DNA of 64,000 nt from Hoplostethus atlanticus (lineage: Eukaryota > Chordata > Actinopteri > Trachichthyiformes > Trachichthyidae): assembly GCA_034670405.1 (NCBI GenBank), contig JAXDDX010000339.1, positions 1 through 64,000 on the forward strand, in the 5' to 3' direction. This document shows, one piece after another, positions 1 through 64,000 of the stretch; positions within the stretch are counted from its first letter, which is position 1, and each line of letters opens with the position of its first letter. The notes beneath the pieces were generated by a model. That model saw only the letters and a program-made list of their open reading frames with translations. It searched no databases and was not told the DNA's origin. The translations under genes were made by a program, and so were the position numbers.

Positions 1-618
1 GAGTGGCGCGCCAAGTGGGCTGCTGTGGCCCATCCAACCTGCCAGGCCCGGCATGAAGGGGGACTGCCCATGGGAGGGCTCAAGTGAAAACCGGGTGGCA
101 GCCGCTGGGCCACTGAGCCGGGCGTTATGGTTGTAACAAAAGGAGCAGTGCAACAGAACAGTGTGACACAGCCACAGTCCTCCCGACCGTGGCTGGGGGC
201 GTGTTGCTATAAGCAGTGGGGGAGGGCACCCCGACTGCCTCAGTTAGCTGAAGCGCCCCTGTGAAAGTGATAGCTGTAGTTCTCTTTTGGCTGGCAGATA
301 ATGGCTGTTTTCCACTCCGAGCCTTATACAAGGGTGTGGTGGAGAGCCCGCCGCTACGGACTATGGCCGGCTGCCGGCATGAGTTAAATGCAGGTAGAAA
401 GCCCATAGGGCTGCGTAAAGCAGTGTTTATGTTACCATAATCACCCACAGTGAGCTCGGATGGGACGTTCCCCATTACTGGGGGGGCGAAATGACCGAGC
501 GGCTCAGACAAGGGCAGAGCATCAAAGGAGGCGTGAACCTGCGTTACCCGCGTAACAATAGCTGTAGCACTGCTTTGGTGGCTGGTCGTCAGACACTGTA
601 TTCCACCCCGAGCATCAT
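1..618. other. GC-rich left flank of the chromovirus insertion, unassigned
   Basis: The stretch is GC-rich and non-repetitive and ends at the chromovirus target site. A 128-codon minus-strand open frame lies at 125-511, but it shows no domain I recognise. Because the other side of the chromovirus carries a DIRS-like ORF with similar composition, this flank may be the remaining part of the same DIRS-like element. That is inference only: I see no reverse transcriptase or tyrosine recombinase motif here. Confidence 0.3.
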
Positions 619-623
619 AAGCC

Positions 624-1179
624 TGTCACGGTCTCCACCGTGCCCCCTGTGTTTCCCCATGTGTCTCTACCTGTCTGTCCCTGTCTGTGTGTGTATGTGT
701 CGGCGGGCGTGGCTCCAGTCTCCGGCTCCTCCCTGCATCATCACCTCATCCCGATCACCTGCTCTACCCCGCACACCTGCTATCCATCAAGTCATCACCA
801 CCAGTATAAAAACCCCGGCCTTGCATCCACTCATCGCCAGATCGTTATTCAGCCAGTGTGGTATATCTCGTTCCCGGCCCTTGTATTTTGGACTAAAGCC
901 TTGACTACCTGTGTGTTCGTTTGTTAACCCTGCTCTCTTCTCATCCCAAGATCTCCACCCGTACCCAGCCATACCGCATTCCTCCCTGCCTGTCTACCTG
1001 CTCTTCCTCTGCCTGCCACGTTCACCACCAGTCCCTCCGGCTCCCCCTGCTTCCGCCTCCAGCCCTGTCCACTACCTCCGCTCCTGTCTACCCCCCGGTT
1101 TCCTCTTCATAATAAACCTTTGTTCATCCTACCTCTGAGTTCGGTTCTGCTTTTGGGTCCCACCTGGGATACCGTAACA
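624..1179 (+). repeat. 5' LTR of the chromovirus
   Basis: The LTR starts TGTCACGG and ends CCGTAACA. It carries a TATA box (TATAAAAA, about 805-812) and a polyadenylation signal AATAAA at 1111-1116, giving a U3-R-U5 layout. It matches 5559-6114 at a constant offset of 4935 bases. Small open frames inside it are conserved between the two LTRs only because the LTRs are copies. Confidence 0.95.
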
Positions 1180-1195
1180 GAACGATCTGGCCACG

Positions 1196-2224
1196 ATGGA
1201 CCCAGCGAACCCGGACTCGGAGGCCGCCTCACTCCGGAGAGCAATCGCCAGCCAAGGCGAGTTCTTGGGGCAGCACGAACAAGTTCTCCGGAGCCTCACC
1301 GAAAACAACCAGGTTATGCTACAACAGATCACCCAGCTAACCAACCAGGTAACTAACCTAACTGCTCTCCTCACTCCGCCAGTCTCCACAGCCCCGCTCT
1401 CTCAGCCAGTCCTCCCGGTCCCGTCCCCGATGCCTCCACCCTCCCGGGAATCCTACGCATCGGATCCAGAACCCTTCTCTGGAGACGCGGACAAGTGCCG
1501 CGGGTTTTTGCTACAATGCTCCCTGATTTTCCTCCAGCGGCCACAAGCCTTTCCCTCAGACCAGCCCAAGGTACGGTACATCATCGGGCTGTTACGAGGA
1601 AGGGCGCTGGCATGGGTCGAGGCAGTGCACTCACACCAGCCAATTGAGGGATTTCTTTTCGAGGGTTTCATCGCTGCTTTTAAGGATGTGTTCGACCACT
1701 CGGTTCACTGGGGAGATGCGGCGAGGCGCCTAACGAATCTCCGTCAGGGAACCCGAAGCGTGGCGGACTTCTCCGTGGAGTTTAAAACTGTGGCAGCTGA
1801 CGCGGGGTGGGCCGACGCAGCGCTTCGGGGTACGTTTTTAAATGCTCTTAATGAACACCTGCAGGACGAAATAGCCGCCCGAGATGAACCGCCAGATTTT
1901 AAGGCTCTGGTCTCCCTGGCGATCCAGCTCGACAACCGCCTGCGGGGGCGCCGCAGACAAGGGGCGGCACGGGTTCCGTCTCCGAGCTTCTCTGCCTCCA
2001 CTCTCCCTCCTCTCGCCAGGTCGGCAGCCACTCTTTCCACCATCACCCCGGCCCCGTTTTCCTGGACTCCTCCGGACGAAGAGGCCATGCAGCTGGGAAG
2101 GGCCCGCTTGTCTCCAGCTGAGCGGCAGCGCAGGATGCGGTCGGGGGCATGCCTGTACTGCGGGGAACCCGGTCACCTTTTGGCCACCTGCCCGGCCCGA
2201 CCAAAAGGCAGGGCTCACCAGTAG
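1196..2224 (+). CDS. gag: Chromovirus Gag polyprotein
   Basis: This is a 342-codon frame starting 16 bases after the LTR. It encodes the capsid/nucleocapsid protein that packages element RNA in cytoplasmic particles. The N-terminus (about residues 10-65) is Gln/Asn-rich and probably coiled coil. The centre (about 85-245) has the look of a retrotransposon capsid domain. A CCHC zinc knuckle (C-x2-C-x4-H-x4-C pattern, residues 319-332) lies near the C-terminus and binds nucleic acid. The end overlaps pol by 76 bases in another frame. No internal stop is present. Confidence 0.9.
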
Positions 2225-5200
2225 CTGCGGGGATACTGGTGAGTCAAGTGTCTGTCTCTCCTGTTCCCCGTATGCAGTTTAAGGCCACCCTGTGCTGGGA
2301 TCAGGAGACCCTGCCCCTGGTGGCTTTAGTGGACTCTGGGGCTGATGCGAACTTCATCGACGCCAGCCTTGCCTCACAAGCCGGTCTTGCCATAGAGCCC
2401 TTAGCTGCTCCCCTGGACGCCAACGCCTTGGATGGCAGACTTCTGGCTCGGGTCACCCACCAGACCAAGCCGTTACTCCTCATCCTCTCCGGCAACCACC
2501 GCGAGCAGATCCGGTTCCATGTCATCTCGTCACCCCATGCACCCATCATCCTCGGTTACCCCTGGCTCCAGCTGCACAACCCCCACCTCGACTGGACCAC
2601 CGGCAAGGTAAGCAGCTGGAGTCCATTTTGCCTTTCCACGTGTCTACGGTCTGCTCTTTCCCCAACAGAGGGCTTAGCCGCTCCATCGCTGCCCGAGCCC
2701 CTGGACCTAACCACCATTCCATCTGTTTACCATGACCTGGGGGAGGTCTTCAGTAAACAGCAGGCCCTCTCACTGCCTCCTCATCGTCCCTACGACTGTG
2801 CCATAGACCTCCTCCCGGGAGCCACCCTACCGTCCAGCCGTCTCTACAACCTATCCCGTCCGGAAAGGCAGACCATGGAGGGCTACATCAGGGACTCTCT
2901 GGCGGCGGGTATCATCAAGCCCTCCTCATCCCCGGTAGGAGCAGGGTTCTTTTTTGTATCTAAGAAAGACCTGTCTCTCCGCCCCTGCATTGACTTCCGG
3001 GGTCTGAACAATATCACCATCAAGAATAAATATCCTCTTCCTTTGATAAACTCTGCTTTTGAGCCCCTGCAGGACGCCACGGTGTTTTCAAAATTGGACC
3101 TGCGAAACGCCTACCACCTGGTGAGGATTCGAGAAGGGGATGAATGGAAGACGGCGTTCAATACTCCGGTGGGACACTTCGAATACCTAGTCATGCCCTT
3201 CGGACTGACCAACGCCCCCGCCGTCTTCCAAGCCCTGGTTAACGACGTCCTCCGGGACTTCCTGAATCGTTCCGTGTTTGTGTACATCGACGACATCCTC
3301 ATCTTCTCCCGCAACCTCGAGGAGCACGTCCAACACGTCCGCCAGGTTTTGCAACGCCTGCTAGAGAACAAGTTGTTCGTTAAGGCAGAGAAGTGCGAAT
3401 TCCACGCCAGTTCGGTGAGCTTCCTGGGCTATATAATCGAGTGCGGGCAGGTGCGACCAGATCCAGGCAAGATCCAAGCTGTGGTCGAGTGGCCTACGCC
3501 CACGTCCCGGAAACAACTACAGCGCTTCCTTGGCTTCGCCAATTTTTATCGCCGTTTTATTAGGGACTACAGCCGCATCGCTGCCCCGCTGACCAAGCTC
3601 ACCTCTCCGGCACTCCCCTTCACCTGGACCCCCGAGGCGGGACGGGCCTTCACTGAGCTGAAGAGGCGCTTCACGTCCGCACCCATCCTGGTCCACCCCG
3701 ACCCCTCGCGCCAGTTCGTCGTGGAGGTGGATGCCTCTGACACGGGGGTCGGGGCGGTCCTCTCCCAACGATCCAGCTCGGACCAGAAACTCCATCCCTG
3801 CGCCTTCCTATCTCGTCGTCTGTCGCCCGCCGAACGGAACTACGACGTAGGCAACCGGGAGTTGCTGGCCGTGAAGCTGGCCTTGGAGGAGTGGAGACAC
3901 TGGCTGGAGGGGGCCGAACTTCCTTTTGTGGTCTGGACAGACCACAAAAACCTTGCCTACCTCCAGTCAGCCAAGCGCCTCAATTCCCGTCAGGCTCGTT
4001 GGGCCTTGTTCTTTGGACGTTTTTCTTTTATCCTCACCTATCGCCCTGGATCCCGCAACACTAAGCCGGACGCTCTCTCCCGCCTGCATGTCTCCCAGGA
4101 GGCGCCGGCCACCCCGGACACCATCCTCCCGTCTTCCTGCGTGGTGGCTGCTGTTACCTGGGAAATCGAGGCGACGGTGAGGCAAGCCCAGCAGACCCAG
4201 CCCGACCCAGGTAACGGCCCCCCTAACCGTTTGTTTGTTCCCAACTCTGTCCGCTCCCAGGTCCTCCAGTGGGGTCACACGTCCCGGTTGGCCTGCCATC
4301 CGGGAATGGGCCGCACGCTGGCACTCCTCAGAGGACACTTTTGGTGGCCGACTATGGAGGCCGACACCCGCACCTTCGTCGCCGCTTGCACAGTGTGTGC
4401 GCGTGGAAAGACCTCCCACCGGCCCCCGGCTGGCCTGCTCCGCCCCCTACCTGTTCCCAGTCGCCCCTGGTCCCACATCGCACTCGACTTCATCACCGGA
4501 CTACCCCCCTCTCAAGGTAACACCACCATACTCACCATCGTCGACCGGTTTTCAAAGACTGCACACTTTGTTGCCCTCCCCAAACTCCCCACAGCCCATG
4601 AGACGGCCGAGCTGCTTACCCTTCATGTCCTTCGCCTCCATGGGATTCCCTCGGACATCGTGTCAGACCGGGGGCCACAATTCATCTCCCAGGTGTGGAG
4701 GTCTTTCTGCATGGCCCTGGGAGCCTCGGTGAGCCTCTCCTCCGGATTCCATCCCCAGACCAACGGCCAAACGGAGCGGGCTAACCAAGACCTGGAGTCC
4801 GCGCTCCGCTGCGTCGCCGCTCGCAACCCCTCCTCCTGGAGCTCCCAGCTACCGTGGGTAGAGTATGCCCATAACTCGCTCCCCAGTGCAGCCATGGGGA
4901 GGTCACCCTTTGAGGCCTCCTTGGGCTATCAACCTCCCCTGTTCCCAGCCCAGGAGGAGGAGATCGCGGTTCCATCGGTTCAGGCCCACCTACGTCGTTG
5001 CCGTCGGATCTGGAGGGAGACACGCTCCGCGCTCCTCCGCACTGCCGACCGCAACCGACGCCTGGCCGACCGTCACCGGACCCCGGCTCCGGAGTATCGC
5101 CCAGGTCAGAGAGTTTGGCTGTCCTCAAGGGATATTCCCCTTAGGGTCATCTCAAAGAAACTGTCCCCCCGGTTTATTGGTCCTTACGAGATCGATAAAA

Positions 5201-5547
5201 TCATCAACCCCTCTGCCGTAAGACTGAAACTGCCCAGGTCCATGAGGATTCACCCTACCTTCCACGTCTCCCAAATTAAACCTGTGTCTGTCAGCCCCTT
5301 GTGCCCTCCAGCCGTTCCCCCTCCACCCCCCCGGATCATCGACGACCACCCAGCCTACACCGTCCGGCGGCTACTGGACGTACGCCGCCGAGGCCGGGGA
5401 TACCAATACCTGGTCGACTGGGAGGGATATGGCCCGGAGGAACGCACCTGGGTTTCCCGTCGTCTCATCCTGGACCCCTCCCTCGTTCGGGAGTTCCACC
5501 AGGCCCATCCGGACAAGCCTGGTGGGTCGCCTGGAGGCTCCCGTTGA
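2149..5547 (+). CDS. pol: Chromovirus Pol polyprotein (PR-RT-RH-IN-chromodomain)
   Basis: This 1132-codon frame lies in the -1 frame relative to gag. The first ATG shown is inside gag, so translation most likely depends on -1 frameshifting in the 2149-2224 overlap. Domains in order: aspartic protease with DSGAD at residues 62-66; reverse transcriptase with the YIDD active site near residue 379; RNase H with the DAS motif near 528; integrase with an H-H-C-C zinc region and a DDE core (DFITGLP near 780, then SDRGPQF and [10 protein letters not shown]). A chromodomain follows near 1069-1118 ([10 protein letters not shown]). In chromoviruses this domain is thought to steer integration towards modified chromatin. 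The frame is open throughout, so the protein may be functional. Confidence 0.95.
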
Positions 5548-5558
5548 GGGGGGGGTAC

Positions 5559-6114
5559 TGTCACGGTCTCCACCGTGCCCCCTGTGTTTCCCCATGTGTC
5601 TCTACCTGTCTGTCCCTGTCTGTGTGTGTATGTGTCGGCGGGCGTGGCTCCAGTCTCCGGCTCCTCCCTGCATCATCACCTCATCCCGATCACCTGCTCT
5701 ACCCCGCACACCTGCTATCCATCAAGTCATCACCACCAGTATAAAAACCCCGGCCTTGCATCCACTCATCGCCAGATCGTTATTCAGCCAGTGTGGTATA
5801 TCTCGTTCCCGGCCCTTGTATTTTGGACTAAAGCCTTGACTACCTGTGTGTTCGTTTGTTAACCCTGCTCTCTTCTCATCCCAAGATCTCCACCCGTACC
5901 CAGCCATACCGCATTCCTCCCTGCCTGTCTACCTGCTCTTCCTCTGCCTGCCACGTTCACCACCAGTCCCTCCGGCTCCCCCTGCTTCCGCCTCCAGCCC
6001 TGTCCACTACCTCCGCTCCTGTCTACCCCCCGGTTTCCTCTTCATAATAAACCTTTGTTCATCCTACCTCTGAGTTCGGTTCTGCTTTTGGGTCCCACCT
6101 GGGATACCGTAACA
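5559..6114 (+). repeat. 3' LTR of the chromovirus
   Basis: This is a copy of 624-1179 with the same TGTCAC start and TAACA end, preceded by a G-rich polypurine tract. I found no difference from the 5' LTR in the parts I compared, including the spans covered by the small shared open frames. Confidence 0.95.
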
Positions 6115-6187
6115 AAGCCATGGCCAGCGGCCGGTGTGACTGAAAGACGTCCAGAGCAGCGGCATGACTGTGTATCACCGTGCCTCG

Positions 6188-6452
6188 TAGTCAGTACATG
6201 CAGGGGTTGTGGAACCAGCGTCTGCATCAGCCGGCGACTCGCCGTCCTCGTCAAACATTGCGGCATGACGTTGCCTCTCTTCCAAAGGCAGGATGAGGCA
6301 ATGGCAGCAGGTCGGCTTCAGGATCGCTAAGTGAGTGTGTTCTTCACCAACGCAGAGGATGCAGGCGCCGTGTGGGTCAGCAATGGCCGCCGGCGAGTCA
6401 CACCTACAGCGATCCGAAGGCTCGTCTCTCGTGATCTTCCCGGATGCCATGG
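6188..6452. repeat. 265-bp direct duplication (partner 7107-7371)
   Basis: This segment and 7107-7371 are nearly identical direct repeats about 919 bases apart. Both contain the 5' coding part of the DIRS-like ORF1, including the CxxC...EEHA cluster. A few single-base differences are visible (for example CGGCGA against CGCCGA). The duplication places a second, out-of-frame copy of the ORF N-terminus at the far end of the first copy. Confidence 0.85.
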
Positions 6453-7369
6453 ACCATGTACGCACGGTCCGCGTACACAACCACAGCCCTGTCTGTCATG
6501 TTGGGGGGGAGAGGCTTCCTGTCTGGCCAGCCGGTGGAGAATGGGGCCAGCAAAGCAGTTGCGGAGTCGTCCAGGCGGGGGGCTCCTCTCTGACCATCAA
6601 CAAGCCCCTCAACTCTGGTGTAGTGGGAGTAGAATTTGACTGGGGCACGGGTTTTTTCAGGGGCAGGCCAAGATGCCTCTAGGTATTTCGCCATAGAGGG
6701 CATCATTGGTGCCAGAAACTCCACCTCTCTCGGTGGTCTCGCATATATATCGCCCGTCATGTCATCCGCATGAACAGGCTCAAGGCGAGGCGGAAGAGCA
6801 ATCGTGAGCCGGGCCGCTGCGCTGCTCACCAACCAAGGGAAATCCCACCGTAGGGAGGAAAACCCTGGCTGGGATGAGACCTCAGAGCCCCGGTCTGAGA
6901 TCTCATCTACCTTGCTCCCTGAGCCAGCACAACTTGGCGAGGGGAAGGGGATGCTAGTAGAAGCACTGGGTGTAAAATAATTAGTGTGCTTGTGTTGACT
7001 TGGGTGGGGTGCGGGCCGTGCCTGCACAAACCCGGCCTCATAGTCAAGTGCTTGTGCGTTACGCTGACTTGGGTGGGGTCTCGGCTGTGCCGACGACCCG
7101 GCCACATAGTCAGTACATGCAGGGGTTGTGGAACCAGCGTCTGCATCAGCCGCCGACTCGCCGTCCTCGTCGAACATTGCGTCATGACATTGCCTCTCTT
7201 CCAAAGGCAGGATGAGGCAATGGCGGCAGGTCGGCTTCAGGATCGCTAAGCGAGCGTGTTCTTCACCAAAGCAGAGGATGCAGGCGCCGTGCGGGTCAGC
7301 AATGGCCGCCGGCGAGTCACACCTACAGCGATCCGAAGGCTCGTCTCTCGTGATCTTCCCGGATGCCAT
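6404..7369 (-). pseudogene. DIRS-like ORF1 (gag-like), truncated and rearranged
   Basis: This is a 321-codon minus-strand frame starting with ATG at 7369. Near residue 30 it has a Cys/His cluster (CILCFGEEHA, then a CRHC motif), typical of the gag-like ORF1 of fish DIRS retroelements. A Pro/Ser/His-rich stretch and a conserved-looking region (about residues 160-300) follow. The last 20 or so residues are read out of frame through the 265-bp duplication, so the natural C-terminus is lost. It is probably not functional. Confidence 0.55.
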
Positions 7370-7630
7370 GGAGAACGCCCTGGGATTCCGATCGGGGCGA
7401 CACTTCTTCTCCTGGCAGTGATAATGTTCTTAGGTGAGGTGTTCAGTTCTTGATTCAGCGAAGCTGAATAAACGAAGGAGCAGATGGCCGTCTTTCACGG
7501 CCTTATATAGGAGGAGGCTGCCTCATCCTGGCGGGCCGAGGCGAGGTTGAAGCTTCTGTTCAGTGATTGGCGGCTCCGCAGCAGACAATGTCCAATAGAC
7601 GGAGCCCTGCGGGGCGGAGTCAGCGACATA

Positions 7631-8695
7631 GAACATTCACACAGCATGTTGAGGATTTGAGGTCAGTTCTCAAACATCAGCAGGCCTGGGGAATTAGGCT
7701 GAGACCAGACAAATGTGACCTGTTCAAAAATGTGGGAAAAGTGATCTCAGCCGAAGGCTACTGCATGGAGATAGCTGCAGTGCAAGCACTGAAAACAAAA
7801 CCCCCTACAAACATTAAGGAGCTGCGTAAACTTCTCGGTTTCCTGGGTTACTATAGAAGCTATGTGCAAGATTTCTCTGGTCATGCAAAATGCCTGTATG
7901 ACCGATGTAACCCCAAGTCCTGAGTCAAAGTCCAAGTTTCGGTCAGCGAGGATGGGACAGCTCCCCCCACATCAGAAAATAGTGTGGCCTGACACTCACC
8001 AGAAAGCCTTGAACTATCTAGTTGATGTCCTGACTAAACCACCTGTAATGGCTTATCCCAAGTTTGAGGATCCATTCATTCTGCATGTTGACGCTTCAGA
8101 AGAGGGACTGGGAGCAGTCCTGTATCAGAGACAGGAAGGCAACCTAAGAGTTATCAGGTATGGCTCACGAACATTGACACCAGCAGAAACAAACTACAGA
8201 TTACATTCAGAGTTAGAGTTTTTAGCACTCAAGTGGGCTGTTACAGACAGGTTTAGAGACTATTTGTTTTAGGCTCCCTCTGTAACAGTATACAGTGATA
8301 ACAACCCTGTTACTTATGTCCTGAGCACAGCTAAACTGAACGCAACTGGACATCGCTGCATGTCTGAGCTGGCCGACTTCAACATACCATCCAGGAAAAG
8401 CAAATACGGATGCAGACTTCCTGTCCCGCGCACCTGTGAGTATGGACTGTTATATGACCGAGTGCACAGAGCAGTGCTCCCCTGAAGTGTTAGGTGCAAT
8501 ACTCAGTGCAGTTGAAACACAAAGGTAACATAGAGTGGACTGGATCTCAGCCATTACTTGCAGCCCACAGGTTCAGGAGATAGCTACAGAGGACCAGCCA
8601 GACATGAAACTCACACAACAAGAGTTATTGCAAGCACAGTTGCAAGACTCTGCCATATCCCATGCACTCAATCTGAAAAAGTCAGAAGAGAAAAC
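7631..8695 (+). pseudogene. Gypsy pol fragment: RT thumb and RNase H
   Basis: Frames at about 7630-7923, 7940-8272 and 8535-8695 together read as the end of a gypsy reverse transcriptase (LRKLLGFLGYYR, near 7830), an RNase H (HVDASEEGLGAVL near 8090 and the SELEFLALKWA motif) and the linker before integrase. A frame change occurs near 7920-7945 and a stop (TAG) interrupts RNase H at 8270. It is cut at 8695 by a solo LTR. Confidence 0.85.
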
Positions 8696-9466
8696 TGTCG
8701 GAGGAAGAAGTCCAAGTCTCAGGCCAGTGATGATGACCGGACCCCCACGCCAACACTTAATACTTTTCACGATTCTGTAGATGCTGTAGTTACTGGAGTC
8801 TCAAACAGGTTCAAAGAAGTCACTGGAGATGATCAGAGTTCGTTGCAATAGAGCTTTATTCTTCAAAAGAGACAAAACCCGAGTTGGTCCCGAAACCAGA
8901 CTGACGTACAACTGTCTGTGCATGCTCTTATAAACCCTAAAAACTGGGTGGAGAATACTGATTTCTACGCCTATTTTTCATTATTTTTAGCTTTGTCAGC
9001 AAGAAAATAATGGTGTCCGAACACCAAATTTGGTCCTATGGGGGGGTCTTGGTGGGCATGTAGGCGGTCTCGTTTTCCCGTTTTACACCATTACGTAGTC
9101 GTTAACTGGGAAAGTTCGGGACTTTCCATTTTACCATTATGTTATGGCCACCTGGACTTCTCTTGTCTGCGCATGCCCCACCTGGGTTTTTTAAGGCCTC
9201 TGCCGCCTGACCTTGGACACCCTTAGTGCAGACAGGCCTCAGATTGTATTTTTTAAAAACCTTTATGATTACTGTAGGGAAACCGTTAGACTATGTTTTT
9301 GAAGCTTTATTGAAACTTTATGATTACTTTATGATCTTTTAGGTTACATGCTTAATCAAACATATTCTATATTTATGTAGATTTATCATAACACACACAC
9401 ACTCTAGATTATATTGCTTATTATAAAGCATCTCATTGTTTAGTACAAATTATATTATTCACAACA
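8696..9466 (-). repeat. Solo LTR, copy A (771 bp, TSD AAAC)
   Basis: The sequence is nearly identical to 19,764-20,534. It begins TGTCGG and ends CAACA on the plus strand and is flanked by the 4-bp direct repeat AAAC (8692-8695 and 9467-9470). Read on the minus strand it has a TATAA-like box (complement of 8938-8944) and an AATAAA signal (complement of 8855-8860), so the LTR is in minus orientation. The 4-bp TSD is compatible with an endogenous retrovirus or some gypsy/BEL elements. No internal region remains. The small plus-strand open frame at 9038-9226 is not a gene. Confidence 0.9.
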
Positions 9467-9470
9467 AAAC

Positions 9471-9606
9471 CAGACAGGAGGAATATGGTAACGAAAAAAA
9501 TTAGGCAACTGTTACATGAGTGGAAAAGACTATATGCGTCTGTTGAAACGCAAAACGGCAACATCTACTCAAATTGTGCTTCCAGAAAAGTACAAAGAAC
9601 TGGTGT
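9471..9606 (+). pseudogene. Gypsy pol fragment: linker before integrase
   Basis: This short piece reads in the gypsy pol linker style (VLPEKYKELV just before the break). It continues the decayed gypsy element after the solo LTR. The last 12 bases, 9595-9606, are one copy of the L1 target-site duplication. Confidence 0.8.
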
Positions 9607-9778
9607 TATTATTATTCAAATATTTTTATTGACTTTTCAAATGTAACACAAACACATCCACCAATATTTACACTGTACTAACAACAACAAACGCAAAACA
9701 AAATAAAAAACATCATACACATAAAAGCTCCAATGACAAATTAAAGAATAATTATTACATTAAAAGAATGTCATACAT

Positions 9779-10165
9779 TTAAGTTTCAGTGTCTCTAGCA
9801 GGGAATTCTGTGGTGAAATAATTTAAGAATGGCTGCCAGACCTTATAGAATTTTTTGACGGATCCTCTGGTTGAGTATTTAAACTTCTCAAGCTTCAAAT
9901 GCGCCATCACATCCCCAACCCAGCGCCTGTGTGTAGGAGGGGTGGCTGATTTCCATTCAAATAAAATGAGGCGTCGAGCCAACAGAGAAGAAAAGGCTAT
10001 AACATCTAATTGGGCAGCAGATAACACCACCTCGTCAGGGACCACACCAAAAATTGCAGTTACTGGGTCAGGGCTGATTTCCTTGTCACAAATAAAGGAG
10101 AACGTCTCAAAAATAGAGGACCAAAATGCTACTAATTTTGAACATGACCAGAACATATGATAGAG
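9779..10165 (-). pseudogene. C-terminal end of L1 ORF2, cut off by the KDZ transposon
   Basis: This minus-strand frame, about 129 codons ending at a stop at 9779-9781, has the C-terminal Cys/His region of fish L1 ORF2 (HMFWSC motif near the break). The remaining ORF2 lies at 25,776-29,009, and the two join in frame across the 7-bp TSD. The 170 bases between 9607 and 9778 are the LINE 3' UTR and tail. Confidence 0.9.
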
Positions 10166-10330
10166 CAGCCCGACCTCATAACCATTCGTAGGAAATCTTA
10201 CGTAAGGTAATGTCACAGCACCCGTACATATCTTTACGTATTGATTCGTACATTATTTACGTATGGAGTCATTGTAACGTAAATATGTTTACGTATCTAC
10301 ACATTGCAAGACGTACGAATGCTTACTAAT
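10166..10330 (+). repeat. Left terminal inverted repeat of the KDZ transposon
   Basis: This is the reverse complement of 25,604-25,768 with few differences. The outer 14 bases are less conserved than the rest. It contains many copies of an ACGTA core (CTTACGTAAG, TTTACGTATTGA, GTAACGTAAATA, TTTACGTATC), arranged like repeated transposase-binding sites. Confidence 0.92.
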
Positions 10331-10569
10331 CTCCTCTCGGCAGCTTGAGAACCTACGCTATCTCGTGCGCACGAGAAACTATTTCCGGTTAGAAACATGA
10401 TTCGTCCCGGAAATATACAGTATATTAACAAGTAAGAAAACAAGTTAACTGATCAGTAATACCATTTAGTATTCTCATGAGGGCCATAGATAAGTTATGA
10501 GAGGGCTTGATCCAAAGAGCAGATCCACTTTTTTCATGTTTCGTTCGTGCAGGTGTGAATTACTAATTA

Positions 10570-10612
10570 CACCCGTACGTATCTTTACGTATTGATACGT
10601 ACATTATACCCT
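10570..10612 (+). repeat. Subterminal copy of a TIR motif
   Basis: About 38 bases here repeat the inner TIR segment that starts ACCCGTAC and runs through TTTACGTATTGA to GTACATTA (compare about 10,218-10,256). A separate subterminal copy suggests an additional transposase-binding site between the TIR and the gene. Confidence 0.75.
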
Positions 10613-10789
10613 CTTAAGTATTATGTGCTACCTGCGCTCCCGTAGATATTGTTATTACCCCCTTTTTTTTGCTCATGTCCTCTTAGGGGCTCCATATTAT
10701 CCGACCAAACACAGAATGACAAGTGAATGCGTTTCGAGCATAGACTCATTGAAATCGGTTGAGAAATGTAAACGTTATAGTGCTTTTCA

Positions 10790-10870
10790 TCCATAAAAAC
10801 CGCAGCTCCCCTCTCCTCTATTCCGTTTCCGGCGGGGCACACCTCTCTTTCTTGCGACTTTCTCCTCACG
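10790..10870 (+). other. Possible 5' UTR exon of the KDZ transposase gene
   Basis: A GC-richer, pyrimidine-rich stretch ends in CTCACG|GTGAGTAG, a strong splice donor at 10,871. A pyrimidine tract and AG lie at 11,471-11,472, one base before the transposase ATG, so a non-coding first exon spliced to the start exon is plausible. The start of this exon is a guess. Confidence 0.4.
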
Positions 10871-11473
10871 GTGAGTAGATCAGTAGCTATGCCAATGTAA
10901 TCATTTTTTGTTCACGCTTTTGGTAGTGAATTTGCTATAAATCTACTACTTTCAGACAGATGTGATCGTTTTCCTGGTCAAATGTCAGATTTATCTGTCA
11001 TTAATCCTAATCTGATATCAAAAATCCTCTATTTTTCAATAGCTCTTTTGATTTACCCACAGAATTGTTATGCTAGTTAGACCAGGACAATTTATTCTGG
11101 GCTTGACTAAAGTAATCCCAGTGATGTGATAGTCTAACATAACGGATGAGGTTTGCACTTGTTTAGCTAGAAACGAACTGTTAATTTAATGTTAAATAAA
11201 TCTAAAATAAGCCACCGTGAATTACATAAATGTATATCAGTCATTAATATTATTTACTGCTATGTTAATCTAAACAATTATTCTCAATTGTTTTGCAGCT
11301 TCTTTCTCCTAATTCCCCTCTCCTACATCTCAACCCAGTTCTTGATACTTATAAACGGACCCAAAGGCTCTTTTAAGAGCCAAAATATCTAGCGCTCTCT
11401 CTCTCTCTCTCTCAAGCTCTCTCTCAAGCTCTCTCTCTCTGTGTGCTTTGTCTGAACAATTGTCTTATTCAGT

Positions 11474-14400
11474 ATGTCTTCCAAAGATGATGAGGCCAAA
11501 TTGGATGAACTTCTTAAACACGGCAGAGAAGTTGCTGAGAAGCTCAACCAAGAATACAATCAAGCCCAACTGGATGAAGTTGTCAAACAAGGCCAAGAAG
11601 TTATTTGGAAGCTTGAACAAGAATACCATAGAGCCCAACTGGACAAACATCTTGAACAAGGCCAAACACTTGTTGAGAACCTCAACCAAGATGACTCGGA
11701 AGCCCATTTGAATGAGCTCCTAAAACAAGGCAGAGCACTTGCCAAGCATCTCAACTCTGAGGTCCAACCCAAACAGGTAAATCCAGTAAAAACTGGACGG
11801 CAATCATGTGTCTGTTTTTATACAATTGTGACTGGAAATTGGTCCACAATAGCGTATTGTTTGATTGTTACATTGATTTGGTAATGTCCACCAAAACTGT
11901 GACACTTGTACAGCATACCGTCAAGGTTGTGTAACTGAGGTGATATAGGGCCATGAGGATGCATAGTTATAGTGAGATGATGCATAATTTCCACAGGCAA
12001 AGAAGAGAAGGGCCAAACAGCCTACTGTCAGTTGGAGGAAGAGGGATATCGCTGGGCAAATCATTTCTCGAACACCCAGGCCATCCACATCTTCTCATAG
12101 TGAGTTGGGGTTTTTTTTAGGCTAAAGCAGTCCCAAGAATGTGTAGACTGTTGGAGGTTGGTAAGAAAACGTGCATATGCATTTTTGTTGGATTGTTTTC
12201 ACAGCTTCAAGAGTCATCAAATCAAGAGCCCGAACAACATCAGCAATTGAGCCCGCATTGGAGTGTCTTGAGCAACGAAGACCAGATCTGGGTGAGTATT
12301 ACATGATTGGGTTCCTGTAGATAAAGCAGTTATGGAGCATTCAAGCCTCAGACTTACTGCATGACTTGGACAGTAATTTTTCTACACTAGAACACCATCA
12401 TTGAGTTGTTTAACATAGTATTATTAGCTTGCAGCCTGCTTTATGGTATACTAACAGTTCACACCTGCACACGTCATTTTGATCAGAACTTGCTTAAGCA
12501 GATGGTGTAACTATTTTTCAACACTCCCCTAATGAGGTTATGTTACAACATCAGAATCAGAATCAGAATTCGGTGTATTTACCAAGTATGTTTACACATA
12601 CAAGGAATTTGTCTTGGTACGTTAGCTTATGTAGGTGAGATGGCAAAATAGACCTACATTTCATGTTTACCTGAGCCACTTTTTAGAATGCAGGCATGAT
12701 GTGTCTTGAAGTGTGTCTATAACAGTACACCTTTTTAGTCAGTGTTTTACACCTTGTAAACTTATATTGTTGTGTTGACAGAAACACTTCTTCAAGAACT
12801 ACAAGACCTGTTGTCATCTTCTGGTGAAAGTCCCGCATTTGAAACTAATCTGAAAACTACAGCATCGCAGGATTGGGGCACCAGGAACAAGTGTTCGTCA
12901 GAGAGGTGGAGAGAGGCTAGACCATATTTAATCTCCAACATGCTGGCAACAGAGGATGTCAGACCCCAGAATTGTCAGCATTGCAAGGCAAGGGAGGCAG
13001 TGGTGAGGTGCAAAGATTGCCTGCCAAAGCAATATACCTGTATGGAGTGTGACCTTGCTGTGCATGGGACACATGTGCTCCACAACAGAAGCTCCATGAT
13101 TGCGGGGTTCCTCGAGTCTCTGGCCCCCACTACAGTGGTGAAGCAAGGCAAAGATGGACGATACTTCCATCATCATTATGGTATTTGTTGTTGTTGTTGT
13201 GTTTGTAAATTAGAGCCTTTGTGCTCTTAAACAACAATGTTTACTTATTAGGGGAATCCTTTGATAAACCTTTTCGGGTTTCACATACTGCCAAATGGAA
13301 TAGTTGGATTACTAAACGATAACATCAAAATTGTTCGTCATACTTGGGCTACACGTTTTCTCAATGGTTTTGACGACAAAGAAAAGTAGTGGTTTAGTTA
13401 AGTCTGTCAATATATTATTTTTGTTATGCATACAAATCTTAGTAGTTCTAATTTTTATTTCATGTTTTAATTATAGCTCGTCTCTTACCAATGGCACTAC
13501 CAGATTCCGTCTGCCAGTGTAGAGAGCTAAAGTACAGTGTTGGCGTAGGACGGTCAATTGCCTTTGTCAACATGAATGGTGAGTGTCTCCTCAAGGAATA
13601 TGAAGGGGTAAAACAGTGCTCCTCAATATCTCGTGACGTATAATTAATTGTTTCTGACTTCCAACTTTTGATGACTGCTCTCAGTATGTTTTTGTATCTT
13701 GTTTTTGCTGTAATGTTGTCAGGGTGTGTGTGTTGAATATATTACATGTACTTGTCATTGATGTCATTTAATCACAGTTACTGATACTGACTGTCTTTTG
13801 TAGGTCGCTATGACCTTTCATTACCGCAAATTCACTGTTGGGGCTGCAGTAGAACCTGGACACCTGGTGTGGCAGACATTCAGGCCAGTGGCTACTGGCC
13901 TGCCACCATCAACTTTAACACCATTTATGATGTTGAAATATTCTTAGCCTTTGAGGAGCTGAAAATGGCAGCCCCAGGAATGTCCCGCTTAGCATTCATA
14001 AGGATGCTTGACATGAAAACCACACGCTATGGCAGGGTGAGTATACTATGCATGATATTAGTTATGGAGGATAGTTGATGCATACCCTGGTCAGTTTCAT
14101 GTCAAGATTTAATAATTTTTTTCAATGTATCTTTAAACAGACTGGCAAGCTATGTGGTGATGCTTTCTATAAGAGCTTCTTGGAGTGGGCTATCTGCCAG
14201 TATGAAGTTGACCAGATCTGCGAGGAACAACCCTTCAGCTGTCCAGCTTGCACCCCTCTCATGCTGGCCGTTGCGGTGGATGGCAACCGCAAGCATCATC
14301 GCTTCAAAAAGTCCGGAAGGTATGAACATATCTCTTTGTTGTTTTGTCTTATCTCATTTAGATACAGAATCAATTTATCAGCACTAATGTTTTCGAACTG

Positions 14401-16965
14401 GGGTTAGCCGTTTTTACATTTCATACGTGGGTACTTTGTGAAGACCTTTTTCTTTGGTACATTACTTCTTCAGTAAAATCTGTTTTACTCTCACCACTTT
14501 ACAACTTATAGACTGCAATTATATAAATGTTTGCATTCAAATGCTTTCAGTGATATTTGCATTTTTTTGTTCTTGCAGTTCGGAGGAATCTGGCTACTTT
14601 GAAGGGGTGTTCCTCTGCAGTGATGAACACGTTTCCTCTTTTGTTGATAATATCCGCAAGAAAGTCCACCATGTAAGTATACAAGAGTGCATTGTATTCT
14701 CCTTTCATTGCCATTCCTCTGTCCATCCTCTTAAGTGCATCTTTTCTTACATCTTTGGTTTCATTTAGGCTCCTGGCAAGGGGGTCTGTGGATCTGCAGC
14801 GTTTGCAGCTGCTAAGGAGTCCTCCAGAAAGGCCAGCAGCAAGCTGGATGAGGAGGGCATCGAGCTTGCCGTCTGCAGGCATGGTGTTCTTTTGCGGGCA
14901 CTCAATATGTACAGGGGAGAGATATATGCATATCCCCTGTACTTGCAGAAGGAGCTCTCAGCAGAGAATGTGACCTTCTTTTGTGCAGATGTAATTTGTA
15001 AATACTGGCCCTACTTGACCAAAGTCTGCCAAGCCTGCCCAGAACTTAGTAACCTGCTGGAAATGAAGCCATTCCTCTCTGTCATGCATGCTAAAGTGCA
15101 TGGCATGAAATGTGAGGTATTGTACATTATTAATATAATCTCTTCTGACTACAGTTAGGCTATCACACAATACATGCATGCATTCAACACTGACTTTGTG
15201 GTTCACTTTGTCACCCCATAGATCAAGTGGAGTGGAAGCTTCCAAGCTGGTGCAGCCTACACCATGGCAGAAGAAGTGGAGCAGGCTAATAGCTTTTTAT
15301 CAAGGATTGCTATAAGCACCAAGTTCATGTCCAAAGCAGGTTAGACTGAGTTGTGTGCTGATGTCATGGGTCTCACCTGTGCTCTCCTAGTTACGTATAA
15401 CCCTATAAAATACAACTGAAGACCTTGGTGTGAGATGTGTCTCATTGCTAACATTCTTTTTGATTCTCAGGCCGCACAGACATGCTTACACTGCAGTGCA
15501 TGGGGTGGAACAGGATGAAGGTCCAGAACATGTGCCAAACACTGTGCAAAAGATACCGCAAGGTAACATCTTTATTTGTACTGGTGGAGGCAGTGTGTAA
15601 ATTGAATTGATAATACAACAAAGCACTTTTTTACAACTTCATACCCTCTCTTGTTCTGTGTTTTTCAGACTCAGCATAATCTCAAAAGAGAGAGGGAAGG
15701 CCTGCAAAACATGAAGACTGAACTGGCCGTGGATGACGCTGTCATGCAGCAGTGGGTCACATATGTGCAGGAGTGGGCTGACACTGGTAAGCAACTTCAT
15801 AATAACAATATTTTATGGTTTAAATTCCTGCCTTGTAATTTTCTGCACATCAGTGTAGCTGGAGAAAAGGCAGTCAGTGAATTTGGAGAATTGTTTTATT
15901 CCGGATTCATCTACATTGACTTGTGTACTGTTCCAGACCAGGAAGGCTTTGATGCTATCCTTTACAGTACATGTTCAAATGTCTTGTTCCCTTGATTCAT
16001 TACAGCAACTGCGGAGGACACTGATGTTCCTGAGCAGACCTTCCGAAACACAATCGAGGAGATGGCTGCAAGCATCAAACAACGGAGTCATCGTCTTTAC
16101 AGACAGACTGGCATGTCTTTTTGCAATTTGCATATACATGTAGCATAATGCAGTGAATCTTCTGCTGTTAATTGTTTTAATGTTTGATTGTGTTTTTAGG
16201 CACAAACAAAGGGCGAAACAAAATTCGACGAAAACTCTGTGAGGAGAAAAAGAAGCTGGCCTCTGCCATTGAGCAACACAATGGAGTTGTTGAGCCGTCA
16301 CTGAAGATTGCGTCAGTGGATGACATCCTTCAAGATAACTATGTTTTCCCATGGCAGCTGACAGTCCATGGTAAGTTGCACATTAGTGTCATTTGCAATG
16401 AACTATGCCATCAGTATGTGGATTTCTATCTGATTTGTTTTTTCTCTGGCAATGCAGATGGTGTTGACCTCTTCACGAAAAAGAAGGCCTTTGACAAGGT
16501 GATGCTTGTTCAACGCCTACAGGAAGAAGAGGTCATCCTTGTTCAAGAGGCAAAGCAGCACTGGCTGTCCCTGAAAAGGCAAGAACGGAGATTTCACAGT
16601 CTGCTTCACAGAATCTGTGTAGATGGTAAGAATTTTGCAATTATTTTTAGACTTCTTGAAATTCGAATTATTTGATAAATACATAAGCGGTATTTCAAAA
16701 TCATACAATGTCACCCATAGGCAACCCTTGGAATATCGCCGGAGAGGGGATTCGAGGGCTTGAGTGTGTGTTGCGGAAGAGACTGGCCCAGCTAAGGGCT
16801 CACCAGGACACTGTGAAGGAGAGCTATCAGTGCATCCTCACACCAGTAGAGAACCTGACGCTTTATGACAATCAGGAGGAAGACGATGATGCCAGCAGCT
16901 CAGAGGAAGACCTTTATGCCACTAGCACTGATGAGAGCTCTGATGAAGAGAATGTGCATGCATAG
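11474..16965 (+). CDS. KDZ transposase, 16 coding exons, 954 aa
   Basis: Exons: 11474-11776, 11997-12099, 12205-12291, 12782-13180, 13477-13578, 13804-14036, 14141-14319, 14579-14672, 14769-15116, 15222-15339, 15471-15562, 15669-15786, 16006-16110, 16200-16370, 16458-16625, 16721-16965. They sum to 2865 nt; all phases agree and no internal stop appears. Introns are GT-AG except intron 13 (GC-AG). Residues 8-99 are four 23-aa amphipathic repeats. Residues ~225-265 hold a Cys/His cluster. Residues 332-409 (exon 6) match the CxC2-type cluster associated with KDZ transposases (CWGC, SGYWP). The catalytic region spans exons 7-10: CPAC then VAVDGNRK (~450), CADVICKYWPYL (~572), HAKVHGMKCE (~612) and an EEVEQ motif (~632). 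The C-terminus is acidic and Ser-rich. It would cut and paste this transposon in the nucleus. Exon limits are my own reading. Confidence 0.9.
12550..12640 (-). mobile_element. Short LINE 3'-end fragment in intron 3
   Basis: A CAGAATCAGAATCAGAATT array followed by TTTACCAAGTATGTTTACACATACAAGGAATTTG resembles the reverse-strand 3' tail of a common fish LINE. Only the tail is present. Confidence 0.55.
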
Positions 16966-19232
16966 TTTAGTGTCTTTATGTATCATTATGTACCCACTGA
17001 CTATAATTCACCTAGCATGTAGTTAGGCAATTAAACATGAAATACTTCCTTATTAAATAAACTGTAGCCTTTTTATGATAGCCGACACAATGCGTTATTC
17101 GTTCCCCCTCACAATGAATGACTCATTGTTCAGAATGTGTTCATTGAGACATTTTCAAGTTTTAAGTCAAAGTAGATAACATATTGGATGTATATTAATA
17201 AAGATTTTGTCATATGTTTTGGTTCGGTTATGTGCATTGAGGTAAACGATTAGGCCCCAGCTTGAATGAATGGAATTTGACCGAGCATATACTGTGATTG
17301 CTTTCAGTTATGAACATCAACCGGTTGTAAATATGTATCCGGACCAAAAATCTAAATGTATTAAAGGTGTTATAGTGTGAATAGTGAGCTGTATGTATTT
17401 TGAAAGTACATGTACATCATTTAAGTTAATGCTATGTATAAAATAAAAAAAATATTTTAATGATGAATGTGTTTTTTTTAAATTATAGTCTTATTTAATG
17501 AAATGCATTCAACAGCAAATCACAGATTAAAGGATTCTAATGGGTAATATGCCAACAGGAATCAATTATTTATCTTTCATTCCATTTTAGCATGCATATT
17601 AACTTACTAGGCATCTCAAGCAGTAGTGCATTTCATTATATATGTTGGTTAATTAAGGATAAATTAGTTGTTTCAACAATAGAGTGGTCAAAAATATTAG
17701 AAGCATTCTATAGAGCAGTTTCTCTTTATTGTTACTATATTAAAGAATGAAATGTGGCACATTTTACACATCGATACAAAAACTACAATTTGCGCCATCT
17801 TGTTATGCACTGTAATGCAATGGCATCATGGGTAAGGTAGTTATATTGTTACCAAAAAAAAAGGTTTCCTAAAAAATTAGGAAAAATTAGTTTTTAAGTA
17901 TTTTTTTGCATATTTAATTTGAGTAGGGTAAACATCAGTACATCTAATGATTTTGCAACAATAAATATGTAAAAATAACACAGTTTAACTGATTTCATTC
18001 AATTTAGATTGTGAATGGTCTTAGAATCCACACTTGGCACCCCACTGCAATGGCAGGGTTGGAATTTCTTTTACTTAGTCGTAGAACAAAACCAAACACA
18101 TTTTTGGAAAGGTCTCAGCTTGTATGTTAGCATATGTAAGTTTGGGAGATTTCAGTGGACCCTAAACTGAGATATTGACCTTTGAACCCTGACCAGAGGT
18201 CACCTTTGAAGCCCTATATCTCAGTAATTAAAAGAGCTACCAAAATAAGGTCAACTGTTTTGGACAACTCTGGACATGTACTTTTAGAGGGGTGGTAGTG
18301 TCAATAGGGGGCGCCACTTAAAATGGCCTAACATATAATTCAGGGCTTTGCAAATTACATATGTAAATTCTGACAATGCAGGTATATTCCCCAACCAAAT
18401 TGACCCCTAGTAGCACATGCATATCGTTTTTCACCCATACCTTCTTTTCCTTTTTAGGTTTATAACAATATAACTACCTTACCCATGAGGCCATTGCATC
18501 AAGATGCATAACAAAATGGCGCAGAATTGTAGTTTTTGTAGTTGGCTAGGGTTAGGGTTTGAAAGGTTAATACATAATTGCGTAAATATTACGCAATGTA
18601 TACAATAAGTCGTTTTTGAGTATGACTGTGAATGGGTTAACATAAATACAAGTAGGCTTCAGCTTGGTTGCAAAATAGGCCTACGTCCACACGACCATTA
18701 TCTACACACATGAAAGCTGAAGGGTCCGCTTGCGCTGACAGCATTGACAGCGCTGCTCTGGCCAATTGGCTTTCCCTCACGTGCAGCGCCAACCCGCTAT
18801 GCTCCGCCCCAAACAATCTCAGCCAATCAGTACGTGTTCAGCTTTCAACTCAATCCATAACAATGTACAATTTATATGCAATTTCTTTCCATTGAATGTA
18901 GGATTCATAGTAGAGCGGGTGAACAATTAATAATCTATTCACGGGCGTGACCATAGAACAATATATGGGATGGATTTTAAATCACAAAACGAATGTGGTT
19001 TTGCGAAACATTAGCTTGTGATGTTATGTTGCAGATGTTATGCATTTGCAGAACCAATGTCATCATGTAAAGATTCGGGAGAGCCCTGAAGAATTCTCAA
19101 ATTAGATGGAGTTAGATGAATTAATCTGAAATAAAAACAAAATATTCCAAAAGACCTCACTGTACTGCCTTGTCTTAAATTCCTCATTAGACAATTGTGC
19201 ATAATGATGCAACTTTTTATTAACAGCTACAA
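16966..19232. other. KDZ transposon spacer
   Basis: This is AT-rich sequence after the transposase stop. Possible polyadenylation signals for the transposase include AATAAA near 17,056. Apart from the inverted-repeat element at 17,776-18,539 and the short hairpin near 18,580-18,600 (ATTGCGTAA / TTACGCAAT) I see nothing coding. Confidence 0.6.
17776..18539. mobile_element. Non-autonomous element with ~75-bp inverted repeats
   Basis: The arms at about 17,776-17,851 and 18,464-18,539 are reverse complements with a few mismatches (ACAAAAACTACAATT at the outside, GGTAAGGTAGTTATATTGTTA at the inside). About 610 non-coding bases lie between them. This layout fits a MITE inserted in the KDZ spacer, or an internal structural repeat of the transposon. 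I found no convincing TSD. Confidence 0.6.
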
Positions 19233-19239
19233 ATGATGT

Positions 19240-20765
19240 CAGCAGCAGTGAAGCGGAGGGTCTGTAGCATCTTACAGTGGGCCTGGTTCTGGGCATCATT
19301 TTCTGTAGTTAGCAACAAGCTGAGACATCGAATGCAGAGACAGATTGTCAGGGACAAGAGGAGATTGGAAGAGGCTGTGGCTCAGTACAATGATCTGGTC
19401 CCAGAAGCACTGCAGCCAGTGGATACCCTCCTGGCAGCTCAGAGCCATATCTGGTCATGGGATGAAGGTAACTGTAATGATGGTTGAATAGAGCTCTATG
19501 TAGCATTTAAACTTTTAAATCTTTCTAACACTGAAAATAAGCAACATTTACTGGTCTGCATTAGTTACAGTAGAGCAGTCACATCATTCTGCAATGCTTC
19601 TTCATCATATGACAATTATAACTATAATTCTATATAGCAATCATATATATGTAACAATATATTATAACCATAGTGTGGAAATAATTGTAAGCACTCAAGT
19701 GTAATAACAACTATGTACTAGAATGCACACTATGCACACCAGGTATTTGACAGGTATCTCTACTGTCGGAGGAAGAAGTCCAAGTCTCAGGCCAGTGATG
19801 ATGACCGGACCCCCACGCCAACACTTAATACTTTTCACGATTCTGTAGATGCTGTAGTTACTGGAGTCTCAAACAGGTTCAAAGAAGTCACTGGAGATGA
19901 TCAGAGTTCGTTGCAATAGAGCTTTATTCTTCAAAAGAGACAAAACCCGAGTTGGTCCCGGAACCAGACTGACGTACAACTGTCTGTGCATGCTCTTATA
20001 AACCCTAAAAACTGGGTGGAGAATACTGATTTCTACGCCTATTTTTCATTATTTTTAGCTTTGTCAGCAAGAAAATAATGGTGTCCGAACACCAAATTTG
20101 GTCCTATGGGGGGGTCTTGGTGGGCATGTAGGCGGTCTCGTTTTCCCGTTTTACACCATTACGTAGCCGTTAACTGGGAAAGTTCGGGACTTTCCATTTT
20201 ACCATTACGTTATGGCCACCTGGACTTCTCTTGTCTGCGCATGCCCCACCTGGGTTTTTTAAGGCCTCTGCCGCCTGACCTTGGACACCCTTAGTGCAGA
20301 CAGGCCTCAGATTGTATTTTTTAAAAACCTTTATGATCACTGTAGGGAAACCGTTAGACTATGTTTTTGAAGCTTTATTGAAACTTTATGATTACTTTAT
20401 GATCTTTTAGGTTACATGCTTAATCAAACATATTCTATATTTATGTAGATTTATCATAACACACACACACTCTAGATTATATTGCTTATTATAAAGCATC
20501 TCATTGTTTAGTACAAATTATATTATTCACAACACTACTAACATGAAGTGGCTTCTGTCAATCAGAATTTGTCATTTAATAGACACTGATGTGGACCTGC
20601 ACACCAAAAAGAAGGTACGATAAGATGATGCTCTTTGCCAGACTGAAGGAGGAGGACGGCATTCTTGTGCAGGAGTTGAAGCAGCATTGGCATCAGCTGA
20701 TGGGAGATGCTGGGGTTTTGAGGGACCAGATCACAAACATTACAGAGGATCTCAGAACAGAGTAG
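19240..20765 (+). pseudogene. Decayed 3' exons of a second, divergent KDZ transposase
   Basis: About 19,310-19,468 reads KLRHRMQRQIVRDKRRLEEAVAQYNDLVPE and ends at a GTAACT donor; it aligns in type with exon 14 of the intact gene (KIRRKLCEEKKKLASAIEQHN). About 20,579-20,765 reads TDVDLHTKKK and, after a frameshift near 20,615, an exon-15-like stretch ending in LKQHWHQL. A possible exon-13 remnant follows an acceptor at 19,228. The two are separated by a solo LTR (19,764-20,534) in their intron. The sequence differs clearly from the intact gene, so this is another KDZ family, not a recent tandem copy. Confidence 0.75.
19764..20534 (-). repeat. Solo LTR, copy B (771 bp, TSD CTAC)
   Basis: It has the same length as, and near identity to, 8696-9466, with the same TGTCGG...CAACA ends. 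It is flanked by CTAC at 19,760-19,763 and 20,535-20,538. Regulatory motifs (TATAA-like, AATAAA) again read on the minus strand. It inserted inside the intron of the decayed KDZ tail, after the KDZ transposon was in place or while it was elsewhere. Confidence 0.92.
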
Positions 20766-20977
20766 GTATAGAGTATATTAGAAAATGTTTCAACAGTTGT
20801 ATGTCTTCAGCGTCTACAATGGTTCTACTAGGGTTAGTCTTTGACCTGTCCGCAAGCCTTTGCTGCTAATTTCTGAGAAGAACAAAGAAGACTTTCCATT
20901 TCCGAATAAAAATTTATTGCACTGAACAATGTGTTTGAATTAATTACATTTTTATAAGACATAAAATCTGAATGAAA

Positions 20978-23900
20978 TCAACATGAATGAAACAGCTCAT
21001 ACGGCTCCCAGGTGTCTTTCCACTTGGCCCCACTGAAAGAGAAAAGGAATTTGAATGCTAGTTAAGCAAGGGATTTAATGATATATCACAGAAGCACAAT
21101 GACTGAGAAAATGTAACATACACTTTGTAGCCAAAAATATGTTGACACCTAATACTTTTTTATGGTTCGGGCTAGGTCCTTTAGTTACACTGAAGGGAAA
21201 TCTTAATGCTGCAGGATACATTCTGGATGACATTCTCGCTTCAAACTTTGTGGCAACGGTTTGGGTCAGGCACTTTATTGCCTGAACTTGCCTGGCCTGC
21301 ACAGAGCCATGACCTCAACCGCATTGAACACCTTTGGGATTAATTGTAATGCGTAACATCAATGCCAGACCACACAAATGTTCTGGTGGCTGAACGGAAG
21401 CAACCCCCTGCAGCAATGTTCCAACATGTAGCGGAAAGCTTTCTCGGAAGCAAAGGGGGGGACCAACTCTATATTAATGTCGATGATTATGGAACGAGAT
21501 GTTTACACCTTCTAGTCCATGTCCTGACAAAGTGAAGTTGTTCTGAGGGCAACATGGGGTGCAAAACAGGATCACTGACTACAGTAATTCACGGAAGCAT
21601 CTTAACCCGTCTGACTGCCTCAAGGTTAAAAAGTTGAGTTTTCACAAGTTGGACATTTGTCACATTTATGAGCCAAGATGATTGTCTCAGAAATAAGTAC
21701 TGTAGGCATAAGGATGTTCATGCAGGGCCGGGGGAGAAAGAAATGGAAATGGATGATGGAAATTACATACTTCTGGATAAGGATTAGAGATTTCACTAAA
21801 TTGTGAAGGTCAAGAAGCCTTTAAAGCCATTCTTACAACCACTTCCTGGCTTCTGATACAATCTATGGTTTTGCCTGTTAAAAATGCATTAGTAAAGCAA
21901 TACATACCATCCAGTACATGGCAGCCAGCGCACCTTTGTCTCTCTTATGCCCTGGAATTTAATTCAAATACAATGACATAAAATATTTGAGTTTTATTAT
22001 CATTCTTATCACATTATTGTGTGTCACACAAAAGAAAACTGATAATATATGGATTAGCTGGAGAAAGATATATAAAATAATTCAATTTTAACATACCTCT
22101 TTAGATATTCGATCACCCAATGTTTTTTCAAAGGGGTAGTTGTCCTGTTCCTGGTGAATTGGGCAGTCTAATACAAAAATAAAATAAAAAGGGCATGTAG
22201 TGATTTTTTTGTTTATATGGACTTTGGCAATCCCAGTACATTTTGTAACATATACTGTATTACACAGTGTAGGCCACTGTTGGGTCTTACCCTCCCTCTT
22301 GTAGACCCAGAGCCGGGTCTTAGCCACGGCGGTAGGGGCCTTGGCCACGGCGGTAGGGGTCTGCACGGCGGTAGGGGTCTTGGTAGACACTGTGGAAAAA
22401 CAGATGTTTTAAATGAATATAGCAGACCACAATCAAAACTCTGTCACTTTCATACGTTTCTAATACGTGTCCTTTACTAGGTCCTTTTGTCAGCAGAAGC
22501 CTAATGGCACAGCTACATAAGTGAACTGTAATGGCCAAAGGTCTATACAGCAGCGGACATTTCACCATTACAGTATGAATCAGTTTGTTTATATCCACCA
22601 AGGTTAAACTGCCACGGTTATCATCTATAAACATGATAATGAATTACTGTACCTGATGTCTTTTGAATTCTACACTTTTTAGAGGGGGGTTGCAGGGTGG
22701 CAAGGGGTTCCATTGGGGGATCAATGGGGGTGAGGAAAAGGGTCATTGTTTCCTCCTCTCCAGGGTGGGCGCTGAGGTCCTCCTCTCCAGGGTGGGCGCT
22801 GAGGTCCTCCTCTCCAGGGTGGGTGCTGAGGTCCTCCTCTCCAGGGTGGGTGCTGAGGTCCTCCTCTTCTGGGGGGTCGGTGGTGTCACGGTGGTGGCCC
22901 TTCACACAGTCGGCCACTGTAAAAAAATAAATACATACAGCAAGGTTTGTTGACATTACTATTCGACATTACTACTGTGACTAATTGCAACCACTAATGC
23001 TTACAGTACAAACCTTTTAGGAGACTGGAATATATTTGCTTTAAGGTTTCCAGGGTAGCCTTCTCTTTCTCCGTTGAAAATGGAAAATCTGAAATAATGT
23101 CCGCAGTAAATGTGCCGGACACACTCTTCTTTCCCAGCAGAAGGAGTGGATACTTCCCCATTGCAGATAATTTGTGCATCTGTTATCACATATGAAAAAA
23201 ATGTGTTAGACATGATTATAAGCTTATTAAAATGACATAACTATACATAAAGAGGTCATGTAAAAAAGGTGATTGAGGACCGCAAATGTAGGTGTAACTT
23301 TAGTTCAAGTAAAGCAGATTATATTGTATTTTTCTTGCATGCTGCACTTAAGATACGATGTTGTTGTGCTGCACTTGAGATACGATGTTGGTGTCATGAT
23401 ACACTGTCCTATTATCTGAATTATGTTGTCATCTATTCATGCTATTCTTGCACTGTGTCTGGTTAAAACACAGACTGTTCCTTGGTACTAATCACTGAAA
23501 TCTTGGTAGGACTGTGCACTTCTGATCCTTGATTACTTGCTGTACTTACTACATGCACTAATTCCGCTTTGAATAAAAGCGTCTGCTAAATTAATAAAAT
23601 GTAAATGTATGTAGGGTTCAAATACAGCCTCAGGCAGGCAAATCCATATGACTTTTCATTTCACTGCACACCCTGTGTGTGTATGTGACAAATAAACTTC
23701 TTGAATAAACTTCTTGACTTTGTGGTAGCACCATACACAGTAAGGGTACATTTTATTTGTTTAACAAATTATATCTTACCAGAATTTCAGCAGAATTCAG
23801 TAGTTTACAAGAATTGTTGCCGCTGGTCATCATGGCCACCCAATTACGGTCGATTTTTCTTTTTGCGGCCATCACTGACCTTTTCATTGGCTGTTTCTCC

Positions 23901-23980
23901 CCACAAATCCTGCATGCTTTACATGCCACTGCAATGTGGGCTTTGCATGAAACACATCTTTTCAGTGTAGATCCCGGCAT
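20978..23980 (-). CDS. KDZ transposon accessory gene, 7 coding exons, 299 aa, unknown function
   Basis: Exons in reading order: 23980-23780, 23179-23014, 22916-22653, 22389-22291, 22167-22097, 21951-21908, 21032-20978 (stop 20978-20980). They sum to 900 nt with matching phases and GT-AG introns. Residues 9-26 hold two Cys pairs plus a fifth Cys (C9xxC12, C20xxC23xxC26), as in a small zinc ribbon, followed by a basic stretch. Exon 3 has four EEDLS-[TA]-HPG repeats and a KKCR basic patch. Exon 4 has KTPTAV-type repeats. The end, residues 276-295, carries CTGC and WKDTWEP. I do not recognise the family. Its position inside the transposon, convergent to the transposase, suggests a transposition cofactor, regulator or captured host gene. 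Function is inference. Confidence 0.75.
22750..22866 (-). repeat. 27-bp tandem repeat, four units, coding
   Basis: Four copies of a 27-bp unit (CCTCCTCTCCAGGGTGGG core on the plus strand) encode the acidic nonapeptide repeats in exon 3 of the accessory gene. Units differ at one or two positions, for example GGGCGCT against GGTGCT. The length is a multiple of three, so copy-number change would keep the frame. Confidence 0.9.
23270..23612 (+). mobile_element. L2-type LINE 3' tail in intron 1 of the accessory gene
   Basis: The end, GAATAAAAGCGTCTGCTAAA then TTAATAAAATGTAAATGTA (about 23,571-23,609), is the familiar 3' end of fish L2-like LINEs and their SINE partners. The upstream bases include a short local repeat (TGCACTT[AG]AGATACGATGTTG, twice, 23,343-23,386). 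The 5' limit is uncertain. Confidence 0.6.
23640..23716 (+). mobile_element. LINE 3' tail, same family as 48,140-49,030
   Basis: The segment TTCATTTCACTGCACACC...GTGTGTATGTGACAAATAAACTTCTTGA matches the tail at about 48,972-49,027. Here the AATAAACTTCTTGA unit is doubled. Only the last ~75 bases of the LINE are present, a typical 5' truncation. Confidence 0.7.
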
Positions 23981-23993
23981 TGTTATAAATGTG

Positions 23994-24510
23994 TCTGTAG
24001 AAACATGTTTGAAAAAGTGAATGGTAGCAGGAGCTGCAATATAGAACACATGATGTTGTAATCCCTGGCCAATCTTTCTCTCGCTCTATCTGGAGGGGGG
24101 GGGCGACATGTTGTTTAACCCAAAAAGTTATTACTGCTAGTTATATGTAACGTTGAAAATAAATCCCCCATTATTAGGAATATCTAGCTAGCGACCTCTG
24201 AGCGAATTTAATGCAAAATGTACATTAACTTCATAGCTAAACTAGCTTTTAGCTAGTTGTGTTGATTAGCTTGAATAAATAATTAATACAATGACAAAAC
24301 TGGTGATTGGCATGGGCAGCTAATTGAAAACTACAAAACGAACATACTCTAGTCTAAAGTATGTCGAATAACATTAATTAGCTGTACTATATAGCAAATG
24401 TACCATATTGCAAAGAGCCTTACCTTGATTGTGAGAGGAAAAGTACGGAGCGCGTGTTACACCGTAATCTGTGACCGCAGAGGTCGCTGTTGCATATTTT
24501 CTGCAGGCAT
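23994..24510 (-). other. Putative 5' UTR exon and promoter region of the accessory gene
   Basis: On the minus strand a CAATCAAG|GTAAGG donor ends an exon at 24,424, and a TTCTACAG acceptor precedes 23,994, 14 bases before the ATG at 23,980. A non-coding first exon at about 24,424-24,510 is therefore likely. From 24,440 to 24,520 the DNA is locally GC-richer than its neighbourhood, as expected of a promoter. Confidence 0.45.
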
Positions 24511-25109
24511 GTTGTCGAGAACGGACATGAAGTCAAAGAAAATGTTAGTTCATAGTTTATTTCATAAACTGCAGTAAACGGTTGTTTCTAAAACTTAATT
24601 TGAAAAATGATTGTATTATTTTTTACCTCATTTGGGCATTATGACAAAAACATAACCAGTTTGAGCAATCACAGAGGGGCTCGTAACGAAAAGAAAGATC
24701 CCCCCCCTGTTATTAAATGTGGTTTATAAATAAATTTGATTTGATTTGATTAGCATTTTACAGACACATACTATGGCTGGGGTGTTTAGTATGATCCACC
24801 ACCGTTGCTTCTTTCTCCATAAGAAGCAATAACAATCAGCGGGACATCGGGAGAATATTTTTTTTTATCAGTGGGATATTTTAAATGGGCTATACATACA
24901 GGATCAAACACTTTAGCATTGAAACGTGAAAACAAAACTATCATTGATCATGCATTACTGTATTAGTGCTGATTCACTCATGTTCAGCAGAGGATTTAGT
25001 TTGGAAATCGAGCTATTTATTTTCAGAACCTGCTATTTATTTAGTCTATTTTCAAGTATAAACAAATTGCAAAAAATAAGAAGGTAGAAAATCAATAAAT
25101 CCTTCAATA
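24511..25109. other. KDZ transposon right spacer
   Basis: This is AT-rich, non-coding sequence. It includes a TTTGATTTGATTTGATT microsatellite (about 24,735-24,752) that looks like a LINE 3' tail. Nothing else is recognised. Confidence 0.5.
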
Positions 25110-25465
25110 TCCATGTAACAATGCTCGCTACTCCCGGGGCCGCGACAGACAGAGACAAGGCAGGGAGGAGAGTCAATGGTCAACCAGACCGCTTTATTTA
25201 CACACAGTCAATAAGTTCACCGGCCCGATCTTGACGGCCGCTCTTTCAGCGCCGTCGCGCTCGGCTAGCGCACCGCCCCTCCGTCCCGGCAGGTCAGCCG
25301 CGGAGCACCAAAGCTGGCCTAGTCCGCCAGGTTTACAGGCAGCTACCAGCTCCAACCCCGACTGGCCAGCTCTTCCAGGTCTGCACGGCTGCATCCTCCG
25401 GGAACAGGGACGGTCGCCGCTGCTGGTTCCGCTGCACCCTCCGCTCCACAAAAATAAATTACAGT
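25110..25465 (-). repeat. GC-rich island, possible solo LTR
   Basis: This block is strikingly GC-rich within the AT-rich transposon arm. On the minus strand it has AATAAAGCGG (complement of about 25,186-25,196), followed by a stretch ending in GAGCATTGTTACA, much like an R-U5 end of an LTR. No TSD could be fixed, and the outer limits are uncertain. Confidence 0.35.
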
Positions 25466-25603
25466 AACAACAACCATAACAACTTCAAAACTTGTGGATT
25501 TGTGCCACAAACTTCAAAACTTGTGGATTTGTGCCACGAAAGCCTACCATAAAAACTAAAAATGCGTGGATTTAAAAACGCGTGGATTTGTTCCAGGAAA
25601 GGT

Positions 25604-25768
25604 ATTAGTAAGCATTCGTACGTCTTGCAATGTGTAGATACGTAAACATATTTACGTTACAATGACTCCATACGTAAATAATGTACGTATCAATACGTAA
25701 AGATATGTACGGGTGCTGTGACATTACTTTACGTAAGATTTCCTACGAATGGTTATGAGATCACGTTG
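25604..25768 (-). repeat. Right terminal inverted repeat of the KDZ transposon
   Basis: This is the reverse complement of 10,166-10,330, with the same chain of ACGTA-containing motifs and only scattered substitutions. Just inside it, at about 25,473-25,600, an AACTTGTGGATTTGTGCCAC motif is tandemly repeated twice, with two looser copies. Confidence 0.92.
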
Positions 25769-25775
25769 GATAGAG

Positions 25776-28700
25776 AGTGGCAGGAGCCTGATGACACCGG
25801 GAGCAGGCTGGGTCAACGTCTGGATATATCCTAGCTAGCCTACTCCTGGAGAGGTGAAGCCTATGAAATACTCTAAATTGAAGCAAACCATGTCTGATAC
25901 AGATGGATGTTGAATGTATTCTCTTAATCGCCAATTGCCAGGAGCTATCTGAGATGTCATAGCCAAAGTCCTCCTCCCACGCCATCTTAATATGATTAAG
26001 TGAAGGGGGGGTAATCTCTTGGATATCACTGTACAATCTACTCACAGCCCCCCTATGTGTTGGATCCTGGTCCAGCCACTCATCTATCCAACTATCTACC
26101 GGGGGTGAAGGAAACGGGGAGAAGTGCTTCCTAACAAAGGCGCGCACCTGCAAATACCTGAAGAAATGTGAGCGGGGGATACTGTATCCACACACCAATT
26201 GGTCAAAAGACATGAACACCCCATCTTTAAACAAATCCCTCACCCGCCCCAGACCACTCCTGGACCACACCCGGAAAGCAGAGTCCATGAGAGAGGGTGG
26301 AAAAAGTGCATTAGCCACAATTGGGAGAGAGGGCAAGGCCTGTCTGCGCTTAACATGGGTCCTGAACTGAGACCATATTCGAAGAGAGTTACTCACAATA
26401 GGATTATTTGTGAGGCGCTGTTTACTGAGAGGCAACGGAGCACACACTAAAGAGGATAAGGATACAGATATGGACTTATCTAGCTCCTTAAAAAATGATT
26501 TTGGAATAAAAACCGGTACTGTCTGGAACAGGAATAGGAACCTGGGCATAATTGTCATCTTGACAGAGTTCACTCTTCCAGCCAATGATATAGGGAGTGT
26601 TGACCAACGAATAAGGTCTTGCTTGGCTTTCTCTAGGGCTGGTTTAAAGTTCTGTTTGAATAGGTCTTTGTATCTACGGGTTACTGATACACCCAGATAT
26701 GTAAAAGCATCCCGAGTTTCAGTCAGTGGATAAGCCTCAAACGACATCCGTCGAGCCTGGTCATTGATCGGAAAGAGTAAACTCTTAGTTAGGTTAATCC
26801 TATACCCTGAGAACTTACCAAAAATTGAAATGATATCTAATGCCCTTGGGATAGAGACAGAGGGATTTGATAAAAGAAGCACCAGGTCGTCCGCATATAA
26901 AGACAATTTGTGAACTAGACCCCCCCTATTGATGCCTGTGACATCCCTGGCACCTCTTAGGGCAACCGCCAGCGGCTCCATGGCTAGGTCAAATAAAAGT
27001 GGGCTCAGCGGACAGCCTTGTCTAGTCCCTCTACCTATCTGGAAATACCTTGAGACAGTGCTATTTGTACGAACTGCAGCCTGGGGTGCAGCATATAAGA
27101 CCCTAATCCAAGAACAAAAAGTCGGTCCAAAACCAAATCTGTCCAAACTTTTATAAAGGTACTCATATTCAATCCGGTCAAATGCCTTGTGAGCGTCCAA
27201 GGAGAGCACAACCTCTGCCATGGGAGTTTCTGGAGAGTACAGAACATTAAACAACCTGCGTAGGTTACCAAAAAGTTGCCTTCCTATAATTAAACCGGTC
27301 TGGTCTGGGTGTATTACTGTAGGCATAACCGATTCCAGTCTGCCAGCCAGAACCTTTGTTAAAATCTTATAGTCACAGCAGAGCAGGCTAACAGGCCGAT
27401 ATGATTCACATTTCAGAGGGTCCTTTCCTTTTTTGAGAAGGACTGAAATCGTGGCTTGGGTCATAGTAGGGGGGAGAGATTTGCGTTCCAGTGCCTCAGA
27501 GTAAACCTCCTTTAAGAGAGGGGTTAATTTGCTTGCAAATTTCTTAAAGAACTCAATCGGGAAGCCGTCTGGCCCAGGAGCTTTACCGCTCTTCATCTTC
27601 CTAATTGCCTGGTCTATTTCAGCTGCTGAGATGCTATTGTCGAGATCTGTCCTATCACGGGGGGCCACGGTCGGCATCTCAAGATCATCGAAAAACTGTG
27701 TCATACGCGTGCTATCACAGTTTTCGGTAGTGTAAAGGTCTTCATAAAATTTCTTAAATTGGTCATTTATATATTTTTGATCTGTCGTGGTCCCATCCGG
27801 GGCGTCAATCTCCGCTATAAACCCAGCCTCCGAGGATTGTCTCAGCTGGTGGCATAACAGTTTACTAGCCCGCTCCCCATGCTCATAAAACTCCTGACGG
27901 GATTTGAGGTGGAGCTCCTCTGCCACCCCGGATGAAAGAGTATCAAATTCTGTCTGTAATGCTATTCTCTCCCTGTAGAGGTCAGCAGAGGGAGCTGCTG
28001 AGTGTCTGTGGTCCAAAACATTTATCAGAGAGATCAGCTCAGTAAGGCGTGCCGACCGTCTTTTATTCATACTGGCATTATAAGATATTATCTGTCCACG
28101 CAAGTATGCCTTCAATGTTTCCCAGAGGTTACAGTAGGTTGTATCAGGCAGCTGATTCGTTTCCAGAAAGAAGTCGATTTGAGTCGATAGGAAGCTAACA
28201 AAATCTTCATCAGCTAGAAGATGTGGGTTAAGTCGCCAGGTGCGTTGTGGACACACATTATTCGGAAAGCAAAGTGACATTCTCACCGGGCTATGATCAG
28301 ATACAACTATGCCCTCGTATTCAATAGACCTCAGCAGGGGGAGGAGTTTCTTGTCTAACAGAAAATAGTCTATCCTAGAATATGCTTGATGCACTGGTGA
28401 AAAAAACGAATACTGTCTGGACCCTGGATTTTTATGTCTCCATACATCGATCCCCCCATAAGTCTGCAGAAAGGCATTAATTGTCTCTGCTGATTTACTT
28501 AGCGTCGCAGGTGTGGCCCTGGAGCGATCCAGAGCCGGATTAAGAACACAGTTCAGGTCTCCGCCCCAAATCAGATTTTGGCTATTCAGTTCTGGAAGTA
28601 AAGTGAAAAAGTCTCTGAAAAATTTAGCATTATCCCAATTGGGAGCATAAACACATGCCAGCACCACTGGTAAATTATAAAGATGACCTTGCACTATGAC

Positions 28701-29009
28701 AAAACGGCCGTCCCTGTCAGAAACAACCTTTGATTGTATAAATTGTACATTCCTGTGGATAAGAATGGCGGTGCCTCTGCATTTAGCATTAAATGTAGAA
28801 TGAAAAATCTGGGAAAAGCCCCCTCTCTTAAGTCTGGTGTGGTCCTTGTTAAGCAAATGAGTTTCAGTCAAAAATGCTATATCTGTCCGTAACTTTGATA
28901 GTTGTGAAAATATCTTACTCCGCTTTACAGGATGATTGAGCCCTCTGGCGTTCCAATTAGTGAATACAGTTTCTGCCCGCTTTGCTCTATTAGTATTAGA
29001 ACCCATCAT
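25776..29009 (-). pseudogene. L1 ORF2: endonuclease and reverse transcriptase, cut by the KDZ transposon
   Basis: This minus-strand frame starts at ATG 29,009 and stays open for about 1078 codons to the KDZ insertion. It then runs a few codons into the transposon and stops at 25,761. Residues ~15-255 are an APE-type endonuclease (NWNARGLNH, SRIDYFLL, SDHSPV). Residues ~480-760 are a reverse transcriptase with APGPDGFPIEFFKKF, GTRQGCPLSPLLFDLA and the YADD active site. The last part holds a Cys/His motif (CSRCHQAP) whose partner residues lie at 9779-10,165. Such proteins nick DNA and prime reverse transcription of the LINE RNA. As split here it would lack its C-terminus. Confidence 0.93.
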
Positions 29010-29692
29010 ATTTCCTTATCAAAAATTATTGCAGCCTGACTAGAAACAACATATTTAGTACTAGAAAACATTCTGAAGAATGAAAATTCTCTGTATGAAC
29101 ATTGTGGAGCTGAAGGTGGATGACAAGAAAAAACTGAAAAACAAAACAGCATGTAACATATAACAATCACAAAACCCCAATGCTGGCCCCTCCCCAATTG
29201 AGAGGCTGCATACCCCACTTGCATGTTATCCTCTAACATAAACATACGCTACTAAAGGCTTACCTCGTGAGACGGCGCCTCACCAGAACTGTATGAACAT
29301 CTGAGGAAATGATGCAGCTATAAATCCACAAACTGTAATCCAAAATCGAACTCCCTTATTATAACTTGTCCAAAATAGGCTAATATCGGTTTCTATAGGG
29401 CCTATAGCAGCCATAAACAACCATAAAACCTGGTCTATGATAATAGGGCAGCAGGCCTATAAAGCCAGCCACCCACCCAAAATATTATAAACCCGTGTTG
29501 GAATGGGCCCAACCAAAATGAAAATGAAACATGGAAAGTAGTAGGCCTACTGTATTATCCTCTCGTTAGCAGGCCCTCGGGAGAGCAAAACAGTCTCTAG
29601 TCCATGAGGACTCCTGTTGCCGTAGGCTAGTCTATAATAGGTGTAAAGCATTAGGCTACCGGAATAACGTCGCCTTATTAGTCCTACCGGTC
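29010..29692 (-). other. L1 spacer between ORF1 and ORF2
   Basis: This is AT-rich LINE sequence of about 680 bases between the ORF1 stop and the ORF2 start. A short minus-strand frame at 29,006-29,245 has no recognisable domain and is probably chance. Confidence 0.6.
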
Positions 29693-30580
29693 TCACTTTT
29701 TGCGTAAGTTCTTCAGAATGAAGTCCTTAGCCCGTTTGGCATCGTTGAAGCTGTTACGCTGGCCATCCGACGTTGTAATCCTGAGCTCCGCTGGGTACCA
29801 CAGGCCAAAGCGTATCGCCTCGCAGGTCCTCAGCAAACCCCGCACCTCGTTGAATTCGGACCTCTTCTTGGCTACTGCTTGAGTGAAATCCTGTTGAACG
29901 CGAATCTTATCCCCATCCCCAGTAGTCAGTTCTTTCATTTGTCTAGCTTTCTTCAGTATTGCCTCCTTCTCCTGGAAATAGTGACATCTGATGATAAAGG
30001 CTCTCGGTGGTTCGTTGTCACCAGGTCTCATCCGCAGCGTTCGGTGCGCCCGGTCTAGTAGAGGGAGCTTGTCGAGGCCGAGTGTCTCCTTCAGGCAATG
30101 AGACATGAAATCAGGCGGATTCTTTCCGTTCTCCCTCCCCTCCTTTATCCCGGTAATGCGCAGGTTACAGCGGCGCGACCGTGCCTCCAAATCTTCGCTT
30201 CGTGCCTTCTGTGTAGCGAGTTCTCTCTGCACGTTAGCCATGTCCCGCTCCAGAGCGGCAATCGAATCTGAGTGGCTGTTCGCTGCCGATTCGAGGGTGA
30301 CCACCTGTTTGTCCAGAGCCTCACTTCTGGCGGCCGCGTTGTCATTAGCCAGTTTAAGTTCTGCTCTGAGCTGGTCAACCTGACTCCGAATTTCGGCTGT
30401 TTGTGTCTCCGCTTTAGTGATTAGTTCAGTCCTTAGCTCAGCTATCGCTTGGAGGATAGCCTCCTGCCCCGAACTGTCACTGAGGGGACGTGAGGGCATG
30501 TTTGTGCTAGCTTCTGAGCTAGCCTCTGGGCTCGCCCTGTTGCTAGCAAGCTTCTCCGGTTTTTTCCCGCTTCTCGACAT
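29693..30580 (-). CDS. L1 ORF1 protein (RNA-binding chaperone type)
   Basis: This is a 295-aa minus-strand frame with ATG at 30,580. Residues ~1-45 are basic and Ser-rich. Residues ~45-140 form a long heptad-rich coiled coil (alternating Leu/Ala with Glu/Arg). Residues ~150-295 have the fold pattern of the L1 ORF1p RRM and C-terminal domain (RRCNLRITGIKEG, LDRAHRTLR, PRAFIIRCHYFQEKEAIL). In L1-type LINEs it trimerises, coats the LINE RNA and assists target-primed reverse transcription. The frame is intact. Confidence 0.9.
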   Translation of the reverse strand: MSRSGKKPEKLASNRASPEASSEASTNMPSRPLSDSSGQEAILQAIAELRTELITKAETQTAEIRSQVDQLRAELKLANDNAAARSEALDKQVVTLESAANSHSDSIAALERDMANVQRELATQKARSEDLEARSRRCNLRITGIKEGRENGKNPPDFMSHCLKETLGLDKLPLLDRAHRTLRMRPGDNEPPRAFIIRCHYFQEKEAILKKARQMKELTTGDGDKIRVQQDFTQAVAKKRSEFNEVRGLLRTCEAIRFGLWYPAELRITTSDGQRNSFNDAKRAKDFILKNLRKK

Positions 30581-30754
30581 TATTCTCCAGCCAAAAAATC
30601 CAAATATTCAACTAGTAGTGTACACCTTATAATTCGCTAAAGAGTGGTTCGAAAAATAACAACATTAATTAGCTGCTTCCAGATTGAAAAGTAGTTCTAG
30701 TGAGGAGCTCGGTAGAAACACGTCTTCACATGGCACTGCCACCGGAAACCCCCC
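30581..30754 (-). other. L1 5' UTR
   Basis: These are the bases between the ORF1 start and the TSD copy at 30,755-30,766. A short plus-strand frame that starts here and runs into gypsy integrase is a chance fusion, not a gene start. Confidence 0.7.
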
Positions 30755-30766
30755 AAGAACTGGTGT

Positions 30767-32404
30767 ACAGGTACGTTCACTGTGAAATGGGTCACCTGGG
30801 GGTAGAACGGGTTGTACACCTTGCTAGGCAGTGGTTTTATTGGCCTGGGATGCAAAAAGACATTGAGTTTTTTATAACCCAAGTTTGTAAATGCAACATC
30901 CAAAAAAAACCTACAGTCCACAGCAGGGCCCCCATGTGTCATGTACCTGCAACAGCACCATTCGAGATGGTTTCCATAGACTATCTTCACCTTGAAAAAA
31001 GCAGGGGAGGGTATGAGTATATGTTAGTGATTATTGACAACTTCACTAAGTTTGCACAAGCCTACCCAACCCGTAACAAATCAGGAAAACAGCAGCAGAG
31101 AAAATTTTTAATGAGTTTGCTTTGAAATTTGGCTTCCCTGCTAAAATACACCACGATCAAGGCAGAGAATTTGAAGACCAGTTATTCAGAAAGCTGCAAA
31201 GATGTACTGGTATGGCAAACTCAAAAACAACTCCCTACCACCCACAAGGGAACCCAGCTGAAAGATTTAATCGTACCTTGTTATCAATGCTGCTTAGATG
31301 AGGAGAAAAAGGGAAATTAGAGTGACTGTGAATAAAGTTGTTCATGCGTACAACTGCACAACCAGTGAGGCAACCGGTTACTCCCCTTTCTATTTGCTCT
31401 TTGGTAGAAAGCCCCGTCTGACAATTGACTTGATCTTTGAGATAAATGATGAGGAAGGATCTAACTCATATCAGGAGTATGCTCAAAAATGGCAGCAGCA
31501 AATGAAAGAAGCATATGACATTGCATCCAAAAACATTAAAAAGACTAAAGCAAGAGGAAAAATGTACTATGATCAAAAGAGGCAAAGTGCAGTGCTTTCT
31601 CCAGGTGACAGGGTCCTTGTGAGGAATATGTCAGAGCGTGGAGGACCTGGAAAATTACGCTCATATTGAGAAGACCAAATACACATTGTGGTCTCTCAAA
31701 AGGGGAAAGACAGTCCAGTGTATGAGGTAAAGCCTGAACATGGCTCAGGTTGAGGTAGAATCCTCCATCTCAACATGTTGATGCCATGTAATGCTTTGCC
31801 ACTGGAGGAACCAGCCCAAAGAACTGTGGGAGGACAAAAATCCCATATTCAACAAAGAAAGGGACAAGGAAACTAAAACAGATGAAACATCAGAGGACTC
31901 AGAGAGCTAAGATGAGGAGGAATGTTGCTGGGCTAATAGACTGAGATGACACCACCACAACCAGCCTGGAGATCGAAATGTTGCACGTCCAGTTACTCCT
32001 GAAATAGTTCATCAGCCTGAACTTGATGCTAAAGCGGAGGAGTTCAGAATGGAGACTCCAGTGCAAATGCTTGTGGACAATGACATTACTGGAAATGTCA
32101 CTACAGAAGATGACACTCAAGAGGTGACACAAACTGTTCAACCTGCAGACCTGCCCAGCAATCAGGAGACAGAACTTTCTGACTCACAGCCACGCAGGTC
32201 ACAGAGAGAAAGGCGACCTAAAGAGACATTGACATATGAATCATTAGGTCAACCTACTCATCGTGTGGTGGGGCTTCACACCAACCCACTGTACCAAAAT
32301 ACTCTGGCACCAGCATATGGACAATACAGTGTGCCCTGGCCACGTCCACAGATGTTTGGAACACACCTGGTTTATCCTACTCTTGTCCCTGTAGGATACT
32401 ACTG
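30767..32404 (+). pseudogene. Gypsy pol fragment: integrase and C-terminal tail
   Basis: It begins with the integrase HHCC zinc region ([20 protein letters not shown]), then the catalytic core with SIDYLHLE and [14 protein letters not shown] frameshift falls near 31,120 and the core resumes as HHDQGREFE and [18 protein letters not shown] before another shift near 31,290. The frame at 31,298-31,669 continues the integrase C-terminus (GYSPFYLLFGRKPRL, then PGDRVLVRN). The tail at 32,049-32,404 has an RRSQRERRPK basic patch. Multiple frameshifts and a stop at 31,667 mark it as dead. Confidence 0.88.
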
Positions 32405-32954
32405 AAAGACTGTGTTAGTAGGTTCCATATGGACTGTTGCAGATTATTCTGGGAAGTATGGACACAGTAACATGGACTCTTTGTGAACTGAGTGGTTACT
32501 GTCCATTATGTGTGTTATGGGACAAAAAGGACTGAGATAAAGTGGGGGACTGAAATCAAGACTGATTTTGTTGTTTATGCTCACATGGTTTAAATAACTG
32601 AAATGTGAAATGACAGAAATGTTTCTGTTTCAGAGTAATTGTGTAGTACTGCATTATAGTTACAACTACTCAGGGTTAAACTACCTTTTAAGTTTAAACA
32701 CTATAGTGTTATTTAAGAGTGAAGTGTGATGAGATCACATGCTATGCAATAGTGATGTACTATATTGGTAAAACCTGTTGAAATGCACTTAAAACCATTT
32801 ACTTGTTTCTGACTTTCAAAAGAAAGCCATCGCCATAAGTGAGTAATATGTTTAATATTGCAGTTATAATTAAGTATTTTTATATGCCATAGTTCACTTT
32901 GCACTAGAAATTAATGCCAACGTTGAGGACAACATTTATTTTGCAGGGGAGGAA
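32405..32954 (+). other. 3' untranslated region of the decayed gypsy element
   Basis: This is non-coding sequence between the last pol frame and the 3' LTR. It ends with a purine-rich tract (GCAGGGGAGGAA, 32,943-32,954) that fits a polypurine tract. Confidence 0.6.
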
Positions 32955-33282
32955 TGTAACACCTGTAAAAAGATATTTTTACCAGCCCAATCCCTTCAAT
33001 GTAATGTTTTGTTTAATAATATACTGTGGCATGTAGTTATTTTGGTCAGTTCAAGGTTTATTGCACCTGCCAGTAGGTGGCGGAGTGAGAGGTTTGTAGT
33101 ACATTTACTGGAAGACATAGAAGAAGGCGAGTGGGAGTGGTTGGTCTGTGCCGATAGTGGGGAATGGTAGGTGTCTGGTACTACCATATAGCCAACTTGT
33201 ATGCTTCACCAAATCTTGCCGCAAAGTAATAAAGGAACGTTTTCTACACCACTAATGCAGTCGCTGTGTAAATAGTGTAACA
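32955..33282 (+). repeat. 3' LTR of the decayed gypsy element
   Basis: The 328-bp segment starts TGTAACACC right after the polypurine tract and ends AGTGTAACA. An AATAAA signal lies at about 33,228-33,233. The partner 5' LTR is not in the window, so the TSD cannot be tested. Confidence 0.7.
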
Positions 33283-34127
33283 TATGCGCACTGGTAAACA
33301 CATACAGCGAGACCTACCTCAATTCTATGCAATGGCGATAATTCTTATTGCTCTAAAAACCTCAGAAATAAAAGTCCTTTCCACCTTTCCACACACTAAA
33401 TTACTTTTAGCCTGGTTCTAGCCACAATTTGGAATCTCAGCTGATTTTCAAGATCAGACCAACGTTAGTTTGAAGTGGTCATACAGATTTTGTACTGTGT
33501 GAGGGTTCGGGACTTTCATCTCTTGGGACCATTGCCATAATTTCTAACATGTTGGTATTTTTTAGAACATTCATCGACCTCCTGGAGTAGCTGAAGATTT
33601 CAAGATTTTTGAAAGGTCAATGAGTTCTTGTTTGCGAAGGCATGAGTATTGTTAGGATAAGACAGCAGCCATTGAAGAATACTAATTACAGGTCTTCAGT
33701 TGACCTCTTTCATTTCTCTGCTTTATGTACTGTACAAAGCATAACATTTGTCTCCTCTGATATTGGAGGAAAGGGATACACTGGCATTTAGTCATCCCAG
33801 TGGCAAACTGCCTTGAAACATGTCAGGTCCCAGAGCTGAGATATTGGGTGTAAACTGGGAGATACTGGATGTGTCACCTGGGATTTATTTCTCCCTATTT
33901 CTCTTAAATAAAAAACGAAGCATATTTCTGATTAGGGGAAGTGAATAAGCAATGCTTTCCCCTTCTTCAAAATAGCACAAACTGAATCAATACCAGACAT
34001 GTAAAAACTCCCACTCACAAATGCAAGAAAAAACAAGATTTCTCAATGCAAAGTTTCCCTTTTATTGTAACATGGCCAATAAAGTGGCATGTTAAAAGTA
34101 AACATTGCATCTTCTCATTGGTTGAGT
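33283..34127. other. No gene seen
   Basis: This is AT-rich, unique-looking sequence without a supportable open frame or a recognised repeat. Confidence 0.5.
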
Positions 34128-34842
34128 TAAACCTCAATGGACGGAGCCAAAGAACCATAGATTTTCCGGCTAAGTAACGTTAGACTGAAGTCCATTGAAA
34201 AAGTCAAGGAGTAAGAGAGGAGGATTATTATGAAGCCTGGTGGTTACCTCTCCCAGAGGGTCCTGTCCTGCTCCATTGACATTTTACTGCACAGAATTTC
34301 ACTTACCTAAACAGATGTCCATAATCCTTCACTTGTCTACTTTCACCACGTTCGCCCAAGATGGCTGACTCTTCTTCGGCACTTTGCGTCCGCGCAATAA
34401 GCAGTGTACATATTGCGCGGATGCAAAGTGCTGCAGAAGAGTTCGAGGCGTCTGTCAGCCATCTTGGATTTCATTACAATGGACATTTTGGAGTATACCT
34501 GTCTTTAACAAAGTATAAAAGATTTATGGACATCTGTTTAGGTAAGTGAAATTCTACGTATTGGTTTCGTTATTGGGCTGGCTTTTCTTGTGGTAAAAAG
34601 TAAATGGAGCAGGACAGGACCCTATGGGAGAGGTAAACAGCCCATATGATGAAAGACTCCCAAAGGGTCCTGTATCAGGGCTAGCTAGCCTGCTGACCTT
34701 GCTGCTGCCATGGTCAAGAATGAATGAAACAATATGTATTGCCATTTACGGTTTTATTAATACCAGACCAGAGCTGCCATTCAAGTGTGCCATTTAGCTA
34801 ACTTCCACTCTGTGGTTCTTTGGCTCCGCCCAGTGAGGTTTA
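34128..34842. mobile_element. Foldback (long palindromic) element, 715 bp
   Basis: The left half (34,128-34,399) and right half (34,411-34,842) are imperfect reverse complements along most of their length. Matched pairs include GGAGCCAAAGAACCA, CTCTCCCAGAGGGTCCTGTCCTGCTCCAT, AATTTCACTTACCTAAACAGATGTCCATAA and CAAGATGGCTGAC. At the centre, 21-bp arms (34,379-34,399 and 34,411-34,431, one mismatch) flank an 11-base loop. The right half has an extra ~120 bases. This is the structure of a foldback or MITE-type DNA element. No TSD was fixed. Confidence 0.8.
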
Positions 34843-37300
34843 GCTACAGCCCGCCTTCATCATCACCAGCTCTCCAGCCTGCTTGTTAACCTCCCTGTGT
34901 GAGGGACTATTTTAGTTGATTCTTTCAATTAGACAGAATCCTAGTTGACCACTGGCCAAAGATGACATGTAATAAGGAGAAGAGATGACGTCCCCCTGTG
35001 GTGATTCATGCGAGCATCTTCTCTCCCACTGTGTCATCTCATTTGAACATGGTGCTCAGCGTTGTAGAGAACGTATAACTCATATAACCAATACAAGGAA
35101 GAAAAAAAAGAAATACAATCCATTAAAATGCTCAGCAGGGGTGTATGAGATTATTGTATGTCTGTGTGTGTGACTGCATTGTCCTTTCTCTGTCACATCA
35201 ATTTTCTTTTTCTCTGTCTCTTTTGCTTTGTGTTTTACCTTTTCTTTCTTCCTGTCCGTCCGTCCAGTGGTGAATATGCATTTCAGCTCCACCCAACCAA
35301 TGACAGGTTTGTATGCTTGCGTGTGCACACAGAGATGGGCTGCATATCCGACCCATGCCACATAAGGACAATATTGGGAGATGAGATTAATTCTCTATAA
35401 CAGGCGGATTAGAGAGGGAACTGAGTGTGTGTGTTCATATTTGTGTGTGTGTGTGAGAGAGAGAGACAGAGATGTAGGGTCTTCAATCTTTCCCCTAAAC
35501 TGGGAGTCAAATTGGAAAATCCGCAAAAACAGATAAGATTACTGTAGAGGTTTTATACTGTTTTTTCCTTCTTATTTTCATATTCCTCATTTATTATATA
35601 CTGCATATATCTTAAAATTTTGGAGGATTTTCAGTTATTCACATACCGCATATGAATGTCAACACCATATCTCAATTTTTGTACAGTACATATGAACATA
35701 TTTTTCATTTGTCATCGTTCTTAGTATGTTTTACTGCTGTTGTTTTGCACAACAGTGATCTTATGTGAAGGTAGAGGAGTTTATTCAAGAGTCTGTCGTC
35801 TTACTGCAAAATACACGGATAGTAGCCAGTTGCTCTGACTTGGCCAAATTGTTGCAAATTCTCACTACACATTTGCAGTGTTTTCTCCTGCTTGGCTCCG
35901 TGAGATTCTCCTTTTCCTTTCCTTCCCTTTTCTCTTGTTTCATTTTTATGCATCCAGAGTTGGTGTGCTAATTAGAGGCATGACCTGTCACATTTTCATC
36001 TGTCTCTCTATCACTGCTTGATGTAACACAATAGTGATTCGAAGTTGATGCAAGCTAAGCTAAAATAATTTTGTTGGTTTTCATTTTTTACCTTCAGTTG
36101 AAGGAATGCATGTTGGGTTGGGTGAATTCTACACCCCTTGGTGTTTAGGAAACCCTTTCAAAAGCCATTGGATAAACAAAAAATTGCATGGTGGTCAAGC
36201 TAAAAACAAAGGTGTTTCTTCGTTCTTGAAAAGTTGACAATTTTGGAGATACAAGGTTTTCATAGGACAGTTACGATTTTCTGTTCTAAACACCCAGGGT
36301 GGCTCCCAAAGCTTTTCCACTCCTTGTTCTTCCAGTAAGTAACTTGGAAGAGGTTTATATAACAAGTGATGAGGCATGATATGATATGTTATACTCACAC
36401 ATATGAGCTGGTGCTTCCCCCAGCCATGTTTTTTTAAAGTATTGTCACGTCAAATTATGGGCATGGTCACAGTGAGGTCACCTCCACACTTGTGGAGCTG
36501 CTGCCAAAGAAGACTTTAGTGGCACCTTCTCTCAGCTTCTGGCACAAACCCTTCTGGCACATAGTAAGTGATGCATTTTGCTGCAGCCGCAGCAGTGGTT
36601 TGTTTGGAATAAATCAAAGTTAGCGTGAGCAAGCCACCATGGCTGAACAAGACGTCACAGTACTGGACACACTGTTTGATTGACAGAGTGCTGTCAAAAT
36701 GGGCCAAAAATGACGTTTCGATTACTCCTAAAAAAACACACAGGTTCGAACCATTCGAATATCTATTTTTGCGCATTATGTCCATAAGAGGGCAAACCAA
36801 TACAATGAGAGACATAACTACTTGTATAGGTATATTTATTTCAACATTATTAGTTTATTACAAAATAAACTAATAAAATAATGTCCTATACCGTAAAACT
36901 TCATTTAAAGACTGTCGATCGATCGCTCTCTCTCTCCCTCTCTGCCGTGGTTGGTGCTAGAGTGAGAACTGAGAACGCACTGTCTCTCGGAGCGAGATCA
37001 AATGAATGATTCGTAATTGATATGTTATTAGGCTAACTGTAGCTTACATAGCTTGCATACAACTTTATCTCGAGGTTCCACAATTCTGCAATCGTCACAC
37101 TCAATCACTCTCTGCGGCCGAGTAGGGTTGTGAACTCTGCCATCATCACCACACGGTTGTTGTTGAATTATTCGCTCGTTTCAGCTTGAACTAGATTTCA
37201 TTTTCAATCAATGAAATTGACGTTGTGTGACTCCTGTCCGTCATGCAGTGCATTCAGTGCAGCGGCCCAGGCCCACGCGAGAACTCGCGAGGCAGACAGC
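34843..37300. other. No gene seen
   Basis: This is AT-rich sequence with a GT/GA microsatellite near 35,434-35,470 and a perfect 11-bp palindrome near 36,849-36,874 (ATTAGTTTATT / AATAAACTAAT). Short open frames here look random. Confidence 0.5.
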
Positions 37301-37366
37301 CGTGGTAGTGCTGTTTTTTTTTACAATTCGATTATATAATCGAATTTAGAATATTCGTTGACAGCC
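37301..37366. mobile_element. hAT-like terminal sequence (one end only)
   Basis: On the minus strand it reads AGGGCTGTCAACGAATATTC followed by a short palindromic ATTCGATTATATAATCGAAT, a style of end common in fish hAT-type MITEs. The other end was not found; the TTCGAACCATTCGAATAT near 36,745-36,762 is only similar in style. Confidence 0.35.
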
Positions 37367-38400
37367 CTATTTCTGAGCACCAAAGATGGAGTCAAAACGA
37401 AAAATAAACAAATGAGGAACCCAAGGATTACCGCTTTAACGCCTCTGAGGCCAAATGTATCCCTGCAGGCCTTGTACTGAATCCTGCTAGAATCGCCTCT
37501 CCCTCACTCTGCTTCTACCTCGGTTTTTCTATTGTGTGAATAGAGAAAATGAGAGTGGACTGCCCACTCTTTTTAAAGAAATCTCACTGAGGACATTTTT
37601 CTGTGACCATTTTGTATCCCTCAGAGCAAGCATTTGGGGGGGGACACAAAATGGTACGGGTGAAATATCTGCCAAAGTACAAACTAACAAATCACCTTGG
37701 AGACGACTGGTCTATCTACACACTACTTCCTCATAAATACTTTCAGCGTTAATGCGACGTGACGGAAACTGGAAAAGTCTAGTTAAAATGAAGTAGCCAT
37801 CTTGAGACGTCGGTGTTTCAATTATCTGCAGCACCCTGCGATACACACTGCCATTCTGTCGACTTCAATGTTTCAAAAGGCTGCACACACCACGCATCAC
37901 TGCCCGCACAACACACACACAAATTTAGATTTATAGCATAGGCTATGCCTCGGTGACTAACCGGTGTAAACACGCTCATGTGAAGCCAAAGACATTCTCA
38001 TACATTTTCAAATACTGGCAAGAAGGAATCATTGAGTGTGTAATCCATTTGAAGTGCAAACAGGCATTCCAGGTAAGCATGCTGATGTTGACCATAATGC
38101 ATGATCATCCTAATCAACATGAGGGCTGGATCCACTTTCTACTTTTATTTCCCATTTTTGGTATCTGTATCTTTTTATACTGTATATATTTTACATTTAT
38201 TTTTTCTGTGTCGCAATATGTTTCATGTGTTTTTCATACTTTTCATTCATATATTCCTACCTAACATGTTCTATTGCTGTAATTGCTGGTTTTGTTATGT
38301 TTAATACCCTCCATTTGCTCTATTCTCATTTATATTATATGTTTCCTGTTTGTATCCTATTACTATTTGCCCACGGGATCATTACAGTTTAATTTCATCT
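37367..38400. other. No gene seen
   Basis: Unique-looking, partly T-rich sequence. I see no coding signal that I would defend. Confidence 0.5.
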
Positions 38401-39770
38401 TATCCAGGCTATCTGTATTGTGTAGGTCCCCCTAGTGCCGTCAAAACAGCTCTGACCCGTCGAGGCATGGACTCCACAAGACCTCTGAAGTGTCCTGTGG
38501 TATCTGGCACCAAGACGTTAGCAGCAGATCCTTTAAGTCCTGTAAGTTGGAATCGGACTTGTTTTCTAGCACATCCCACAGATACTCGATCGGATTGAGA
38601 TCTGGGGAATTTGGAGGCCAAGTCAACACCTTGAACTCTTTGTCATGTTCCTCAAACCATTCCTGAACAATTTTTGCAGTGTGGCAGGGCGCATTATCCT
38701 GCGAGGCCACCGCCATCAGGGAATACCGTTGCCATGAAGGGGTGTGTCACAGGGAACCCCCGTGCCCTAAAGTAAGGCACAGATGCGACACGCACAACAA
38801 CAAGACAGTATACTGGGCATAAGAACATTGTTTAAATTGTTGTTTAAATTGTTTGTCACCTCTCCTCTCTGCTACACTTGTCTCTTCCTCTGCCATAGAC
38901 CAGGAACTGCCGAATCCGGCTGGGAGGGTCCATTCGATTTATGTAGAAGGGTTCCCAGGGGAAGAGACCAAGTGCGGTAGAGTGGGAGGGGTGTTTGTGT
39001 TTAGGGATTAGGCTGTTTAAAGCACCCTTTTTAAAGAAATATCATTAAAAATGACATTGAAGTTTATTTTAAAATATAACACATGGTAATTGAACATTGC
39101 TGTCCTTGTGTATGTTTCAAATGAGATAATTGATAATGGTCTCTTGAGTAGGTGGAGCCCACCTGTATTTAAGGGACAAGGCTGGAGCACCTAGGGGAGC
39201 AAAACCTCATAAGAGAGAACAACCAGAGAGACAGCTACAGACCACAGCTCCTGCCTTGGGCCCAGTTTTAGCGGCATAGCCAAAGTGCAGTTTAGAGTTA
39301 TTTTCTGTTTGAAATATTTCTTTTTGGTATTTTCCTATTTTTGGGAAAAATTGTTTATTTTAGTTTTTCTTCATTTTGGCCGACCAACTTTAATACACTG
39401 TAAATACCTGCACGGGACTCCACTGCTGTAAATAAAATTCACTTGGACTGCTGAACTTCGCCTGCATCCCTTTTTCATGTGTCTGGCTGCTCGACCAACC
39501 TCACAGGGTGTACTTGGTCTGCAACAATGTTTAGGTAGGTGGTACGTGTCAAAGTAACATCCACATGAATGCCAGGACCCAAGGTTTCCCAGCAGAACAT
39601 TGCCCAGAGCATCACACTGCCTCCACCGGCTTGCCTTCTTCCCATAGTGCATCCTGGTGCCATCTCTTCCCCAGATAAACGACGCACACGCACCCAGCCG
39701 TCCACATGATGTACAAGAAAACGTGATTCATCAGACCAGGCCACCTTCTTCCATTGCTCCATGGGTTAGG
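38401..39770 (-). pseudogene. Tc1-type transposase relic, split by a solo LTR
   Basis: Read on the minus strand, 39,770-39,511 encodes the middle of a Tc1 transposase with the first catalytic Asp (WSDESRF) and the QAGGGSVMLWAMF and ADQVHP motifs. 38,739-38,409 encodes the rest (DNAPCHT, then PPNSPDLNPIEYLWD with the second Asp and the third acidic residue). A frame change falls near 38,560, where the C-terminal SMPRRVRAVLTALGG continues in another frame. The N-terminal DNA-binding part is absent beyond 39,770. The relic cannot make a working enzyme. Confidence 0.88.
38745..39505 (+). repeat. Solo LTR, 761 bp, TSD GGGTG
   Basis: It begins TGTCACAGGG and ends CAACCTCACA. It is flanked by GGGTG at 38,740-38,744 and 39,506-39,510, and removing it rejoins the Tc1 frame at the ADQVHP motif. 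A TATTTAAG motif (about 39,169) and an AATAAA signal (39,431-39,436) read on the plus strand. The family resembles gypsy-type LTRs by its ends and 5-bp TSD. No internal region is left. Confidence 0.88.
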
Positions 39771-41111
39771 GCCGCGCTACTCAACACGCCCGAGGTCAAT
39801 ATTATTGCGGCCCGCGGGCCACAGGTCAAAAATATAATATTCTCATTTCAATGAACACAAACCATTTCTAAACTAAATTCTTAATGACCACAAGATGGCG
39901 ATCGTGCATACTGTGCTTATTTAGCAATCGTGGGATCAACAAAGAAGATAAACCAACACATGGTCAGCGACAAAAACCCTCGGCGCTGGCACTGCCATTC
40001 ATTTCCTATTTGGCAAGCGTTGCCGTCGATTCTAGCGTCGCTGCCGCCCTCGGCGTTGTGCACCTGGCCACAGACGCTGGGTGAGTCCCTGGCTCTGCGC
40101 TCAAAGTTCAACTATAATCAACTTTGACATTCTCTGCAGGCTCGCAACCAATCACAGCACAGTTTGATATCATAACCGCGAAATAAAAAAAAAAACAATG
40201 GAGGAGAAACTTGTTTTATGTGTGTCGGAGCATCCCGAGTTATACAACATGACGCTTAAATCATACCACGATCTGACTAAAAAGTCTGGCATGGAATGAT
40301 GTCGGTTTACAGACGGGACTACCAGGGTGGTAGACAGCTTAGTACAGGTTCGTATATGCAGCCAGTCTATATTCACTTCTATGGCTGTGCTAGTATGATC
40401 ATTGGCGGTGTGGTTAACTACGGCTGATGCGGGCTGTAGTCCGAAATTGAACTCCACTCTATTCTTTCCTGAATTCTGTCATTTTAAAAACTCGACAGTG
40501 TGAAAGTAATGAATGTAATGTAATTCTCCTGGCGCTGATCACATGAAGGGGTCGCGCTCAACCAGGTGTTGACGCCGACGCTTTGCATGGATCATGTGAA
40601 AGCCCCAACTGTGCAGGAAGTCTAGCCTAGCCTACTCTCAGGTCATGGCAAAACCGGCAAAACGTAACATTTCTGATGAACACAGGGTATTTCAAAAAGC
40701 ATGGGAGGAAGAATTCGCTTTTGTTGAGGTAAATAACAAACCAATGTGCCTTCTTTGCTAGAGAACAATAGCAGTACCAAAACGGGCAAACGTTCACGTC
40801 ACCATGATGGCTATCACATTGACTTGGAATTACATATCCATCTGGGGGTAATTTGATATACTCAGACCTGATTTCAATTTAGTATGCCTATATTTATTTT
40901 ATTAAACATTCTTGTGATTTATTGCAACAGCAATCTAACACTTTTACATTTAATGAATAAAGCCTTATTGTCATTTAATCATTTGATATCCATGTGGCTT
41001 GAAATAACACTACAAAATAGTTTTATATGACCAAGAAATTTGCGTTGCAGCCCTTTGACACAGCTGTATCTTGCTGTGTGGCCCTTGAGCTATGTAAAGT
41101 TGAGTAGCCCT
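39771..41111 (+). mobile_element. Non-autonomous hAT element, 1.34 kb, TSD GGGTTAGG
   Basis: The 8-bp duplication GGGTTAGG is at 39,763-39,770 and 41,112-41,119, the TSD length of hAT elements. The inner ends are imperfect inverted repeats (GCGCTACTCAAC on the left, GTTGAGTAGCCCT on the right). Inside is an N-terminal fragment of a hAT-type transposase (40,645-40,761) and otherwise non-coding sequence, so the copy is defective. Confidence 0.82.
40645..40761 (+). pseudogene. hAT transposase N-terminal fragment (zinc-finger start)
   Basis: The 38-codon frame, ATG at 40,645 to TAG, reads with FQKAWEEEFAFVEVNNKPMCLLC at its centre and end. This matches the beginning of GTF2IRD2/Charlie-type hAT transposases, where the CxxC opens a BED-like zinc finger. 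The stop falls right after the first CxxC. Confidence 0.65.
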
Positions 41112-41510
41112 GGGTTAGGGTAACCCTTGATACCCTCTGAAGAAGCCACGTGAAGCGACGAAACGTCAGGGATTTAACTTGCTGGACTGTTTGTATACCT
41201 GAACTCTTTTATAGTCCACATTTTAACCAAGTGTTTTTACTTGTATTCGGTTTTAATAATAAAGTTTAGATTTTAATCGTCAGAGAGGGGGGCTCTACTA
41301 GGCCGGCCTAATTCCACAGACTTTTTACCATTATGGAACCTGATTACACATTGGACTCTGTTTGAGAACCTTATCCACAGGAACAACATTGGAGTTTCGG
41401 CGACCGGCGGCCTACGCAACTGGGAGGGAATTCCATCTGACCCTCCTCGGGCCTACCAATACCATCATCAAGGTAAGAGCTCCCCACTGACTTTTAATGT
41501 TTTCTTACAG

Positions 41511-43468
41511 GGCTCAGGCCATGCAGTCCAGCGGTGCAAGGGGATTCAGGCAGCCCCCAGACAGAACTATCACCCCAGACCTCCTCCACCCCACTACAGG
41601 GACAGTTTCAGGGACAGGCCCAGACCACCCAGACCTCCTCCACCCCACCACAGGGACAGCTATAGGGACAGGCCCACTCAACCAGAACAGCACCCACCTC
41701 AACTCACTCACCCTCCAGATGCAGAAACCAGACACATTTCTAAGATTTATTTCAAGTTAGTGCAAGCAGTACACCACAAACAGGTAATAGACAGGGCCAT
41801 CACCACACAAACACTCCTCCCAGGTATGAATAGACAGGCAATCAGGCTCACGGAATTCATCAAACCATCATCACCTACAGAACAGATCAAACAGATTAGC
41901 AATAACACCAAGCAGTGGATGGACAGGAACATGAACATTTTACAGGATCATTACACACAGATTATCACTAACCTCAGCAGCACTCCTAGGAACCCGTTGG
42001 CACTGCAGATAGCCATGGGGTGGGCCAGGAAGCGTTACCATTACAGACTGGCCCCAACCACACAGGTCACTGTAGAACAGCTACTAGGGGTGACACTACC
42101 ATTCCGTCCAGAGAGCGGCCCCCCTCCGGCAGTGTTGGAGCAGACCGCCGGCTCTCCCCCTCCTGTGCCAGCTTTGGGAGATGAGGCTCACTTCCCCACC
42201 CTCCCAAAGGCCACGGCCACACATAAACTCTCCCTCTATATGGGCCCACGGACCTCCATGGCGGAGCAACTCCAGGTGGGACAGATACCCCCTCTCATGG
42301 GGCTCCCCTCTGACCCTAACAAGGGCACAGGTAGACCCACTGGCCCCCCTGGCCCCAGAGCCCGGGAAGTGGACAGCCTGGCGGTCACAGAGGCCCCTCT
42401 GGCTGGGGACCGCTCTCCTCCTCCCCCCCACGGCGTCACTACTCATGTGAGCCCCCCTCCCCCCCACCTCTCACTCCCACTCAAACCAGCCCGCACCTGG
42501 AAACTACCCAGGGGAGACCGCCCTAGGCCTCCCAGATCCCCCTCCTTGCAGCACCCATCGCAGCCTGGAGGCCTTGACCACCATGCATTGCTGGGGGCCG
42601 AGAGAACGCTGGAGATAGCAGCCCAGATCCATAGTATAGCGACACCCCAACCACCCCCAACAGTCCCTTTCCAATACAATAATGTGGTTGTTGCGGCGGA
42701 GGATGTCATAACGCCCTCCCCTTTGTCTCCTGCAGGTGTTGCGGTCGACCGGGCCAGCCCTTCCCCTAAAGCAGAAAAACATAATGAGGAAGGGGTACCA
42801 CACATGATGAGTGGGCCATCATTGGTCAATGATACCACGCTTAGAGCCCTATCTGAACCCCCCTCTACAAAACATAAAAATGACATGGGACTTACCCATC
42901 GGGCTGGCCCGGCTGCCTGCGGTGGGAACCAACTCCTGCCCTTTGGCCCCGGTGTTTCTGGCATCCTCGGCTGCAGCACCAGTCACCTGCAAACCCGTTT
43001 ACCATTTAGCCAGAGCTCACAGGAAATTACAGGACTGGACCTTCAGGGGCATTCCAACTTGAACAGGTTACCACCCAGACCAACATCCAGGACAGCTATC
43101 CGGGTGCCAACTTCTATCATTTCATAAAAGTCTGTGAGAAGACTAGGGTGCACCCGGATGTTAAGATCCTAGTCCTCTCGGTGGGTATTGACAACAGGGC
43201 CCAAGACCCAAAGCAGACCTCCCTGAAACAAATCAGGGCTTTGTGGAAGCAGGCCAAGTCTACCTTTCCCAACGCCGACATCTATTTCCCCCTGGTCAAT
43301 TATTCCCCCCACCTCAGTACAGATCAGCAGAACAATCTGAAAATACTCAACAGTTACATAGCCACACACTTAACGTTCCTCTTCGAGATACCGCACGACC
43401 AATTCACCACAGAACATGACAATATCCACTGGACACCTGCAACAGCAACACTCATTTTTGACTCCTAG
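41511..43468 (+). pseudogene. Penelope-like ORF1 with SGNH-hydrolase-like C-terminus
   Basis: An open frame from about 41,511 to 43,127 encodes an Arg/Pro-rich start with two copies of a PPPPHxRDSxRDRP repeat (41,580-41,680). An alpha-helical segment follows (QAVHHKQVIDRAI, QWMDRNMNILQDHY), then a long Pro/Ser-rich linker. A frameshift near 43,020-43,060 moves the rest into another frame, where DSYPGANFYHFIKV and VKILVLSVGIDNR (43,088-43,200) and IHWTP (43,426-43,440) resemble SGNH/GDSL hydrolase blocks. Similar esterase-like ORF1s are known in some non-LTR elements; the role is unclear. Confidence 0.55.
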
Positions 43469-43759
43469 TGTAAACAGTTAAATTTAACATTTCTTCTGAA
43501 CCTAACCCGGTCACTCTTTCCAACTCACCCGTCTCACCATCTTCACCCCCTGGCCGGGGACGAGAACCGGGGCCAACGCTGGACCTCTCTTGGGGTTCCA
43601 CTTCCACCTTCTCCCCCTCTGTGGTGCAGGTGTGCCTGTTGGAGAGGGGTCTCACCTTTATTCCACGCCCTAGGACCGTTGACTGGGAGGAGCTTCACAG
43701 GGACTTATACCAATATCACCGTAGACATAAGTTATTAGATCACTTTAGCCATTCACTTA

Positions 43760-45090
43760 CCCCTCCAATTGGGAACCGCAGTGGTCAGGTCTGAGCAGGA
43801 GCATTCGGGACCTCATCGAGCGGGATAGAAGAACATTACGCTCCTTCCAACCTCCCTCAGACCTCCACAACAACCTCTCCCCAGAAGAAATCAGGGCCAT
43901 CTCAGAACTCAAACAAAACCCAAACATTATCATTAAACCAGCAGACAAAGGATCAAAAATTTTAATCATGGACAGACAACAATACAGATTAGAAGCAAAT
44001 AGACAATTGGCAAACCAGAAATATTATAAACCCATTCAACACAGTATACAGGCACAGACCCAAACCCAAATCAGAACCATCCTACAATCCCTCTATGATC
44101 GCAAAATCATATCAGCAAAACAAAAAGATTTCCTATTCGGCCCAGACGATCCCCGCCCCCGTCAATTTTATCTTGGATATCTTAAAATCCACAAAGAATC
44201 CCCAACCTGGACGGTCCCCTGTGAAGTTCCTCCCGGAAGACCTATAGTCTCTGACTGCGGCAGCGCCACCTATAACGTGTCGCGCCTCATTGATTATTAC
44301 TTGGGGCCCCTCTCCACCAGGCACCCTAGCTATATCAAAGACACTTACCATTTTCTACAGATCATCCGGCCCATGGAGGTCCCCTCCCAGGCCTACCTGT
44401 TCACCATAGATATAGACAGCTTATACACAAACATTAACACAACCATGGGCGTAGATTCAGTTGGTCAGTAGATTCAGAATTCACAAATCATGAACACATA
44501 CCCGGATAGAACTAGACCAGACAAAGAAATATTACAATTGTTAGAACTCTGCCTCACAAGTAATGACTTTATGTTTGATGACAGATTTTACTTGCAGGTG
44601 GAGGGGACAGCCATGGGTCAAAGGTTTGCCCCGTCCTACGCCAATTTATACATGAGCTTGTGGGAGCACGAGGCTCTTGCCAGGTGTACGAGATGACCTA
44701 CCTTCTACCTGAGATTCCTGGATGACATTATAGGGGCCTGGCCACACGACCCAGCCTTATTTCCGGACTTCATAGATACACTAAACAACACTCATCCCTC
44801 CATCAAGGTCAAATACACTCTCGATCCCAACCAGGTTAACTTTCTAGACACCACAGTATTTTTTGAACCACTCAACTCCACACATAAGAAGATGGCCACT
44901 AAGGTCTACTTCAAACCCACTGACACGCACGCACTATTACATAAGTCAAGCTACCACCCGAAACACACATTCAAAGGCATAGTCAAATCTCAAATCATCC
45001 GGTTTCATAGAATCTGCTCAAATCAATCTGATTTCAATGTGGCGGTCCAGGTCCTTTTCGGGAGTCTCAGGCAGAGGGGCTACTCTAGGT
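43760..45090 (+). pseudogene. Penelope-like reverse transcriptase, broken
   Basis: Frames from about 43,780 to 44,471 carry the N-terminal RT region (IIIKPADKGSKILIMDR, GYLKIHKE, GRPIVSDCGS and the TIDIDSLYTNI motif with a catalytic Asp). A stop at 44,469-44,471 is followed by a shifted frame at 44,490-44,696 with GTAMGQRFAPSYANLYM. After another stop the active-site block reads YLRFLDDIIG (about 44,702-44,731), followed by the thumb (NQVNFLDTTVFF, KSSYHPKHTFKGI). This is the Penelope-type RT, related to telomerase RT. It is inactive as read. Confidence 0.88.
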
Positions 45091-45483
45091 GCTTTCTCAG
45101 GACGATTAAGACCAGCACTCTGGCGGGCTTGGCTCCCACGGACTCATGTAGGACAGGTACCCACCATCTACTGTCCGGCGTGGGACGGGGCTCTCCTCCT
45201 ACTTCCACCACATCTCCTCCCCCATCCCCCTGCCCAAACAGGATGCTGTCCCCCGGCCCTCGCCTGGCGGAGCCCACAGGCTCCGTTCCGGTGGGGGACG
45301 GGGAACCCGCACACCTCATCCCTTTCATCTCCACCTTCTCCCACCGCAATACAATCCTGCACCACAAGATTAAACAAAATTTCAAACAGTCACAAATCCA
45401 CCACCCACCTTTCTCTGGTTATAGGGTCATTTCAGCACTGAGAAGGAATAGGAACCTCTAAGATCTTCTGGTCTGCTCTAGGT

Positions 45484-45891
45484 TTGGTAGACATCCCGGG
45501 AAACCACAGTCAGAACAGGATAAATTCTTCACTAACAGGAAATTCATCACCAACCCTTACAGTCGAGCATCCTTTCCCATTCAGGGTCCACTTTTCACCC
45601 CACCCCAGCAACATAGTTTATATCATCACCTGTTCACAATGTCACAAACACTATATAGGAGAAACCAAACACCCCCTACTCACCAGACTCAAACAACATC
45701 TTTACAATATCGGGAAGGGCAGACTTGGCACCATACTTGTAGACCACTTCCAACAGCATCCAAGGTCAGGTCTGCTTATATCGGGCTTGGAGTCCAACGA
45801 CAGATGGACTAGTGGACAGCGGAAGAGAGCGGAGAGGATCTGGATCCACAAATTGGGCACTGCTGCACCTGCGGGGCTCAATGACGAATAG
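45484..45891 (+). pseudogene. Penelope-like GIY-YIG endonuclease domain
   Basis: The frame contains IVYIITCSQCHKHYIGET (GIY-YIG core with the Cys pair) and TRLKQHLYNIGKG, then a conserved Arg/Glu region (RKRAERIWIHKL) near the stop. It is the last domain of the Penelope-like Pol and is separated from the RT by frame changes between about 45,100 and 45,480. The nuclease nicks DNA for target-primed reverse transcription. Confidence 0.88.
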
Positions 45892-47160
45892 AGGCCTCAC
45901 AATCACAATAGTTACAGGTTCTTCAGTTTCAATCATTTAGTACAATCAATAAATAAACAAATAAACCAATCCAGGACTCGTAATTTCATCCACATCACAA
46001 TACTTACCTTAGTCTAGGAACATTCCATCTTTGTCACAACCTACAGGATAGAAACAAAACAACATTAATAACAGACCCAAGGATATTTATCACATCACAC
46101 ATACTACTCACATACCATTCACCTGGTCTCGATGACATCACTAATAAAAACCTTTTTCCGTCCATCATTCTGAGACTCCACTCTGTTTACTCTGCATACT
46201 TTATTTCAATAACTTGTTTGGTCATATCCAGGGGGAGCGGTCCTCGGGGGTCCGGGGCCGCCAGTTCTCTTTCTATTTATTCTATTTATTCATTTTATCA
46301 GTCTTGTGTGCCTTTTATCTACTCCATGTTTTTTTACTCCTGAGGAGTATTATATTATGTGTTTTATTCTCCCTTGGCATGCTCTGTTTGCTGTGTTAGC
46401 ACTTATTTTAAGCACTTATCTGAACTGGCTTTTAACCCGGGCCGCCTTCCGGGGTCCCACTATTTATTAAGAGAATTCAGAGGGCCGGTCAGCCTTCCCA
46501 CCTGGGCGTCCCTCGACTATTCAGGGCCAATGGTCCCTCTTCTTATTATATTGTCCTTTTGCTTTGATACCGTTTTTTCTTACATATGTTTTGTCCTATT
46601 TGTCATATTCTTATATTATATATGTTTTGTCCTATTTATCATATTCTTATATATTATATATGTTTTGTCCTATTTGTCATATTCTCATACTATATATGGT
46701 TTGTTCTATTTATTTGTTTACATATTTCTTTACTTGTACATATTTTTCATTATGTTTGCAGTGGTAGCACTTTACTTCCTTACTTTTTAGCACTTACCTT
46801 TATGACCATTTGGCTCTGTCTAGTCGAGGGACCCGCCCCCACATCTGGCCCCACCCACTTGGACCCAGCAACACAAGCACGTGCAATCCATCTACCCTAC
46901 CTCAGCCTAACCCAAACCCGGTCTATTTATTGTTACCTTAACCATTTCCCTCCCACACAAATAACCATTTCTGCCCATTTGATCACAGGTGCCTAGTTGA
47001 CTCGACCAGATCCTCTCCCTCTATTGTGGCACTCAAAAGCCACTGTCAAAAGACAAACTGCTAAATACGAGATCACCACCTCCATAGGCCAGTGCACAAG
47101 AATCCCACACCGGAACCCTGAACCCCAATCCCAATCCTACTCTCTCTCCCACTACCCACA
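45892..47160. other. Penelope 3' region and unassigned sequence
   Basis: There is no gene. At 46,570-46,705 a ~36-bp T/A-rich unit (TATGTTTTGTCCTATTTGTCATATTCTTATA) is repeated about four times. The open frames here are this repeat read in several frames. Confidence 0.6.
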
Positions 47161-47411
47161 TGGTTTCTTCCCATCGCAATCTCTGCTCGCTCTCCCCCAC
47201 TGATCTTTCCTCATCTGTTCTCTCTGCTCTCCCTGCCCCTGAATCTTTTTCTCTTCTATCCCCTGATACTGCCACTGATCATCTTCTCTCTACTCTGTCC
47301 CCTCACCTCCAGGCCTGCAATCTGGGTGTGACCCTGGATGACCAACTGTCGCTCTCGGCAAACATCGCATCAGTGACACGCTCCTGCAGATTCCTACTCT
47401 ACAACATCAGG
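47161..47411 (+). pseudogene. LINE ORF2 C-terminal fragment (L2-like)
   Basis: The frame reads LGVTLDDQLSLSANIASVTRSC and FLLYNIRRI, the conserved stretch after the RT of fish L2-type LINEs. It ends abruptly where a second LINE tail begins at about 47,412. Confidence 0.7.
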
Positions 47412-48015
47412 AGGATCAAATCAAATCACATTTATTTGTATAGCCCTTAATAACCGTTACAGTCTCTAAGGGCTTCACAGTGCCCAACATGTGAAACAAT
47501 AAATGGTTAGTACACGACATCCCCCAGCCTTGGACCCTCAACAGAGGACAAAACTCCCAAAAAGCCTTTTAGGAAAAAATGGAAGAAACCTTGGGAGGGG
47601 CTACTCAGAGAGGGATCCCCCTACCAGGACGGTCTCACCGATGATGAGAATATTATCAGCTCGGGTCACTAAATCCAAGATGAAATTGGAGAACTCTTCT
47701 AAGAAGAGCAAATAGGGCCTGGGTGGGCGGTAAAGTACTGCTAAGTAAAATGACGGGAGATTCGTAGCTGTAGGGCGCACTTTGAAGGATGTAAATTTGT
47801 TGTTAGTGTTGGGATTAAGATTAAGGATGGGGTTAAATATCAGGGCAACACCCCTTCCTTTTTTCGTCTCCCGAGCAACCTGAGAACTAAGAAAGTTTGG
47901 GGGAGAGGCTTCAATTAGAGGGAGAAAATCGTTTGGCTTTAGACAGGTTTCACAGAGACCCATCATGTTTAGATTATGTTCAATAGTCAGATCGTTGATC
48001 AGCAGCGCTTTTGTT
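47412..48015 (-). pseudogene. LINE endonuclease fragment joined to a LINE 3' end
   Basis: On the minus strand, about 48,015-47,645 encodes part of an APE-type endonuclease (MGLCETCLKPNDFLPL, LYRPPRPY and FILDLVTRADNILIIG, with a mutated DFN block). It then jumps to a 3' UTR ending near 47,412 with the AAATCACATTTATTTGTATAGCCC motif in plus orientation. It is an internally deleted copy. Confidence 0.7.
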
Positions 48016-48139
48016 GATAATGATCTTGATGATCATTATGATGAAGCTCACAGTAAGGCTTTCAGTACTGCCAGAAGTTTTGTCAATGTTAATGGCAGTA
48101 TGCGTGGGTCTAACTTCAATTAAGTTGCTGTAATTTATT
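48016..48139. other. LINE-flanking sequence
   Basis: A short spacer with a TGATNATG-rich stretch; nothing else is visible. Confidence 0.4.
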
Positions 48140-49030
48140 GTGGGTCGGTAGGAAATTTGACGGGGGCGAAAGATACAGTCTTAATTGGAAGGACTGTACT
48201 GTAATTTTCAGATCGAGAGATGCTGCTGCCAGATATGTCTACATACCACCACAAGCGGACACCGACGTAGCACTATCGGACCTACATGATGTGTTATGTC
48301 GGCATCAGAACAAGCATCCCGACGCGGCTATGGTGGTGGCTGGGGACTTTAATAGGGCGAACCTAAAAAAAGTCATGCCGAACTTTCATCAGCACATTAC
48401 GTGTGCTGTAGAGAGCACCATCACTGCTGTTGCACAGCTCGCTCAGGACAGGAAGGCTTGCAGAGAGTAGTGCTTCAGCTGAACGCACTATTGGAACTAC
48501 ACTCCCCACCCTGCAGGACTTATACACCAGGAGGTGCAGAACCAGAGCCTGCAGGATCATGAAGGATCCTCACCACCCTAACAACGGACTGTTTCAGCTG
48601 CTGCGGTCAGGCAAGCGCCTCCGTAGTCATGCTGCCAAAACAGAGAGACTGAGACGGAGTTTCTTTCCTCAGGCCATCAGGACTGTGAACTCTGACCTCA
48701 CCAGGGCCCCCACCAAGACACACACACTGACCCTCTTATGCACACACACACTTAGGTAAAGACTACACATAATTTATAATTTATATTATATTACATACAT
48801 ACAACTTCCCCTTTTTTACTATATTTTTATAAAGTGCTCTTATTGTAAATATTGTGTTGTTTTTTATATAGAGCTCTTACTGTGACATTGTAAATATTGT
48901 GTTGTTTTTTTTATTGTAAATAGTGTGAACCTGTTATTTGCCCTTTGCACATTTCTGCTGAGCATTGCCACTTTACATTTCACTGCACACCTCGTGTGTG
49001 TATGTGACAAATAAACTTCTTGAATCTTGA
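48140..49030 (+). pseudogene. Internally deleted LINE: endonuclease end plus 3' end
   Basis: 48,200-48,410 encodes part of an APE endonuclease (VYIPPQADTDVAL, HPDAAMVVAGDFNRANL). It then joins a C-terminal piece (48,480-48,690) with DLYTRRCRTRA, KDPHHPNNGLFQLL and FFPQAIRTVN. The 3' UTR ends at GTGACAAATAAACTTCTTGAATCTTGAA near 49,030, the same tail seen at 23,640-23,716. RT is missing, so this is a dead deletion derivative. Confidence 0.78.
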
Positions 49031-49139
49031 ATATGTCTAAGAGCATAGCCAGTGCTAAGGTAAAAGTGCAATAAGTTAGCTACCTACTTTTTATTTAAAC
49101 AAATGAGACAGATAAGTGAAGCAAATAAACAAGAGCTAA

Positions 49140-51067
49140 GACAAATAAGTGAAATAAGCAAGTGCTAAGAGGAAGGGTCAGGGTAGTGTTTCTTGAAGAG
49201 GTGGGTTTTCAGCCTGCGGTGAAAGATGGGCAGCGACTCTGCTGTCCTGACATCAGTGGGGAGTTCATTCCACCACTCTGAGGCCAGGACAGAGAAGAGC
49301 CGTGACCGTGTAGATCGGCCGCAGGGGCCTCTGAGCGACGGGGCAGCCAGTCACCCCGATTCCTTGCAGTCCAAGTTGACATCACCACAGCATTATCAAT
49401 GGTGATGGCCAGGTCTCGGTGTGGACAATCCTTCCCCGGGAGGAACACCAGCTCAGTCTTGTCCAAATTGAGCTTCAGGTGGTGCATCGACATCCACTCT
49501 GAGATGTCTGCCAGGCACGCAGCAATGCGTGCCTCCACTTGTGTGTCAGAAGGGGGAAATGACAAGATCAGCTGGGTGTCATCGGCATAGCAGTAGTAGG
49601 AAAAGTCATGGGAGTGGATAACAGAACCAAGAGATGTTGTGTAGAGGGAAAAAAGAAGAAGACCCAGAACCACACCTTGTGGAACCCCAGTAGTCAGCTG
49701 TTGGAGATTTTTTTATATATAACTACAGTTAGACTATGATTCAACCAATACTCACTATATTTTCATGTAGTTTTAGGAATGTAGTAACAACTAAATTAAT
49801 ATATAATGCATGGTTATATTTTCAATATATGATACAGTTAAACCACTAATCAAGGTATGTTCTTATTTACTTCAGGGATTGATTCATGCGTTTAATCAGT
49901 TTGCTTTTTACTCATGTGTGACATTGTAAGTTGAGGAAACATATTGGTGGTCAGAGAAGTAGTGCAGGGGAAAGAGTACTGGGAGAGGATGAAACAATAA
50001 ACAAGGCCGAAAAAGGAGGATTTAGCTAAAGATGTTTTGAGCAACAACTCATGTACCAAGATAAACAGCCCTGTTTCTGGGAGAATGTTGTAGAACACTG
50101 GTTCTGGAAGAAGCTAGGATATGCTGAACGATGCTGTTTCACGTAACCTAAAGTTGAGGGTCACCACTATGAGAGGACATAACATACCTTATCTGTGCAG
50201 CTGTGCCAAAAGAAAAACGGTTGGTGTGTGTGTGGGGGCACCAGTGGTACTGTGCAGCAGAATACGGAATCAGGGAGGGAGGCAGCCCGGTCATGTACGG
50301 GGGGGGGGGGCTGATTATACATGGTAATTCGGAAATTATAAGCTAAGATAATGAGGGATGAACCAATTGGGGTTTAAGATTAACAAATAACAGCCAGCCC
50401 TAACTGTAAAAGGAGATGGACGACACCCACTGAGGTTCGAAAAATGTATATAAATGTATACCAATGTTTTTGGTAAAGTTAGTTGTGCTCGAGACAGCTC
50501 GGTTTGTTGTATTCTTTGATGGATGCAATAAATCTAATGTGGACTGAAGACTTCGCTCTCCTCTCTTCATTTACTTAAGGTATCAAACTAAAGTTTGTTC
50601 TAAATTCTACAATGTGTGTGGTCTCAGATTGCGTGAAGAAAAAATCCACCACACAGCCTGTGTGGTTGTGACAAAGACCCTCTCAGCGTCACCTGGAAAG
50701 AGCGACCCGTCAAGTAGGATGCAAGCAGGGAGAGTGCAGAGCCTGAGACACCCATCCCCTCAAGGGTGGAGAGGAGGATCTGGTGGTTCACAGTGTCAAA
50801 TGCTGCAGACAGGTCCAGGAGTATCAGGACAGAGGAGAGAGAGTTCGCTCTAACGGCATGGAGTGACTCTGTCACTGCAAGGAGGGAGGTCTCGGTCGAG
50901 TGACCCACCTTGAACCAGGACTGGTGGAGGTCCAAGTGGTTATTCTGGTGGAGGTACAGGGACAGTTGATTAAAGACAGCACGTTCAAGAGTTTTGGATA
51001 GGAAGGGTAGAAGGGAAACCTGTCTGTAGTTTTTGACCGCAGAGGGGTCAAGTGTTGGTTTCTTCAT
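49140..51067 (-). pseudogene. L2-type LINE reverse transcriptase relic, interrupted
   Basis: On the minus strand, 51,067-50,665 encodes the RT start (PTLDPSAVKNYRQVSLLPFLSK, LDLSAAFDTVNHQILL). 49,699-49,210 encodes the palm (LLFSLYTTSLGSVI, CYADDTQLILSFPPSDTQ). 49,330-49,160 carries the C-terminal end (SVLASEWWNELP-like, then RRLKTHLFKKHY) in another frame. An internal deletion removed the region between. An unknown 961-bp insertion (49,704-50,664) splits the RT. It is a dead element. Confidence 0.85.
49704..50664. mobile_element. Unclassified 961-bp insertion in the L2 RT
   Basis: The insertion is bounded by GTTG on both sides (49,700-49,703 and 50,665-50,668), and its removal restores the RT frame. 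It has no ORF. Near its right end it carries a TATATAAATG motif, an AATAAA (about 50,529) and a stretch ending CTACA, as in an LTR, but its own ends are not TG...CA. The class is open. Confidence 0.5.
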
Positions 51068-51563
51068 GGTAGTTCAATGTACAATGACAGAAATAACACA
51101 CTAAATCAAAACAGCTAAAACAACAAGATATAAGGATACACTGAATCAAAACAGCTAAACAACAAGATATAAGGACAAATAACAGTTAGGCCTGAAGGTG
51201 TGGCCACAAAGACAAACTGACCAACTAGCAGCTAACAACAGACTATTGAATAAAGTACAGCTAATAGCAACTTGATAAGCAAGAAAAATATACTCAGCCT
51301 ATTCTAGATGAGTCAAGCAGTTCAGAATCCCTCCAGAAGTTAAAATACACACTGGAGTTAAACATTGCCTGGACTGACTATAAACCTTGAGATGTGCAGG
51401 CCCCTCCCAGACAATTAACAAGGCAATTGGCCTAGTTTGGGTGAAACTACCTCCAATTGGGGCTATGACACAAACAGAAACTGGGCTTACTTGTCTTAAC
51501 CCTAGACTAGTTAAATAACACACTAAATCAAAACAGCTAAAACAACAAGATATAGGGATACAC
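51068..51563. repeat. Repeat-rich LINE-flanking sequence
   Basis: The unit ACTAAATCAAAACAGCTAAAACAACAAGATATA(A/G)GG occurs at about 51,100, 51,145 and 51,523, and again at about 52,011-52,060 after the MITE. It seems to be a loose tandem repeat. No coding signal. Confidence 0.6.
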
Positions 51564-51566
51564 TTA

Positions 51567-52006
51567 GGGCGTTTTCACACCTGAAAGTCCGGACCAAGGT
51601 CCGAACCAAGGTTGATGTTTTTGTTTGTTTGTTTTGGTTTCACATTGCAATTTTGCGAGCGCACTAAAGAACATACCTACGTCCTGTTGTCATCACCTAT
51701 GTGGGCTACGTCTCCCTATACTTGACATTGATTGGTTTGTAGACGGGCGTGCGTCTGACGTCGGCGTGTTGTCAATTCGGCGGGTAGTCTTTTCCGTTTG
51801 AATGAAAATGAATGAACAGATTCATTTCATTTCCACTATAGTATTATTATTATGGCATTATTATGGCATATTATGGCATGACTACCAGCACCACCACCTT
51901 TGGTCCGGACCGTGGTCCGAGGCACCTTTCACACCTGCTATTTTGGTTCGGACCAAACTGAAAAGTCCGAAGGTCCGGACCAAACAAGGTAGGTGTGAAA
52001 GCACCC
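51567..52006. mobile_element. PIF/Harbinger-type MITE, 440 bp, TSD TTA
   Basis: The ends GGGCGTTTTCACACCT and AGGTGTGAAAGCACCC (plus-strand right end) are inverted repeats. They are flanked by the trinucleotide TTA at 51,564-51,566 and 52,007-52,009, as in PIF/Harbinger elements. Internal copies of GGTCCGGACC-type palindromes lie near both ends (51,592-51,607; 51,902-51,982). No ORF. It sits in the middle of a CAAAACAG-repeat unit. Confidence 0.85.
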
Positions 52007-52009
52007 TTA

Positions 52010-53237
52010 ATCAAAACAGATAAACAACGAGATATAAGGACAAATAAACAAGATATAAGGACACCCACTGGTGTGCTCAAGAGTGTGGCTGAGTCTACTA
52101 CTGTGAGCTAGCACGTCAGACAGATGCAGGATCTGCAAGGCTAGGTTGGGCCTTGCCCTTGTCAGGTGGGATGTTGAAAACCCCTGTGATACAGCTTTGG
52201 AACTGCCTAGGGAGGAAACAAGGGTCTGGACTTCTGGAGAAATCTGCCTAATCTGAGCTCCTGCTCCTGGGTGAGAAGCAAGTGTTGGCAAGAATGTGAT
52301 AAAACGACTCGTTCGTCTGTCACTCAAGATCCTTGACGGTGCAGAGTGAGCACCCTGTGCAATGTGCAGTTTACATTCCAGAAACCTTCAACTCAGAAAG
52401 CACGCAAGGAAGCCAAATGGTGAACTGAAATGGCAGCTTGGAGGTGGCAGGTGACATTTCTCGGATTGAATCTCAACTCAGTGACTCAGAGGGTTTCCCT
52501 CATTCAGCAAAGGGTGGCCCCACTAGGCCTGACTCAAATTCAAAGGCGACTCAATGCCTTGAATTGGACAGGAGAGCAGGAAGCTTGTCTTTCCTATAGG
52601 AAATGAATGCAGCATTGGCATTGGACTCTGATTCCTCAGACTTCCTGAATGCTGACGTCACCAGCAAGGAAATTCCTGTAATCCAGTGTAGGGAATGATG
52701 TATTCATTTAAAATAAAACCAACAAAATGAATGATTTCCATCACGAGTCATTTTGTGATCACACTCTTAAAATGTCGTGGCAGGACACAACTACTTGCTG
52801 GATTTTTGGTTTGCGATCGACATTGCAATGTTTGGTTTGCTGTAAAACATGAACTCAAATGCATCCCTGAGTGCATGTGTGTTCAGTGTGAAAAAGTCAG
52901 GAGTGACCAAAGTCCAGAAAACTTAAATCATGTCATGTCGCCTTAACGCCTTCACACACACTCACACACCGTGAAACGTCCAAGTTGTTCCTTCTATCCG
53001 TCAAGACACGCAGCATGAGGCCAACCCTCTTCCTCTACCACCTCCATCCTTCTCTCACTTTTTCACTCCATCGCTTCTGATAAGATAAATAAAGTGCCAC
53101 CGGTCCATCGATGTGGGGGGAAATAGATTGGGCGTTCTCAGAGAAAACTAATTTTCCCACTTCCAGGTAATAAAGTACACTATGTGTTTCTGGAGTTTTT
53201 TTTGTCTGTAGCTGGAGGTTCGCCACCCCATCACACA

Positions 53238-53280
<43 letters not shown>

Positions 53281-55550
53281 CAGTCTGGGCTTTTAAGTGA
53301 AAAAGTGTCTCTATTGTCTCTGTCCCTTTCTCTCTACCTCTATTTGCTTATAACCAGGGGTGTCAATTCACTAAACCCTAAACTATGGTTAAATCCCTGC
53401 ATCTCATAATTTGCCACCAAAACGTCAAAACCTGCTAATATAAATGGACTACATTTTTGGGCTGACGACTGACCAGATATTATTATGTGGTCAATGTGAC
53501 AAATTATTAGATGTAGGTCACCAAACTATCATCTTAGTAATGTTGTAATGTTACTACATATGGCTTCCAAATACATTTCTGGCAATTTTTTGCTTGATCT
53601 TTGCTCTCCATTATAATGATAAAACTCAGTATAATATAATTCCACTCACTTTGGCTCCACAATGGTAAGTGAAACATAAAATAATGTAAAATGAAAATTA
53701 AATTATCCCTGTGGGGAAATTGGGTTGCTGCTGCAGCAAATGGTAATAGAATACAGCAGGGTGAATGAGAATGGAAACATAAAAATAGAATATAAACTAG
53801 AATGTAGGGGTGATATAACCACATGCAACCAGCATATCAATCACTTGTTAAGTAGAATGCATGACACCGTAGATTTCCCTTTCTCTCCCTCTTTTTCCCT
53901 TCTCTCCCTCTCTTTTTATCCACTGCTCTCCTCTCACCTAAGGGCTGAACATGTGGATGGATTGATCACTGTTGAAATGAAATGGGGGGGGGTGGTTAGG
54001 GTTAAGTAAAAACTGTTATTCCATTCTGTGTACATTTGTTGAATGGAGGGTAGAGTTAAGGCAAGATTACCAGTTTTTAAGAGAAGTTAAAAATGGTATA
54101 GGTGACTTCATGGGAACTTCAGATAGCTTCACGGGCAGTAAAGTGATAAAGACTCAAAGTAAAAGAGCATTTGGATTCCTCCTAAATCATTGCAAAAGTA
54201 GACGTTTTTTTTGAGTTAGTGAGTTAGCTCTCAAGAACTCTCAAGAAAAGTACAGAAGTAAAAGTACAATATTCTCAGTGGGTCAGCAAGGATGAACTTC
54301 TACTCTATTTATTTACCATTTGGCTTGTTGTTGTCCCCTGTATTCAGCTCAATGTGTTTTTTATGGGCCGTAAAAAAACTCCCCCCCTATAGCCGGAGCC
54401 CCTCCCACTCCGCGTTCAGGCTAAACCAGCTCTGCCTCCCCACAACAACGGTGTAATGTGTGTCATGCAACATATGGTGGAGGAGCAGCCAGTCATAAGA
54501 TTGAAAAACTCCTGTATGCCTCCCAAATTTTCTTTGATAGACCAAGGTCAAAAACAAGAATAATTATTTGGTATTGCTGTTGAAAGGAGAAATATGAGAC
54601 TAGAAATTAAAACTTTTTTTTTCCTAGACAGGTAAGCACAATTTATGTTATCTAACGTTTGTTATTTGGACTGTTCCCATCAGGGAAACTAGTCCAGCCA
54701 TACTAACTAGAGCTAAAACCTCATTTCCGTTACTCAAGAACCAGGCTGGTAAAGGAAGCCCAGTTGGTTTCTAATGTGTTTCCATTACATACAGAGCCAG
54801 GGTGCAAATTACAGGGGGATGGGGGTCCTGACCCCTGCCCCCCCATACTTTTTAAAAGTTTTTGCTCCCCCATCCTGTTAATATTCCACCATGTCATTCC
54901 AATATGCCATAAGTACTGTTTTAGCTAAATGGGGGAATCAGCGCCCTCTACAGGCTAATGAAGAACTTTGGAACTACTCCAACCTCTGGGCTACCTCTTC
55001 CCCTGCAATGTGACCCTCTTGTTTCCCTCCAGAACAGCACTGCTGGAGCTGGTAGGGGCTCAGTAAAGTTATGTTCGAATGCTCGTCTGCCTGCTCTCAA
55101 CAGTCCAGTGGGATATAGGGACACACACAAATGCAAACCCTTACACTCACACTTTTGCATATACACACACACTGACACACACACATATACAGACTTACAT
55201 GCATACACACTGTTACTCATCTCCTCTCCCTTATTCTTTCAATTGCACTAATAATATTAGTTACCAATCCAAAAATAACCATCTTTAAATGTCAGTCAAG
55301 TTGAATTATCCACAAACTTCCAATTTGTTTTCATCGTAATTAGACTCTCACACTAAGCTTCCATGACACATAAGACATCAACCGTTTGGCTTCCTGATCA
55401 GTCACAAGAGAGGAATGTTTTTGAAGAGAGGATGCAACAGAACAATAGCGTGACAAATTACTGCTCCCAGGGAGTAATACGCAAAGTAATGACATTACTT
55501 GAAGTGAATAACGACTAATGTGTAATATTTTACTTTCTTTTTTTTGAGGA
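52010..55550. other. No gene seen; microsatellite at 53,222-53,280
   Basis: The region holds a (CA)n microsatellite at about 53,228-53,278 and T-rich or purine-rich tracts. A minus-strand open frame at 52,007-52,327 may be a leftover upstream part of the L2-type LINE, but I could not recognise a domain. Other frames (53,725, 54,948) lie in low-complexity or unsupported sequence. Confidence 0.5.
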
Positions 55551-55636
55551 ATGAGGCCCAGCGCTGCTCCGGAACGAAGTGAGGATGAATCGAGGCGCCT
55601 TCCTGGCATGGCCTCCCCCAGCTCTCAACTCCCAAT

Positions 55637-55651
55637 GAACTCCCCTCTCTC

Positions 55652-55695
<44 letters not shown>

Positions 55696-55711
55696 TCCCT
55701 CTCCCTCTCCC
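55637..55711. repeat. (CT)n microsatellite
   Basis: A pure CT tract with one GT interruption becomes CCCTCT repeats. It makes Arg/Glu-rich or Ser/Leu-rich pseudo-ORFs on both strands that are not genes. Confidence 0.9.
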
Positions 55712-57589
55712 GAAGACGGATCCATCTTGCGGCCCGGCGCCAACTAATTTCTCTGTCGGAGGCTGTTGATCTTCTTCTCGCTGGTGCGGCTGTGAATAAA
55801 TCACAAGACGGTGACAAACGTGCCTCTGTGGCTGGCTGGCAGGGACCGAAGGATAGAGGGGAAACGAGAGAGGGATCAGGAAAAGGGGGGAGAGGCTTTG
55901 GCCGGTAGGACATAACGGACAAAGGAGACTGTGACTTCACCCGTCGGGTTTCTGGGTGCCGACTGTGTGCTCAAGGTGGCGCCGACAATAACACACACAC
56001 ACACACATGCAGTGCTGTTTTTCAAGGGCAAAAGCGTTAATTGGCTCATTATGTGGGAACAAGTCCAGTCATCTCCCCCCTATAACCCCCTCTGGTGGTG
56101 TTTGATGTGCTGCGAGCACTGCAGGGTGCACGCCACCAGAGCATTGTCAGTGAGGGAAATGGAGGCGATAATGATGTTTGGCTGCAAAATACTGCTGCAC
56201 GAGATGTGTGGCGAGATTTGACGGACATTTTACGGCCCTGTCGACCTTTGGAGAAGGCTGAGGTGGAACTACAGTCGTGGTGCGTTTGGTGGTCGTACAA
56301 ACTTCATCGGAGTTTCCACCAACACTGGGCGAGTAGCTCGACTGGATTTTCATTTTGGGGTGAACTGCCCCTTTAAAGGGAGGCACTTACCGTGCCGTTT
56401 GTTTTGGGTTCCTGCCATTTTAGAGAAAAACTTAAAACATCAACCCCCTCCATCATTGTCCACCCCAGCATTTGCAGGCAGGCTGGCAGAAAAGGCATTT
56501 TTGTGTTTCCGTTATAAATACATCAACAGTTTCCGTGGGCCCAAGCTTTAAAGTAACACATGAATGAGCATGTAAACCTTCAATTCAAGTCGGAACACAC
56601 AAAAGCATGAAGATCTGGAGAGTCAGTTTTGCGCGCCAACAGCAGAAAATATTTTGAAAGCTGATGTCTCTTTGGGCGATTTTCTCACCCGGGAGTTGAC
56701 GTTTCCATCTTTGCAAGTGAAAGAAAGTCAAGCTCTATCTTCTCTCTGAGGTGTAGTGCGATCATCCAGGGGGAAACTAGTTGATACGGTTGGAACCTTT
56801 CAGAAAACTTGGGACTTTTATTTACAGTAAAAACTCAAAACTGACACAGAGACGAGGTGGCGGATACGTGCTCATCTGCTTTGACGAGTGTTTCAATCCG
56901 ACTGTTCTTCATTGCAGCCATTTGCATTGGATATCTCCGTAAAGGACATTAGGTGGTGTGTGTTTGGTCAACATTTCAATGGCCTCAAGCCTTTGTAATG
57001 TTTTCAGGGAAGTGATGAAAGGTTCACTAAAACAGAAACACTGAAATGCCATGACCTTTGTGCAGAAACTACGATTCAGTACAAGCCCATATTCAATATC
57101 TTTAAATAAAAACATTTCATGCATTTTTTTTTCTAATTCCCCCCAGATATTCTTGTCAGGGTGGGAATGCCTCTGAAACAGCATTTAAAGCATCATGGGA
57201 CACTGGGTAGCTCCCTGAATGTGAAGTCACTGGAAAAGAGACAGCTTTCCCTGGATAAGAAATGGACATGTATATATATCATCTACTATCCTATACTCTC
57301 GTACAACTCTGAGTTTTCCCGTCGTCCTCCACGCTGGATTTACATTTACTCTGAGTCAGTGCTTCCCCGGTGCCCTGCCCCGCCGAATCAAATGTCACGC
57401 CGTCTCCTGAGGTATTAATCACACTCACACACACAATACAAAAACACATAGTCATAATCGTGCACGTGAGACAGCCCTCAAACCTCACTGAGCTGGTTGA
57501 GTTCTGTAAGGAGGAACGGGAGAAAATCCCTCCAGGAAGATGAAGAGACTGATCAGTGATCAGTGGCTCTAGGAGACGGTTACTCCAAG
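55712..57589. other. No gene seen; one MITE-like end near 56,345
   Basis: The only recognisable piece is TTTTCATTTTGGGGTGAACTGCCCCTTTAAAGG at about 56,347-56,380, which matches in style the right end of a very common fish DNA element (read inward, TTTAAAGGGGCAGTTCACCCC). Its left partner is not obvious. Confidence 0.45.
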
Positions 57590-58552
57590 GCCGAATCCCA
57601 ATTCTCATTTTCACCCCTACGGCTTCGGCTTGGCCCTTCGCCTTGGCCCTCGGAACAGAGTCACAAGGGGTAGGGGTAGAAATCTCTCCCTAAGAATTGG
57701 GACAACCCTTCAAGACGTCATCGATGACGTTTACTACAGACGGGACGAGTTTGTTATCGGAGATTACTATGGCAATAATGGTATTATCACAGTGACATTT
57801 GCCGTTCATCTGATGGAGATAGAAAAGCATGGACGCTCGCGATTCGTTCACAATTTATACGTTTCACGCTACTAATCGATCAAACAAGTCATCAAATAAA
57901 AAAGACCACTGCTTCATTATCAGTCCACTTCATGACAGAATAGCGTTAGCGGTGCTCTGTAGGCTAGCAAGCCGTGCTCCTAACGTTACCCTGCCAGTCT
58001 GCACTGATATTAGAGGAGCCGTAACAAGTGCAGCAACTTAGTTATACTTCGGCGTCATATCCCATCAAAGGGGGGAAATGCGACATGGAAATATGTCAAA
58101 ATGCGGGACTGTCATGCACAAATCAGCCTAAAAACAATGTTGTAACTAGCGAGGTAGACATCGGCATACTAGCGATTTTTTGTTATGCTTGTTATAAAGA
58201 AAAGGTCTATAATACATTGAAACGACATTAAACTAAGATAATACCACGGTTAGAATATTTTTTAAATCTTTATTAACGAAGAAAATACTACATTTGTGGT
58301 TCACTTTGGATGGTAGTGTAGCGGTCGCCATGATCTTCCAGTTGATTCGCAGGTCATTCTGGGAGATTTCTCATAGCCCTCGGTTTGTAGTGTGCCCCTG
58401 AAAAATCTTCGTTTGGAGGGCCATGTAGCCCTTGCACTTAGCCCTACCCCTCGATCCCAAGAGAATTGGGACACCCCTACCCCTTCACGTGAACACGCAA
58501 AACGGAGGGGAAGGGCTAAGGGGTAGGGCCAAGGGGTGAATTGGGATTCGGC
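57590..58552. mobile_element. MITE or defective DNA transposon, 963 bp, TSD CCAAG
   Basis: The ends GCCGAATCCCAATTCT and AGAATTGGG...GAATTGGGATTCGGC are inverted. Candidate 5-bp duplications CCAAG lie at 57,585-57,589 and 58,553-58,557 (one base of ambiguity). Near both ends, CCCTACCCCTT-type motifs occur repeatedly in opposite orientations (57,660-57,675; 58,440-58,530). Short open frames inside have no recognised domain. Confidence 0.7.
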
Positions 58553-59524
58553 CCAAGTCATCGCTGATAATGGAGGAGCCACAAGTTATTGAGTGAAGGA
58601 GTTCACACATTTTTGCCCACAGGGATATCTGAGTTTTTGTTAAATAAACCAGTTTAGTTAAATAATCAATGAAAGTAGATCATATTTATCTGTGTACAGT
58701 ATGTTCTTTATTTGGGATACCTTCATTAATATTGGAGGTTTAGATAAGGATTTTATAAGGTCATTCACAAACCAAGCATGGCAGTACATTCAGGAACAGA
58801 CTCAAAAAGGAAAAGGGAGGAAAGTTCACTGGAAACAATTGCAAACATGCACTCACACACACACACACACACCAACAGCTTTCTATGAACATGTTGCTTC
58901 CTGCCCTTAACTGCACTATACTTCCTCTTTGCTCTGCATTCCTCTGTGTATGTGTGTGGGGAGAGGTTTGGGGGGGGGTGGGGGGGATATTATGGGATAG
59001 TTTGCCTCTCTCAAAGAGGTTCCATTTCAGTCTTTTCCATCTCCACCTTGGTATAGAGTGAGACTGATAAACGGGGGCCGATATTGGCCTTTTATTAAAA
59101 ATTGGATCTGGTCCAGTGTCATCCACCGCTGATGTGATGAGTTTGTTCGATTACAACCTAAATTGTTCTAATGCAACATTTTCACCAGATTCAACACACG
59201 TATGCAATATGTTTTTTTATTATGACCCTTGGCTTCAAGAGTTTTGGTGTTCCATGGTTTAGATGTTGTTTCAGAGGTTTTTCCACCATGACAACTCAAC
59301 ACTCAATACTTTTACAATAGTTTCATCATAGCAAATATCAGCACAAAATGTTGGCTATTGGCAGTTTCAGTCCAACAATATAGTATCAGCCTTCAAATTC
59401 CCACATCAGTTGAACCCTACTGTTAGTTCTGATTCTGAGTTATGATGTTTACAGTGACATGGGGTCGTTGTAAACGTTTAAAAATCACAACACACTCAGC
59501 AGGACTGTAATGGCAAAATGCCAT
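58553..59524. other. No gene seen
   Basis: There is a short (CA)n tract at about 58,853-58,873 and a G-run near 58,968-58,986. The stretch lies just beyond the likely 3' end of the SAM-domain gene. Confidence 0.5.
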
Positions 59525-60748
59525 TTTATTCACCAGACTTCAGCAGTGGCATCAGAGTATTCAGAAACAAACGTGACCTTTTAAATGTGCAATGTTGCTG
59601 ACCATTCAATCCACAGCACAAGGACACCGAGGCCATGAACATACATGCTAAAGAACACGTGAATGTACGAGGGCCATTTGCATTTACGATGGAGGGATTA
59701 ACGTGCATAAATGTTTTTTTACAATGGCCAGTAATAGTTAAATCACAGATATGACGCTTCAAATTCATAACTGACTACAATCCAGAAAAGGAGTTGCAGT
59801 ATGTGTTCCAAACTAACACACTGCATTGAAGGGATTATCTGGCGTATCCAGTATTCGCTCATCGGTTGTAGCAATCGATACAGAGCCCAGTAGTGGAAGC
59901 AGGAAAACTAAATATATGTTGAGGCCAAGATTTACTACATTTACCACCTCAATTTTGCTTATTCAGCAAGTTTCAAACCACTTGCCATAATTAGTTGACT
60001 GCACTGCTATATCTCATTGAATTAGTCTGAGGTTTTGTCAGGCTTTTGATTAGTTAGAAAGGAGATTTGTTAATCAGGTGAAAACTGACAACGCTGTGAT
60101 GCAAGGTGTTATTTTTAGTAAGAACCGACTGAGAAGGGCTGTTCTGTTGATAGTTAATGGGCTACACTGTGCATTGTGGGAAATGATGAGAGATCGCTGC
60201 CAGATAGTGAGCAGAGTGAGAAATAGGGAGAGAGAGAGAGACATCATGGAGTACGTACAGAACCTGACACTTCTATTCAGCTTTTCTGATTCCATACATG
60301 ATTTTCATAGTAATTCTTGTATGGAAACCCAAGAGAGAAAGAAGCAGAGAGACAGACAGAGAGAGGAAGAAAAAAAAATCCAATGGGCATCCTAATTTGG
60401 ATCAGTAATGCATCAATGTGGTAGGGAAGTGTGGTGTCCACAAACCAATCAAGACTTTTCAAAATGGGAGAAACATGCAGAGCTGTGCAAAAACACACTT
60501 AAATGCAATGCAATGCATGCAGAACAGAACTCATCGACATTCAAAAACGAGACATCGAGAGAGGAAGAGAGACTGATGGACAGGAGGTATCAGAAGATGA
60601 CATCCGGACAAAACCAATCTCACCCATCTGCACAGGTCAATGATCTCACAGGAAATGGCTTTCTATCTCTCTCTCTCTCTCCCCTCTCACTCAATCGCTC
60701 TTTCCTTATTTCTATCTTGTGACTTGTCCTGAAGATGCACGTCGTCTT
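59525..60748 (-). other. Probable 3' UTR of the SAM-domain gene
   Basis: An AATAAA on the minus strand (complement of 59,525-59,530) is a good polyadenylation signal about 1.2 kb downstream of the stop. The interval has no other gene. The actual cleavage site could lie nearer the stop if another signal is used. Confidence 0.45.
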
Positions 60749-61684
60749 CTATGAGGAAAAACATTCTGGAGAGGGAAAAGAAAGAAAAGCTGATGTACAG
60801 TAGTCGGCCTGGGATATTCGTCTTAAAAAGGTGCTAGATGTAACATTTTAACATCAATAAATCAGCAACACGTTCATCTTGAGACATGAGTATAATTATC
60901 GTAAACTATCGATTACACCACAACAGAAGCAGCACTGAAGAGCTGCAACATTCTTGAGGACGCAGATAGATTTGGGATGACATCTTTTGATTCAAGAGGG
61001 GAGGTTTCTCCAGGGTATTATTGGAATACTGATCAAATAGAAATGGTAAATATGTACAGGTGTTTTTTGTTAATACAATGTCAGACATGAGAAGCCTTTT
61101 GTTTTGCTGGTTATTATATCCAAATGAACAGGAAAAAAGTCAAAACTTGAATGTGTGTGTACCATTGATATCCACTGTGTATATTTTTAAAACATGATAC
61201 ATTTTAAAAAGCTTATGAATGTACAGCAAGGAGGTTCACTAGTATTTTCCTCTTGTAGCTCCTGTTTACTTCCTCTAAAAGAAATACACTCTGACTTAAT
61301 CCATGGACAAAGTGTTCCAACTGAATGTGTGCATTTTTATGAAACATTAGCCAATTTAAATACATTAATAACAACATAAGTCATAATAGAGGAAGTGTTT
61401 GTATTTGTGTCCATATACAATGTAGAAAATTGCATTCTGATAGGAAGAAAGGAAGGGTGGAATTTTCCTTTGTTGGTTTTTCCTGAAATATGGATATATG
61501 CAGTCAAGGTTTGGAGTGCAAGCCGGGGCGCTCTCACCAGAATAGATGTCGTTGAGGTTCTCCAGTTCTTCTTGGACTCTGAGGAGGAGGAGGTCCTGCA
61601 GGATCTCCTGCTGCTCCTCAGCCTCCACCCCGAGGTGCTCCAGATGATGCTCCTTCATCCTCAGCAAGGCACGGCCTGGAAGAC

Positions 61685-61753
<69 letters not shown>

Positions 61754-62626
61754 GATCTATGGTTATGCATTTACATTTGTATAAAAAAATGATGTTCAAA
61801 TGAGTTGTGTGATGTGTATACCTGACTAATGCTCCTAAAGAGTGAACAAATAAATGAACCAGTGAATAAATAAAACAAACAGTCTGAGTCCCAATCACAC
61901 CGCTATAAGCACTGTAACAAAGAGCATCATGTGACCTACGAAGGGAGAGCAGGCAGGTGTGCCAGAGGACTTTTTGGCTACCAAGATCCTTATTCTGCAA
62001 CATGTGGGAAGAAATGGTAGATACGAGCTTCCTACTTGAAAATACTGTTCATTTCAGCTTTTAGGTGGTTGGTTTGCTGAAAAGCATGCATTGCTCACTA
62101 GGTGCATGTGTTTTAAGTGTGAAAACGTTGCTCAGGAGAAACCAAAGTCTACATAAAACTTCAATCATGGTGTTTTGAGGCAGAGTGAACATGTTACTTA
62201 GAGCCATCAAGTCGCTCTGACTGTTATTCCCAGATGACATGATCACAGTGTGAGTGATTCCCACCCTCAACCAAAGGTTTTTGTTTTAGCCAATGCTAAC
62301 TAAAAATAAGCCAACTGTGACACAGTGCCTAAGCAGCAGCAATCAGATACTTCATTAACAAGGTAGTACTGTGCTCACACACATGCAGTCATACATTATA
62401 TACTAGTTTTCTTATTTATTATTTTAATAAATTGTATTTAGAGGCTTTGTCAATGTTGTTCAACATTCATGGCAATAAAGCAAACTGAATTGAATGCATC
62501 AGTACCTGATATAGCGTGTGTAATGACGGCTGTGTGCAGTGTGCTCAGTTGGGTCGGGTATTGTTCCTGCACCCAGTCAGACACTTCCTCCACCGACCAG
62601 CATGACACCCGCTTTGACAAGCCCAT
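60749..62626 (-). CDS. Small SAM-domain protein, 3 coding exons, 91 aa
   Basis: Exons in reading order: 62,626-62,506 (ATG at 62,624-62,626), 61,675-61,538, 60,765-60,749 (stop). Total 276 nt with matching phase-1 junctions and GT-AG introns. The protein is almost entirely one sterile alpha motif: WSVEEVSDWVQEQYP (residues 10-24), the mid-loop and helix ISGRALLRMKEHHLEHLG (residues 39-56), and a long final helix EILQDLLLLRVQEELENLN. It ends in CFSS. SAM domains mediate protein-protein assembly. The closest style I know is the SAMD10/SAMD12 group, but the identity is not certain. An acceptor 26 bases before the ATG suggests an upstream non-coding exon. Intron 1 holds a (GT)n tract. Confidence 0.85.
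61689..61745. repeat. (GT)n microsatellite in intron 1 of the SAM-domain gene
   Basis: About 28 GT units run up to the splice acceptor of exon 2, starting only a dozen bases from it. On the sense strand the (CA)n lies directly upstream of CTGTCTTCCAG, in the place of part of the polypyrimidine tract. Confidence 0.9.
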
Positions 62627-62699
62627 CACCCTGCAACCTCATCAGCAGCACCCTGAAAGGCAAAGACCAGAGTTTGAGTTTCTGTAGGTGGCTATCGCT

Positions 62700-62959
62700 G
62701 CTCATGCTAACTACCCAGTTCTTCTTCTGTTGATTCAAAACAAACCGGGAACGTAAAACGCATCACTTCCTGTGCACCAGAGGATTTTTCCGAGGAAAGG
62801 AGTAGGGTATCTCTGCAGACTGGAGACTTGAGAGGGGGCGGGGGATGGGCGTGGCTACTGTCAATCATTTTTTAATTTGGCCTATCAGAGGCTGTCAATC
62901 AAAAACAAATTTCACCAATACGCCGCCTGAACCAGTTATCAATCAGTTTTTAATTCGGC
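62700..62959. promoter_or_regulatory. Candidate bidirectional promoter
   Basis: A GC-box-like run (GAGGGGGCGGGGGATGGGCGTGG, about 62,831-62,853) and a repeated CTGTCAATCA(T/A) motif with ATTGG/CCAAT-like boxes (62,860-62,960) lie between the SAM-domain gene on the left and a spliced plus-strand transcript on the right. The arrangement fits a shared promoter. Confidence 0.45.
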
Positions 62960-63670
62960 TAATCATCTTTCGAGAAGGGTCCAACTGCAGTCCTCCCTAG
63001 TTCCAAACTTGGAAGTTTTCAGAGGTAAGTTGCCATGAGCGAAAGAATAGGCTAATCTATTTTAAATGAAGTTTTGTAACATGTTCACATCAATCAATCA
63101 ATGTAATAACTGCCAAAGTTAATAACTCGGTAACTATTATTAATACAAAGCCATCATATTCATGTGGCGTTCAACTTAGACCGAATGTTGAAAAACTATC
63201 GCTAATTTAAAGTTAGCTAATGTTAGCTTCGGTCCATTATAAGATAACATTAGTCTACTAGCTAGTTAAACAATCCAAGTGCATGTAACAATAACACGAA
63301 TGGACAGATCATTAGGTTAACGTTAGCTGGACAACAGGTGGGTTTGTGTAATAAGTTGGTATTTTTATTTATTGATTTATTGAATATGTCACGAGTCATG
63401 CATGACCCCAAATGATCTCACCCCTCAATGGGTTCGGTTGTAACTTAGCCTATATAAAGTATAGTGGCCTATTTATGTTCTAAAGACAGACTGCTGTCTG
63501 TAATGATGTTTTGTTGTTTTAATTTTAGATGCATCCAACAATAATAACAGACGCCTCATCAAATCCGCAGCACCACCTCCTGCACCACCTCCATCACCAA
63601 TCCCTGGACTCCCAGCCCCACTGTAAATTTGTAATTTATTAGGTGCAATAAATTCTTTGACACACTCTAT
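62960..63670 (+). ncRNA. Putative two-exon short transcript, coding status unclear
   Basis: A strong donor (CAGAG|GTAAGT at 63,025) and an acceptor (TTTTAATTTTAG, ending 63,528) frame an intron of 504 bases. The second exon, 63,529 to about 63,670, ends with AATAAA at 63,647-63,652. It contains a 37-codon frame starting with the ATG at 63,529 (His/Leu-rich) and, in another frame, a Pro-rich stretch (SAAPPPAPPPSPIPGLPAPL) without a start codon upstream. It may be a non-coding RNA or a micropeptide gene. Confidence 0.4.
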
Positions 63671-64000
63671 TTAAGTTTCTTCTTTCACATTTCTTCTACT
63701 TTTATTCCTCCAAGGAGTGGAGGAGGGCAGAAGAGGGGTAGCTGTTATAAAAACATAAATATTCATTATTCAGGTGAACCAGTTAGCTCCAACTGTGTGA
63801 TGCTATGAATATATTTTTATTATTCAGTTTATATAAATGCTCTACATTTCTCTGAAAAGTGATAAATAAATATGATCATTCTATAAATTGATGCAAGTCA
63901 ATAATTCACCAGTTACGAGGCCGTGGATGAGCCAGGAATAGTAGCAGTCAACACAACATGGTATTAATCGCATCAGTATATGATTTATAGTATATATTTG
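63671..64000. other. No gene seen
   Basis: AT-rich sequence after the polyadenylation signal; nothing recognised. Confidence 0.5.

Follow-up and report, generated by a model that had tools for sequence, protein, structure and literature searches.

Few studies have addressed the KDZ transposons, a group of large elements that in fungi encode enzymes targeting DNA methylation. Two Kyakuja families from fungi have been described by Kojima 2025 as having 7-bp target duplications and CA..TG ends with no inverted repeats (PMC12730594 section 3.2.1), and the same account gives 8-bp duplications for Zisupton and a Dileera family (PMC12730594). TET/JBP genes are reported in fungal KDZ elements (PMC12730594), and accessory genes are reported in large algal transposons, KDZ elements included (PMC12477816).

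The element described here occupies positions 10166..25768 of the window, the whole stretch of 64,000 nt that was analyzed, and is 15,603 bp long including a 771-bp solo LTR. As far as the Kyakuja elements of agaricomycete fungi are described in PMC12730594, they resemble it in the KDZ transposase, the 7-bp duplications, the 5'-CA..TG-3' ends, and an accessory gene associated with epigenetic marks. However, they are described as being without inverted repeats, whereas those of the window element are ~160 bp, and their accessory gene encodes a TET/JBP dioxygenase, whereas the one found here encodes a protein that appears to be chromodomain-related. The element is filed as KDZ, Kyakuja-like, because its 7-bp duplication and CA..TG ends match although its long inverted repeats depart; no membership is claimed, and the comparison with Kyakuja is by description only. 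Zisupton (Boehne et al. 2012, in the accounts given in PMC12730594 and PMC9297572) is alike in its fish host, multi-exon transposase, and inverted repeats, but its duplications are reported as 8 bp rather than 7 bp, and the Zisupton label given in the first-pass annotation is for this reason a poor fit. Ectocarpus and Chlamydomonas also have large KDZ elements, giant families in which nested insertions are described along with broken copies and accessory genes; the window element reaches about half of their maximum size, and no chromodomain protein is described for them in the sections of PMC12477816 drawn on here. Chromoviruses (Ty3/gypsy) are likewise mobile elements with a chromodomain, as described in abstracts; there it is fused to the integrase of a retroelement, whereas here a DNA transposon would encode it in a protein apart from the transposase. 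A KDZ element with a chromodomain gene is absent among the matches listed in the open-licence literature, and an earlier description in print is possible.

The main reading of the locus, to which we give a probability of roughly 0.8, is a KDZ-superfamily cut-and-paste transposon with two convergent genes, the second of which (gene 2) encodes an accessory protein that would most likely be tied to chromatin with methylated histones. The identification as a KDZ DNA transposon follows from the KDZ and CxC3 domains, the D/D/E residues, the CA..TG termini within long inverted repeats, the 7-bp duplications, the deleted derivatives, and the empty sites. What is newly added is the empty-site and 7-bp proof, an apparently young family with tiny derivatives, and the putative chromodomain-related accessory protein. 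Two cautions apply to the element: its transposase has a substitution of its own next to the presumed active site, and its interior is composite.

Element Boundaries and Target Site

The element is flanked by two copies of the target site duplication GATAGAG, at 10159..10165 and 25769..25775. The left terminal inverted repeat (10166..10330, + strand) features iterated TTACGTA motifs, 4 in 165 bp, and the right one (25604..25768, - strand) also has 4. The two are 98% complementary over 159 nt (10172-10330 and 25604-25762), and a second computation gave 156 nt at 98.7%. A subterminal repeat of 38 nt of the inverted repeat (10570..10607, + strand) carries three more TACGTA motifs; enrichment of TACGTA was compared with mononucleotide shuffles of the left end only. 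The outermost nine bases are unlike between the ends, CAGCCCGAC on the left and ATCACGTTG on the right. The left 9-mer (CAGCC.., with small changes) also occurs in copies C722, C736, C79, and C1, and the right 9-mer in C122, C256, C258, C24, and C722. The DNA flanking the compared copies differs, except that C722 has the left flank of C736 and the right flank of C24. Because the terminal 9-mers are common to copies with differing flanks, the coordinates are exact to the base, and ends elsewhere than 10166 and 25768 are ruled out. The span, the inverted ends of ~165 bp, and the GATAGAG duplications in a host LINE that had been read from the letters alone are all confirmed.

The comparison of copies gives the ends as 5'-CA..TG-3'. 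Duplications of 7 bp are found at three insertions: GATAGAG in the window, GACTATG around a 91-bp mini-element at C5, and CGTGATG around an 81-bp mini-element at C51. These two mini-elements, which were the only ones found, fix the duplication at 7 bp together with the empty sites, and a duplication of 8 bp is ruled out. Possibly, then, an end need be only slightly longer than 40 bp to suffice in cis; alternatively, the mini-elements could be longer insertions that were deleted in place.

The host LINE, whose long open frame encodes a reverse transcriptase and an endonuclease (25776..29015, - strand), is interrupted by the element and continues on the other side at 9779..10158 (- strand). Joining the flanks with one GATAGAG gives a continuous LINE reading frame. 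The search for empty sites that had been proposed as a check found the site uninterrupted, with one GATAGAG, at four other LINE loci, C85, C506, and C32 (100%) and C228 (99%), over 405-407 bases, and partial matches at C35 and C48. With identities of 99-100% at these four loci, the interrupted LINE family appears to be very young. Since the LINE copies are almost identical, the insertion of the element would be younger still, and by this comparison it is probably recent.

Transposase Gene and Copies of the Family

The transposase gene (11474..16965, + strand) consists of 16 coding exons and encodes 954 aa. Its introns are 14 GT-AG and one GC-AG, the latter shared with copies C122 and C94. Phases are consistent and the spliced 954 aa has no stop, as had been proposed from the open reading frames. 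Exon 1 includes four 23-aa (69-nt) repeats (11490..11765, + strand) that probably form a coiled coil. A CxC3 cysteine cluster spans aa 302-401 in exons 5-6 (13488..14012, + strand), and the KDZ catalytic domain spans aa 451-669 in exons 7-11 (14264..15511, + strand); the coordinates of these domains, and of the C-terminal domain of gene 2, were converted from protein positions through the spliced gene models. The KDZ identity suggested earlier is supported by the Pfam KDZ profile (PF18758; 102.1 bits against a cut-off of 26.6, E 4.6e-29) and the CxC3 profile (46.8 bits against a cut-off of 26.6, E 2.8e-12). D456, D574, and E633 are conserved in 36/36, 35/36 (one gap), and 36/36 relatives, respectively. 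Homologous proteins align across the exon joins of both the transposase and gene 2. Among the best 120 of 158 transposase homologues, all with a named species are from fish and a few carry no species name, in agreement with the initial view of a fish element. A whole-protein Foldseek search of the transposase model gave no match at E 0.001 or better, and P0003, a relative of the transposase, gave a single match at chance level when searched against PDB sequences.

The genome that was searched comprises 632.8 Mb in 1,161 contigs, and the searches score the best candidates, so that counts of loci are lower bounds. The proposed search for other copies with these inverted repeats found the same ends at other loci, and family sequence is present at at least 17 further loci: C116, C308, C79, C736, C722, C122, C34, C258, C117, C256, C198, C1, C24, C5, C51, C94, and C373. 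Additionally, C46 has a 31-base match to an element end. None of the 17 holds all exons of both genes, and among the best candidates in the 1,161 contigs no second copy of that kind was found. In one copy, C122, identity to the window element is 99.2-99.7% across most of the matched length, which takes in exons 6-16, the region between the genes, gene 2, and the right end, and drops to 97.5% in one 512-bp piece. The locus had been called possibly still active: the 99-100% empty sites and C122 bear out recent mobility, while no second full copy was found among the best candidates and present activity is no more than possible. Both ends are present at C722 and C308, where a matching duplication was not found, and we take these to be rearranged copies; C722, C736, and C24 may be one insertion that was duplicated, or haplotigs. 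Pooled dN/dS against the window is ~0.4 for the transposase (8 copies) and ~0.4 for gene 2 (6 copies), in copies that are not independent. Exon and intron divergences among the copies are nearly equal, which fits drift of the copies after insertion.

The alternative that survives best, quite possible though short of even odds, is that the window copy is structurally intact but non-functional and that another copy mobilizes, or once mobilized, the family in trans. Next to the presumed catalytic glutamate, the window transposase alone has lost a glycine that is kept in 35/36 relatives and in copies C122, C79, and C34, and a second change relative to these three copies lies at residue 807. In Ectocarpus, as reported in the part of PMC12477816 used here, mobilization in trans is presumed for giant transposons whose transposase genes are broken. 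However, the window transposase otherwise retains 147/149 conserved columns, and the failure to find another copy with all exons among the best candidates speaks against a source in trans.

Gene 2 and Its C-terminal Domain

Gene 2 (20978..23980, - strand) has seven coding exons and encodes 299 aa; the second open gene of 7 exons noted previously on the other strand is thus confirmed. An N-terminal cysteine cluster (23903..23956, - strand) features C9, C12, C23, and C26, which are invariant in 9 homologues. Exon 3 contains a 27-bp minisatellite (22751..22867, - strand) that encodes a low-complexity linker, and exons 5-7 encode a C-terminal domain (20990..22165, - strand) with the putative zinc ligands CPxH and CxGCG. 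A single-sequence search found two fish proteins as homologues and an alignment search found nine. Seven of these are otophysan (Ctenopharyngodon, Triplophysa, Misgurnus, Megalobrama, Leuciscus, Pseudorasbora, and Pygocentrus) and the remaining two, from Coregonus, match in the N-terminal domain only. Conservation is confined to the N-terminal ~124 residues, which include the four invariant cysteines, and the last ~60 residues, and the linker is repetitive and variable; the Megalobrama, Leuciscus, and Pseudorasbora homologues as annotated stop before the C-terminal domain. Pfam on single gene 2 exons gave a sub-threshold zinc-ribbon only, the N-terminal domain gave no convincing match, and the complete gene 2 alignment, searched against PDB sequences, gave a single match at chance level. 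In Coregonus the N-terminal domain is annotated as fused to C2H2 zinc fingers, a possible host co-option or annotation chimera.

The C-terminal domain, which on visual inspection resembles a chromodomain, was compared with known proteins in three ways. In a search of PDB sequences with a profile of five gene 2 C-termini, the best match was the Chp1 chromodomain (E 2.1e-4), and chromodomain proteins made up 14 of the 15 rows with E up to 10. Pfam Chromo matched the Pygocentrus domain with E 5.2e-5, just below the curated cut-off, and gave no match in the gene 2 segment of the window or in two other homologues. Foldseek with the Pygocentrus model, which is poor overall, placed chromodomains at ranks 1-26 with a best E of 0.012, and VIA-align gave Z < 5. 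Positions 1 and 2 of the aromatic cage are aromatic in 5/5 sequences, the first being Y or F, and the third is non-aromatic, with an invariant W nearby; the tryptophan aligned with W44 of Chp1 is invariant. Cage residues are numbered Y22 and Y47. Because the profile, Pfam, and fold comparisons lean the same way, the C-terminus is called chromodomain-related, and reading of methylated histones is its likeliest function as judged from these alignments and models.

CPxH and CxGCG are invariant in the gene 2 C-termini and look like a putative zinc site inserted in the cage loop. The domain could therefore be a zinc-knuckle that merely resembles a chromodomain and has no histone-reading role, since these ligands interrupt the cage loop and the third cage residue is missing. 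The convergence of the three comparisons on chromodomains and the two aromatic cage positions in 5/5 sequences make this rather unlikely.

Composite Interior of the Element

The region between the two genes is composite, which went unmentioned in the first-pass annotation. It contains a solo LTR (19764..20534) with a 4-bp duplication, CTAC, and a twin at 8696-9466. A 773-bp repeat at 8694 and 19762 had been considered as part of the element; it is absent at the equivalent place in C122, C79, and C117 and was assigned as the solo LTR, and an open frame from 19762, considered as a KDZ exon, is LTR sequence. The LTR at 8696-9466 is itself solo, with an AAAC duplication, is 99.5% identical to the one inside the transposon, and sits in what by eye is an apparent older gypsy-like pol fragment. 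Copies C24 and C736 contain members of the same LTR family at different positions, and these two copies have an internal deletion joint (13724/20631) in common. At 17775-18540 inverted repeats of ~79 bp surround ~0.6 kb in a MITE-like arrangement that is also present in C122.

Relic pieces of a second, different KDZ transposase sit on either side of the solo LTR: two exon pieces, 13- and 14-like (19208..19477, + strand), with most of the intron between them missing in the window copy, and an exon-15-like piece (20597..20767, + strand) that is frameshifted as read by eye. A live third gene was rejected, as the frameshift lies within a stretch that is identical in the window, C122, C79, and C117. 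The same remnants are present in C122, C79, C34, and C117, and the relic was therefore inside the element before the copies separated.

In the 25 rows listed, the matches to the relic exons are KDZ transposases of other fish elements, at 35-51%, and the resident transposase is not among them. Together with their presence in those four copies, this would fit an origin of the right half from a second KDZ element, with the relic exons and gene 2 gained together by nested insertion or recombination. Such an origin is unlikely, however, as distances among gene 2 sequences track those of the resident transposase, and no gene 2 match was found among the best candidates at C238, a divergent KDZ locus (44-53%).

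Linkage of Gene 2 and Proposed Mechanism

Gene 2 is found at at least 8 loci in this genome, and at 7 of the 8 listed its neighbors are element ends or transposase exons; at C373 the gene 2 region is present with no element end within the 18.8 kb examined. In T. dalaica, P. parva, and Pygocentrus gene 2 and a related transposase are on sequences of equal length, which suggests that they are on the same chromosome, and in Ctenopharyngodon, Megalobrama, and Leuciscus the listed transposases are on sequences other than that of gene 2, the comparison covering these six of the seven otophysan genera. Gene 2 forms a conserved family and accompanies the element, in support of the accessory gene proposed at first. 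It could alternatively be a passenger, part of a host gene that was captured and is copied with the element but dispensable. This view draws on the zinc-finger proteins of Coregonus, the version with stops kept by copy C117, and the transposase relatives of Sparus, Perca, Gadus, and Solea, species with no gene 2 protein among the matches listed, but is improbable given the conservation of both end domains and not the linker across species, the linkage at 7/8 loci, and the tracking of transposase distances.

In the proposed mechanism for the KDZ transposon, the transposase would bind the repeated TTACGTA motifs in the ends, excise the element, and reinsert it with a 7-bp stagger. The gene 2 protein, with its N-terminal cysteine cluster, variable low-complexity linker, and putative chromodomain-related C-terminus, would most likely tie the transposase or the element DNA to chromatin with methylated histones. 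Such tethering could direct new insertions to sites that the host tolerates, or it could keep the element's promoters from being silenced. Gene 2 would then serve, by reading histones, the purpose ascribed to TET/JBP genes in the KDZ elements of fungi. A more tentative proposal, which we favor less than its negation, is that this is a vertebrate DNA transposon with a separate histone-mark reader that is used to find or resist H3K9-methylated chromatin. If true, KDZ elements would have been armed against silencing independently, in fungi through TET/JBP and in fish through a chromodomain. A chromodomain-related gene in a fish KDZ element would suggest that the superfamily has repeatedly gained the means to act on the chromatin of its hosts. 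With a recent insertion, ends known to the base, very short derivatives, and two defined genes, the element lends itself to a direct test of this idea in vertebrate cells. Additionally, a 7-bp duplication and CA..TG termini in an animal element with long terminal inverted repeats bear on how KDZ lineages are told apart.

Other Features of the Window

Rfam and tRNA scans of the 64,000-nt window were empty. Three long open frames of 616, 240, and 254 aa lie on the + strand at 41277-45461. A direct repeat of 276 bp at 95.7% identity is present at 6178-6453 and 7098-7372, with starts 920 bp apart. An LTR retroelement at 623-6114 has two 557-bp LTRs that are 100% identical and open frames at 1178-2224 and 2122-5547; the identical LTRs and the long open frames indicate that it was very recently inserted.
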